DNA of 64,000 nt from Zanthoxylum bungeanum. Its lineage: Eukaryota > Streptophyta > Magnoliopsida > Sapindales > Rutaceae. The position numbers were made by a program, and so were the translations under genes. Positions 1 to 64,000 of this stretch are shown piece after piece. Positions within the stretch are counted from its first letter, which is position 1, and each line of letters begins with the position of its first letter. The stretch lies in assembly GCA_019454045.1 (NCBI GenBank), contig SKCR01017761.1, forward strand, positions 26,804 through 90,803. The letters run 5' to 3'. Below the pieces are notes generated by a model. The model ran no database searches. It saw only the letters and a program-made list of their open reading frames with translations, and was not told where the DNA came from.

Positions 1-228
1 CACAAATAAATGGCAATTGCACAATCATGCGTAAAAGAGAAGCGATTAGGTATATAATGCAAAGAGATAACTAATGAGGCAGTTGTACATTAAAATAAAC
101 GTGCAATGATGCGATGCAAAAGATAGACAATGAAAGTGAAAGAAAAGAGATGCGACATCTGCCCACATCTATATAGGACTTCGAGTGTCTGATTAAACAT
201 ATTTTATATTCAATCGAACATACTTTGT

Positions 229-1001
229 CCGGCGTGTCAAAACGTCGTGGCAAAGGTAGCCCTTCGGTTTTCTATCCCTCAAAATGGAGGACCTTTAATC
301 CAACTTGATTTGCCCATGCGCATTGCAATATGACGCATGATTATGCAAAGAGATGACATACAGATAGCAAACAACGGAATAATAAAAGGCGCGACGAGGT
401 TCTGTCATAAAGGTAGCCTTTTGGACTTTTCTTCTCTCAAATAGAGGACCTTTAGACCAACATACTAAGTCCATGCGCATTACATTACAATACATATAAA
501 ATAAAGACAATGATATAGGACTTTGTATGCTCGGTTGAACATATCTCACATCCAACCAAACATACTTTGTCCGGCGCGGCAAATTATTGGCGTAAAGGTA
601 GCCTTTTGCCATTTTCTTCCCTCAAATAGAGAACCTTTAGACCAACATACAAGGCCCATGCGCACTATATCATCAATTACATAAACAACTAATGTACATA
701 AAGTAAAAGACGGAATATAAAAGGCGCGGCAAAATATCGTGGTAAAGGTAGCCCTTAGGCTTTTTATCCCTCAAAATGGAGGACCTTTAGACCAACGTAA
801 TAAGCCCATGCGCATCACATCACAATGCATATAAAATAAATAAGACAAGGATATGGGACTTCGCATGCCCGATTAAACGTATCTCGAATTCAATCGAACA
901 TACTTCGTCCGGCGTGGCAAAGTACTGTCGTAAAGGTAGTCTTTTAGACTTTTCTTCTCTCAAATAGATGACCTTTAGACCAACATACTAAGCCCATGCG
1001 C
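229..1001 (-). repeat. Five-module tandem repeat inside the G1 LTR
   Basis: Five modules run from a GGCGyGGCAAA-like word through AAAGGTAGCC to CCCATGCGCA, at about 229-315, 389-482, 572-665, 723-817 and 912-1001. Modules 1, 3 and 5 are each preceded by a further block, roughly GATTAAACATAT then CAATCGAACATACTTTGTCC. Modules 2 and 4 lack it. The array is therefore a higher-order repeat of about 340 bp made of two unlike ~170-bp halves. The same array lies at about 11412-12190 in the right LTR, so it was already present when the element inserted. Confidence 0.85.
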
Positions 1002-2200
1002 ACTATATCGTCATTACACAAGCAAATAACATACGAAAATTAAATGGTGGAATAAAAATGCGGATAATAAACAAACAAGATAACATAAACCGGAATATGT
1101 GTCGTTTGCTCAAGTGGTACGTGGAGTTGTATCGCAAGTACAGACCGCACTACCGTCCATTCGGATTCAGCTACGGAATTTATGTCTGGGTTTCCATCCT
1201 ATATACCACAAGAGGCGACACATTTTCCATTTATTCAAGGGCCACAACACACATCATTCCACAATACTCATGCAAATAAAATTTAATAAATAATTACGAG
1301 ATGAATGAAAATAAATTAGAAAGATGCCCTCAGGTCTAACCTTTTATGTCGACTCTCGGAAGTATGTTACAAGGCCGTGTAAAGGGCTAAAACTTCGCAA
1401 CTTTTCTGGTTCGCTGGTTCACTTCTTTCCTCGTTGTTTTCACTGTTCGAGCTATTATTTTCACTCCGTTTTGCTGCTGTTTTTGCTGTATTTTCTGGTC
1501 AATATTTTTGGTGTATTAATGGATTGTTTTTCACGGTTTTGAGGGGGTAGGGGCTGCTGTTTTGTGTGGTTGTTTAAGGGTTTTAAAGTGCAGTTTTTGT
1601 TCACTATTTTAGGTGATTTTAGCTACTATTTCAGGGTACTTGGGCTGCTGTTTTTTGGCTACTGTTTTTGGTGTTTGGGTTGCTGTTTGGGGGTGATTTT
1701 CGGTGGTTATAAGGTGTAAAACAATGCAGTTTTTTTTTTTTGTGGTATATGGGACTATTTTTATGCATTTTTTAGGGGTATTGGGCTGCTGTTTTGGTGA
1801 GTTTTGAGGGGGGGTTTGTGCAGTTTTTTGATGCAGTTTTGGGCAGTTTCTGGACTGTTTTAGGGTATTTTTTATGGGTGAAACTTGCAAAAAACTGGGT
1901 ATTGGGGACTAGGCAGTGTGTGACAGTTTTTGTGGCCGTGAGGGGGGCTTATATGGCTCGGTTTTGGCAGTGAATGGAGGCTTGAATTGGGCAGTAAGTG
2001 GGCTTTTTGGGTGTGTTTTCAGTGGTGTTTTGCGGCAATGAAGGGTGGTGTTTTGTTTGGTGATTTTCGGTGGTGGATGGTGTTTAGGGGGTGTATACTC
2101 TGTTCTTGAGAGTGAAGAAGGAGAAGAAAAAATATTTTCTTGCTTACTCTTGTTAATGGGCGTGAATGGCTAGGAGTGGGGGAGTGTTGGAATTGTGTTT

Positions 2201-2210
2201 CTTTTATAGA
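2201..2210 (-). promoter_or_regulatory. Probable TATA box of G1 (left LTR)
   Basis: On the minus strand this reads TCTATAAAAG, a good plant TATA box. It sits in the middle of the LTR, where U3 would end. The same word is at 13405-13414 in the right LTR, which is the one that would drive the element. Inferred from sequence only. Confidence 0.55.
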
Positions 2211-2739
2211 CAAAGGCTAGGGTGAATCCTTGTTAGAGAGGGAATAATAGATCATGCAATAAAGGTGAGATATTTTTTAGTGTTATACAAGGAAAATAAA
2301 TATTTAATTAGAGACAAGATTTGGTTTAATTAGGAAGTTAATATATTTGATTTATCTTAATTAGGTTTGCAATTACTTAGATTTTATTTGTTTTATTTGA
2401 TTTTCCCATGTGTGAAATATGCATTTTAGTATTTTTGGATGTCTTTTATGGGCTTGGGCGTGTGTGGGACTTGGTTGGGCGTGTGGCCTTTGGTTGGTGG
2501 GTTTGGTTGGCTTTGGTTGGTGGGTTTAGTGGTGTGTGGGCTTGCAGGGGTTTTTGGGCTAAAGGTACTTTAAAACGGAGGTCCAACAAGTGAGCCCGAA
2601 GCTAAACAAGCGAATAAAATCTAACAAAATATCGATTCCCTTCCGACGTCCGTTTCCCGCGACTTCCTCGATTTAAAAGGTAGTGCCTCCAAATGAGACT
2701 CATCATAGGGACTTACATGAAAAAATACAGTGCCTACAG

Positions 2740-2752
2740 TCGCCCCCACTTT
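2740..2752 (-). other. Polypurine tract of G1
   Basis: On the minus strand this reads AAAGTGGGGGCGA. It lies immediately inside the left LTR, with one base between them. This is the plus-strand priming site used in reverse transcription. Its place fixes the element's orientation and the LTR boundary. Confidence 0.85.
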
Positions 2753-3589
2753 GATGGGACTTGTGCAGTGTGTGACAAGAACAATCCTATTAAAGTTATG
2801 CAATGCATTTTTACTTACCTGGCTCGCCAGCCGCCACCTGAATTGCCTGCTGCTTCGCTGAGTTGATGATGCAGTGGACCTCGATCCTAGGACGCATCCC
2901 AATAAATGCAACTAAAAATGGGGGCTCGACCCTGAGACGCATCCCAATACCGTTGACAATGTGGGTCACGACTCTGGGACGCATCCCCAAAACTAATGGT
3001 GCAGGGGGCCAACGGCCCTGGGACACATCCCGATAACTGCAACCGATAACGGTGGCCTCGACCCTGGGTCGCATCCCAATACCACTGACAATACTGATGT
3101 GGGTCGCGACCCTGGGACTCATCCCCAAAACTGCTGATGACGTGGGTCACGACCCTGGGACTCATTCCCAAAACTGCTGATGATGTGCGTCACGACCCTG
3201 GGAATCATCCCCAAAACTGATGTTGATGCTGATATTGATATGGGTCACGACCCTGTGACTCATCCCCAACTGATGCTGATAGGGGCCTCGCCCCCGGGAC
3301 TCATCCAAAACTGATGCTGATGATGTGGGTCACGACCCTGGGACGCATCCTCAAAACTGATACTGATATATGGGTCACGACCCTGGGACTCACCCCCGCA
3401 ACTGATATCGATGTGTTGCTGCTTCTGGTTGGCTTGCATTTGTCGCTTTCCTCTTTTCTTCTTCGAAACCTGTAATACAAAACAGAACAAAACACAAAAA
3501 AAAAATGCAGATACGTTATGTGTATGCATGCATGCAAGAATGAATTTCCTATTTCGTTGGGTTAGGTCTTCTGCCAAGTCTTCTCTTTC
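2753..3589 (-). other. 3' untranslated region of G1
   Basis: This stretch lies between the end of gag-pol and the polypurine tract. It holds the tandem array described separately, plus about 180 bp of non-repetitive sequence next to the coding end (about 3410-3589). The minus-strand ORFs here are translations of the repeat and not genes. Confidence 0.8.
2876..3405 (-). repeat. Twelve-unit tandem array in the G1 3' UTR
   Basis: About twelve diverged units of roughly 40-65 bp are recognisable. Each contains a core like CACGACCCTGGGACTCATCC followed by a CCAAAACTGATG-type spacer. The spacer varies by short GATGCT-like additions, so unit length drifts. Tandem repeats in this 3' untranslated position are known for Tat-lineage elements, where they can seed satellite DNA. 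The array is read directly; any satellite-forming role is inference. Confidence 0.9.
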
Positions 3590-3688
3590 TCAGGCAAAAT
3601 ATTGCTTCAATTTGCCCACGTTGATCGGCTCGGTGAACTCATTCCCTTCCAAATATGACAGTCTCACTGCCCCATTTCACATCACTTT

Positions 3689-5080
3689 CTACACTATGTA
3701 AGGTTCTTCCCAGTTAGGTCTGAACTTTCCTCTCGGATCTGCCGTCGATGGTCCTGACTGCTTAAGTACCAAATCACCTTTTTTGATCTTAGTAGGACGC
3801 ACCTTCTTGTTGAATGCTCGAGCCAACCTCTTCTGGTATATCTGCATGTGATGCAAGGAATTCATTCTCTTTTCATCTAGCAGTGCTAACTGTTCAAATC
3901 TCTGTGCGGCCCATTCCTGTTCAAGTAACTTTGTTTCTGCTAATACCATCATTGACTGTATCTCAACTTCCACTGGCAGTACTGCTTCCATACCATAGAG
4001 CAAAGAGTAAGGTGTGGCTCACTTTGTTGTTCTCACAGATGTTCTGTACCCCCACAAGGCGTACGGTAATTTATCGGCCCAGTCTCTGTAGTTCTCTGTT
4101 GTCTTGGCTAATATTTTCTTTATTGTCTTGTTGGCTGCCTGAACTGCCCCATTTGCCTGTGGTTTGTAAGGTGATGACTTGTGATGGCCTATCCCATACT
4201 TCTGCAACATTGCCTTTGTTTCCCATTGGAACTGAACTCCGTTGTCTGTAACCACATGATGCGGCATACCATACCGACATATGAGATTCCGAGCTATGAA
4301 CTTTGCCATCTGTTTTGATGTAACATTGCGGAATGATTCAGCTTCCACCCACTTTGAGAAGTAATCTACAACCACTACTATGAAGCGATGTCCATTTGAT
4401 GCATTCGGTCGAATCTCTCCAATAATATCAATCCCTCATGCTGAGAAAGGCCACGACTCTGACAACCCATGCAACTCTATGTGCGGCAAATGATTCAAGT
4501 TACCGTGTGCTTGACAATCATGGCAGTACTTTACCAGTTTCGCGCAGTCTGTCTCCATGGTCAACGAGTAGAAACCTTGTCTTGCAATCTTGCGAGACAA
4601 ATTCAGCCCATTCATGTGCGGTCCACATACCCCGGCATGTATTTCTTCCATTGCCTTCTGAGCCTCTTCTTTTCTCAAACACTTCAACTGAACGCCATTT
4701 ACTTGTCTCTTGTATAATTCCCCTTTCAAAATCACATACTGATAAGCTAACTTCTGAATAGCTACCTTGTCTTTTCTGCTTGCTCCTTCTGGGAATTCTC
4801 TGTGTTCCAGATACCTCTGAATGTCATGATACCAAGGTTTACCATCGTCGATCTCTACTTCCAAAACACTTTCTATCTCATAAATAGGTCTGCTTGCTGT
4901 TGTCAGTACTAATGGTCTCATCACTAACTTCTCTGGATTTTCCCAAGTTACTGCAAGTGTAGCTAATGCATCTGCCATCTGATTCTCTTCCCGCGGCAAG
5001 TGCTGAAACTTACAATCAGGGATAGATTGTGCCAACTTTCTGAGGTGAAAAAGGTACGGTTTCAACCGTTCTTCCTTCAA
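3689..5080 (-). pseudogene. G1 integrase
   Basis: The remainder of RNase H (FQHLPREENQMADALATLA) leads into the integrase. The zinc-binding part reads HAGVCGPHMN ... YCHDCQAHGN. The catalytic core has VVDYFSKWVEAESF (first Asp) and HVVTDNGVQF (second Asp). The third catalytic residue, normally Glu in NGAVEAANK, is Gln (ANGAVQAANKTIKK at about 4130-4165). The C-terminal part includes YGMEAVLPVEVEI and KKGDLVLK, and I see no chromodomain. Stops lie at 4436 (expected Trp before GIDIIG) and 4019. Confidence 0.9.
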
Positions 5081-5548
5081 TTCCCATTCTCCCTGAATCT
5101 ATCGGATTACCAACATCGAATCTCCGTAGACCTCCACGCTCTCAGCCTTTAAGGCTATCAGTGCAGTCAATCCGAAAGCACACGCTTCATACTCGGCCAT
5201 ATTGTTGGTTACCCCAAATGTCAACCTCTTGGCCATAGGCAAGGTTTCTCCTTCCGGGGTTACTATCACAATCCCTATTCCGGCTCCTTTGCAATTCAAT
5301 GCTCCATCGAAATACATCTTCCATCTCTGAACTGTTATTGCTTGGATCTCTTCATCTGGGAATTCAAACTTGTATTGATCCCCTTCAATAGGTTGCAATG
5401 TCAGGAACTCTACTACGGCTCGCCCTTTGATTACTTTGGACGTGAGGTACTCAATGTCAAACTCTGTCAGCAACACTAACCATCTGCCCAACTTCCCCAC
5501 TAGCGAAGGTACTGAATGTAGATACTTCAAAGGATTTTCCTTTGCCAC
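5081..5548 (-). pseudogene. G1 second (archaeal-like) RNase H
   Basis: An extra RNase H follows the first, with the motif KMYFDGALNCKGAGIGIV, then NNMAEYEACAFGL and VEVYGDSMLVIR. These carry the D, E and D that form the active site. A second RNase H of this kind between RT-RNase H and integrase is a hallmark of the Tat lineage. The stop at 5099 replaces an expected Gln in LVIR-stop-IQGEW. Confidence 0.88.
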
Positions 5549-6571
5549 TACCTGGATCTTATAAAACTGGAAGTAATGTCACGGTTTTCTTGACGCTCAT
5601 ACCACTGCCAAACAGATCTTCTCTACTTCTTGATAACGGACTTCGTACGGAAGCATCTTCTTAATGAGATAGTAGACTGCATGCTCTACCCCTGTCTCAT
5701 CTGCCTGTACCATCATTGCCCCCACTGCTTCTGATTCTATGGCCAAATACAATATCAAGGGTCTGCCCGGTCTCGGAGGTTTCAATACAAGAGGCTTTAC
5801 CAAGTACTATCTGATCTTGTCGAAGGCTGACTGACACTGCTCATTCCATTTCACCGGCTGGTCTTTTCTCAGCAGTTTGAAAATAGGCTCACACAATGAT
5901 GTCAACTTGGCGATGAACCGAATGATATACTGAATTTTCCCAAGGAATGCTCAGACTTTTTTCTCTGTCTTCGGTGCTGGCATTTCAGTAATTGCTTTGA
6001 TCTTCTCTGAGTCTACCTCTATTCCTCCCATTCCCACTGTATGTCCCAGCAACTTTCCTAATGTTACCCCAAACACACATTTCTTGGGATTCAGCCGCAA
6101 GTTGTATTTGTCAACTCTCTGAAGGAACTTCTCCAGTGCTTCTATATGCCCGATTCTTGTCTCCGATTTCACCATCATGTCATCCACATACACTTCAATC
6201 TCTTTGTACATCAAATCATGGAATAATGTAGTGGCCATCCGTTGATAAGTAGCCCCTGCATTCTTGAGCCCAAATGGCATTACCTTGTAACAATAAGTAC
6301 CCCACTCGGTGACAAATGCAGTTTTGTGCTTGTCTTCTTCAGCCATAAGAACTTGATTATACCCTGAAAACCCATCTGCAAATGAATACATGGCAGACAA
6401 AGATGCACTATCAACTAGTACATCAATATGAGGTAGAGGAAAATCATCTTTCGGACAAGCCTTGTTAAGATCTCTGTAATCCACATACATTCTGACTTTC
6501 CCGTCTTTCTTCGGCACCGGCACAATATTTGCTAACCATTCATGATACTTTAGTACTTCCAGGAACCACAC
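5549..6571 (-). pseudogene. G1 reverse transcriptase and first RNase H
   Basis: RT core motifs are MYVDYRDLNKACPKDDFPLP, FADGFSGYNQVLM, MPFGLKNAGATYQRM and the catalytic YVDDM at about 6179-6190. After the stop at 5951 the same frame continues as AFLGKIQYIIRFIAKL (thumb/connection). An RNase H-like region follows (LYLAIESEAVGAMMVQ, YEVRYQEVEKICLAVV). Four stops (5951, 5807, 5597, 5579) break the segment. The catalytic RT residues themselves are kept. Confidence 0.9.
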
Positions 6572-6577
6572 ATCTAT

Positions 6578-8161
6578 TTATTTCTTGACTTCTTCTCTGA
6601 CTTTCTCAGCCCACTCTGGTCTCATCCGTCGGAGTTTCTGTTTCACTGGCCTCATATTCGGATAAGTTGGTATTGTATGCTGGGCGATGCTTCTGTCTAC
6701 CCCAGGCATGTCCTCATAGGACCAAGCAAAGACTTTGGCATATCTGACCAATATTTCATCTGATTTCTCCCGTTCCTCAGAGGTAACCTCACTTGCGATT
6801 AGGATTTCCTTGGGACTTTCAGGTGTACCCAAGTTAAATGCAATCATTTTGGTTGAGCTGATATCAAATATACTCAAGTCATGCAAATTGAAAGGAATAG
6901 ACTCAGACAAGTAAGCAAAAATATTGTCTTTATTGCTAGCAAATGCAGAAGTACACTCAAATAAATCAGGAAGATAAATGTCTTCATCATCCACAGACGC
7001 TTCATCCTCCGCAACCGGGTTTTTCTCAGTTTCTTCATCCTCCCCAATAGTCAGGCCCTCCAATTTCATCAACTCTTCTTCCCACTTATCTTCTTCTTTC
7101 ACAACTTCTTCCTTCAGAAGCTTCTCACCCATTATATCTTGGAAGATCTCAAATCCGAGCACCATAATCCCATTAACTTCTATTGGTTCGGGCTCACCTT
7201 GATACCCTGAAGCCTTGACAAAGCATTCCACCAATTTCAACCCTTTCTTTTTAGCCCTCGACTTTTCCTCATCAGACTTGTACCCCAAACCCCTTCGAGT
7301 AGTCTGACCTCTAAAGTTAGGCAATGTTGAACCTTTGTCTGGCTCGAACTTCATCTTTTCCATGATCCTAGCCACCCTAGGATCCACCCACTCCTCAAAA
7401 GTTACCGACACTTGGAACCTTGTGAAAGGTTGTATTTCCAAAGCGGCCACAACATTATCTACCTCAGCTCGAATGGTGACAATCTCTCCCCCATATGGGA
7501 ACTTAATAACCCGATGCAGAGTGGAGGGCACACCCCCAAGCTTGTGAAACCAAGGCCTTCCCAATAACAAAGCAAAAGTGGTCGGGATGTCCATCACTGT
7601 GAATTCAACCTCATCTTCAATTGGGCCAACTTTGACCATTGCTGAAAAATTACCCTCAACTCCCCTCTTACTATCATCATAAGCTTTAATAGTTATATTG
7701 GAGGGATCCAGATCTGTTGCCTTCATACCCAGTTTTGCCAAAATCTTCAATGGGCACATATTGATGGAGGAGCCATCATCTACCATCACACAAGATGTCT
7801 TCTTGCCCCTTACTTCAGCTCTGATGAATAAGGGTCTATTATGGTTCCTTCCCTCAGCCGGGAGTTCCTCCTCAGAAAAATTTATCTGTAGAGCTTCCTT
7901 TTGCACTGATCCAACAAACATCCCGCGGTTGGCATCCTTCGTCACTACTATCTTGCTCAAGGCCTCAACCATGGCCCGCCTGTGCTCCTGAGATGCACAT
8001 AACAACTCCCAGATGCTCACTTGTGCTCGGGTCTTCCTCAACTGACGTAGCACTGTGTCTTCCTCAGCATTCTCCATATTTTCAGCCACTTCCCTACCTT
8101 CTGTCAGCACTTCCTTGCCTTTTTTTGCAGTGTCACTATAGAAACGCCTGCTGCATGTCAT
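6578..8161 (-). pseudogene. G1 protease and linker to reverse transcriptase
   Basis: An uninterrupted 527-codon segment. An aspartic protease motif, CVMVDDGSSINMCPLKIL, lies at about 7740-7795, with flap and hydrophobic-core sequence after it (TTFALLLGRPWFHKLG). An acidic linker follows (for example TIGEDEETEKNP), then the start of the RT entry region (HTIPTYPNMRPVKQKLRRMR). The protease would cut the polyprotein. The stop at 6578 falls where the family has Gln (EEVKK-stop-IDVWFLEV). Confidence 0.88.
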
Positions 8162-8245
8162 TCCTCTTACCTCCTCTTCATCACTACTGGAGAAATCTTC
8201 CCAGAAGTTCTTTCCCTGTTCTATTTCATCTTCGCTACTGCTATC

Positions 8246-9553
8246 CTAAATTCCTAGGCAGAAGGCTTGGTGGTCAAAGGATTTGAGGACAAGGCTTTCG
8301 GGTAGGCCAGAGTTTATCATATAGGTTGGTGGTGGGACATAGTGGTAATTCGGTAGGGGGTTTTTGTGTGTGTTAGGTTGTTCTGTTTCTGGATCGGGTA
8401 TCTTTTTGGAGTCTATAAGGTCCTGGATTTCATGGCGAAGGCGGGCACAATTGTCAGTGTCATGGCATTTCTTTTGGTGGAAATGGCAATATTGGTTTAG
8501 GTTGAGATGTGGTGGTGGAGGGTGTGGAAGTGGTTTGGTTTCTAAGGGTTTCAGAAGTCCTTGTCTCTTTAATTTCTCCAGCACCTTAGACAAGGGTCTT
8601 CCAAAGTTGGAAAATCATTGGTTCCGGATAGCAGTAATTTCAGCGGAAACAAGCTTGGCTCCTGTTGTTCCCCCAATGGGCCTCATGTTCATGCCATAGA
8701 ACTTTCTGTTCTCAGCTTCTTCTTCTTCAATATCCATGATAATTTCCCTCAACTGTCGAAAATTAGTGATCATGGAGGTCATCCTCCTCAACTTGCCATA
8801 GATCGAGGGCTTAGTACCCTTGATAATCATCTTAATCTGGTCATTCTCTGAGGGTCGAGTCTGCATTTTCAGAAGCTGGCTTCTTCAGCGGTCTACATAC
8901 TCATTGAAGCTTTCTTCTGGCTTCTGCTTAGTGTTCTCCAAATCACGAAGTGACAAATAAATTTCCAAATCTGTAACATATTGCTTCAGAAAAGCTTCAG
9001 CCAGTTCCCTCCAGTCTTCCTTAACCTTTCTTTCCAGGCTATGATACCATACTACCGGTGCCCCCTCGAGTGACATCCCAAACATTTTATGCACCTGGCG
9101 CTGTGATAAGCCCACTGAACTCATAACTGAAACATATTACTGAAGATGGACCCTCGGGTCCTCATTCCCATTGAACTTGGCCATATCAGGCATCTTGAAC
9201 TGAGCTGGCAGCTGTTCTTCAAAAGTCATTGCTTCATAATCTAACAACTCTTCATGTTTACCCCTCATTTTATAAGTAACCATTTCTACCTGATCCCGGA
9301 GCTTCTGAAATTCTGTCTGAGACCCAATCATTCTTCCTGTCGCATATTCTGTCATGTCATCATCAAAAGTAGGGATATCATCCCCCAACCCATTCGGAGG
9401 CTCCTCATGCCTCACATTCTCAGAATTTCCCCCAGCACGGGGCACAACCATATTAGCCACGACAGCAGTCAAGGCTTGTAACTATTCAGTAATCTTGGTT
9501 AGACTATTCTCAAACTGATCCATACGGGATACCTTATTCTTTGATTCACTCAT
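8246..9553 (-). pseudogene. G1 gag domain
   Basis: This is the capsid/nucleocapsid part of the G1 polyprotein, which would package the element RNA. The capsid core includes GMSLEGAPVVWYHSLERKV, then FLKQYV and ENTKQKPEESFNEYVDR, typical of plant Gypsy gag. A Cys/His motif, YCHFHQKKCHDTDNC, near codon 350 stands in for a zinc knuckle, as in other Tat gags. A proline-rich stretch precedes it. Five of the polyprotein's stops fall here. The stop after EYVDR replaces an expected Trp. Confidence 0.88.
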
Positions 9554-10656
9554 GTTTGTTATCGGTCTCTTGGTGAGTCTTCCCTCTTCCCTTACCCAAC
9601 GGGAATCTATGGTGTCTTTTAAAACCATATATTAGCATGTATGTGTTTATATGATGCATGAGATGTATAGAATGCATAGGTTTGGCCCATTATCATTTTA
9701 AAGCATTTAACCACGCCATTGCGCGGTGCAAACTTGTCCCAGTTGAAAAAGGCCCAACAGGTTTACACTTTGCGATAACATGGCTAAATGACTTCAAATG
9801 ATAAGAGGCCCAAACATAAAATGACCCATCAGCATTTTAGAAACTTTTGGCCCACTTGTCATAGGATACGAACTCGTCCAAGTTTAAATGGCCCAACAAG
9901 TTCACATTTCTGATAAGAAGTCCAACTGCATCCAAATGATGATGGTCCTTAAATACAAGCATACAGAGATAATTCAAACATAAAGCAATAATTTCTACAG
10001 AGTGGCCCATCGACATTTCAGAAGCTTTTGGAACAATTGTCATAGGATACGAACTGGTCCCAGTTTAAATGGCCCAACAAGTTCGCATTTCTGACAAGAA
10101 GTCCAACTGCATTCAAATGAGGATGATCCACAAGCACAAGGAAATAATTACTATAGGCCATAAAACTCCGGTCTACGTGTGGGTTTGCGGGAGTATATAC
10201 AAAGACTCTCGCTGACGAATGATTGCCCACAACTAATACTCCCCACTCAAGGGTTCAAGCGACCAAGTGAGCGCACCTTTTTTATACCTTAAGGTACGTG
10301 CCAACGAGTTAAGGTGCGTGACTGACTGTCAAATGGATTTCCCATTGTAGATTCCCTAGAGGGAGGGTGGACCGAACTCTCTTAAATACTCAAGCCTCTT
10401 AGGCTCTTATCGCTTGGTGAAAGGAATAAACAACGAGTCCTCCAAATTAGTCCATCACAATAAGCTATGAGAACATGATTATCCAGGTGCCTTCACAGCT
10501 TTTCCTTGTAGAAAGGTAGTGAATGAAGGAAGACACCAAACCATTACCTAGCCTTAAAAGTGCCTTTGATTAAACCCCTTTTAACCCACAGTAGGCACGG
10601 TTAATTAAATCACAAATCCAAACATTACAAGACATTATTTCAGGGCCAATTCTCTA
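9554..10656 (-). other. G1 5' leader (untranslated)
   Basis: About 1.1 kb between the primer-binding site and the gag start. It contains a three-unit tandem repeat next to gag. The rest (about 10200-10650) has no recognised features. No convincing coding sequence was seen. Confidence 0.75.
9682..10190 (-). repeat. Three-unit tandem repeat in the G1 leader
   Basis: Three diverged units begin near 9684, 9823 and 10003. Units 2 and 3 are 180 bp apart and share GTCATAGGATACGAACT, AAATGGCCCAACAAGTTC and AAGAAGTCCAACTGCAT. Unit 1 is shorter and more diverged (CAAACTTGTCCCAGTTG, GGCCCAACAGGTTTACA). The two small minus-strand ORFs here are the same repeat read twice. Confidence 0.85.
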
Positions 10657-10674
10657 TCCCCAGTGGAGTCGCCA
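10657..10674 (-). other. Primer-binding site of G1 (tRNA-Arg type)
   Basis: On the minus strand this reads TGGCGACTCCACTGGGGA, three bases inside the right LTR. It is complementary to the 3' end of a plant tRNA-Arg, the primer used by Tat/Ogre elements. tRNA identity is from recall of the family, not a search. Confidence 0.82.
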
Positions 10675-10677
10675 GAC

Positions 10678-13600
10678 TGTAGGACACAAATGTTGGACGA
10701 CGCTGTTTCGGGCTCGCGACCCGGTTGGGAGTACGGAATAGCCCGCGAGGGACTAAACCGGAGAAATATGGAGTCGCCACCGGTGTGAATCGGGAAAATG
10801 ATTTAAGGCCGCACTCACCCCTCGCAAGGTAAGACCTCAAACCGATGTGTTCAGAATGGTCCCTTACTTATACCACTTGTAATGAAATGATTTTTGCAAT
10901 AATCTTACCAAGCCTAAGCAACATATATTTCCAAGGATAATTCACTCCTAAGTTCGCATGCATAAGTACAAGGCTCATATCTAAGTTTGCATATAACCTA
11001 TGTCCAAATTTGCATGCATAAAGGTGAATGGAAATACGGCAAGCATAAAAATTCATAAGCACACCATGTTCATGGATACGGAAACGCAAGGAAATGGTAA
11101 TTGCACAAACACGCATAAAAGTGAATCCGAATAATGGCAAGCATACAATTTCATAATCACATTGTACTTATACATGTGAGAACACAAATAAATGGCAATT
11201 GCACAATCGTGCGTAAAAGAGAAGCGATTAGGTATATAATGCAAGGAGATAACTAATGAGGCAGTTGTACATTAAAATAAACGTGCAATGATGCGATGCA
11301 AAAGATAAACAATGAAAGTGAAAGAAAAGAGATGCGACATATGCCCACATCTATATAGGACTTCGAGTGTCCGATTAAACATATTTTATATTCAATCGAA
11401 CATACTTTGTCCGGCGCGGCAAAACGTCGTGGCAAAGGTAGCCCTTCGGCTTTCTATCCCTCAAAATGGAGGACCTTTAATCCAACTTGATTTGCCCATG
11501 CGCATTGCAATATGACGCATGATTATGCAAAGAGATGACATACAGATAGAAAACAACGGAATAATAAAAGGCGCGGCGAGGTACTGTCATAAAGGTAGCC
11601 TTTTGGACTTTTCTTCTCTCAAATAGAGGACCTTTAGACCAACATACTAAGTCCATTCGCATTACATTACAATACATATAAAATAAAGACAATGATATAG
11701 GACTTTGTATGCTCGGTTGAACATATCTCACATCCAACTAAACATACTTTGTCCGGCACGGCAAAGTATTGGCGTAAAGGTAGCCTTTTTCCCTTTTCTT
11801 CCCTCAAATAGAGAACCTTTAGACCAACATACTAGGCCCATGCGCACTATATCATCAATTACATAAAAAACTAATGTACATAAAGTAAAAGACGGAATAT
11901 AAAAGGCGCGGGAAAATATCGTGGTAAATGTAGCCCTTAGGCTTTTTATCCCTCAAAATGGAGGACCTTTAGACAAATGTAATAAGCCCATGTGCATCAC
12001 ATCACAATGCATATAAAATAAATAAGACAAGGATATGGGACTTCGCATGCCCGATTAAACGTATCTCGAATTCAATCGAACATACTTCGTCCGGCGTGGT
12101 AAAGTACTGTCGTAAAGGTAGTCTTTTAGACTTTTCTTCTCTCAAATAGATGACCTTTAGACCAACATACTAAGCCCATGCGCACTATATCGTCATTACA
12201 CAAGCAAATAACATACGAAAATTAAATGGTGGAATAAAAATGCGGATAATAAACAAACAAGATAACATAAATCGGAATATGTGTCGTTTGCTCAAGTGGT
12301 ACATGGAGTTGTATCTCAAGTACAGACCGCACTACCATCCATTCGGATTCGGCTACGTAATTTATGTCTGGGTTTCCATCCTATATACCACAAGAGGCGA
12401 CACATTTTCCATTTATTCAAGGGCCACAACACACATCATTCCACAATACTCATGCAAATAAAATTTAATAAATAATTACGAGATGAATGAAAATAAATTA
12501 GAAAGATGCCCTCAGGTCTAACCTTTTATGTCGACTCTCGGAAGCATGTTACAAGGCCGTCTAAAGGGCTAAAACTTCGCAACTTTTTTGGTTCGTTGGT
12601 TCACTTCTTTCCTCGCTGTATTCACTGCTCGAGCTACTATTTTCACTCCGTTTTGCTGCTGTTTTTGCTGTATTTTCTTTCACTATTTTTGGTGTATTAA
12701 TGGATTGTTTTTCACGGTTTTGAGGGGGTAGGGGCTGCTGTTTTATGCGGTTGTTTAAGGGTTTTAAAGTGCAGTTTTTTTCCACTGTTTTAGGTGATTT
12801 TAGCTACTGTTTCGGGGTACTTGGGCTGCTATTTTTTGGCTACTATTTTTGGTGTTTGGGTTGCTGTTTGGGGGTGATTTTCGGTGGTTATAAGGTGTAA
12901 AACAATGCAGTTTTTTTTTGTGGTATAGGGGACTGTTTTTATGCATTTTTAGGGGTATTGGACTGCTGTTTTGGTGAGTTTTGAGGGGGGTTTTTTGTAC
13001 AGTTTTTTGATGTAGTTTTGGGCAGTTTCTGGACTGTTTTAGGGTATTTTTTATGGGTGAAACTTGCAAAAAACTGGGTATTGGGGACTGGGCAGTGTGT
13101 GACAGTTTTTGTGGCCGTGAGGGGGGCTTATATGGCTCAGTTTTGGCAGTGAATGGAGGCTTGAACTGGGCAGTAAGGGGGCTGTTTTGCGTGTATGGAT
13201 GGGTGGTTTTTTGGGTGTGTTTTCAGTGGTGTTTTGCGGCAATGAAGGGTGGTGTTTTGGTTGGTGATTTTCGGTGGTGGATGGTGTTTAGGGGGTGTAT
13301 ACTCAGTACTTGAGAGTGAAGAAGGAGAAGAGAAATTATTTGCTTGCTTACTCTTGTTAGTGGGCGTGAATGGCTAGGAGTGGGGGAGTGTTGGAATTGT
13401 GTTTCTTTTATAGACAAAGGCTAGGGTGAATCCTTGTTAGAGAGGGAATAAGAGATCATGCAATAAATGTGAGATATTTTTTAGTGTTATACAAGGAAAA
13501 TAAATATTTAATTAGAGACAAGATTTGGTTTAATTAGGAAGTTAATATATTTGATTTATCTTAATTAGGCATGAAATTAATTAGATTTTATTATTTTATT

Positions 13601-13943
13601 TTGATTTTCCCATGTGTTAAATATGAATTTTAGTATTTTTGGATGTCTTTTATGGGCTTGGGCGTGTGTGGGCCTTTGTTGGGCGTGTGGCCTTTGGTTG
13701 GTGGGTTTGGTTGGCTTTGGTTGGTGGGTTTAGTGGTGTGTGGGCTTGCGGGGGTTTTAAGGCTAAAGGTACTTTAAAACGGAGGTCTAACAAGTGAGCC
13801 CGAAGCTAAACAAGCGAATAAAATCTAACAAAATATCGATTCCCTTCCGACGTCCATTTCCTGCGACTTCCTCGATTTAAAAGGTAGTGCCTCCAAATGA
13901 GACTCATCATAGGGACTTACATGCAAAAATGCAGTGCCTACAC
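10678..13943 (-). mobile_element. G1 5' LTR (right LTR)
   Basis: The full-length LTR, about 3,266 bp, begins TGTAGGACAC and ends GTGCCTACA on the plus strand, giving the expected TG...CA ends. It shares the repeat modules and T/G-rich middle with the left LTR. As the element runs on the minus strand, this is the promoter-bearing 5' LTR, with a TATA box at 13405-13414. No target duplication can be tested because the other outer end is outside the window. Confidence 0.93.
13405..13414 (-). promoter_or_regulatory. Probable TATA box of G1 (5' LTR)
   Basis: On the minus strand this reads TCTATAAAAG. It is identical and co-located with 2201-2210 in the other LTR. Transcription would run leftward through the rest of the LTR into the leader. 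Confidence 0.6.
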
Positions 13944-14608
13944 CTAAGGTATAATATAGTCGACTTTAAAATTTACGATCTCTAAATAAAACTCGGAACT
14001 CGCTTCCGAAGTATATCATATCCATGGATTTACTAGATCGCAAACAAGATATCTATGCCCTGTACACAGGACCGAAAGATTATATCTGATACTCACAGGA
14101 TATCATTAGCATGAGTCCACACCCAACGAGCAGGCGGAGGTCTGATCTAAAGAGATCGGTGACGTGACTGCCATCACAGTGTGGAGGATTCATATATCCA
14201 CAATGGTATCTCAAGTCGAAGGACTATTATACTACTTGACTCGAGAAGATTCTTATTGACGTTAGTGTACCATTTATTAGGAAATCTTCGGTGAGCCATT
14301 CAGTGTTTATCAAATAAACACCTAAATTTTATACGAGTATCCTGAGACTCATGGTTCATTGGGATAAATCATTGGATCAAGTCCTAATATACGACATGTA
14401 CTGATCTCAACAGATTTTACTAACCGACCCGTGTTATTAAATCTTGACCAGAAATGTTATTTGAGAATATACAACTTATAGTGATACTTCCCAATATCAA
14501 TTACAAACTGCGTTGTAACTACGCACTACGTTGTAAATCCTAGGGTCTTTATCTAATATATACATATCGCTAAATCATATTTAGTTTCAATCTAATCGTA
14601 CTTAGATC
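13944..14608. other. Unassigned sequence between G1 and A1
   Basis: No gene or clear element ends were found. A short imperfect duplication (CTGCGTTGTAACTACG then CTACGTTGTAA) lies near 14510-14540. Before A1 inserted, this stretch was contiguous with 23968 onward, as shown by the AGATC target duplication. It may be the remnant of an older repeat. Confidence 0.5.
14604..14608. repeat. Target-site duplication of A1, left copy
   Basis: AGATC directly precedes the TGTTGG end of the left A1 LTR. The same five bases directly follow the right LTR at 23963-23967. Confidence 0.9.
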
Positions 14609-16568
14609 TGTTGGTTTCTATTATATGTCCCAAGGAAATATTAAGCATTTAAATACAACAATGAATATATATATTAAAAGATGAAGTATGGCGGAATCAT
14701 ACTCACAAAATCGAATGCGGATGCGTTGATGAAATGAAAATTTTCTCCTTTGTGCAGTGAAGGTTGCGACCAAGGTGAGTGGGGAAGCTCCAAGCTTTCT
14801 TTGATCCTCCAAGCTCAAGAATTAGTTTCCCATAACACCTTTGTATGATCCCTTGAAGGTGCTAGCCTGGGTGTTAATTTATGTTCCAAAAAAACACAAT
14901 TTCTTCAAGTTTTTGCAACAAAAAAGAAAAGTGGAGAGGGCTGTGAAACTTCACATTGTCGGTCAAGAGAAAGAGAGGAGAGTGAGGGATTTGATTTCAA
15001 AAATCAATTTATATTTATGCCATAATATTATTAAATTAATAATAAACTTATGACACAAATCATGCAATGGCTTAGAGTGTCAAACACTCAATTTCCATGC
15101 AAAACCATTGAGTGCATTGTACACTATCTCCATGCAATGCATCACAATTAAATAATGCATAATATGACATGTGTCATGTGGCCCCCACACGTTTCCAAAT
15201 GAAAGTGGGCCCACGTGCACTCACGCGTTCGGGTTCGATATTTCCGAAATACCGAACTTACGTCGCGACGTTAATTAAATCGAATTTAAATAAATGATTG
15301 CGCCTAGCGAAATTATTATTTACGTCGCTAACGAATTAATTCTAAATTAACTCGTTTGCCCGAATTAAAATCTAATTTTAATTTCGCGTCGAAATCGAAT
15401 TTCGATTATTATATCGAATATAATAATTTTACGATTAATTCCAATTAATCGTTCTCTCTCTCTTTATATACTTTATCCAAGATAAAGTCTCTCCGTAATT
15501 AATCCAAGATTAATCGAGTTTGAATCATACGTCATTGGTGAATCTTCGGGAAGCGACCCAAGAGATCTCCGGATATGTTGGCAGTAAATACGGTCGTCGG
15601 ATAATCCGAACACGTACGTACCTCCTCGTACTACGTTTTTACCGATTCACAAGACAAGGTTGGCTTCTAGCAAAGCGCCATGCCTACCCAATTCTCCAGA
15701 AATATTCTTATAGGAATATCAGATCTATATCAAGCGTAGTATACCGTAGTATTGCGTACATCGATCCAGTATCGGACGATCACATGTTAGGCCTGGGGCT
15801 GGAAATGTGTCTGCCTCGTACGAAACATATATCGGACATCAAGCAACTAGTCTCTTTAAATCGGACAATCCTGACCTGGTCATATTGTCCCGACGGTTGC
15901 AACCTTTTATAGAGTACTAGTTCTGTGTCCTGCGTGATCATCACCTCCATATGTCTGAAGTGATACTTCCATCTCGACATCACATCCAGTACACTACGAT
16001 TCTCGATAAACCCAGAAGAGGTGTACACAGAACCGGTTAAGGTCCCCAACCACCAAAACCAAAGTTTACCGATTGTCGCAAGTACTAGCGATGTAAGTCC
16101 AGGTTAAGACCATATACACCTACCCGATGCGGCCCTCCCATAGACACGCAGACATACTACCAATGGGATTCCGCGGGGTCTATCCAGAGCGAAGCTGTTT
16201 TCCGTACCATCGGTAAAACACAACCTCCTATCGCACTTGCATAAGTATCCAATACTTAAATATATGAGAACTATGCCGTTGTGCCCTCACAACGTGCACA
16301 AGCGTAATACTAGTCTATTCCGCATTATCGATGTCCGATCTCGATAATACTACTCCGACTAGGGATATTTAATGATTAAACCTTTATGGATTGATTTGTC
16401 TCATATCATCTCAATCCGGTATTAATCATATGGACTTTCGCCATTTATATATCAAAGTAAATAATATTACAAAACGGGAAAAGGCAATTTCATTATCACA
16501 TAGTTAATTTTGTACAATAATACAATATCATTTACAAACAGTGACGCTATGGGACATAATGTCTAACA
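14609..16568 (-). mobile_element. A1 3' LTR (left LTR), Copia family A
   Basis: A 1,960-bp LTR running TGTTGGTTTC...GTCTAACA. It matches the right LTR at 22718-23962 on both sides, but it also contains about 0.7 kb that the right one lacks and has one block in the opposite orientation. Related LTRs of A2 and A3 support this left copy as the ancestral arrangement. The ORF at 15520-15912 recurs in sister LTRs and is not a gene. Confidence 0.93.
15462..15470 (-). promoter_or_regulatory. Probable TATA box, A1 3' LTR
   Basis: On the minus strand this reads TATATAAAG, followed by a GAGAGAGA run. The corresponding part of the promoter-side LTR on the right is deleted, so the only copy is in the wrong LTR to drive the element. 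Confidence 0.5.
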
Positions 16569-16580
16569 AACTCCCACTTG
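16569..16580 (-). other. Polypurine tract of A1
   Basis: On the minus strand this reads CAAGTGGGAGTT and abuts the left LTR. It is the standard Copia plus-strand primer and confirms minus-strand orientation. Confidence 0.85.
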
Positions 16581-16582
16581 GC

Positions 16583-17885
16583 CTATAGCCAGTCACTCAA
16601 GCATCTAATACCCGAACTATGTATGTGTCGTTCAAAAACTTGCTGAAGAACAGCCTTCGTCAGCGGATATGCAATGTTGTCATCTGATGTGACCTTCTCG
16701 ACCTTTACATCGCCACGATGTATAATCTCCCGAATCAGATGGTAACGTCGAAGAACATGCTTGGACTGTTGATGAGACCTTGGTTCCTTAGCCTGTGCTA
16801 TAGCCCCGTTATTGTCACAATACAATGGAACGGGCTCAGCTGCTAACGGAACTACTCCTAATCCGATTAGGAACTTTCGGATCCAAACTGCCTCCTTTGC
16901 TGCTTCAGATGCGGCGATGTACTCCGCTTCCTGTTGTTGAATCGGCAACAGTATCTTGCTTGGAAGATTTCCACTCACTGCCCGTTATTCAACAAAAAAT
17001 GTACCCGGATTGCGACTTGTAGTCATCCTTGTCGGTTTGAAACTTGCATCGGTATACCCAGATACCGCAAGTTCTCCACCTCCATAATTAATAAAGCATC
17101 CTTAGTTCGTTTAAGATACTTAAGGATATTCTTAACTGCTATCCAGTGACCTTCACCTGGATCGGCCTGATAGCGACTGCACATGCTCAAAGCATATGAG
17201 ACATCAGGTCGTGTACATATCATGGCATACATGATCGATCCGACTGCCGAGGCGAACGGTATCCGACTCATGTTGTCTCTCTCTTCCTGAGTCTTAGGAC
17301 ACATGTCTTTAGACAGAGAGGTACCACGTACCATTGGAACCAATCCCCTCTTGGATTGTTCCATGTTGAATCGCTTCAACATTTTATCAATGTATGTACT
17401 CTGGGAGAGTCCAAGCAGCTTTCTAGATCTATCCCGGTAGATCTTTATTCCAGAATAAAGGCTGCTTCTCCCAGATCTTTCATGGAGAATTTTAATGAAA
17501 GCCAAGCTTTCACCGACGTTAGCATGGGAATGTCATTGCCTATAAGCAATACGTCGTCGACATAAAGGACAATAAAAGTAAGTGCTCTCCCACTAACCTT
17601 CTTGTATACACAAGGGTCATCTGCGTTTTGCACGAAATCATATTCTTTTATGATCTCATCAAAACGCTGATTCCATGACCGTGATGCTTGCTTCAATCCA
17701 TAAATGGATCGATTTAACTTACAAACCTTGTTTGCAAGTCTAGGTACGATAAAACCGTCAGGCTGTTGCATATAAACATCCTCCAAAAGGTTTCCGTTAA
17801 GGAAAGCGGTTTTAACGTCCATCTGCCATATCTCGTAATCGAAATATGCAGCTATTGCAAGCATTATCCGAATGGATTTAATCAT
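16583..17885 (-). pseudogene. A1 reverse transcriptase and RNase H, frameshifted
   Basis: This is the Ty1/Copia RT and RNase H. RT motifs are FDYEIWQMDVKTAFLNGNL, RSIYGLKQASRSWNQRF and the catalytic VLYVDDVLLIGND, then LGLSQSTYIDKMLKRF and SYALSMCSRYQADPGEGHW. RNase H keeps AEYIAASEAAKEAVWI, YCDNNGAIAQAKEP and KHVLRRYHLIREI. The pieces lie in three different frames. The join near 16980-17025 is scrambled by small indels where an RNase H Asp block (DASF) should be. Not functional as it stands. Confidence 0.9.
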
Positions 17886-19277
17886 GGCAACGGGTGAGAA
17901 GGTTTCGTCATAATCAATACCATATTGTTGACGATACCCCTTCGCTACAAGCCTAGCTTTGTACGTTTATGTTGCCATCCATGTCGGTCTTCTTCTTGAA
18001 GATCCATCTGCATCCAATAGGCTTTACGCCTTCTGGTGCATCAACCAGTGTCCAAACTTGGTTGGCGTACATGGAATCCATCTCGGACTTCATGGCTTCT
18101 TGTCATAAAGCGGAATCGATATTTTGTATCGCTTCCTCATACGTAGCCGGCTCAATTATCCTCAATAAGATTAATATCTACATGAGGTGAGATCAGGAAC
18201 CCATACCTCTCAGGTACTGTTCTGACTCTCTCCGACCTACGCGGTCCTTGTGTATGTGAAGTTTGTGGTACAGACTCATCCCGGACGGTCTGTTCTTGTT
18301 CCGTCGTTGATTCATTGCCAGGAACAGTATCACTACGATCTTCATCGAGTTCTACTTTCCTCCCACTTACCACTGCATTTATAAAATCCTTCTCAAGGAA
18401 AAATGCTTGTAGAGCAACAAATACTTTGTTCTCTTGTGGGTGATAGAAGTAATATCCTTTGGTTTCCCTAGGATATCCTATGAAAAGGCATTTATCAGAT
18501 TTGGGTTCAAGTTTGGTACCTTCCAAACGTTTAACATATGCCCAGCATCCCCAAATCTTCAGGAAAGAGAAACCTGGTTTCCTTCCTGTCCATATCTCAT
18601 ATGGAGTCTGTTCAACAGACTTCGACGGTACCTTATTCAAAATAAGTATAGCACTGTTTAATGCGTATCCCCAGAAGGATATTGGTAGCTCAGTGCGACT
18701 CATCATTGACCTCACCATGTCTAACAAGGTGCGGTTTCTCCGTTCGGACACACCGTTTAATTGCGGTGTTCCAGGAGGAGTCCACTGTGAAAGAATACCA
18801 TATTCTTTCAAGTAATCTTGAAACTCATAACTTAAGTATTCGCCACCACGGTCTGACCGTAATGTCTTAATACTCTTCTCTGTTTGTTTCTCCACTTCGT
18901 GTCGAAACTCTTTGAATTTCTCAAAAGTTTCCGACTTGTGTCTCATAAGACACATAACCGTAACGAGATGCATCATCTGTGAAGGTTACGAAGTAGTGAA
19001 ATCCACCTCTAGCCTGGCTAGACATGGGCCCGCATACGTCAGTATGAACGAGAGCCAACAATTCTGTGGCACGTTCACCTTTACCGCTAAAAGGTGATTT
19101 AGGCATTTTGCCTAAAAGACAAGATTCGCAGACGTCATATGAATTGGGATCAAATTCGTCCAAGTACCCACTCTTCGAAAGTGTGGATATGCGAGTCTTG
19201 TTGATGTGTCCTAGACGACAATGCCACATATAAGCTTCATCTTTTAGATTACTCCTTTTGAGCCTTTTGTTTGTCAT
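17886..19277 (-). pseudogene. A1 GAG-pre-integrase and integrase, frameshifted
   Basis: The pre-integrase motif is MWHCRLGHINKTRISTLSKS, with YDVCESCLLGKMPKSPF. The integrase core has ALVHTDVCGPM (first Asp), LRSDRGGEYLSYEF (second Asp) and NGVSERRNRTLLDMV (Glu), so the catalytic triad is present. A 2-nt loss after RYGYV near 18940 shifts the frame. The C-terminal part includes WGCWAYVKRLEGTKL and continues to the RT entry region. A further 1-nt insertion lies near 17965 before the RT. Confidence 0.88.
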
Positions 19278-19283
19278 TTTTAT

Positions 19284-20509
19284 TCAAAATATAAAGACCG
19301 TTATTTGCAACAGCTGTGCAAATTTCTGCATCATTTTTATATAAATAACACCCAGTGTTTCTAAATACAAAAGTGTACCCTGCTGGGTTAACAAGGATAC
19401 AGATATAATATTCCTAGTTAAACTAGGTACAAAATAACAGTTCAAAAGTTTAAGTACATGCCCTGATGGCAGTTCTAAAACAAAAGTCCCTACGGCCAAA
19501 ACAGCAACTGGTGTTCCGTTTCTGACCCGTAGATCCATCTCCCCCGATGCCAGCACCCTGCTATCCTGCAGATCCTGCACATCAGTACAAATATGAGCAC
19601 CACAACCAGAATCAAAAATCCAATTTTTAAAACTAGAAGTATTCATATTTATCTCAATAACAAACATACCAGAGGCGATAGCCTTGCCAGCCTTGATATC
19701 CTCCCTCTGCCCTTTGCCCATTCGGCAGTCACGTTTCCAGTGACCCCTCTTGCCGCAGTTGAGGCAGATGTCGCGAGATTTGTCCTTTGGCTTCCTAGAA
19801 GCCACTGTCAACTTGCCTTGCCCTTGTTCTTCAACTTCTTCTTCCTCGCACCTCCAATTGCCTTGGGCCCAGCCCTTGGCGCATGAGAGGTCGATGCATA
19901 ATGCGCCTCGCGCTTGCTCCCCTTTAGGAGTTCCTTTTCGGACTCCTTCAGCACGGACAACAACTCTCCAAGAGTGTCCTCAGTGTCCATCAACTTATAG
20001 TTGATGATGATTTGTTTCCAAGTATCGGGTAGCGATTGTAATAGCATATCAATCGTCACTCTACCTCCAAGACAATGCCCATCTTGGCTAACTCATTTAT
20101 GTCAGCGATCATTTGAGTCACGTGGGCCTCAACTGATGCGCCGTCTGTCATCCAGGAGCGGAAGAGTTTCCTTACTAGCTCGTACCTCTCCATCCGCTTG
20201 TTGGTGCGGTGGAGATCACGCAATCTTGCCATCATGTTATAGGGATCCAAGTCCCTGTTCTGGCGTCTGAAATGCTGGGTCATTGCAGCTAGCATAACTG
20301 ACTGAGCTTGGTCACAATCGTCACTATGAGTCTTCCATAACTCTAGCTCCAGTGGCTCAGTGGGTTTAGGCGGGAGAGGTCTCTGAATAGTATACAGCAC
20401 CTCTCAGCCCCAAGCACTATCTTGAGGTTCATTTCCCAGTCGGCAAAGTTTGTCCTTTGAAGACATTATCGCCCATGATTATGTCGCGGACATTACCCTT
20501 GCCAGTCAT
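19284..20509 (-). pseudogene. A1 gag and protease, frameshifted
   Basis: Gag would start at ATG 20509 (MTGKGNVRDIIMGDN). The frame breaks after about 20 codons, and again before LYTIQRPLPPKPTEPLEL at about 20400. Gag continues as VEAHVTQMIADINELAKMG and IDMLLQSLPDTWKQII in another frame. A CCHC zinc knuckle, CLNCGKRGHWKRDC, is at about 19720-19760. The aspartic protease motif WIFDSGCGAHIC follows at about 19585-19620. At least three small indels separate the pieces, so no complete Gag could be made. Confidence 0.88.
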
Positions 20510-22702
20510 CTTGACAACTATAGTCCAACTATAAAGTCAACGATGTTATGGGTACAGTCAAACTGTTACAAGCAAAAAAACAATATATAGTCCAACTAAT
20601 TATTAAAATATTGACGAAATAATTTTGAAAGACGCGTAAGTCTAAGTATCTGAACGAAATTGCAAATTCAATAATAGCCTCCCACTATTTTCTTCAAGTC
20701 TCTAACCCTCTGTGGAGAACTCGGGAAATCGATTTCCTAGTGGGCTGGGATCCCGTTAAATAACACACAACCTTGACTTTGGTCAATAAAAGCTGTATGC
20801 TATTTAACTTAGGTAGATCTCTATGATCAATTGGATCTCATCCAATTCCTAGATCCGGTTAGGTGGACATCCAAGTCCGAAACATATGTATAATGTCAAT
20901 GTATCCATTACATTTTCCTAACCATATCCTCCGAATCATCTAGGCCTTGGCTTTGGCCAAAACAAACCTAATGATTCCAGTTAAGCGGGACCCATTGACG
21001 AGGAAAGTTTCGTAATCAATGTCATTGGACAAAAAATGATCTTGACTTTGGCCAATAAAATCACGATTTGGACAAGACACCGATATGCAACAAAACTCTC
21101 ATGATTCAAGTACATCCTTGATTGACAAAGGTCTTGACTTTGGCCAAACAAACCAATGCCAACTTCGGATCTTGAACAAGAATCATTCAATGGAAGGATA
21201 TTTGCTTAATATAAATTGAGGGATTTTCGCGAATTGGCACCAATTTATTTATCTTTGTTAGGTCTCATCATCATACACCCTTAAGCATGCTTCTAAAACA
21301 TCATAAAGCGCGTAAAGTAAATTAATAGTGATATGCGGATGGATATATAAACAATTTGTTCCTAGAACAAATCACTCCCTTTCCTCTCCCTGCTAGCACT
21401 ATTCCACTTCTACCCATTTTCATAATACAATAAGAGAAACCTCATTTACATTGAGGGGAATTAGGTGAGAAGAGAATACAAAGAGATAAAGAGATAAGGC
21501 TGGACACGCAGGTCCAATTTATAAATTCCAAATTTACAATAATTTCTAAAATTACCATTTCCCTTCTAATATCCATCCGATATACACTATTCATTCACAC
21601 ATACATATATTTTCAAACAAGACATGCTTTTTACAACCAATCTAATCCAATTAATTAGTCTATGTTTAAGTGATCATCCAATGTTCAAACAACGGTTTGA
21701 TTTTGCGCGAGTCCAACTCGATTGAGAATAAGTACATAAGGTACGAATTCGAGAATTATATCGAACTACTTATTAAATCTAATTTAATTCGTATTCAATA
21801 CTAATTCAATTATTTAATTCCAAATTAAATGTTTACACTTTTAATGTGCTTTAAAAGACTTAGATTCTAAATCTAATCCTATTGGGTCTCAAAGCCCAAC
21901 TAACATCCAATGTTTAATTTAATTCAAGTCAAATGGGCTTTCAATTGATTTATTAAGGCTTGGGCTTTGGTCAATGTGGGTCAAACCCAATTACCAAGCC
22001 CAAATAAGGAATCACCCTTAAATGCCATAAAATCAATTTTAAGCCCATAAGGCCCAATTAAATTTTTAAAGCCCATTATATTATATTTGGACTTAATGGA
22101 GTGATTTAGGCCCAAATTGGATCCAATCCTTTTGGCCCAAATCTACTTGGTCCACCCAAGCCCATTATGCCCAAATACAATATTAAAATCCCAATTCACC
22201 AATTAAGCCCATTAATTAAATTTTAATATTCCAAACATTAAAGTCCAATTAATTAAAGTGTAAAACCAAGATTAATATATTAAACCAAATATTTCAAAAA
22301 TACCCATTTAATTTATTAATCATCTATTTTTCAAAATAAATGTCCAACATTAATTTTAACAAAAAATCAACTCCTTTACATGTCCATTAACATGCGGCCA
22401 AGGTGAGTTTTTTGTGTCGATTTGTTTTTCAATCCGATTGAATTACTAATCTACGTCCCGTATACGTTCTAAGTCATCCAATGATCTTAAACACAAAAAA
22501 TTCCAATCCACTCCAAGTAGCAACACATTCGGCCAAGGCATGAATTTGGGGAAAAAATCATCCAATGCATTTTTCATAAAATTGATTTCATATTATGTCA
22601 TTTTACATACATATAAGCATACTCATTCATCAAATTTCACAAGAACATGCTTCAATCAATTTTACCCAAATTTTAACCTAAAGTATTTCATGCTTAACCA
22701 TG
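20510..22702 (-). other. A1 5' leader (untranslated)
   Basis: About 2.2 kb without coding content, lying between the primer site and gag. It has four spaced copies of a CTTGACTTTGGCCAA-like motif at about 20773, 20946, 21040 and 21130. A long AT-rich part carries many GCCCAATTAA-like words (about 21880-22260). A2 and A3 have the same leader, so it belongs to the family. Confidence 0.75.
20773..21155. repeat. Four-copy TTGACTTTGGCCAA motif in the A1 leader
   Basis: Copies near 20773 (TTGACTTTGGTCAA), 20946 (TTGGCTTTGGCCAA), 21040 and 21130 (both TTGACTTTGGCCAA). They are spaced about 170, 95 and 90 bp apart within otherwise non-repetitive sequence. The counterparts in A2 and A3 keep the same number, order and approximate spacing. 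Confidence 0.8.
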
Positions 22703-22716
22703 GCTTCATGATACCA
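22703..22716 (-). other. Primer-binding site of A1 (initiator tRNA-Met)
   Basis: On the minus strand this reads TGGTATCATGAAGC, one base inside the right LTR. The first eight bases match the initiator-Met primer site common in Copia elements. Confidence 0.82.
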
Positions 22717-22717
22717 T

Positions 22718-23962
22718 TGTTGGTTTCTATTATATGTCCCAAGGAAAGATTAAGCATTTAAATACAACAATGAATATATATATTAAAAGATGAAGTATGG
22801 CAGAATCATACTCACAAAGATCGGAATGCGGATGCGTTGATGAAATGAAAATTTTCTCCTTTGTGCAGTGAAGGTTTCGGCCAAGGTGAGTGGGGAAGCT
22901 CCAAGCTTTCTTTGATCCTTCCAAGCTCAAGAATTAGTTTCCCATAACACCTTTGTATGATCCCTTGAAGTTTCACAGCCCTCTCCACTTTTCTGTTTTT
23001 GTTGCAAAAACTTGAAGAAATTGTGTTTTGTTTGGAACATAAATTAACACAAGGTTGGCTTCTAGCAAAGCGCCATGCCTACCCAATTCTCCAGAAATAT
23101 TCTTATAGGAATATCAGATCTATATCAAGCGTAGTATACCGTAGTATTGCGTACATCGATCCAGTATCAGATGATCACATGTTAGGCCTGGGGCTGGAAA
23201 TGTGTCTGCCCCATACGAAACATATATCGGACATCAAGCAACTAGTCTCTTTAAATCGGACAATCCTGACCTGGTCATATTGTCCCGACGGTTGCAACCT
23301 TTTATAGAGTACTAGTTCTGTGTCCTGCGTGATCATCACCTCCATATGTCTGAAGTGATACTTCCATCTCGACATCACATCCAGTACACTACGATTCTCG
23401 ATAAACCCAGAAGAGGTGTACACAGAACCGGTTAAGGTCCCCAACCACCAAAACCAAAGTTTACCGATTGTCGCAAGTACTAGCGATGTAAGTCTCAAGT
23501 TAAGACCATATACACCTACCCTGATGCGGCCTCCCATAGACACGCAGACATACTACCAATGGGATTCCGCGGGGTCTATCCAGAGCGAAGCTGTTTTCCG
23601 TACCATCGGTAAAACACAACCTCCTATCGCAGTTGCATAAGTATCCAATACTTAAATATATGAGAACTATGCCGTTGTGCCCTCACAACGTGCACAAGCG
23701 CAATACTAGTCTATTCCGCATTATCGATGTCCGATCTCGATAATACTCCGACTAGGGATATTTAATGATTAAACCTTTATGGATTGATACTGTCTCATAT
23801 CATCTCAATCCGGTATTAATCATATGGACTTTCGCCATTTATATATCAAAGTAAATAATATTACAAAACGGCAAAAGGCAATTTCATTATCACATAGTTA
23901 ATTTTGTACAATAATACAATATCATTTACAAACAGTGACGCTATGGGACATAATGTCTAACA
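22718..23962 (-). mobile_element. A1 5' LTR (right LTR), rearranged
   Basis: A 1,245-bp LTR with intact TGTTGG...CTAACA ends. It is 715 bp shorter than its partner. Bases 22967-23050 are the reverse complement of 14871-14952 in the left LTR. The segment matching 14953-15653 is absent, and so are about 14 bp before the inverted block. The lost part contains the probable TATA box. As this is the promoter-side LTR, the element probably cannot transcribe itself. Confidence 0.92.
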
Positions 23963-23967
23963 AGATC
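23963..23967. repeat. Target-site duplication of A1, right copy
   Basis: AGATC directly after the right LTR, identical to 14604-14608. This shows that the element's outer ends are original. Confidence 0.9.
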
Positions 23968-24953
23968 AATACGTATATAAAAACAAGATGTGCAACCATA
24001 TATAAGAAATATTATGGAAAAAAGTATTATTCATATTCAGGAATCAGACATAAATACGATTCGGATTGGCACTCTGAGCACTAACCCTAACAAAATATGT
24101 AACATCCCATCTAATACCAGGATGTTACCTGCAGGAGATAGGAAAACTCATCTCCATAAGCCTCAGATGTTACTAAACTTTCGGCATGACCTATGCTAAC
24201 AAATCATGAAACATGGATCAAAGTCCAACACCTCGAGGTGTTCTGATATCAAATACAAACCAATATTCTCAATTCATAAGCAGATAGACCTCTGGCCTGA
24301 CATAATCTCAACTTATAAGTAAATAGGCCTTTGGCCTGACATTATATAGAATAACTATAAATAACTACGTGCTTATCATGATTAAAACTACATATGTGAT
24401 ACAAATAAATAAAACGAAGGCTCTGGAGTCGATAACAAAACCCAGAACCATACAATGACTCAAGAGTAACTTGACTGCATCGGGTGATCCGCTGTCTGCA
24501 AAACGCCTTAATAATCTTCCAGCCCCTTGAGTCCAATGTGAACCTGCAACACTAGCAAAATATTTGGGTGTGAGCTATAAAGCTCAGTAAGTAACTCATA
24601 TCTTATGAAAATATAACAAGTGACAATAAGAACTTAAATAAAAATCAAATATATGTGACTATACTATAACTTATAAATCTCCTCTTAATCCGATGACAGC
24701 ATACACATATCATACCTTGAACACTCACTGCATTGAATGCAACATCAATTTTTCTCACAATCGAAACTAACTTATTATCTACCAAATCACCTAAACATGC
24801 GGCTAAGGCCATCATAAACCCATGGTGGTTTAGTCATCTTAAACTACGACTGGTTACTTTATAAAGGTTACATGAGCTAAAATGCAAACATTAGCTAACT
24901 GTGAGTTGTAGTACATTTACTGAACCACTGAGCATTAAACCTCAGACCTCTAT
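23968..24953. other. Unassigned sequence between A1 and N1
   Basis: No coding sequence was recognised. A perfect 9-bp inverted repeat (GTAACATCC / GGATGTTAC) lies at 24099-24107 and 24120-24128. A duplicated AGACCTCTGGCCTGAC-like word lies near 24288 and 24328. The sequence from TGTAACATCC at 24098 resembles the start of some Gypsy LTRs, but I could not confirm a partner or an end. Confidence 0.45.
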
Positions 24954-25446
24954 TGATGAGCGGAAAATATATCAATATTTACCGCCCCTTTAACCTAATA
25001 TTTTGTTTAGTTTCTCGGGTTTGATAAATGTTTTGATGTGTTTTAGTTTATTTTGCAGATAAAATAAAATTGGGACTTAATGGAATCATTTAGGACGAAA
25101 TTTGGAACAAATAAGGGCAAAAACTGGACTTGACATGTTGATTTTGGAGATTGGAAACTTGAAATAACGTTCTAACGAAGTACAATTTCAGAAATTCCAA
25201 CTTTGCGTAATTGTCGTATTTTGGCCATAACGTTTTACTCCGATATCGGATTGAGGTGATTCAAGTTCCAGATTAATAAGACTCAAAGATCTTCAATTTT
25301 GACGTTCATAATAATTTCGAATGCCGAAGATTTCATGACCAAAATTGATGAAACATACGGAAGTATGTTATGTATAATTATTTAAGTCATTTTCAAAATA
25401 AAATAAATAAAAATAAAATAAAAAATAAAAATGGTCAAACTTCCAC

Positions 25447-25505
25447 CAAACATGCTTTCATGTTTGGTGTCATGTTTGATGCCATGTTTCGTGCCATGTT
25501 TGGCG
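25447..25505 (+). repeat. CATGTTTGGTGC-type minisatellite in the N1 5' LTR
   Basis: Four to five imperfect ~13-bp units such as CATGTTTGGTGT, CATGTTTGATGC and CATGTTTCGTGC. The 3' LTR has the matching array at about 31133-31200 with more units. The ORF through it (repeated CLVPCLM-like peptide) is a by-product. Confidence 0.8.
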
Positions 25506-25809
25506 GAGCAATTGCTGGAGAAATTGGTGGAAGCCTTTAGAATTGCCTATAAATACCAAGCCATTTCATTTGTAATTATGATGCTTTCCTTAGGTTTTTG
25601 TAAGGAATTTAAGGATTGCATCTTATTTGTTTATTTTTTGCAATTTAAATTATGTATTTTTATTTTTTGTATTAGTAGTAGTTTCTTTTCTTTTCTTTTC
25701 TTTTATGTTTTGTAGTTAGATTTCCGCTGGGGGAAGGGTGAAGCTTTTATTATTTTAGTTTAGATCAATCTCCCTTAATTATAATATGGATAATTTAAAT
25801 TAAAGGATT

Positions 25810-26005
25810 ACCACCTTAATGGCTGGTTTTATTTATTTGACATAATATGACACCGTCTATATGCTCGGTCTTTAGGTGACAGATAATTACCGCCTATATG
25901 GCTGGTTTATGGACAAATGATAACACCGCTTTTATGGTCGGTTGGACTTAATTGAAAATATGACTTAATCAGGATACCGCCTATATGGTTGGTTGGTAAT
26001 ATCAC
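25810..26005 (+). repeat. Five-copy ACCGCCTATATGG repeat in the N1 5' LTR
   Basis: Degenerate copies of ACCGCCTATATGGnyGGTT are spaced about 35-50 bp apart near 25808, 25851, 25889, 25925 and 25976. The matching set in the 3' LTR lies at about 31510-31695. The position inside the LTR suggests cis-regulatory sequence, but this is inference. Confidence 0.75.
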
Positions 26006-26821
26006 TGATAATTTCTATATTATAATAAGGGAGATTTCTAAATTAGAAATAGTAAAGGTGGATCCCCTAACCCCCATCGTTTTATTTTTATTCTAGGAAA
26101 GTGATAAAACACAATATTCTCATGCTTAATAATTTATTTAATTATATAATGGGTAATTCTTTAGTTGTTTATTGAATCTTAAGCTTACTGCTTCTTGTTG
26201 CTTGATCAATAATAAGATTGACGTGGTAAACTTAAAAGAACTTGACGAATAAATTTTAGGTTTTAGCCTTAGATTCAATTGCCCACGATCTTCCTTGAGG
26301 ATTAATGACCCTCTAATAGATTTCCTTTCAGGATAGACATATACATGTCGGGCGGGGGCAACCACTAGTGGAACTTATACTTAATGAATTCAGGTAACTT
26401 GATTAACATAGACATATGATTAATTGGGTTATTTGGGTGTTTGCATCTCAACATCGACAGAGGCTTTTGCATATCTTCGTGTTCCAGGTTAGCAAACTGA
26501 TTTATTACACATATATAAGATAATCAATTTATCATTATAATAATATTGTGTGAAATCACAACCCTAGATATTTGTGTGTCTTGTTTATTTTCCTTAGTAT
26601 TTTCTTTTGTGTTTTTATTTATTTATTTGTTCAGCAAATCCACATTCAACCAACCAAAAGTAATCATTCATTTCTCCCTATAATTAGATACCTGTAAATA
26701 AATAGTATCAATAATTAATAACAACATTAGCAATTAAGTCCTCGTGGAATCGATATATTTATACTACTTGAACGATAAGTGCACTTGCATTATACGCGTG
26801 GGATTACGCCGGTCAAGTTTT

Positions 26822-26840
26822 TGGCGCCGTTGCCGAGGAC
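26822..26840 (+). other. Primer-binding site of N1 (tRNA-Asp type)
   Basis: TGGCGCCGTTGCCGAGGAC follows the 5' LTR after about six bases. This is the primer site typical of Athila and related plant Gypsy elements, complementary to tRNA-Asp, with one change (GGGGA to GAGGA). Confidence 0.85.
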
Positions 26841-26946
26841 TTATTTTTCTTGAGTTATTAATTTTGAAGCTATCTAATTTACTTGTATCTAATTTTCTTT
26901 TTATCTGTAATTTTTATTTCCTTCTTTTATTTTTCAGGTGGTTGAC

Positions 26947-27366
26947 ATGGATCTTTATTGGGAGATAGAAAGATTACGAGCTTTACTAGAAGAAGATACA
27001 CCCAAAATCAGGGAGCAACTGTCTGATTGTCTGAGGCTTGTTGTCCAGCCTAATTATCATTGGATGTCAGAACTAAACAATACTACATTTGCTCAACAGA
27101 ACGCAATGGGGAGATGTATGATATGCAATGGTAACCACCCGAGCGATCAATGCATATACATTTCAGAGTGGCAGAATTATAGGAATCAATCAAGGTACGA
27201 AGAGCCAACATATTTCACAAAACCACATTTTCCATTTTATCCACCATCCACCTACGATCTTCATCAAAAACCAGAACCATTAGAGAAAGATCAGATGATT
27301 GACATTCTCAAAGATTGGTTGAAGAAACAAGACGAAAAGTTGGATACAATGCATGAAACATTCTAG
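26947..27366 (+). pseudogene. N1 gag fragment with Athila-type zinc motif
   Basis: A 139-residue ORF from ATG 26947 begins MDLYWEIERLRALLEED. It contains a C-X2-C-X3-H-X4-C motif, CMICNGNHPSDQC, as in Athila-like gag. The capsid core usual upstream of this motif is missing, so only the nucleocapsid part remains. A basic/charged C-terminus ends EKLDTMHETF, where a stop interrupts. No protease, RT or integrase was found anywhere in the element, so it is non-autonomous. Confidence 0.75.
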
Positions 27367-28260
27367 AATCAATTCGAAAGTAAGAGACAATCACATCCAT
27401 TCAGAGACTGGCAGATCAAATGAGACAATTAACATAAAACCAGAGCTACATACCTCACAAAATATTTTCATATGAAACTGATTAAGCCTTGGAGTAACCA
27501 GAGTTTCACAATGACACCTTAACAGAGGAAGAGGTTGAGCAGTATCAAGAACCAGAGGTATCGGTTCAGGAGCCCAAACCAGCAAGGTCTCTGTTTGATT
27601 TTTATTAGTCAGATTCTGATGAGGATGAAGAAGTAGAGCTGTTTGTGCCAACAAAAATTGAGGATGAAATTCTGTATCCTCAAAATGAAGATCTTGGAGC
27701 TTCCATTGCACTAATGTTTGAAAAAGATCTACCTTAGCCAATCACATCAACCTCAGAGGATGAATACCTAAAATATGACATCTCTTTACATCCTCAGGTT
27801 GATACTTATGGAGCATGTATTTCACAGATGACAGATGAAGAATTGAATACGGAAATCCTAAAATACATCTGTGTAGAAAAGGTGGAGCAAGAAGCAGAAC
27901 AAATAAAGGAGCAAATATCTGACCATATTACAGATCTCGGGCATTCAGGAGAAATACCACTTTTTAGGGAGTATAAATTAAAGACATCACCCAGAAGCTT
28001 GAAAGAATGGAACTTCCATTCAAAGTCAAGCACCATACGATAACTCATGATTTTCTTTCTTTCTTTTCAGGAACCACTGGAGCGACAAAGATTAAAAAGG
28101 TGGCACCAGCACTGAATGAGATAAAATTATTGCCACCTTACCGTTGGAAGAGACCCTTCAAAAGCAATGCACACACGATTGTCTTAAATCGGACATCCAA
28201 GGCGACGCTGAGACCTCATTGACAGATAGATTTCAGTCACGTCTAGTTAAAGATGAAAAA
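27367..28260 (+). pseudogene. N1 degenerate acidic gag-tail coding remnant
   Basis: Broken coding sequence with a strongly acidic bias, readable as EEEVEQYQEPEVSVQEPK, SDSDEDEEVELFVPTKI and then, from 27828, MTDEELNTEILKYICVEKVE. Internal stops occur near 27600 and 27736. It ends in GCTAGCATGGAGGCAACCCA near 28268, a word I associate with the 3' side of plant gag regions of this group. No known catalytic domain was recognised. Confidence 0.55.
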
Positions 28261-28766
28261 TTTAGTGCTAGCATGGAGGCAACCCATGCAGTTTGTTGTA
28301 ATTAATGTTTTCTTATTTTGTGCATACATGTTGTAGAGTTTTTAATTTTGTGTCATATTTTTGTAGGAAAAGACACAAACGGAGCATTTTATGCAAAACA
28401 AGATAAGAGAAATGGTATTTGGCAATCACAAAGATGAGAGCTAATTCATTAGATATGGCTGAGTAATGAATGAATTCTTGAGATGCATCCTAATGGATTT
28501 TTATACCAAACGAGTGGCGTATTGCGTACACAATTTCGTTGCCTTAATAATTGCTTTGATTTGCTTTTCTGTTATAATTATCTTTATTTTTACCGACAGG
28601 ATCTCGACTTTTTTACCTTTCACATTTTATTTTATTATTTAGCTAAGAATCGTCCTTTGGAAGATACTAGTGCTATTATTACTTACCCTTTTCAGGTTCT
28701 ATAAATTCAACTAATCATTGCACTTTTGAAGGCATCCAGATTTGAGAAAGAAATACATAAAAAAAA
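28261..28766 (+). other. N1 stretch between gag remnant and the captured LOG copy
   Basis: About 500 bp of AT-rich sequence with no recognised coding content. It may include the 5' untranslated part of the captured mRNA just before 28767, but the capture boundary cannot be placed without the donor gene. Confidence 0.4.
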
Positions 28767-29414
28767 TTGGAAGCTATTTCAAGAAGACGAGTTGTAAATA
28801 TCTGTGTGTTTTGTGGTACTAGTGCTGGTTCTAAACCAGAGTTCGTTGCAGCAGCACAAGAATTGGGTAGAGTCATTGCTGAAAGGAATATGCACTTATG
28901 GCGGTGGCAATCTTGGGCTAATGGGGATCATTTTAAGGGCTGTACTGGAAGGAGGTAGTCAAGTTATGGGAATCATCCCAAAACCTTTGCCAGATGAGAA
29001 TCTTATAGGACCATCAAACGGAGAGGAACTTATCGTACCAGTTATGTCTGAACGACTGGTGGAAATGATTAACCGTGCTGATGCTTTTATTACTTTGCCA
29101 TGTGGCTTGGGTACGATGGAGGAAATTTTTACAGTGCTATCTTGGCAAACTTGAATATACACCAGAAACCGATTAGACTGTTTAACGCTGATGGATTTTA
29201 CGACTTTCTTTGTGTGTTTCTTGATGATGCATGGAGAAATGGGTTCGTGTCAAAACCTGTAAAAGATCTCCTCTTTACTGCCAGAACTGCCAATGATCTA
29301 ATTGACCAAATTTTAGCCTTTAAACCACAAATTGACCATATCATTTCCAAGATAAACTGGTCTAATAACGATTGTGGTAAGAAGCGTCGGATAAATCTGG
29401 ATCTTAACCTTTAA
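28767..29414 (+). pseudogene. LOG-like: Captured, intronless LOG (cytokinin riboside 5'-monophosphate phosphoribohydrolase) copy
   Basis: LOG enzymes release active cytokinin bases from their riboside monophosphates in the cytosol. Three frame segments join into one ~216-residue LOG: NICVFCGTSAGSKPEFVAAA (28797 on), YGGGNLGLMGIILRAVLEGG with MGIIPKPLPDENLIGP, MSERLVEMINRADAFITL, GTMEEIFTVLSW, and finally NLNIHQKPIRLFN to the C-terminus at stop 29412-29414. The Rossmann-like nucleotide site, the Arg of MSER and the Glu of GTMEE are visible. Lesions: the start is TTG, about 5 nt are lost after MHL near 28897, 1 nt is lost near 29145, and PGG of the PGGxGTxxE signature is PCG. Plant LOG genes normally have several introns, and none is present. 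It lies between gag remnants and the 3' end of N1, so a cDNA-type capture by the retroelement is the best reading. Confidence 0.9.
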
Positions 29415-30612
29415 TTTTAGATGTAGAATTTCAGCTAACCAGGTAGGGTTTTCTAAACTCTTCTTCTACTTTTTAAGACATTGGGGATAATGTCTCGTTT
29501 AGGTTTGGGGGAGGGGAATAGTTGACTAGTACCTTGTTTTTATTGGGTTATTTTATTTGATTTTTAGTCAAAAATTTTCAAAAAATTAAAAAATAATTTA
29601 TAAAAATTAAAAAAATATTTTGTTTTTGTGTTTTTAATTTGATTAATTAGGTGAAATTGGTGTGAGATAACTGTGTAAGGAATTTCCACTCCTGAGACGT
29701 ATTTCAACTTATTTCGTAACAAGTTAATTTTTGTTTATTTCCGTTTGAATTATTTAATTTGTGAATTCTCCATAATACTGACTAAATTGGATCTTCATAT
29801 GCTCAGTTGACAGGTATTATCAACATGCATGGTAACATACAGCCATGAGATGTAATTGAAAAGTTTGTAATATTCAGTGTTCTAGTTTAATTGGAGGAAA
29901 CATCTAAAAAGCAATTGGAGAAAAAAAGAAAAATAAAAGAAAAAAAAGTGTAATAAAAAAAAACGTCTGAGATTCGAGTCATTTAGTCCGTAGGGGTGTC
30001 TTAACACCTAGTGCCTAAAAATCAACTGGCTTGGAAGTCACTGGCCCAAAGCTCGTTACATGGATAAGATGTTGCATTCTCTATTTTATGCAAAAGAAAA
30101 AATAATAATAAAAAAAAAGTAAAAAAATTCATTGCTAAAAAAGTGTAAATTCTGATATAACTTTAGGATAAAAATATTACTCTCTTTTAAACTACACTTA
30201 TGAATATTATGGGCACAATGATTTGATTAATACCTTGTTGGTTGTGTTTATGAAGAATGGTAAAAATAATCAGAGAATTTACTTATTTGGTAATTTAGAA
30301 AGAAAAAAAAACATATACTAACTTGGATATGAAGTTTCACTTGTTTAGTCACTAACTTGTTTATTCTCATTTCTCATTTCTCTTATCTTTTTGCTTGTGT
30401 GCATTAGATTGACGTTTGTGGGTATCCTCACTGTAAGCCCTCACGAGACTACAACTCGTCCACTATGGACACCTAGGGGTTTAAAGGCTTGTTGCATACG
30501 CTAAATGCAACCGTGATCCCTATGAAAGTGGCTTACTTTTATATTAATTTTTTTTTTTGCATTTTTTATTGTTGTTTTGCTCAAGGACTAGCAAAATTTT
30601 AGGTTTGGGGTG
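29415..30612 (+). other. N1 3' internal region and polypurine tract
   Basis: Non-coding. A GACATTGGGGATAATGTCTC then TTAGGTTTGGGGGAGGGG block lies at 29469-29515, a conserved feature of Athila-like elements. A-rich and low-complexity stretches follow. The region ends with TTAGGTTTGGGGTG at about 30599-30612, the polypurine tract abutting the 3' LTR. Confidence 0.7.
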
Positions 30613-32516
30613 TGATGAGCGGAAAATATATCAATATTTACCGCCCCTTTTACCTAATATTTTATTTAGTTTCTCGGGTCTGATGATCGTTTTGATGTGT
30701 TTTAGTTTATTTTGCACATAAAATAAAATTGGGACTTAATGGAATCATTTAGGACGAAGTGTGGAACAAATAAGGGTAAAACATGGACTTGACATGTTGA
30801 TTTTGGAGATTGGAAACTTGAAATGGCGTTCTAAAGAAGTACAATTTCAGAAATTCCAACTTTCTGCAATTGTCGTATTTTGTCAATAACCTTTTACTCT
30901 GATATCGGATTGAGGTGATTCAAGTTCCAAATTAAAGTCGACACAAAGATCTACAACTTTGATGTTCATAATAATTTCGAATTATGATGATTTCATGACC
31001 AAAATTGATGAAACATTCAGAAGTGTGTTATGTGTAATTATTTAAGTCATTTTTCAAAATAAAAAAATAAAATAAAATAAAATAAAAAATTAAAATTAAA
31101 ATTATCAAACTTCCACTAAACATGCAGGATTTGGTGCCATGTTTGGTGCTATGTTTGGTGTCATGTTTGATGCCATGGTTGGTGCTATGTTTGGTGGAGC
31201 AATTGGTGGAGAAATTGGTGGAAGCCTTTAGATTTGCCTATAAATACCAAATCATTTCACTTGTAATTCTGATGCTTTCCTTAGATTTTTGTAAGAAATT
31301 TAAGGATTGCATCTTGTTTGTTTATTTTTTTTAATTTACATTATGTATTTTTATTTTCAGTAATACTAGTAGTTTCTTTTCTTTTCTTTTCTTTTCTTTT
31401 ATGTTTTGTAGTTAGATTTCCGCTGGGGGAATGGTGAAGCTTTTATTATTTTAGTTTAGATCAATCTCTCTTAATTATAATATGGAAATTATAATTTAAA
31501 TTAAAAGATTACCGCCTCAATGGTTGATTTTATTTATTTGACATAATGTGACATCGCCTATATGGTCGGTCTTTAGGTGACAGATAATTACCGCCTATAT
31601 GGCTGGTTTATGAACAAATGATAACATCGTCTTTATGGTCTGTTGGACTTAATTGAGAATCTGACTTAATCAGAATACCGCCTATATGGTCAGTTAGTAA
31701 TATCACTGATAATTTCTATATTATAATAAGGGAGATTTCTAAATTAGAAATAGTAAAGGTGGATCTCCTAACCCCAACATTTTATTTTTATGCTAGGGAA
31801 ATGATAAAACACAATATTCATATGCTTAATAATTGATTTAATTATATATTGGGTAATTCTTTAGTTGTTTATTGAATCTTTAGCTTAATGTTTCTTGTTG
31901 TTTGATCACCAATAAGATTGATGTGGTAAACTTAAAATGAACTTGATGAAGGGATTTTAGGTTTTAGCCTTAGATTCAATAGCCCACGATCTTCCTTAAG
32001 GATAGATAACCCTTTAATAGATTTCCTTACATGATAGACATATACCTGTCGGGCGGGGGTAGCCACTAGTGGAACTTAGACTTAATGAATTCAGGTAACT
32101 TGATTAACATAGACATATGATTAATTGGGTTATTTGGGTGTTTGCATCTGACCATCGACATAGGCTTTTGCATATCTTCATGTTCCAAGTTATCAAACTG
32201 ATTTATTACACATATATAAGATAATCAATTCATCATTAGAATAATATTGTGTGAAATCACAACCCTAGATATTTGTGTGTTTTGTTTATTTTCCTTAGTA
32301 TTTTCTTTTGTGTTTTTATTTATTTATTTGTTCAGCAAATCCACATTCAACCAACCAAAATTAATCATTCCATTCTCCCTATAATTAGATACCCGTAAAT
32401 AAATAGTATCAATAATTAATAACAATAGTAGGAATTAAGTCCTGGTGGGATCGATATTTCTATACTACCTGAATGATACGTGTGCTTGCGTTATACGCGT
32501 GTGATTATGTCGGTCA
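30613..32516 (+). mobile_element. N1 3' LTR
   Basis: A 1.90-kb LTR starting TGATGAGCGGAAAATATATC and ending CGGTCA, the partner of 24954-26815. The two differ by scattered substitutions and by copy number in the minisatellite (about 31133-31200) and the TTTTC microsatellite (about 31375-31400). Confidence 0.9.
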
Positions 32517-33422
32517 AGTATACAACATAAGATAGCTAATCTTATGATGAACAGGTCAAATATAAACTTCAAATAAAAAAATTAGCATATCAGCGATATA
32601 TCAGAATTACTAAATTGTTACATGTTCAAATTTTATTAACTTGATATTATCCTTATATTCAACCCATGTCAAACATTTATATTTACTTATCTACAAATGT
32701 GTTATTCCAATAGCTAATATCCAAAGCATACAGAGAAAAACATGAATACCATAGAGTATATCGTTTGATATCAAAAACACTTCAATCACATGAAATATGA
32801 AGTCATACACATATACTTTTATCACAATTATCCATTTTTGAAATTCATCAAATCGACAATCAAAACAAAATGTCTAAGAAAACTGTCTTTTCATAAATCT
32901 CTTTTCTTATCTGAAAATACATCTCTTTCTGTAAAAAATTTCAAAAAAAAAAAAACTCTTTTCTATTTGTAAAACTCTGAGTTGTTCTGTAAATAATCAT
33001 AATCAATGCAATAACTTTCCGAGTTAACAATACCTAAATCCAAGTTTTCCTTTAAAAACATTTGTAAAACAGTTGTGAAAACATCATCTGAAATAGCATC
33101 TATCAACCTGTACATAATCACATGGTCTTGGGGCGTTACGTCTCGCCGTCCCCCAAGCCACTAAATCAGTAAACAGTGGTGCTATCAGTGCCACCAACCT
33201 ATCACTGAAACTAAACCAGCAAACTTTTGTGATATCAGTGCCACCAACGTGTCTCTGAATTCCGGGTCTAGGGGCCTCGTTATCCCACTAGCCCAATACC
33301 CAAGATCTAGGGGCATCTGTCTATAGGAACCACTTTCCTAGCACATCAGAAACACATTAGACACATGGATCGGACATGGAAAATTTTTCTGCCCTTCTCA
33401 CCAAGAGGCTGAGTGATACTAG
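32517..33422. other. Unassigned sequence between N1 and the family B tandem
   Basis: No gene was found. There is a 7-bp stem (CTTGGGG / CCCCAAG) at 33127-33133 and 33151-33157. A ~50-bp repeat with TATCAGTGCCACCAAC occurs near 33183 and 33231. The texture resembles a Gypsy LTR remnant, perhaps the continuation of 23968-24953, but I could not prove this. Confidence 0.45.
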
Positions 33423-34551
33423 TGTTAGGGATATGCCCTATACCCAACTTGTGGATGGGCTATATGTACATGTATTTGTAATATTTTCATTAATTAATAA
33501 AATGAAAATCTTTATTATACGTGTCTTACATAACTTATATGAATCATCAAACACTGTAATAAAGCCCTTGGAGTAATAAGATGATGGCTTTCACGCCTTA
33601 TGAGAATCATTACTCTCAAACGTTCCTAGTCATAATTTTATGAATAATCTAGGCGTTCACAAAGCGGAGAGACTAGCATGATGATATGATACGCCCTTAA
33701 GTGGGGTAACCGGTCTCATAGGCTACTAGCGGAGATCCATCCGCTTGGTGTATCACATGGATGCATGAGTTGCTCGTGTCCATCGAACTGACCGCCGAAA
33801 GTTTTCACATGGAGTGTTTATCCCATGTGTCTGTGAGAACTTTCATGTATCGATTGTATGACTAGTCCTTAGACTTGAGGTCTTTACAATCTTATGTGTG
33901 GATCAAATAACTTTGACATTCTCCTTCCCCGGTTCAAAAGATCCGGTCATAAGGGTATGATTGGGTCATTTGTTGAAACACATAAAGTTTGTAAAGATAC
34001 AACAGAGAATCGCCACTCTCTCAGATAATATTTTCATATAAGTGTAGTATTCCAGTTCACGGGTTGATATGTGTGATCAGTGCTTGAGACTGTGGCCGCA
34101 TCGGAAGAATCATGTGAGATTCTTGGGTTAGCATGATTCATGACACTATTAACATCATACCTTTACCATATTGGTAGAGACTTTCCGTACCCTAGGTCAA
34201 ACGGTGGGGATACGGTGACGCGAGGGACCATATCATATGTAAATCACATACATAATGGGTATATATATCTTTATTTCTCATTTGGGGGCCTTGGCATGTT
34301 GCTAGATGTCAACCTTGGTCATTGAAATCGAACGACCATCTGATCGGAGGATAATTTATGTTCAATTAAATTATCACGATTAATTTAATGTCCAACTTGA
34401 GAGGAACCCAAAAGGTCACACACAACAAAGTCGAAATCAATGGTTAATAGTGCACTATACAAACTTAACAGCATATATGATTACTATATGAATTGTTCAT
34501 AAATGGTTCAATGTGTTTAATTATTGAACAGATCATTTATAAGGTTCCATA
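33423..34551 (+). mobile_element. B-tandem first LTR, part 1 (interrupted by A2)
   Basis: The 5' part of a Copia family B LTR, starting TGTTAGGGATATGCCCTATA. It matches 50625 onward in the middle LTR until A2 interrupts it. Its last five bases, CCATA, are the target site of A2. The LTR resumes at 44464. The upstream flank is ACTAG (33418-33422); the matching duplication would lie outside the window. Confidence 0.92.
34547..34551. repeat. Target-site duplication of A2, left copy
   Basis: CCATA directly precedes TGTTGG of the A2 left LTR and recurs at 44459-44463 directly after the right LTR. Confidence 0.9.
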
Positions 34552-36564
34552 TGTTGGTTTCTATTAAGGTCCCAAGATCAATTATAAGCATAAATAATGT
34601 GCGAATACAAATCGAAGAAGTTGCGGAATACTTACATCGATCGGTTGAGCGACGCGACAAGTAATAAAACTCAAAATTCTGCCTTGGACTGGTCACGGCA
34701 GTGAGTAGAACTGTCCTCACTGTTTTAGCTTTGATTTGGTCCTTCGTCAAGCTCCAAGCTTCGTCGAATGGTTCCCGGCTCATGGGTGAGCTTCCCTATC
34801 ACCTTCGCAAGTCTCGTAAGTGTGCTAGCACTTGAGATTTTGCCACAAAATCCACTCTTGCTTCCCTTTATTTTCGGTCACTGCCCAGCAAAACCAGAAA
34901 ACTTTTTGCCCTTTTGGGCGTGTGAAATGGAGAGAAAGAGAGAATGAGAGATTGTGTTTGGTTTGGAAAATTTGTGTATTATATACACACATTTGAATTT
35001 CAAATGAATTTCATTTGAATTTGGCTTTTAAAGTCAAACCATTAAAGCCTCAACCACTCACATCACTCAATCCATCAAGTTGTCAAGTCACATCACTCAA
35101 AGTGACTTGTGATTTGACGCTTGATACGACTAGCGATTTGACGCTTGATTTGACGTGCCGCACTCGAATTCGAAATGCGAATGTGCTCGCAAATAATCTC
35201 GGGCTCGGGTTCGCTAATTCTAAATTAACGAATTTTCCGTTGCGTTGTAATTAAATGATTACGCCTAGCGAAATCACTATTCATGTCGATAACGAATTAA
35301 TTCTAAATTAATTCGTTCGCCCGAATTAAAATCTAATTTTAATTCCGCGTCGAAATCTAATATCGTTTAACATATCAAATATATCAATTTCTCGATAATT
35401 CCAAATTAACCGTTATCTCTCTTTAATGGATATTTTATCCCAGATAAAATATCTCCGCTAGTAATCCCAAATTAACTTTCTCTCTCATCTAATTAATCCC
35501 AGATTAATTTAGAGTGCGAGTTATACGTCATCGGTGAATCTTTGGGAAGCGACCCATGAGATCCCCGGATATGTTAGCAGTAAATTCGGTCGTCGGACTA
35601 TCCGAACACGTAAGTACCTCGTACTACGTTTATACCGATTTACAAGACAAGGTTGGCCTCTAGCAAAGCGCCATGCCTACCCAATTCTCCGGAAATATCC
35701 TTACAGGAATAAAGGATCTGAATCAAGCGTAGTATACCGTAGTATTGCGTATTTCTGTCCAGTATCTGATGATCACGTGTTAGGTCTGGGGCTGGAATTG
35801 TGTCTGCCCCGTACGAAGCACATGTCGGATGTCTGGTGACTAGTCTCTATAATCGGATAAACCTGACCTTGTCATTTTATCCCGATAGCTGCAGCATTTA
35901 AGAGTGCTAGTACCGTATCCTACGTGACCATCTTCTCCATATGACTGGAGTGACACTTCCGTCTTGACATCACACCCAACACACTACGATTCTCAATATA
36001 CCCAGTATTGGCGTACACAGAACCGGTTAAAGCCCTGGACGACCTCAACCAAAGTATATTGATTGTCGCAAGTATTAGCGGTGCAAGTATCAGGTTAAGA
36101 CCAAATACACCTACCCTGATTTCGGACTTCCATAGACACATAGTCATACTACCAATGGATTTCCGAGGGGATCTATCCAGAGCGAAGCTATTTCCCGTAC
36201 CATCGGTAAAACACAACCTCCTATTACACTTGCATGAGTATCCTATACCCAAATATATGAAAACTATGCTGTTGTGCCCTCACAAACGCGCATAAGTGTA
36301 ATACTAGTCGTTTACGTATTTATCGATGTCCAATCTCGATAATACTCTGACTAGGGAAATTTAATGATTTATCCTTCGTGGACTGATACTGTCTCATATC
36401 ATTCTCCGTCCAGGAACAAATCATAGGGACCTCTCATCATTTATACACCTAGGTGATCTAATCATAAATGATAAGAGTGCAATCTCCTTTGTCACATAGT
36501 TAATTTTTACAACAACACCATGATCTGTACAAATAGTGACGCTATGGGTCATAATTGTCCAACA
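34552..36564 (-). mobile_element. A2 3' LTR (left LTR), Copia family A
   Basis: A 2,013-bp LTR, TGTTGGTTTC...GTCCAACA, the partner of 42514-44458 and homologous to the A1 and A3 LTRs. Differences from its partner include a 12-bp block near 35140 and an AATTAAAATCTAATTTTAA block near 35325 that are present here but absent there. Confidence 0.93.
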
Positions 36565-36576
36565 ATCTCCCACTTG
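36565..36576 (-). other. Polypurine tract of A2
   Basis: On the minus strand this reads CAAGTGGGAGAT and abuts the left LTR. It marks the 3' end of the internal region. Confidence 0.8.
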
Positions 36577-39500
36577 GCCTAGTCACTCGAGTGCTTGACA
36601 CCCGAACTATGTACGGTTGGCTCAAACTGCTGAGAAAAGCTTTCGTCAGCGGATTTGCATGATTATTGTCTGATGCGATTTATACGATCATCACATCGCC
36701 ATGATGTATGATCCGAACGAATCAGATGAATATCGAAGTATGTATCTGGATCGTTGATGAGACCATTAATTATTTAGCCTGTGCTCAAGCCTAGCTCAGC
36801 TGTTAACAGAATTATATCTAATCTAATTAGATTTGTTTATTGACCCAGAAGGCTTCTATTGCCGCTTCAGCTGCAGCAATTAACCTGCATTTGTTGTTTA
36901 TTCGGTAACAGTATCTTGCATGGAAGATTTCCAGCTCAGTGTACTATTATTCAAACTGTATAAAATTGTTTGCGACTTTTAGTCGTCTTTATCGGTTAGG
37001 AAACTTGCTACAGTGATCCCAATCACTTCAAGTTCTCCATCTCCAAAGACTAAGACAGCATCTTTAGTTCTCTAAAATACTAACGGATGTTCTTAACATC
37101 AATCCAGTGACTATCACTCGGATTGGCCTGTTTGTGAATCCATATGCTCAAAGCGTATGAGACACCAGGTAGCGTACATTTTTCAATGTACGATTCCACT
37201 AAGAGTTTTCGAAAGCCAAGCTTTCGCCGATAGTTATTATGGGAATATCATTTCCAAGAAATGACGTATTATCATTATTTTATAGGACAGCCACTGTTAG
37301 TGTGCTCCCACAAACCCTCTTATATACACAAGAATCATTTCGTTTTGAATTAAATCATAAAATATTATGATTACATCAAAAATGGTAATTCCAAGAACCT
37401 AATGCTTGCTTCAATCCAAACATGGATCGAATAACCTGCAAACCTTGTTTGCTAGTTATAGTACGACAAAACCGACAGGATGTTATAAACATCCTCCAAA
37501 AGGTTTCCTTTTCAGGAAAGCGATTTTCCCGTAAAGCTGTCATATTTCATAAATGAAACACGCAGCCTTAGCAAGCATTATCCAAATGGATTTACCGTGG
37601 CAACAGGTAAAAGGTTTAATCCTAATCGACACAATGTTGATAACAATACCTTTCCGTTAAAAGCCTAGCTTTATACGTTGGTATGTTGCCATCCATGTAT
37701 GTCTTCCTTGAAGACTTATACAGTACCAGTAGACACAATGCCTTGCGGTACATCAACTATTTCCAAACATGTTGATATACATGGAATCCATTTCGGACTC
37801 ATGACACTTTGTCATAATAGGGAGTCAATATCTTGTATCACTTCCTTATACGTAGTCAGTTGGTATACCTCAATAAGATAGAAATCTTTATGAGGTGAGA
37901 TCAGAAACCCATACCCCAGGTTGTTTTCTGACTCTCTCCGACAAACGCGGTTCTTGTGTATTTGAAGATTAATGTTGATAGTTTCATCCTTGATGAACTA
38001 TTTGTGTTCCATTAGGATTCGGTGCCTTGAACAGTATTACTCCGATTTTCATCGAGTTATACTATCCTCCCACTTACCACTGCATATCGGTATTCGTCTT
38101 AGGAAAACCGCATGGTGAGCAACAATCTAATTGTTCTCTTGTGAGTTGTATAAGTACAATACTTATGGTATCCCTAGGATAACCTACAATTGGCACTTAT
38201 CCAATTTGGGTTTTAGTTTGGTATCATCCAAACGTATGCCCAACATACCCAAATTATCAAGAATGAGAAACCTGGTTTCTTTCCTATTCATATCTAATAT
38301 GATATCTGTCAAACATATTTTAATGGAACCTTAATCAAAATAAGTTCTTGCACTATTTATGCATATCTGTTGAAGGAAATAGTAGCTCAGAGCGACTCAT
38401 GATCAATCTTATCATGTCTAACATAATTCGGTTACTCAGTTCGGACACACCGTCAGGATGGCGTGTTCCGAGAGGAGTCCTCATTTGAAAGAATACTTTA
38501 CTCTTTCAAGTATATTAGAAACTTTATTGCTTAAGTATTTTCCATTACGGTCTTACTGTGACGGTATAATACTTTAGCCGATCTGTTTGTCTATTTCGTG
38601 TCGGAACTCTAAAAGTTTCCAATTTGTGTTCTTCAAAAGAAACACATAACCATAACGCGATGCCACATCCGTATAGGTCACGGAATATTCATATCCATAT
38701 CTAGCCTAGCTAGACATGGGCCCACTTGCTTCTCTATAAACTAGGGCTAACAGATCGGTGGCTTTTACACTTTTACCAAGTAAATAGTGTTATAGGCACA
38801 TTGCCTAATAAACTAGATTCGCAGACTTTATTTGAATAGAATCAAATTAGTCCGCGTACCCACTCTTCAAAAGTGTGGATATACGAGTCTTGTTTAATTG
38901 TGTCCCAGACATCAATGCCACAATTAAGTTTCATCTGATCAAATCAGTTGAGCTTTTTATTTGTCATAATATATATTTGTGATTTATTTATATTCAAAAT
39001 ATAAATACTGTCATTCACATCTGATGTGTATATCTCAATATCATCTTTATATAATGAAACACTTTAGTGTTCCTGAATATAAAGGTTCACCCGCATTTGG
39101 TTAAACACTGATATATAGATAATGTTTCTAGTCAAACTAGCTACATTATAACAGTTTCCTAACTTAGGTACACACCCGAGGGTAGTTCATAAACTTAGGT
39201 ATCTACGGTTAAAACAACGACTTTCGTCCCATTTACTATTCACAGATAAATCTCGATTGAAGTCAGTATCCTGTTCAAAACAGATTCTGAACATCAATAT
39301 ATATTTATGTACCACACTAAGTATTTAAAATCTAATTTTAATACTAGTAGTGAACATAATGTTGACAAACATATTTGAAGTTAGAGCCTTGCTCGTTCTT
39401 CAATTCCTTCATGTCTGCTTTGTCCAAACGGCAGTCACGCTTCCGCGATCCCGTTTGCCACAATTTAAGCAGACATTTTGGGATATGTCATTTATCTTCC

Positions 39501-40030
39501 CAGAAGATTATAATGATTTTTGCCTTTGCCCTGATTTCGTATTCCAGTAGCCTTTGGCCAAGCCTCGGGTTTCTATAATATCGAAGTAAAGTGCGACTAG
39601 TGCTACTTGCCTAATTGCAAACTTTGACTTTATCTCCTTGAGAATAGTCATTAACCCTCCAAGAGTTATTATTGAAATTTTAGTACTTCTAAAATCTAAG
39701 GATAGATTTATGAAGATCCTTCAATTTCAGTATCATACTATAAGGATCTAATCCTTAGTTCTGATTCAGAAATTAAGGAGTCTTCTGCGACAAGCTTAAT
39801 GGATTAAGCACTTAAGTTATCATCACATAATCTTCCAAAGATTATGCTCTACTATTTGCTTAACTCTGGGCTTTAGGCTTAATATGTTATTTTATCAAAT
39901 AAATTAACTTATTATTTTTCCAGGACCATCCTGAAATTTATTCCCAATTTGAAAATTAAACCATTTAAATATATTTTCCATAGGATTATGTATTAAACGT
40001 CAATCTTTCAATTATATCTTGATTCTAATA
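36577..40030 (-). pseudogene. A2 gag-pol remnant, heavily decayed
   Basis: Nucleotide similarity to A1 runs in the same order: RNase H (about 36600-36980), RT (about 37000-37660), integrase (about 37700-38900), protease/zinc region (about 39250-39490), then gag to about 40030. Many small indels and stops leave no ORF over about 100 codons. The zinc-knuckle DNA near 39430-39475 can still be read as CLNCGKR before a frame break. Much of the RT has been trimmed compared with A1. Confidence 0.82.
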
Positions 40031-42499
40031 GTCCAACTATTTAATCAACGATTTAAGTACTATTTATTATAATGATTACAATAGTCCAACTATTTAATCA
40101 ACTATAATTTAATAGATTAAAATCAATTATATTGATTACTATAATCCAATTATAAAATCAACTATAAATGAATTGTTTGAATATATAGTCCAACTATTTA
40201 TTAAAAAAACAACAATTTAAATATTAGTCCAACTAACATTTAATTTCTTTGACGAATTGATATTTGTTTGAGCGTGTATGGCGAGTAATTGAACGAGTAT
40301 TGCAAATTCAATTCTTGCCTCCCACTATTTTTCGGCGAGCCTCTAACCCTCTATCGAGTACTCGGGAAACCGCGTTTCCTAGTAGGCTAGGATCCCATTA
40401 AATATCACACAATCTTGACTTTGGCCAACAAATTGTATGATAATTAACTAGGTAGATCTCTAAGATCAATTGGATCCAATCCAATTCCTAGATCCGGTAG
40501 GGGGACATCCAAGTCCGAAACACATATCTTATATATGCCAATACATCCAATGTATTACCTAACCTTTTTCCTCTGAATCAACTAAGCCTAGGCTTTGGCA
40601 CAACAAACTTAGTGATCCCAGTCAAGCGCGACCCATTGACCATGGAAAGCTTCGTAATCAATGTCGATGGACAAGAAGTGGTCTTGACTTTGGCCAACAA
40701 ACCACAACTTGGACAAGACACTGACATGGAACAAAGCTCTCGTGATTCAAACACATCTTCGACAGACAAAGGCCTTGACTTTGGCCAACAAACCAATACC
40801 GTCTTGGATCTTGAGTGAGAATCACTCAATGGAAGGAAAAACGCTTAATATTGAGCGAGGGTTTTTCGCGTGCAAATTGGCAACCAATTTATTATCTTTG
40901 TTAAGGTCTCATCATCATACACCCGTAAACATGCATTCTAAACACATAATAAAGCGCATATGAAAAATAATAATGATATGTGGATGGATACTTTACACAA
41001 TGATCCTAGATCAAATCTCTCAATTTCTCTCTCCCGCTAGCACAAATATTACTTCTACCCGTTACACTACACTTCTAAAGAAACCTCATTTACATTGAGG
41101 GGAATAGGTGAGAAGAGAATACAAAGAAATGAGAGGTGATAAGGCTGGACACGCAGGTCCAATTTAATAAATCGAATTTATTACAACAATTTCTAAAATT
41201 GTCCCACCCATCTAATATCCATCCGATATACATTATTCATGCATCGCAACCATGTATTCACATAAGCATGTTATCAATCAATCTAATCAAATTAATTAAT
41301 CTGATAATTAGTGATCATCCAATGTTCAAACAACGATTCGATTTTTGCTCGAGTTAAACTCATTTTGCGAATAAGTACTCAAAGTACATATTCTCGAATT
41401 AAATTAAACTACATAATTAAATCCAATTCAATATGCATTTAATTCTAATTCGTTTATTTAATTCCAAATTAAATAACACACTTTATTAATGAACTTTTAC
41501 GACTTAAATTCAAAATTTAATCGTTACGGGTCTCAAAGCCCGATTAACGTCCAACGTCAGTTTAATTAAAGTCCAATGGGCTTTTAATTAATTTCTTGAA
41601 GCGTGGACTTTTGGTCAACTCGGGTCAAACCGAATAACCAAAATCCAATCAGGGAGTTACCCCATAAGCCTAGAAATCAATCTTGGCCCATTAGGCCCAA
41701 TTAAACTTTAAAGGTTCATTAAGTCACATCTGGGCTTTATGGATGCGGTTTTAGGCCCAATTGGATCCAATCCAATTTTCCTTAACCCAAATTTGTACAA
41801 CAATGCCCAACAGGCCCAATTAGAACATTAAAGCCCAAATCCAATTTTAAGACCCAATTATAATTAAATCACAAAAACCCAATTTCATAATTTAATTATA
41901 TAAAGTGCAATACACAACCAATTACCCAATTAACATTTCTAAAACATTAATTAACATAACTAATCATGCTTAATTACATCAATTAGTGTCCAACACATTT
42001 TAACTAAAATCAAACCCAAACACATGCTCAAAGTCTCGGCCAATGAGGGGATTTTATATCCGATTTGGTTTCAATCCAATTAATCCCACAATCAACATTA
42101 AATCAACATCCTAATTGATTCTAACTCATCCAATGAATAAAAATCAAAAAATCACCAAGACTAATTATGACACTATCTCTCTGCAATTAGGGTTTATAAT
42201 GCCAAATTACAAATCCAATCCAATTGAATCAAATTCAACATTAAATAAACATTCCCTAAAGATTTCCAACACATCTAATGAATCAAAAATCAAAATCACC
42301 AAGACATATTGTATGACCTAGCATTCGGCCAACGCCAAATCTGGGGAAAAATTATTCCAAATCAATTTTCTTGAAATTGATCCAATCAAACTTCAATACA
42401 ACATGTATTAAGCATACTCAAACATCCAATTTATTCAAATCATGCTCAAATACAAGTTACCCAAATTTTAAGCCCTAAATTAATTCATGCTCAAACCTT
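40031..42499 (-). other. A2 5' leader
   Basis: A non-coding leader homologous to that of A1. It carries a run of short AGTCCAACTATTTAATCAAC-like repeats (about 40025-40230). The four TTGACTTTGGCCAA-type motifs are near 40411, 40592, 40684 and 40774. An AT-rich part with GCCCAATTA words follows to the primer site. Confidence 0.72.
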
Positions 42500-42512
42500 G
42501 CTCTAGATGCCA
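42500..42512 (-). other. Primer-binding site of A2 (degenerate)
   Basis: On the minus strand this reads TGGCATCTAGAGC, one base inside the right LTR. It is a mutated form of the initiator-Met site TGGTATCAGAGC. Confidence 0.7.
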
Positions 42513-42513
42513 T

Positions 42514-44458
42514 TGTTGGTTTCTATTAAGGTCCCAATATCAATTATAAGCATGAATAATGTGCGAATACAAATCGAAGAAGTTGCGGAATACTTACATC
42601 GATCGGTTGAGCGATGCGGCAAGCAACAAAACTCAAAATTCTGCCATGGACTGGTCACGGCAGTGAGCAGAACTGTCCTCACTATTTTGGCTTTGATTTG
42701 GTCATTCGTCAAGCTCCAAGCTTCGTCGAATGGTTCCCGGCTCATGGGTGAGTTTCCATATCACCTTCGCAAGTCTCGTAAGTGTGCTAGCACTTGAGAT
42801 TTTGCCACAAAATCCACTCTTGCTTCCATTTTTTTTTTGTCACTGCCCAGCAAAACCAGAAAACTTTTTGCCCTTTTGGGCGTGTGAAATTGAGAGAAAG
42901 AGAGAAGGAGAGATTGTGTTTGGTTTGGAAAATTTGTGTATTATATACATACATTTGAATTTCAAATGAATTTTATTTGAATTTGGCTTTTAAAGTCAAA
43001 CCATTAAAGCCTCAACCACTCACATCACTCAATCCATCAAGTTGTCAAGTCACATCACTCAAAGTGACTTATGATTTGACGATTGATGCGACTAGCGATT
43101 TGACGTGCCACACTCGAATTCGAAATGCGAATGCGCTCGCAAATAATCTCGGGCTCGGGTTCACTAATTCTAAAATAACGAATTTTCTGTTGCGTTGTAA
43201 TTAAATGATTACGCCTAGCGAAATCACTATTCACGTCGCTAATGAATTAATTCTAAATTAATTCGTTTCCGCATCGAAATCTAATTTCGTTTAACATATC
43301 AAATATATTAATTTTTCGATTAATTCCAAATTAACCGTTATCTCTCTTTAATGGATATTTTACCCTAGATAAAATATCTCCGCTATTAATCCCAGATTAA
43401 TTTAGAGTGCGAGTTATACGTCATCGGTGACTCTTTGGGAAGCGACCCATGAGATCCCCGGATATGTTAGCAGTAAATTCGGTCGTCGGACTATCCGAAC
43501 ACGTAAGTACCTCGTACTACGTTTATACCGATCTACAAGACAAGGTTGGCCTCTAGCAAAGCGCCATGCCTACCCAATTCTTCGGAAATATCCTTACAGG
43601 AATAAAGGATCTGAATCAAGCGTAGTATACAGTAGTATTGCGTATTTCTGTCCAGTATCTGATGATCACGTGTTAGGTCTGGGGCTGGAATTGTGTCTGC
43701 CCCGTACGAAGCACATGTCGGATGTCTGGTGACTAGTCTCTATAATCGGATAAACCTGACCTTGTCATTTTATCCCAATAGCTGCAGCATTTAAGAGTGC
43801 TAGTACCGTATCCCACGTGACCATCTTCTCCATATGACTGGAGTGACACTTCCGTCTTGACATCACACCCAACACACTACGATTCTCAATATACCCAGTA
43901 TTGACGTACACAGAACCGGTTAAAGCCCTGGATGACCTCAACCAAAGTATATTGATTGTCGCAAGTATTAGCGGTGCAAGTCTCAAGTTAAGACCAAATA
44001 CACCTACCCTGATTTCGGACTTCCATAGACACATAGTCATACTACCAATGGAATTTCGAGGAGGTCTTATCCAGAGCGAAGCTGTTTCCCGTACCATCGG
44101 TAAAACACAACCTCCTATTACACTTGCATGAGTATCCTATACCCAAATATATGAGAACTATGTCGTTGTGCCCTCACAAACGCGCACAAATGTAATACTA
44201 GTCTTTTACGTATTTATCGATGTCCAATCTCGATAATACACTGACTAGGGATATTTAATGATTTATCCTTCGTGGACTGATACTGTCTCATATCATTCTC
44301 CGTCCAGGAACAAATCATATGGACCTCTCATCATTTATACATCTAGGTGATCTAATCACAAATGATAAGAGTGCAATCTCTTTTGTCACATAGTTAATTT
44401 GTACAACAACACCATGATCTGTACAAATAGTGATGTTATGGGTCATAATTGTCCAAAA
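42514..44458 (-). mobile_element. A2 5' LTR (right LTR)
   Basis: A 1,945-bp LTR starting TGTTGGTTTC. Its outer end reads GTCCAAAA where the family has GTCCAACA, so the terminal CA has become AA. The boundary is fixed by the CCATA target duplication that follows directly. Confidence 0.92.
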
Positions 44459-44463
44459 CCATA
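44459..44463. repeat. Target-site duplication of A2, right copy
   Basis: CCATA, identical to 34547-34551. Removing A2 and one copy restores a continuous family B LTR that aligns with 51740-51755 of the middle LTR. Confidence 0.9.
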
Positions 44464-45307
44464 GTGGTTTAGGGATTTGTGAATGACGATAGGGGCACTT
44501 TGGGAATTGGAATAAATAAATAAATTAAAAAAATGTGAATCGTAACGTGAATAGTAAATTTTTTTTATTTGTTATTTGTTTTGAATTTCAATTCAGCCCA
44601 AACTCTTATTAGGGTTTTATAATCTCATTAAACCACTAAATTAAGATCCAAATCTCACATCGGATTCTTAATGGCTAAGATTAAATTAGAATTTATCCCA
44701 CATCGGATTCTTAATTAATTTTGTTGTCTTTGGAGCACCTATATAAACCCAAAGAATTCTTCACAAATTTTTGCACCAAACCTTTCATATCTTGGGTTTA
44801 TATAAGTGAGCAACTCTAAAGTTTAAGAGTAAGCCACTGATTTTGAGGATCCTTAAGTCTTATTGACTAGAGGAACCTCAAGTTAAAAGTTTTGAGGTAT
44901 TTGCCTAGGCTAGCACCAAGGCAAAATACCCGTGCACTCAAGGCGTAGTCTTGCCGTTGAGTTTTGATTTTGGTGTGTGCACCTTTGGAGGCCACACACT
45001 TGGGTGGCTCTTTGGAACCTGGAAGAGCTTGTTGAGTTCGAGAAAATCTTATAGATTGGAGGGAGTACTAGAGGAGTCTTCATTTCAAGTAAGTCATTTT
45101 CTTTCTTTATTTTAAATTAGAGTTCTTATGATAGTTAGCATGTTTAAGTTTATGTTCTTTGCATGTTTTATGAGTTTTTATGCTTAGAATATATAGTAAC
45201 ATACCTAGTATTGTAGAATAATAAAAAAAATGGGTCTGGGCAAAGGGATAGCGGCATCATAATTTGATTTATTAAAGTTTTCGTTGCGCACTCGCGGTCG
45301 CTTCCCA
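44464..45307 (+). mobile_element. B-tandem first LTR, part 2
   Basis: The rest of the LTR split by A2. It aligns with about 51757-52589 of the middle LTR. A TATATAAA box lies at 44740-44747. It ends CCCA at 45307, followed by a four-base spacer and the primer site. Together the two parts make about 1,973 bp, against 1,965 bp for the middle LTR. Confidence 0.92.
44740..44747 (+). promoter_or_regulatory. Probable TATA box of family B (first LTR)
   Basis: TATATAAA, conserved at 52022-52029 in the middle LTR, within CACCTATATAAACCCAAAG. It lies well inside the LTR, as expected for the U3/R junction. A2 sits upstream of it in this copy and would separate it from most of U3. Confidence 0.6.
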
Positions 45308-45311
45308 ATAG

Positions 45312-45325
45312 TGGTGTCAGCGCGC
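45312..45325 (+). other. Primer-binding site of B internal I
   Basis: TGGTGTCAGCGCGC, a one-base variant of TGGTATCAGCGCGC found after the middle LTR. It is an initiator tRNA-Met-type site. Confidence 0.8.
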
Positions 45326-46689
45326 CATTTTTATTTTGATTAGTTCTCTCTCATTTGAACTCGAAATTGGGTGTATAAAAGCTCATTGGAAAGCTAACAC
45401 CCTTAACTTAATTTTAGGCACAAGTTTTGCATGATTTGGTTAAGATTTGAATTGTGAAATTGCATAAAACTTCACGCATCTGTAAAACAATGTGAATAGT
45501 AAATTTATTTGATTAAAATAAAATGCAATATCATAATTAAATATTATTCAAAGTTATTTAATGCCTAAAATAATTCCAACATATTAAAAATCATATGCTT
45601 GATGATTCTATGTATGATTAGAATTGGTATGATTATTTTAGAGTGAAAACATCTAGAGACTTTCTAAGGAAATAGAGAGTGTATTGCCTATCCCTTAGCT
45701 AAGTAATTATTTCGTGATGAACTTAGAGATTTATTACATTTAAGGCTAATAAATATAAATCATTTGTTTATAATAAAGACATTATAAAAGATACAAGTGG
45801 GGTGGGACCAAGGCGTTAATAAAACTTTCCAAACTAAAGTTAATTTAACCAAAGGTATTACTAGAGTTAGATAATGATTTGGTGTATTCCTTCACTCAAT
45901 AGCTTTTTATAGCCAAAATGAAAAGCTGTGAAAACATCTAGATAATCATTTACTCAAAGCTTACCTTAAATCATATTTAAACTGTTGGACTAATTTGGAG
46001 GATCTACTGTTTATTCCTGTCACCAAGGCAATAAGAGCCAAAGTGGTAAGGGTATTTAAGAGAGTTCGCTCCACCCTCCCTCTGGGGAATTTTCAATGGA
46101 TGAATCCATTTGACTGTTATTCACTTAAACTTGCTAAAATCCTCAATAATAATTTAGGTCTAAAATTATTTGACTGTGTAAAGTATAGACCCAAAGGGCT
46201 CAAACCGTATTGGCAGGACTAGGCTTTACCAGACTGACCAATACCAATTTGTCCCTAAATTGTAATATTGACAATGGTTTGACTTTTCTGAGTCATAAAA
46301 CGCAGCGACCCTTAGGCGTGGTCTTATAACTTAGTGGCAAGGATTGGGTGTCCACGAGGACTAGCATAAGTTATGGGATGTTTGATTGCCCAACCCAATG
46401 ATCAAGGAATTGTGATTTATATCATAAATTGGTTGGGAACCTACCTAATTATCGTATTTTATAACGACCGACCCTAGTCGGAGTTATGAAATGATGATAA
46501 TGGGATCCTTGCCCACAAGAAATCCATCATATTGGGGTTGATGCGATTTGCTTAAAATTTAAAACAATTGAGTGGGAGAAACTTCATAATATTAAAAGCC
46601 CATGTTATTATGAAACATTAATGAAAACATATTCCTAATTTTAACATTTTCTCTTAACATATGGGTTAGAATATTTCAAAAACATTCAA
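45326..46689 (+). other. B internal I, 5' leader
   Basis: About 1.36 kb of non-coding leader that matches 52608-53973 base for base, apart from scattered changes. It has a short perfect stem CCGAC-CCTA-GTCGG near 46470. The ORF at 45995-46222 is not conserved as a protein in the second copy. Confidence 0.75.
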
Positions 46690-47572
46690 ATGGAAAACAG
46701 AATATCACTTCGTTCCATCCTTGATGAGCATAAGCTCAAAGGGGACAACTACAATAATTGGTATAGAAACCTTAAAATTGTCTTACGACAAATTGTCTTA
46801 CGACAAGAAAATATTTTCTATGTTCTTAAAAGACCATTTTCCCCTGAACCCGCAGAAGATGCTGACCAAAATACATTTGATGCTTGGAAGAAACACGTCG
46901 ATGATGATGAGCAAGCAGTTTACATAATGTTTGGCTCTATGTCAGACGAACTTCAGAAAGTTCACGAAGATATGGATGCTCAAACCATCATCTTTCACTT
47001 GAAGGAGTTGTATGCAACTTCCGTTCATACCGTGAGAAGTGTCATGTGCCTTACTCCAAACAAGGTATAAGGAAAGATCTGTTAGTGGACATGTGCTTAT
47101 GATGATTGGCCACATTGAAAAATTGGCTAACCACGGGTTCATCATGGATCATGAGATAGGTCATGATCTAATTCTTCAGTCCTTACCAAAAGACTTCTCT
47201 AACTTTATTATGCAGTTTCATCTATCTAATAAATAAGCTATTTTAGAAGAATTGCACAATCTGATAAAGCAAGCAGAAAAGGAGTTGAAACTGGAGCTTA
47301 AAACCTCCGTCATGCTTACGGGTACAGACCTGAAGCCACGAGGCCCAAAGAAAAATAAGGGCAAGGCCAAGGATCCAGATCACCTAAAGCCTAATGGTAA
47401 GGTGAAGAAGAAAAAAGGAAAGGAGAAATGTTTCTTTTATGGAAAGAATGGTCATTGGAAGAAAGACTGTAGATCCTTGAAAGCCAATGAAGCTAAGGAA
47501 GCCCAAGAGGCCAAGAAGCCCAATGCTTTAGGTATGTTGTATATGATTGAACTATATTCTCAAAAACTCTGA
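46690..47572 (+). pseudogene. B internal I gag
   Basis: Copia Gag from ATG 46690 (MENRISLRSILDEHKLKGDN). A 15-bp direct duplication at 46777-46806 repeats IVLRQ. About 5 nt are lost near 47035 compared with copy II, which shifts the frame. Gag resumes as GHIEKLANHGFIMDHEIGHD, then has a private stop after HLSNK at 47234. The zinc knuckle reads CFFYGKNGHWKKDC, with Tyr for the second Cys, the same as in copy II. Confidence 0.88.
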
Positions 47573-48110
47573 ACCTTCTACTTGGGTGCTTGACACCGGT
47601 TGTGGGACTCGCTTGTGTAACAATGTGCAGGGCCTGAGAAACAGTAGGAGACTCCGTCATGGGGAGGTTGACTTACGCATGGGTAATGGAGCAAAACTGG
47701 CTGCATTGTGCGTGGGGACTTATTAATTAGTTTTTCCGAATGGTTTAGTTTTAAACTTAGAAGATTGTGTTTATGTACCTTCTCTAGTAAAGAACATCAT
47801 TTCAATTTCTTCTTTATGTAATAAAGGCTTTTCATGCCTAATAAGTTGTAATGAATGTTCTATTATTTTCAATGAAATAAAATATGGAAATGGTATTTTG
47901 AATAATGGTATCTATGTCTTACAAACTAACAAAGAATGTTCAACCTCTAATATATACAACGTTAACTCGAATAATCTCAATGAATCACTTCTATGGCATA
48001 GTCGCTTAGGTCATATCAATGAAACAAGGATGGGTATTTCAGACCCTTCAAATATGAACCTTATGGAACTTGTGAGTCTTGTTTACTTGGTAAAATGACC
48101 AAATTACCCT
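47569..48110 (+). pseudogene. B internal I protease and GAG-pre-integrase
   Basis: The aspartic protease motif STWVLDTGCGTRLC is one base out of frame with the gag ORF. The same shift exists in copy II. A stop falls after LCVGTY near 47724. Pre-integrase sequence follows, LLWHSRLGHINETRMG at about 47985-48035, then ELVSLVYLVK in a shifted frame. Confidence 0.82.
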
Positions 48111-50610
48111 TCAAAGGTAAAGGACAGCGTGCAACGGAGACATTAGAACTCATACACTCTGATGTATACGGACCAATGTCAGTCACCACTAGAGGTGGAT
48201 TCTCTTACTTCATTACATTTATCGATGATCACTCATGATATGGGTATGTGTACCTTATGCGGTATAAATCTGAAGCCTTTGAGAAAATCAAAGTCTTCAA
48301 AGCTGAAGTAGAAAACCAGCTTAATAAAAGTATTAAGTCACTAAGGTTTGACCGAGGTGGTGAATACTTAAGCAGCGAATTTCAAGATTACTTGAGATAA
48401 AATGGCATTGTTTCCCAGTGGACTCCTCCGGAACTCTATAGCATAATGGGGTCTCCGAAAGGAGAACTCAGATATTATTAAATATGGTCCGATCAATGAT
48501 GTCAGTCAAAGATCTACCTCTTTCATTTTGGGGTCTTGCTTTAGAAACTGCAACACTACTACTAAACCAAGTTCCTTCCAAGACTGTTGGGCAAACACCA
48601 TATCAGTTATGGTCTAGGAAACGTCCTAGTCTTAGTTATCTAAGAGTTTGGGGATGTGACGTATATGTTAAGCTCACACAAACTAACAAATTGGATGATA
48701 GGGTAGTTAAATGTAAATTTATAGGATATGCCTTGAACTCAAAAGCATACGTGTTCTACGTCCCAAATGAATAAAGAACATTTCTCTCACAAAATGCTAA
48801 ATTTCTAGAGAATGAATTCCTTCTCAAGAAACATAGTGGGAGTAGACTTGACCTCGATGAGGTACGAGAAGAACAAACAAACATAAAACTAAACCCCAAG
48901 CCCCTCAAAATGGCAGCGACGGAACAACCATAAGGTTATGAACTTAGAAGGTCTTGTAGGGAAAAACTTGAGCCTGAAAGATATGGTTTCCATATTGATG
49001 AGGAACATGATCAGGTTATTGATAATGACGATCCCACCAGTTATGACGAAGTAATGTGTGACATTGATTCAGTCAAGTGGCTTGAGGCTATGAAATCTGA
49101 AATAGACTCTATGTATCAGAATCAAGTCTGTGACTTGGTGGATGCACCTGAAGGGATAAAACCCATAGGCTACAAGTGGATTTACAAGCGTAAAACTGAT
49201 GTAGAAGGCAACATCCAAACCTATAAGGCTAGGTTGGTGGCGAAAGTTTATAGACAAATCCAATGAATTGACTATGACGAAACCTTCTTGCATGTTGCAA
49301 TGATAAAGTCCATTCAAATTTTACTGGAACTAGCTGCACACTTTGATTATGAGATTTGGCAGATGGATGTCAAAACAACCTTCCTTAATGGGAACCTCGT
49401 AGAGAAAGTCTATATGACAAAACCTGGGAGGTTTGTATCTAAGGATGATCATAATAAAGTATGCAAGCTTAAACGATCCATTTATGTACTCAAGCAAGCC
49501 TCCATAAGTTGGAATATACGATTTGATAAGACAATCAAAGAATTTGACTTCATCAAAAATATAGACGAGCCTTGTGTTTACAGGAAAAGTAGTGGGAGTG
49601 CTGTTTTATTTCTTGTATTATATGTCGATGACATATTAATCATCGGGAATGATATTCCCATGATGCAAGCCACCAAGCAATGGTTATCTCAAAAATTCTC
49701 CATGAACGATTTGGGAGAAGCAGCCTACATCCTCGGCATTAAGATCTACCGTAATACATCTAAGAGGTTATTAGGACTTTCTCAATCTACATACATAGAT
49801 AAAGTTTTGAAAAGATTCAAAATGGAAGATTTCAAAAGAGGTAATTTACCTACTTGTCATAGAATCAAATTATCTAAGGAGCAATGTCCACATACTCCTT
49901 CAGATAGAGAGCGTATGAGTAGGATCCCTTATGCTTCAGCAATAGGATCGATCATGTACGTCATGCTATGTACAATAGCTGATGTCTCTTATGCTCTTAG
50001 CATAACGAGTAGGTATCAGACAAATCCTGGTGAGAAACACTAGGCAGCTGTCAAAACAATCCTCAAACATCTGAGAAGAACTAATGATGTGTTCTTGATA
50101 TACGGAGATTGTTCTGAGATAAAAGTCATTGGTTATTGTGATGCGAGCTTTCAGACTGATATGGATGACAGCTGATCGCAAATAGGATATCTGTTTACTT
50201 TGAATGGCGGTGCTGTCAGTTGGAAAAGCTCAAAGCAGTCAACTACAGCGGACTCCACCACTGAAGCCGAGTATATTGCAGCATCTGAGGCAGCTAAAGA
50301 AGCAGTCTGGATAAAGAAGTTCATCACGGAGCTGGAAGTGCTTCCCGTAATAAAAAATGACATCATGATGTACTGTGACAACACGGGCGCCATTGCTCAA
50401 TCAAAAGAACCAATGTCCCACCAGAAATCCAAGCATGTACTCAGGCGATTTCATCTCATCAGGGAGATTGTTGAGAGAAAAGAAGTTATTATAGAGAAAA
50501 TACCCACAGAAGATAATCTTGCAGATTCTCTTACTAAAGGGCTGACTCAACAAAAGCATGATAGGCACACCCGAGAGTATGATGTCCAGATTCATACTAG
50601 TTGGCTATAG
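48111..50610 (+). pseudogene. B internal I integrase, RT and RNase H
   Basis: Integrase shows IHSDVYGPMSV and SLRFDRGGEYLSSEF. The expected catalytic Glu block is garbled near 48450. From about 48484 to 50610 one frame continues, with in-frame stops near 48772, 48931, 49264, 50041 and 50173. RT has FDYEIWQMDVKTTFLNGNL, RSIYVLKQAS and VLYVDDILIIGND. RNase H has VIGYCDASFQTD, TTEAEYIAASEAAKEA and YCDNTGAIAQSKEP and ends HTSWL. It is better preserved than the A copies but not functional. Confidence 0.9.
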
Positions 50611-50612
50611 TG

Positions 50613-50624
50613 CAAGTGGGAGAT
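50613..50624 (+). other. Polypurine tract of B internal I
   Basis: CAAGTGGGAGAT directly before TGTTAG of the middle LTR. Confidence 0.85.
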
Positions 50625-52589
50625 TGTTAGAGATATGTCATATACCCAACTTGTGGATGGCCTATATGTACATGTATTTGTAATATTTTCATTACTTAAT
50701 AAAATGGAAATCTTTATTATACATGTCTTACATAACTTATATGAATCATCAAACACTGTAATAAAGCCCTTAGAGTAATAAGATGATGGCTTCCATGCCT
50801 TATGAGAATCATTACTCTCAAACGTTCCTAGTCATAGTTTTTTGAATAATCTGGGCGTTCACAAAGCGAAGAGACTAGCATGATGATATGATCCACCCTT
50901 AAGTGGGGTAGCCGATCTTATAGGATACTAGCGGAGATCCGTCCGCTTGGTGTATCACATGGATGCATGAGTTTCTCGTGTCTATCGAACTGACCGCCGA
51001 AAGTTTTCACATGGAGTGTTTATCCCATGTGTCTGTGAGAACTTTCATGTATCGATTGTATGACTAGTCCTTAGACTTGAGGTCTTTACAATCTTATAAG
51101 TGGATCAAATAACTTTGACATTCTCCTACCCCGGTTCAAAAAATCCGATCATAAGGGTATGATTGGGTCATTTGTTGAAACACATGAAGTTTGTAAAGAT
51201 ACAACAGAGAATCGCCACTCTCTCGGATAATATTTTCTTATAAGAGTAGTATTCCTGTTCGCGGGTTGATATGTGTGATCAGTGTTTGAGACTGTGGGCG
51301 TAGTGGAAGAATCATATGAGATTCTTGGGTTAGGACGATTCATAACAATATTAACATCATACCTTTGACTATATGAGTAGACATTTTCCATACCCTAGGT
51401 CAAACGGTGGGGATATAGTGAGGCGATGGACCGTATCATATGTAAATCACATACAGAATGGGTATATATCTTTCCTTCTCATTTGGGGGCCTTGGCATGT
51501 TGCTAGATGTCAACCTTGGTCATTGAAATCGAACGACCATCTGATCGGAGGATAATTTATGTTTGATTAAATTATCACGATTCATTTCATGTCCAACTTT
51601 AAGGGAACCCAAAAAGTCACACACAACAAAGTCGAAATCAATGGTTAACAGTGCACAGTACAAGTTTAACAGCATATATGATTATTGTAGGAATTTTTCA
51701 TAAATGGTTCAATGTGTTTAATTATTGAACAGATCATTTATGAGGTTCTATAATGGCTTAGGGATTGGTGAATGACGATAGGGGCACTTTGGGAATTGGA
51801 ATAAATAAAAAATTAAAAAAATATGAATAATAATGTGAATAGTAATGTGAATAGTAATTTGTTTTTTTTTATTGTTATTGTTTTGAATTCCAATTCGGCC
51901 CAAACTCTTATTAGGGTTTTATATTCTCATTAAACCACTAAATTAAGATCCAATGGCTAAGATTAAATTAGCATTTATCCCACATCGGATTCTTAATTAA
52001 TTTTGTTGTCTTTGGAGCACCTATATAAACCCAAAGAATTCTACACAAATTTTTGCACCAAACCTTTCATATCTTGGGTTTATATAAGTGAGCAACTCTA
52101 AAGTTTAAGAATAAGCCACTGATTTTGAGGATCCTTAAGTATAATTAAATAGAGGAACCTTGAGTTAAAAGTTTTGAGGTATTTTCCTAGGCTAGAACCA
52201 AGGGCAAAATACCCAAGCACTCAAGGCGTAGTCTTGCCGTTGAGTTTTGGCTTTGGTGTGTGCACCTTTGGAGGCCACACACTTGGGTGGCTCTTTGGAA
52301 CATGGAAGAGCTTGCTGAGTTCGAGAAAAGCTTGTAGATTGGAGGGAGGACTGGAGGAGTCTTCAATTCAAGTAAGTCATTTTCTTTCTTTATTTTTAAT
52401 TAGAGTTCTTATGATAGTTAGTGTTTAAGTTTATATTCTTTGCATGTTTATGAGTTTTTATGCTTAGAATATATAGTAACAAGCCTAGGCTTGTAGAATA
52501 ATCAAAACAAATGGGTCTTAGGAAAAGGGATAGCGGCATCATAATTTTATTTATTAAATTTTCCGCTGCGTACTCGCGGCCGCTTTTCA
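50625..52589 (+). mobile_element. B-tandem middle LTR (shared)
   Basis: A complete 1,965-bp LTR, TGTTAGAGATATG...TTCA. It has a polypurine tract on its left and a primer-binding site plus a full leader on its right. It therefore serves as 3' LTR of internal I and 5' LTR of internal II at once. It carries a TATATAAA box at 52022 and a short GTGAATAGTAAT duplication near 51835. Confidence 0.93.
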
Positions 52590-52593
52590 TTAG

Positions 52594-52607
52594 TGGTATC
52601 AGCGCGC
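52594..52607 (+). other. Primer-binding site of B internal II
   Basis: TGGTATCAGCGCGC follows the middle LTR after four bases. Its presence shows that a second internal region begins here, not flanking host DNA. Confidence 0.85.
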
Positions 52608-53973
52608 CATTTGTGTTTTGATTAGTTCTCTCTCATTTGAACTTGAAATTGGTTGTGTAAAAGCTCGTTGGAAAGCTAACACCCTGAAATTAATTTTAGG
52701 CATAAGTTTTGCAAGATTTGGTTAAGATTTGAATTGTGAAATTGCATTTAAAGTTCACGCATCTGTAAAAAAAAGTGAATAGTAAATTTATTTGATTAAA
52801 ATAAAATGCAATATCATAATTAAATATTAATCAAAGTTATTTAATGCCTAAAATAATTCCAACATATTAAAACTCATATGCTTGATGATTCTATGTATGA
52901 TTAGAATTGGCATGATTATTTTAGGGTGCAAACATCTAGATACTTTGTAAGGAAATAAAGAGTGTATTGCCTATCCCTTAGCTAAGTAATTATTCCGTGA
53001 TGAACTTAGAGATTTATTACATTTAAGGCTAATAAATATAAATCACTTGTTTGTAATAAAGACATTATAAAAGATACAAGTGGGGTGAGACCAAGGCATT
53101 AATAAAACTTTCCAAACTAAAGTTAATTTAACCAAAAGTATTACTAGAGTTAGATAATGATTTGGTGTCTTCCTTCACTCACTACCTTTTTATAGCCAAA
53201 AGGAAAAGCTGTGAAGACATCTAGATAATCATTTACTCAATGCTAACCTTAAAGCATATTTAAAGTGTTGGACTAATTTGGAGGATCTACTGTTTATTCC
53301 TGTCACCAAGTTAATAAGAGCCTAAGAGGTAAGGGTATTTAAGAGAGTTCGCTCCACCCTCCCTCTGGGGAATTTTCAATCGAGGAATCCATTTGACAGT
53401 TATTCACTTAAACTTGCTAAAATCCTCAATAATAATTTAAGTCTAAAGTTTGCCTCCCATTGTAAAGTATAGACCCAAAGGGCTTAAACCGTATTGGCAA
53501 GACTAGGCTTTACCAGACAGACCAATACCAATTTGTCCCTAAATCATACTATTGACAATGGTTCGACTTTTCTAAGTCATAAGACGCAGCGACCCTTAGG
53601 CATGGTCTTATAACTTAGTGGAAAAGATTGAGTGTCTACGAGGACTAGCATAAGTTATGGCATGCTTGATTGCCCAACCCAAAGATAAGGAATTGTGATT
53701 TATATCATAAATTGGTTGGGAACCAACCTAATTATCGTATTTTATAACGACCGGCCCTAGTCGGAGTTATGAAATGATGATAATGGGATCCTTGCCCACA
53801 AGAAATCCATCATATTGGGGTTGATGCGATTTGCTTAAAATTTTAATACAATTGAGTGGGAGCAACTTCTTAATATTAAAAGCCCATTTTATTATACAAC
53901 ATTAATGAAAACATATTCTAAATTTTACCATTCTCTCTTAACAGGTGGGTTAAAATATTTCACAAACATTCAA
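52608..53973 (+). other. B internal II, 5' leader
   Basis: A non-coding leader homologous to 45326-46689, with the same order of landmarks (CCTCCCTCTGGGGAATTTTC, CGACCGGCCCTAGTCGGAG). Confidence 0.75.
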
Positions 53974-54846
53974 ATGGAAAACAGAATATCAATGCGTTCC
54001 ATCATTGATGAGTATAAGCTCAAATGGGACAACTACAATGACTGGTTTAGAAACCTTAAAATTATCTTACGACAAGAAAAGATTTTCTATGTTCTTGAAA
54101 GACCATTTCCCCCTGAACCCGCAGAAGATGCTGACCAAAATACATTTGATGCTTGGAATAAACACGTCGATGATGATGAGCAAGCAGTTTACATAATGTT
54201 TGGCTCTATGTCGGACGAACTTCTGAAAGCTCACGAAGATATGGATGCTCAAACCATCATCTTTCACTTGAAGGAGTTGTATGTAACTTTCGTTCATACC
54301 GTGAGATTCCAAGTGTCATGTGCCTTATTCCAAACAAGGTATAAGGAATGATTTGTTAGTGGACATGTACTTAAGATTATTGGCAACATTGAAAAATTGG
54401 CCAACCTCGGGTTCATCATGGATCATGAGATAGGTCACGATCTAATTCTTCAGTCTTTACCAAAAGACTTCTCTAACTTTATTATGCAGTTTCATCTGTT
54501 TAATAAAGAAGCTACTTTAGCATAATTGCACAATCTGATAAAGTAAGAAGAGAAGGACTTGAAACCGGAGCTTAAAACCTCTGTCATGCTTACGGGTACG
54601 GACCTGAAGCCACGAGGCCCAAAGAAAAATAAGGGCAAGGCCAAGGATCCAGATCACCTAAAGCCTAATGGTAAGGTGAAGAAGAAAAAAGGAAAGGAGA
54701 AATGTTTCTTTTATGGAAAGAATGGTCATTGGAAGAAAGACTGCAGATCCTTGAAAGCCAATGAAGCTAAGGAAGCCCAAGAGGCCAAGAAGCCCAATGC
54801 TTCAGGTATGTTGTATATGATTGAACTATATTCTCAAAAACTCTGA
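53974..54846 (+). pseudogene. B internal II gag
   Basis: Gag starts at ATG 53974 (MENRISMRSIIDEYKLKWD) and reads through VSCALFQTRYKE without the frameshift seen in copy I. It then hits a private TGA near 54349. Later stops lie in the linker before MKPELKTSVMLTGTDLK. The zinc knuckle is again CFFYGKNGHWKKDC. It lacks the 15-bp duplication of copy I. Confidence 0.88.
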
Positions 54847-56680
54847 ACCTTCTACTTGGGTGCTTGACACCGGTTGTGGGACTCGCTTGTGTAACAATGT
54901 GCAGGGCCTGAGAAACAGTAGGAGACATTAGAACTCATACATTCTGATGTATGCGGACCAATGCTAGTCACCGCTAGAGGTGGATTCTCTTACTTCATTA
55001 CCTTTATCGATGATCACTCGCGATATGGGTATGTGTACCTTATGATGTACAAATCTGAAGACTTTGAGAAATTCAAAGTCTTTAAAGCTGAAGTAGAAAA
55101 ATAGCTTAATAAAAGTATTAAGTCACTAAGGTCTGACCGAGGTGGTGAATACTTAAGCGACGAATTTCAAGATTACTTGAGAGAAAATGGCATTGTTTCC
55201 CAGTGGACTCCTCCGGGAACTCCACAGCATAATGGGGTCTCCGAAAGGAGAAATCAGACATTTTTAGATATGGTTCGATCAATGATGCCAGACATGGATC
55301 TACCTTTTTCCTTTTGGGACTTGCTTTAGAAACTGCAACACTACTACTAAACCAAGTTCCTTCCAAGACTGTTAGTCAAACACCATATGAGTTATGGTAT
55401 GGGAAACGTCCTAGTCTTAGTTATCTAAGAGTTTGGGGATGTGACGCATATGTTAAGCTCACACAAACTAACAAATTGGATGATAGGGCAGTTAAATGTA
55501 AGTTTGTAGGATATGCCTTGAACTCAAGATCATACGTGTTCTACGTCCTAAATGAACAAAGAACATTTGTCTCACGAAATGCTAAATTTCTAGAGAATGA
55601 ATTCCTTCTCAAGAAACATAGTGGGAATAGACTTGACCTCGATGAGGTACGAGAAGAAAAAAATAACATAGATCTAAATCCCAGGCCCCTCAAAAGGGCA
55701 TCGACAAAACAACCACAAGGTTATCAACTTAGAAGGTCTGGTAGGGAAAGACATGAGCCTGAAAGATATGGTTTCAATATTTATGAGGAACATGATCAGG
55801 TCATTGATAACGACGATCCCACCAGTTATGACGAAGCAATGCGTGACATTGATTCAGTCAAGTGGCTTGAGGCTATGAAATCCGAAATAGACTCTATGTA
55901 TCAGAATCAAGTCTAGGACTTGGTGGATGCACCTCAAGGGATAAAATCCATAGGCTGTAAGTGGATTTACAAGCGTAAAATTGATACAGAAGGCAACATC
56001 CAAACTTATAAGGCTAGGTTGGTGGCGAAAGGTTATAGACAAATCCAAGGAATTGACTATGACGAAACCTTCTCGCCTGTTGCAATGATAAAGTCCATTC
56101 GAATTTTACTGGCACTAGCTACACACTTTGATTATGAGATTTGGCAGATGGATGTCAAAACAGCCTTCCTTAATGGGAACCTCATAGAGGAAGTCTATTT
56201 GACACAACCTGAGGGGTTTGCCTCTAAGGATGATCATAATAAAGTATGCAAGCTTAAACGATCCATTTATGGACTCAAGCAAGCCTCCAGAAGTTTGAAT
56301 ATACGATTTGATGAGACGATCAAAGAATTTGACTTCATCAAAAATGTAGACGAGCCTTGTGTTTACAGGAAAAGTAGTGGGAGTGCTGTTGTATTTCTTG
56401 TATTATATATCGATGACATATTAATCACTGGGAATGATATTCCCATGATGCAAGCCACCAAGCAATGGTTATCTTAGAATTTCTCCTTGAAATATTTGGG
56501 AGAAGCAGACAACATCCTCGGCATTAAGATCTACCGTAATAGATCTAAGAGGTTGTTAGGACTTTCTCAATCTATATACATAGATAAAGTTTTGAAAAGA
56601 TTCAAAATGGAAGATTCCAAAAGAGGTAATTTACCTACTTGTCATGGAATCAAATTATCTAATGAGCAATGTCCAAATAT
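54847..56680 (+). pseudogene. B internal II pol, deleted and truncated
   Basis: The protease begins (STWVLDTGCGTRLC) and is then joined to integrase by a 489-bp deletion at 54921-54926. Integrase keeps SLRSDRGGEYLSDEF and GVSERRNQTFL (Glu present), then is frameshifted near 55315. RT shows IDYDETFSPVAMIKS, MDVKTAFLNGNLIEE, RSIYGLKQASRS and a YIDD catalytic box (VLYIDDILITGND). Stops lie at 55914 and 56475. The sequence is cut at 56680 by insertion of A3, so RNase H and the 3' LTR are not in the window. Confidence 0.9.
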
Positions 56681-58593
56681 TGTTGGACAATTATGACCTA
56701 TAGCATCACTATTTGTACAGAACATTGTGTTGTTGTACAAATTAACTATGTGACAAAGTAAATTGCTCTTTTATCATTTGTAATTGGATTATCAGGATAT
56801 ATAAATGATAAAAGTCCATATGATTAGTTCCGGATTAATAAGATATGAGACAGTATTAATCCACTAAGGTTTAATCATTAAAACATCCCTAGTCATAGTA
56901 TTATCGAGATTGGACATCGATAATGCAGAATAGACTAGTATTGCACTTGTGCGTGTTATGGGAGCATAACAGCATAGTTCTCATATATTTGGGTATTGGA
57001 TACTCATGCAAGTGTAATATGAGGTTGTGTTTACCGATGGTACGGAAACAACTTCGCTCTGGATAAACCCCTCGGAATTCCATTGGTAGTATGACTATGT
57101 GTCTATGGAAGTCCGAATCAGGGTAGGTGTATTTGATCTTAACCTGAGACTTACATCGCTAATACTTGCGACAATCAATATACTTTGGTTTTGGTCGTCC
57201 AAGGCTTTAACAGGTTCTGTGTACGCCTCTTCTGGGTATATTGAGAATCGTAGTGTATTGGGTGTGATGTCAAGATGGAAGTATCACTCTAGTCATATGG
57301 AGATGATGTTCACGTAGGATACGGAACTGGTGCTCTTATATGTTGTAGCTATCGGAATATTATGACTAGGTCATGTTTATCCGATTATAGAGACTAGTTA
57401 CCAGAGATCCGATATGTGCTTCGTACGGGGCAGACACAATACGCAATACTACGTATAGTACGCCTGATATAGATTACATATTCCTTTAAGAATATTTCTG
57501 GAGAATTGGGTAGGCACCGTGCTTTGCTAGAAGCCAACCATGTCTTGTAAATCGGTAAAAACGTTGTACTAGGTACGTACGTTTTCTGATAGTCCGACGA
57601 CCGGATTTACTGCCAACATATCCGGGGATCTCATGGGTCGTTTCCCAAAGATTCACCGTCAGACATAATTAATCTGGGATTAATTATATGAGAGAGAAAA
57701 TTAATCTAGGATTAATTACGGAGATATTTTATCTGGGATAAAATATTATTTAAAGAGAGAGAACTATTAATTTGGAATTAATCGATAAAATAATATATTC
57801 GATATATTAAACGAAATTGGATTTCGACACGGAATAAAAATTAGATTTTAATTCGGGCGAACGAGTTAATTTAGAATTAATTTGCTAGCGATGTGAATAG
57901 TAATTTTGCTAGGCATTATTATTTAATTAAATTTGATTTAATTACGTCGCAACAGAAAATTCGTTAATTCGGAATTAGCGAACCCGAGCCCGGGAGTGTT
58001 TGCGGGCCCACTCGCATTTCGAATCAAGTGGGGCCCACAAGTCACATCACGCGTCTCATCATTAGTCATTCTTGTGATGGAAGTCATATCAACTTTGAGT
58101 GATGTGATGCTTGTCACTTTTGTGATTGATGGAAATGGTTGAAGACTTAAAGTCTTGTACCAAATTTTGAATTTGAGAATTGGTTTTAGTTTTTTGAAAA
58201 CAAACCAACACAACATCATCTCTCTTCTCTCCCTACCTCACGGCTTTGAGCCATTTCTCTCCCAAATATTTTTCCTTTTGCCGTGAGCAACACAAGGATG
58301 AATATGAAGAATTGTTGCAATTTTTCAAGAGTGGTAGCACACCAAAGGAGTCTTACAAAGGTGATAGGGAAACCCATTCACGAGCATGGAATCCACACTC
58401 AAAGCTTGGAGCTTGAAGACAATACATGGAGCATAAAATGGAGCTTGACCGAGAGCTTCAATGGAGCTAGAAAATTTTTGTGTTTCATCGCATCGCAAAT
58501 CCGATCAAAGTGAGTATTTCCGCAACTTTACGTTGTTGTATTCGCACTTTTCATAGCTTAAATTGATCTTGGTTTGACCTAGAAAACCCAACA
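56681..58593 (+). mobile_element. A3 5' LTR, Copia family A
   Basis: A 1,913-bp LTR, TGTTGGACAATTATGACC...CCCAACA, in plus orientation and homologous to the reverse complements of the A1 and A2 LTRs. It interrupts the RT of B internal II. The five bases before it are AATAT; a matching copy would follow its 3' LTR outside the window, if that LTR exists. Confidence 0.92.
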
Positions 58594-58594
58594 A

Positions 58595-58608
58595 TGGTAT
58601 CAAGAGCC
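58595..58608 (+). other. Primer-binding site of A3
   Basis: TGGTATCAAGAGCC, one base after the LTR. It is an initiator tRNA-Met-type site, the closest of the three family A copies to the canonical sequence. Confidence 0.85.
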
Positions 58609-60900
58609 TTGTTTAAGCATGAAATTGATTTTGGATAAAATTTATTTGAGCATGATTTGATTAAATTGTTTGATTGAGTATGCTTGAATGATGATAACTT
58701 AGAGTTATGCATGATCAATTTGATGAAAATTGAATTGGATTAATTTTCCCCCAAAAATTGGGCTTGGCCGAAAGTTACATGCCTTAATTAGTCATGGTAA
58801 TTTTTGTTCTTTTGATCATTGGATGAGTTGAAAGACTTGGGAAATGTTGATTTGAGATTCAATTGGATTGAAATCGGAATTGGACATTAAATCCCCAAAT
58901 TGACGTGACCTATATAGCATGGAAATGAATTGATTTTTTTATTCAATAATGTTGGACATGTGTTGATGATAATAAGCATGATTAATTATGTAAATTAGTT
59001 TTTTGGAAATGTTAATTTGACTAATTAATTATGGCTAATACACTTTAAATAATTTAATTGTGATATTTGGAATATTGTGATTAAATTGGTTGGGCTAAAT
59101 TTGGAATTGGGCTAATAAAGTTGTATTTGGGCTTAATGGGCTTGGTTGGGCCAAGTTTGGTTTAGGTTAATTGGTTGGATCCAATTGGGCCCAAAACCAT
59201 ATCCATAAAGTCCAAATATAATATAATGGACCTTTAAAATTGTAATTGGGCCTAAATTGATTTTTGGCAAAGGGTGATTCATTATTGAGCTTTGGTTGCC
59301 AAAGTCCATGCCATATAAATTAATTGAAAGCCCATTGGACTTTAATTAAATTGACATTGGATGTTAATTGGGCTTGGAGACCCGTAATGATTAGATTTAG
59401 AATCTAAGTCGCAAAAGGCTCATTAATAAAGTGTAATTATTTAATTTGTAATTAAATAAAGAATTAGTATTAAATACAAATTAAATTGGATTTAATATTG
59501 TAGTTTGATATAATTCAAGAATTCGTACTTTGAGTACTTATCCTTAAAACGAGTTTGACTCGCGCAAATCAAATCGTTGTTTGAACATTGGATGGTCATT
59601 AATTTCAGATTAATTAAATGGATTAGATTGATTGATAACATGTTTTGTGTGAATACATGGATGTGATGTATGAATAATGTGTATCGGATGGATATTAGAT
59701 GGGTGAGGGCGATTTTGGAAATTGTTGTAATAAATTTAGAATTTATTAAATTGGACCTGCGTGTCCAGCCTATTACCTCTTGACTCTTTGTATTTCTCTT
59801 CTCACTTATTCCCCTCAATGTAAATGAGGTTTCTTTAGAAGTGTTATGTAATTGGGTAGAAGTAAGATTTGTGCTAGCGGGAGAGAGGAAAATGAGAGAT
59901 TTGTTCTAGGAACAAAATGTTTTATATATCCATCTGCATATCATTATTAATTTATTACGCGCCTTATTATGTTTTTTAGAATGCATGTTTAAGGGTGTAT
60001 GATGAGACCTTAACAAAGATAATTAATTGGTTGCCAATTACATGAAAAACCCTCAACAAATATTAAGCGTTTTTCCTTTCATTGAGTGATTCATTCTCAC
60101 GATCCAAGATTGGCACTGGCTTGTTGGCCAAAGTCAAGACCTTTGTCCATCGCGGATGTGTTTGAATCATGAAGGCTTTGTTCCATATCGCATGTCTTGT
60201 CCAAGTTGTGATTTGTTGGCCAAAGTCAAGATCACTTCTTGTCCATCGACATCGATTACAAAGCTTTCCAAGGTCAATGGGTCCCGCTTAACTGGAATCA
60301 TTAAGTTTGTTGTGCCAAAGCCAAGGCTTAATTGATTCAGAGGAAAAAAGGTTAGGGAATATATCGGATATATTGGCATATATTAGATATATGTTTCGGA
60401 TTTTGATGTCCACCTACTGGATTTAGGAATTGGATGAGATTCAATTGATCTTAGAGATCTTCCTGGTTAAATATCATACAATGTGTTGGCTAAAGTAAAG
60501 GTTGTGCGTTATTTAACGGGATCCTAGCCCACTAGGAAATAAGGTTTCCCGAGTACTCAACAGAGGGTTAGAGGCTCGCCGAAAAATAGTGGGAGGCAAG
60601 TATTAAATTTGTAATTTCGTTTAGATACTTGCCAATACGCGCTCATTTCAATTTTTGTCATTACTTAAATATATATTAGTTGGACTAATATTTAATCGTT
60701 GTTTTAAATAAACAGTTGGACTGTATTCAAACTACTTCAATTATAGTTGATTATATAATTGGATTATAGTAATCAATATATTTGAATTTAAATAATCAAA
60801 TTATAGTTGATTATATAGTTATACTATAGTAATCATTATATTCAATAGTACCCGAAATCGTTGATTGGATAGTTGGACTATTGAAATCAAGATAACTGAA
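58609..60900 (+). other. A3 5' leader
   Basis: A non-coding leader homologous, in opposite orientation, to those of A1 and A2. It has an AT-rich part with many TAATTGGGC words. Four TTGGCCAAAGTCAAG-type motifs (reverse complement of those in A1) lie near 60124, 60217, 60309 and 60487. Confidence 0.75.
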
Positions 60901-63123
60901 AGATTGGTGTTTAAAACATAATCCTGGGAGAAAATGTCATTAAAACGGCTTTAATTTTCAATTGGGAATAAAACCTCAGGATAGTCCTGGGAACTAAGAA
61001 GTTACTCTATTTGATAGAGAAACCTCTTGGGCCTAAGCCCGGAGTTGAGCAAATAGTGGAGCATGAGTTTTGGAAGACTCATTGTGATGATAACTTTAGT
61101 GCTCAATCCTTTATGCTAGATGCAATGACACTTTAATTCCGTCGTCAGAATTAAGGATTAGATCCTTGTACCATGATGATGAAATTAAAGATCTTCATAG
61201 ATTTATTCTTAGATCTTAGAAGTATAAATTGCAAAATAAGCTCTTTCGCTCGTGTATGTCAGAGGGTACATCTATCGAGCACTAGGTGTCAAAGATGATT
61301 GCTGACATCGATCAGCTAGGTTAGTTGGGCATTACCTACGTGGCTGAGACTACCAAAGGTTTGATCTTATAGTCTCTAACCGAAAGCTGGGGCAAGTTCA
61401 TAATGAACCAAGAGTAAACTCTTGGAGAGTTGAAGGCTATGCTCAATGAGGCAAAGCCATAACTTCTAAAAAAGGGCAAAGGAAAAATCATCACAGTCTT
61501 CTGGAAGATAAAGGACATATCCCAAGATATCTGCCTAAACTATGGCAAACGGGGTCACTAGATGCGTGACTGCCATATGGACAAGGCAGACATGAAGGAA
61601 GTGAAGACGGGGCAAGGCTCCGACTTCAAGTATGTTTATCATAAACATGTTCGCTATTAGTTTCAAAATTGGATTTTTGATACTAGATGTGGTACATAAG
61701 ATATGTACTGATGTGCGGAATCTGCTGATTAGCAGGATACTGACTTCAGTTGAGATTGATCTGCGAATCAGAAACGGGATGAGAGTCATTGTTTTAATCG
61801 TAGAAACCTAAGTTTAGGAACTACCCTTCGGGTGTGTACTTAAATTAGGAAACTGTTATAATGTACCTAGTTTGACTAGAAACATTATCTCTATATCATA
61901 GTATAACTCGTTACGGGTATACCTTTATATTCTAGAACACTAAAGTGTTTTATTTCATAAAGATGATATTGAGATAAACACATTAGATGTGAATAACAGT
62001 ATTTATATTTTGAATATAAATGAATCTCAAACGTATGACATGACAAATAAATAGCTCAAACTGAATTAATTTTATGAGACTTATTTGTGGCATTGTTGCC
62101 TGGGACACATTAAACAAGACTCGTATATCCACACTTTTGAAGAGTGGGTACTAGGACAGATTTGATTCTATTCAAATGATGTCTACGAATCTAGTTTATT
62201 AGGCAAAGTGCCTAAAACACCTTTTTACTTGGTAAAAGTGCAAGTGCCACCGATCTGTTAGCCCTCATTCATAGTGACGTAAGTGGGCCCATATCTAGCT
62301 AGACTAGAGGTGGATATGAACACTTCGTAACCTTTACGGATGTGGCATCGCGTTATGGTTATGTGTTTCTTTTGAAACACGAATCGAAAACTTTTGATAA
62401 AATCAAAGAGTTTCGACACGAAGTAGACAGAAAGATCGGTTAAAGTATTAAACATCACGATTAGACTGTGATGGAAAATACTTAAGCAATAAGTTTCTTG
62501 ATTACCTAAAAGAATATAGTATTCTTTCACAGTAGACTCCTCCCGGAACACCTCAATTGGACGGTGTGTCTAAACGGAGAAACCGAATTTTGTTGGACAT
62601 GATAAGGTTAATGATGAGTCGCTCTGAGCTACCATTTTCCTTCTAGGGCTACGCATTAAACAGTGCAGTACTTATTTTGAATAAGGTTCCATAAAAATCT
62701 GTTAGACAGACTTCATATTAGATATGAACAGGAAAGAAACTGGGTTTTCTCATTCCTGAAGATTTGGGAATGCTGGGCATATGTTTGGATGATACCAAAC
62801 TAGAACCCAAATTGGATAAGTGCCTATTTGTAGGTTATCCTAGGGAAACCAAAGTATAGTACTTATACAACTCATAAGAGAACAATTTAATTGTTGCTCG
62901 CCATGCGGTTTTCCTAATAGGAATACCTATATGCAGTGGTAAGTGGGAGGAAATTAAAACTCAATGAAAATCGGAGTAATACTGTTCCGGGCACTGAGTT
63001 CTTAATGGAACATAAACAGTTCATCAGGGATGAAACTGTTCCAATAATCTTTGAATACACAAGAATCGCGCAAGTCGGAGAGAGTCAAAAAACAACCTGG
63101 GAGGTTTGGGTTTTTGATCTAAC
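60901..63123 (+). pseudogene. A3 gag, protease and integrase remnant
   Basis: Decayed coding sequence in family A order. The zinc knuckle near 61528-61575 reads CLNYGKRGH then a stop and MRDC, so it has both a Cys-to-Tyr change and a nonsense codon. The protease remnant reads WIFDTRCGT near 61670. Pre-integrase sequence (LWHCCLGHIKQD) lies near 62085. Integrase sequence such as ALIHSDVSGP and TFTDVASRYGYVFLLKHES spans 62255-62430, with several stops. The element is cut after the integrase C-terminal region by G2, and no RT is present in the window. Confidence 0.82.
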
Positions 63124-64000
63124 TGTAGGCATTGTATTTTTACACATTAGCCCAATGATGAGTCTCGTATGGAGGCAACTACTTCTTTAGTCATGAAAGT
63201 CGCGGGAAACGGACGTTGGAAGGGTAAAGTTGGAAAATAGAATTTTTGATGGATTTAATCTCGTTGTTTTCGCTTCGGTTGCTTGTTTTACCTCCGTTTC
63301 TAAGCTCACTTAGGCCCAAAACTCCCATAGACCACATACCTAACCCAAACCAAGCCCAAATACCCAAGTCAACCCAAGTCAAACCAAGTCAAACCAAACC
63401 TATGCCCATTGGACATGATTCACGCCCATTGCCCTTTATTTAGGTAATTGCACATTAATCACATGTTTAAATCTTGTTAAATCCTTACCTAAATAAAACA
63501 AATCAAATAAAATCATTGACAAATCAAATCCAATCACAAATCCTAATTAGGAGATGCATTCCTTATTAGAAATCAATTAGGAGATTCCTTCCTAATCTAA
63601 TTAGGAAGTCTTCTCTCTTTGCCTATAAAAAGAGGCCTTCACCCCCCATTCAAAACCTAGCTCATACACCTCTCTCACACGCCTAAAGCACTCTCTTAAG
63701 CCTCCATTGCACGCCCAAGCATCCCCCTGAAGCCTCCATTTCCGCACCTTCAAGATCCAATAGCCTCCATTGCCGCACCTTCCCTCCATCATCAACACCT
63801 TTCACACCCAAGCCCTAAACTTAACCCTCCATTGCCGAGTTCCAGCCCCCATTCACAGCCCTAAAACACCCTCAAATAAACCTTATTCACAGCCCCAAAG
63901 TCGCACTAAACACCCTCTAAACACAGCCCCAAAACAGCCCCTAAAAACACCCCACTGCACCAGTGAACTGCCGAGTTTAGCTTGCTGTTCTGGTCAGTTT
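63124..64000 (+). mobile_element. G2 LTR start, Tat-type Gypsy related to G1, truncated by window end
   Basis: Begins TGTAGGCATTGTATTTTTAC and keeps GTCGCGGGAAACGGACGT, matching the reverse complement of the G1 LTR end (2640-2738). It then diverges. It lies in plus orientation inside A3; the bases before it are CTAAC. A TATA box is at 63624. The downstream part repeats GCCTCCATTGC-like words (63695-63780). It could be the 5' LTR of a full element or a solo LTR. Confidence 0.85.
63624..63630 (+). promoter_or_regulatory. Probable TATA box of G2
   Basis: TATAAAA within GCCTATAAAAAGAGGCC, about 500 bp into the LTR. It is equivalent in place to the G1 TATA box. Confidence 0.6.

Follow-up and report, generated by a model that had tools for sequence, protein, structure and literature searches.

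The window, a stretch of 64,000 nucleotides from Zanthoxylum bungeanum, contains an LTR retrotransposon that extends from position 24954 to 32517, with all its parts on the plus strand. The 5' LTR (24954..26816, starting with TGATGAG and ending with GGTCA) and the 3' LTR (30613..32517 by its ends as read from the sequence, to 32519 by self-BLAST) were found as a pair in the same direction by self-BLAST, are 89.9% identical over 1908 columns (K2P 0.088) and have TG...CA termini. An earlier note on this DNA had placed the element at 26816-30612 between matched LTRs; the direct pair is indeed there, but that interval is only the internal part. The LTRs enclose a primer binding site just 3' of the 5' LTR (TGGCGCCGTTGCCGAGGA, 26822..26839), which we take to be of the tRNA-Asp type from its consensus, and a polypurine-tract-like sequence (30600..30612) directly before the 3' LTR. 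In other copies GGGTG junctions resembling that of the window precede TGATGAG. Athila and other OTA elements have an Asp-type primer binding site, as this copy probably does.

Between the LTRs we found an open reading frame for a gag-like protein of 142 aa, of a shortened subfamily (26938..27366), with a CX2CX4HX4C motif at 27115-27153. It has no Pfam match at E 0.1 and shows no sign of selection (p=0.6 in 9 copies); of 20 relatives from the same genome, 7 carry it on the strand of LOG. No pol domains were found in this copy, and a tRNA scan of the window gave no tRNA. Further downstream lie a relic (28234..28296) of the spacer between integrase and the NABP-type ORF of pol-bearing copies (blastn, 76-83%, with matches in L012, L013, L014, L017, L018, L022, L023 and L025), a weak, possible relic of the NABP gene itself (28408..28469, 75% over 63 columns to L015, E=8e-4, the sole blastn match), the LOG leader that comparison with relatives shows to be common to pol-bearing copies (28584..28740), the LOG frame and the GGTTTGGGGGAGGGG block (29502..29516). 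The primer site, the gag-type zinc motif and the conserved 3' block of the earlier note were thus all recovered. There is no clean target-site duplication at the element ends (TCTAT versus AGTAT, 3 of 5 positions matching), and the insertion is old. It is a non-autonomous, pol-deleted and shortened Gypsy element with LOG inside, as had been proposed, and it is Athila-like, a label that rests on the type of primer site and on the layout, in part as generally described for the group.

The LOG reading frame (28767..about 29414) was delimited by Pfam, structure alignment and motif reading. It shows LOG homology without introns over 28767-29411, in PF03641 (E=2.5e-32, with X placed at two breaks), in PF18306 and in its fold, 204 residues aligning to PDB 2a33, and no intron-bearing LOG occurs at this site. 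The full-length intronless coding sequence described before is therefore intronless but not intact: the start codon is TTG with no ATG, two frameshifts lie near 28890-28905 and 29140-29154, and the motif at 29098-29124 reads PCGLGTMEE, with PCGLGT where PGGLGT is expected, so that it departs from PGGxGTxxE, presumably diagnostic of the type-I cytokinin phosphoribohydrolase LOG. Fixed differences in the insertion group of the window (N19/S5) show no visible constraint. The LOG of this copy is dead and has drifted freely since insertion.

The place of LOG in the element became clear from the 20 relatives, all fetched from the same genome (3.96 Gb), among which LOG is a 3' accessory ORF. Pol domains lie upstream of it in 7 of the 20. 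The two domain-richest relatives, L022 and L025, have the order PROT-RT-RH-INT-[NABP]-LOG, and shorter parts of PROT-RT-RH-INT-NABP-LOG were found in L012, L013, L014, L015 and L017; L016 and L021 lack pol, NABP and the short gag-like ORF altogether. The Gypsy-type reverse transcriptase, RNase H and integrase that are missing from the window copy are thus found in its family. In single ORFs, Pfam matches were above cut-off for RVT_1 and RT_RNaseH in L014 and below it for RVP_2 (E 6.5e-4) and rve (E 8.8e-4) in L017. An additional ORF between pol and the 3' LTR, as in the Athila lineage, is present in the relatives. The idea that LOG sits where pol should be, as a replacement of it, is ruled out by the pol-bearing relatives, in which LOG lies 3' of integrase; the window copy simply lost its pol. 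Nor was LOG captured by this particular copy: the whole family has it, and Gypsy elements of Citrus and Populus have been described with the same domain (PMC9289625).

We also considered a host LOG gene or retrogene flanked by unrelated LTRs from two separate insertions. The lack of a clean target-site duplication would fit this, as would the flanks, the 5' one being shared with L009 and L011 (at 92%) and the 3' one having no long match in the fetched stretches. However, LOG and the 3' internal part come in the same order in 20 of 20 relatives, the primer binding site and polypurine tract lie at the right junctions, and two insertions are made highly improbable by the equally oriented 3' LTR that stands behind LOG in 14 of the 20. 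L009-L011 were rejected as independent copies near the window because of the common 5' flank and their near-identity (99.4-99.8%); together with the window they most likely represent one insertion seen repeatedly. Taken as a whole, the element in the window is very probably a single insertion, old, dead and deprived of its pol, of an Athila-like Ty3/Gypsy family whose fuller members carry an NABP-type ORF and then LOG behind integrase.

LOG copies of this type are abundant in the genome. In a search with the DNA sequence there were 11,102 first-look candidates, of which the 40 best were scored; all 40, the window's own copy among them, align over at least 714 of the 721 query bases at 89-100%, so the LOG resemblance is not due to chance. 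In two further searches, which overlap by at least 8 places, 300 of 300 scored places are a single-exon, near-full-length LOG, in line with the suggestion that the family spread LOG through the genome. The first search gave 150 of 150 places in which 215 or more of the 217 residues are covered, 125 of them free of stops, and the second, with an Arabidopsis LOG as query, 150 of 150 covering 196-199 of 204 residues (146 without a stop); stops were counted by hand, and the openness figures are inflated because the 300 places are the best-scoring ones. Among 21 copies selected by DNA, 7 retain PGGLGTMEE and 5 stay open over 217 codons or more. For annotators this means that the many LOG-like open frames found in these searches are of the element type and not demonstrated host LOGs.

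As to the origin of the gene, a recent retrogene with a findable donor was tried and rejected, as the Arabidopsis query gave only single-exon, element-type copies (48-51%) in its 150 scored places; neither a donor LOG gene nor exon junctions were found among them, and these single-exon matches may hide host LOG genes. Bacterial LOGs occur among the database matches at 37-45%, which could point to horizontal acquisition from bacteria instead of from a plant. In a 30-row tree with two canonical plant LOGs and a midpoint root, the element-type clade groups with these two Arabidopsis LOGs, apart from the five bacterial rows (100/99), and we regard a bacterial source as very unlikely. In comparison with the plant LONELY GUY enzymes (PDB 2a33 and 1ydh), the element LOG has the same PGGxGTxEE motif, but it is single-exon and its clade is separate from the two Arabidopsis LOGs. 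The predicted model of one homologue, P0001 (pLDDT 86), matches Arabidopsis LOG 2a33 by Foldseek (E 6.9e-20; TM 0.94 by target, 46% identity).

Outside the window copy, LOG has probably been under purifying selection while the family multiplied, since amino-acid changes are depleted in a frame-specific manner among variants shared between copies. In the main test (16 of 21 copies) singletons gave N125/S40 (N/S 3.12) and shared variants N58/S59 (0.98; p=8e-6), and no such drop was seen in frames +1 and +2. The difference held when CG/CHG transitions were left out (p=0.0004 with 17 copies, 0.006 with 21) and was weak for transversions only (p=0.13 for 21 copies, 0.029 for 17). Shared variants compatible with tree splits are a minority and alone gave p=0.21 or 0.08; this form of the test was dropped for having too few sites. 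LTR elements are well known to pick up host genes, and LOG could be a neutral passenger, a host gene caught by chance and copied along in no role. The free drift of the window's insertion agrees with that, and transversions alone and tree-compatible sites alone leave selection undecided. Against it stand the frame-specific depletion, the many open copies and the homologues in plants, which keep the catalytic motif and a length of 212-217 aa down to about 50% identity; within PGGxGTxEE, 30 aligned homologues show no change at the P, the three G and the first E, and T and the second E are conserved in at least 90%. A passenger without function is accordingly improbable.

A further finding was an ORF of about 182 aa that precedes LOG by 249-271 bp in 11 of the 20 relatives and matches the NABP families of betaflexiviruses. 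Profile matches above the curated cut-off occur in relatives and are absent from the window copy: the ORF of L015 scores 27.5 bits for Viral_NABP (cut-off 23) and 19.7 for Carla_C4 (cut-off 20.9), and P0072 exceeds both cut-offs. There are relatives in Xanthoceras, Acer, Citrus, Populus, Rhamnella and Orobanche, and predicted proteins run from NABP into LOG in Citrus and Rhamnella. Of the 6 copies readable by the motif check, 2 have an NABP frame that is open over 182 codons or more. Selection tests were not significant for NABP (p=0.087, 9 copies; transversions p=0.77) or, with all changes, for RH (p=0.12, 5 copies). As in the NABP/cysteine-rich proteins of Betaflexiviridae (PF05515, PF01623), a basic stretch is followed by a zinc-type cysteine motif, whereas the element ORF has conserved N- and C-terminal parts of its own and lies inside a retrotransposon.

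This resemblance could have arisen by convergence on a zinc finger plus basic patch, in an accessory protein without a tie to virus suppressors. The Pfam E-values are modest (best 1.1e-8), the fold search with a weak model (pLDDT 68, pTM 0.30) gave no match with E under 0.4, the NABP profile matched nothing in the PDB at E<=1, and of 50 pattern stretches in viral contigs searched with that profile none was confirmed. Nevertheless, of 46 members 44 match Carla_C4 and 41 match Viral_NABP at E<=0.01, and the top six of the 23 BFVD matches all belong to the viral NABP kind (E 0.48-2.2). We regard convergence as rather unlikely.

What the two proteins would do for the element can be suggested from their sequences. 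The element LOG would function as a cytokinin nucleoside-5'-phosphate phosphoribohydrolase and increase the local level of active cytokinin, which would favour expression or transmission of the element in dividing, germ-line-forming tissue; we put this forward tentatively. Somewhat more doubtful still is that the NABP protein would bind nucleic acid and blunt RNA silencing of the element. Neither protein works in the window copy, which has lost pol and most or all of NABP and whose LOG has decayed. Retrotransposons are usually thought to need gag and pol only, and NABP-type genes are otherwise a feature of RNA viruses, in which they often go by the name of silencing suppressor. As a rather speculative extension, a widespread eudicot Athila-like lineage might carry a selected module of a virus-type silencing suppressor and a cytokinin-activating enzyme that blunts silencing and steers cells to a dividing, transmissible state, the virus gene having been captured by the element or the betaflexiviruses having taken theirs from such retrotransposons. 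It would then illustrate in concrete terms how a plant transposon manages host hormones and defence, and the lineage might be where a viral counter-defence gene came from or ended up.

Citrus, one of the hosts of Gypsy elements with a LOG-type domain, belongs to the same plant family as Z. bungeanum. The sections consulted of PMC9289625 describe this YgdH (LOG) domain inside Gypsy LTR retrotransposons of Citrus sinensis, C. clementina and Populus trichocarpa and cite Steinbauerova et al. 2011; the section on them is silent on a neighbouring virus-type ORF, on the intactness of copies and on selection on the domain. LOG in Gypsy elements is hence already published (PMC9289625), and the NABP-type neighbour is the part for which we found no description in the literature searched, mostly by title and start of abstract. 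Accessory ORFs between pol and the 3' LTR are likewise present in Athila and the rest of the OTA group; the ORFs found here are LOG and NABP-type, and the one named for Athila is ORF-1 (pfam03078), in 16% of Athila elements (PMC6317226, PMC7264820). Gypsy elements of Phalaenopsis also kept an extra enzyme ORF over several replication rounds, in their case an AlkB-type RNA demethylase with activity shown in vitro (PMC9289625), whereas the enzyme is a different one here.

A search of the genome (3,956,113,105 bases in 51,709 contigs, with the window at G000:C16678:26804-90803) with the LOG DNA bore out the suggestion of an earlier note that other LOG-bearing copies might be found: the best 40 of 11,102 first-look candidates were scored and all were 89-100% identical, the window among them. 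Twenty relatives besides the window were fetched from the scored places. The 3' internal sequence of the window element follows LOG in all 20 (in L009-L011 only 285 bases of it), and 14 have an LTR of the same orientation 3' of LOG within the stretch. Reading domain content by tblastn with single domains, we found upstream of LOG pol domains in 7 of the 20, an ORF resembling the nucleic-acid-binding protein (NABP) of betaflexiviruses in 11 and the short ORF of the window type in 7. The domain order was PROT-RT-RH-INT-NABP-LOG in L022 and L025, RT-RH-INT-NABP-LOG in L012 and L014, RH-INT-NABP-LOG in L013, GAG-PROT-NABP-LOG in L015, GAG-PROT-INT-NABP-LOG in L017 and NABP-LOG in L018, L019, L023 and L027; L016 and L021 held LOG alone. 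These layouts make LOG a 3' accessory ORF and the window copy one of a pol-deleted kind, so that the idea of LOG standing in place of pol has to be abandoned.

With the LOG homologue P0001 (represented solely by ENA contigs no longer than 1296 bases) as protein query, all 150 scored places, which are the top-scoring ones and biased to intact copies, are single-exon over no fewer than 215 of 217 residues; 125 of them (counted by hand) are stop-free and two are 100% identical to the query. The places scored with Arabidopsis LOG, selected with the same bias, were also single-exon in 150 of 150 cases (48-51% identity, 196-199 of 204 residues), 146 of them without a stop, and the two lists overlap by at least 8 places. 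The first-look candidates (11,102 with DNA, 70,454 with P0001 and 58,043 with Arabidopsis LOG) do not represent copy numbers. Judging from the 20 of 20 fetched relatives, the LOG places of both protein searches probably lie in the element.

The window element itself is real, but it extends beyond the 26816-30612 first assigned to it, as its LTRs (24954-26816 and 30613-32517, 89.9% identical) reach from 24954 to 32517. Between them lie a PBS-like site (26822-26839), an ORF with CX2CX4HX4C (26938-27366), a remnant of the spacer between integrase and NABP (28234-28296), a weak match at 28408-28469 that is perhaps a retained scrap of NABP, the LOG frame (28767-29411), the GGTTTGGGGGAGGGG block (29502-29516) and a polypurine tract just before the 3' LTR; no clean target-site duplication is left. 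Among the 120 matches listed of 2190, a matK piece from this genome is nearest to Zanthoxylum calcicola (91%), ahead of Calodendrum (87%) and Skimmia (86%), which puts the plant in Rutaceae and probably in Zanthoxylum. The LTR divergence (K2P 0.088, 1864 sites compared) would correspond to roughly 11 million years, provided that the genus is indeed Zanthoxylum, at the rate of 3.92e-9 used in the Z. bungeanum genome study (PMC8417289). The LOG homology of the supposed full-length intronless coding sequence stands, with Pfam matches to PF03641 and PF18306 and a resemblance to solved Arabidopsis LOG structures, but its intactness does not: it is broken by two frameshifts, has TTG at the start codon and reads PCGLGTMEE instead of PGGLGTMEE.

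The relatives L009-L011 are mutually 99.4-99.8% alike, and the 5' flank of the window is common to L009 and L011 at 92% identity (the L010 stretch ends short of it). The window and these three are most likely copies of a single insertion that lies in duplicated or haplotypic DNA, rather than a burst. The flank that L009 and L011 share with the window points to a duplicated segment or a homeologous region. Differences fixed in this group (shared by three or all four of its members and contrasting with at least 80% of the remaining 17 copies) number 19 amino-acid-changing (N) and 5 silent (S), and LOG has therefore drifted there.

The NABP-type ORF sits 249-271 bp upstream of LOG in 11 of the 20 copies (L012, L013, L014, L015, L017, L018, L019, L022, L023, L025 and L027). 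The ORF of L015 matches PF05515 (Viral_NABP) at 27.5 bits versus a cut-off of 23, and its match to PF01623 (Carla_C4) falls slightly below the cut-off. A database search gave 223 homologues, with Xanthoceras, Acer, Populus, Rhamnella, Orobanche and Citrus named among the 120 matches listed; within a set of 46 taken for alignment, 44 matched Carla_C4 and 41 Viral_NABP at E<=0.01. In two predicted proteins NABP runs into LOG: P0183 of Rhamnella (58% over 179 columns to the NABP homologue P0072, 43% over 127 columns to P0001) and P0190 of Citrus (63% over 167 and 45% over 84 columns, respectively). A Pfam scan gave LOG alone above E 0.05 for P0183 and domains below cut-offs for P0190. By eye, P0187 resembles an integrase-NABP and P0164 a protease-NABP fusion, with only NABP in the Pfam scan. 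Against predicted viral proteins the NABP structure model, a weak one, gave 23 matches, the first six (E 0.48-2.2) from Chrysanthemum virus B, Fig latent virus 1, Grapevine Kizil Sapak virus, Cherry mottle leaf virus, Cowpea mild mottle virus and a prunevirus, all of which we take to be Betaflexiviridae; five of the six are named RNA silencing suppressor. The Xanthoceras homologues of LOG (P0034) and NABP (P0086) both have many members, 39 and 47 respectively, as would be expected if elements of this kind were abundant in that genus.

Selection was assessed on an alignment of 217 codons from 21 LOG copies, with a neutral N/S opportunity of 2.57 (transitions weighted 4). N/S was 3.08 for singletons and 1.33 for shared variants (p=9e-4), and 3.12 versus 0.98 (p=8e-6) in the 16 copies left after removal of L009-L011, L019 and L025 as possible repeats of one insertion, the independence of the remaining rows being judged by similarity inside the stretches alone (top 15 pairs). 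The other frames of these 16 gave singleton/shared values of 2.81/2.90 (+1) and 2.64/4.57 (+2). The signal persists without CG/CHG transitions (p=0.0004 with 17 copies, 0.006 with 21) and is weaker on transversions alone (p=0.029 and 0.13, respectively); variants fitting a tree split (p=0.21 and 0.08) are too few to decide alone. The same signal was obtained for INT (p=0.027, 6 copies), with p=0.12 for RH (5 copies) and p=0.087 for NABP (9 copies); the window-type short ORF gave none (p=0.6, 9 copies). These patterns of variation support the view that selection has acted on LOG, which may benefit the element. A spliced or subgenomic RNA of the element would be the most likely template for expression of the 3' ORFs; LOG would turn cytokinin nucleotides into active bases and NABP would bind RNA and counteract silencing.

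In the LOG tree the window clusters with 22 plant-type homologues from the database (support 90/96), next to two Arabidopsis LOGs and with five bacterial rows outside. Homologues of other species that show an NABP-LOG fusion are supported as element-borne; the others may be so too. Steinbauerova et al. in 2011 reportedly described two Athila-like elements with a LOGL4-like ORF. According to PMC9289625, the YgdH domain, which also occurs in LONELY GUY proteins, is present in the consensus sequences of LTR retrotransposons from two Citrus species and, once a filter was switched off, from Populus trichocarpa, in agreement with Steinbauerova et al. 2011. The presence of LOG in such elements was thus, by that text, already known. 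For its NABP partner we found no account in the literature searched on plant LTR retrotransposons and betaflexivirus-type proteins.

Other repeats were also observed in the window. The direct repeats 1-2738 and 11183-13942 (95.6%) may be the LTRs of a further element that contains internal repeats, and INT-like (3917-4264) and RT-like (5978-6388) matches lie between them on the minus strand. An LTR-like pair (34547-36562 and 42510-44456, 93%) is nested in a larger repeat (33423-34551 plus 44461-49894), of which a second, less interrupted copy lies at 50625-56679. Elsewhere in the genome, a matK copy with one frameshift (G000:C40003:160561-161558; L029, L030), on a contig with masked stretches, is perhaps plastid DNA in the nucleus.
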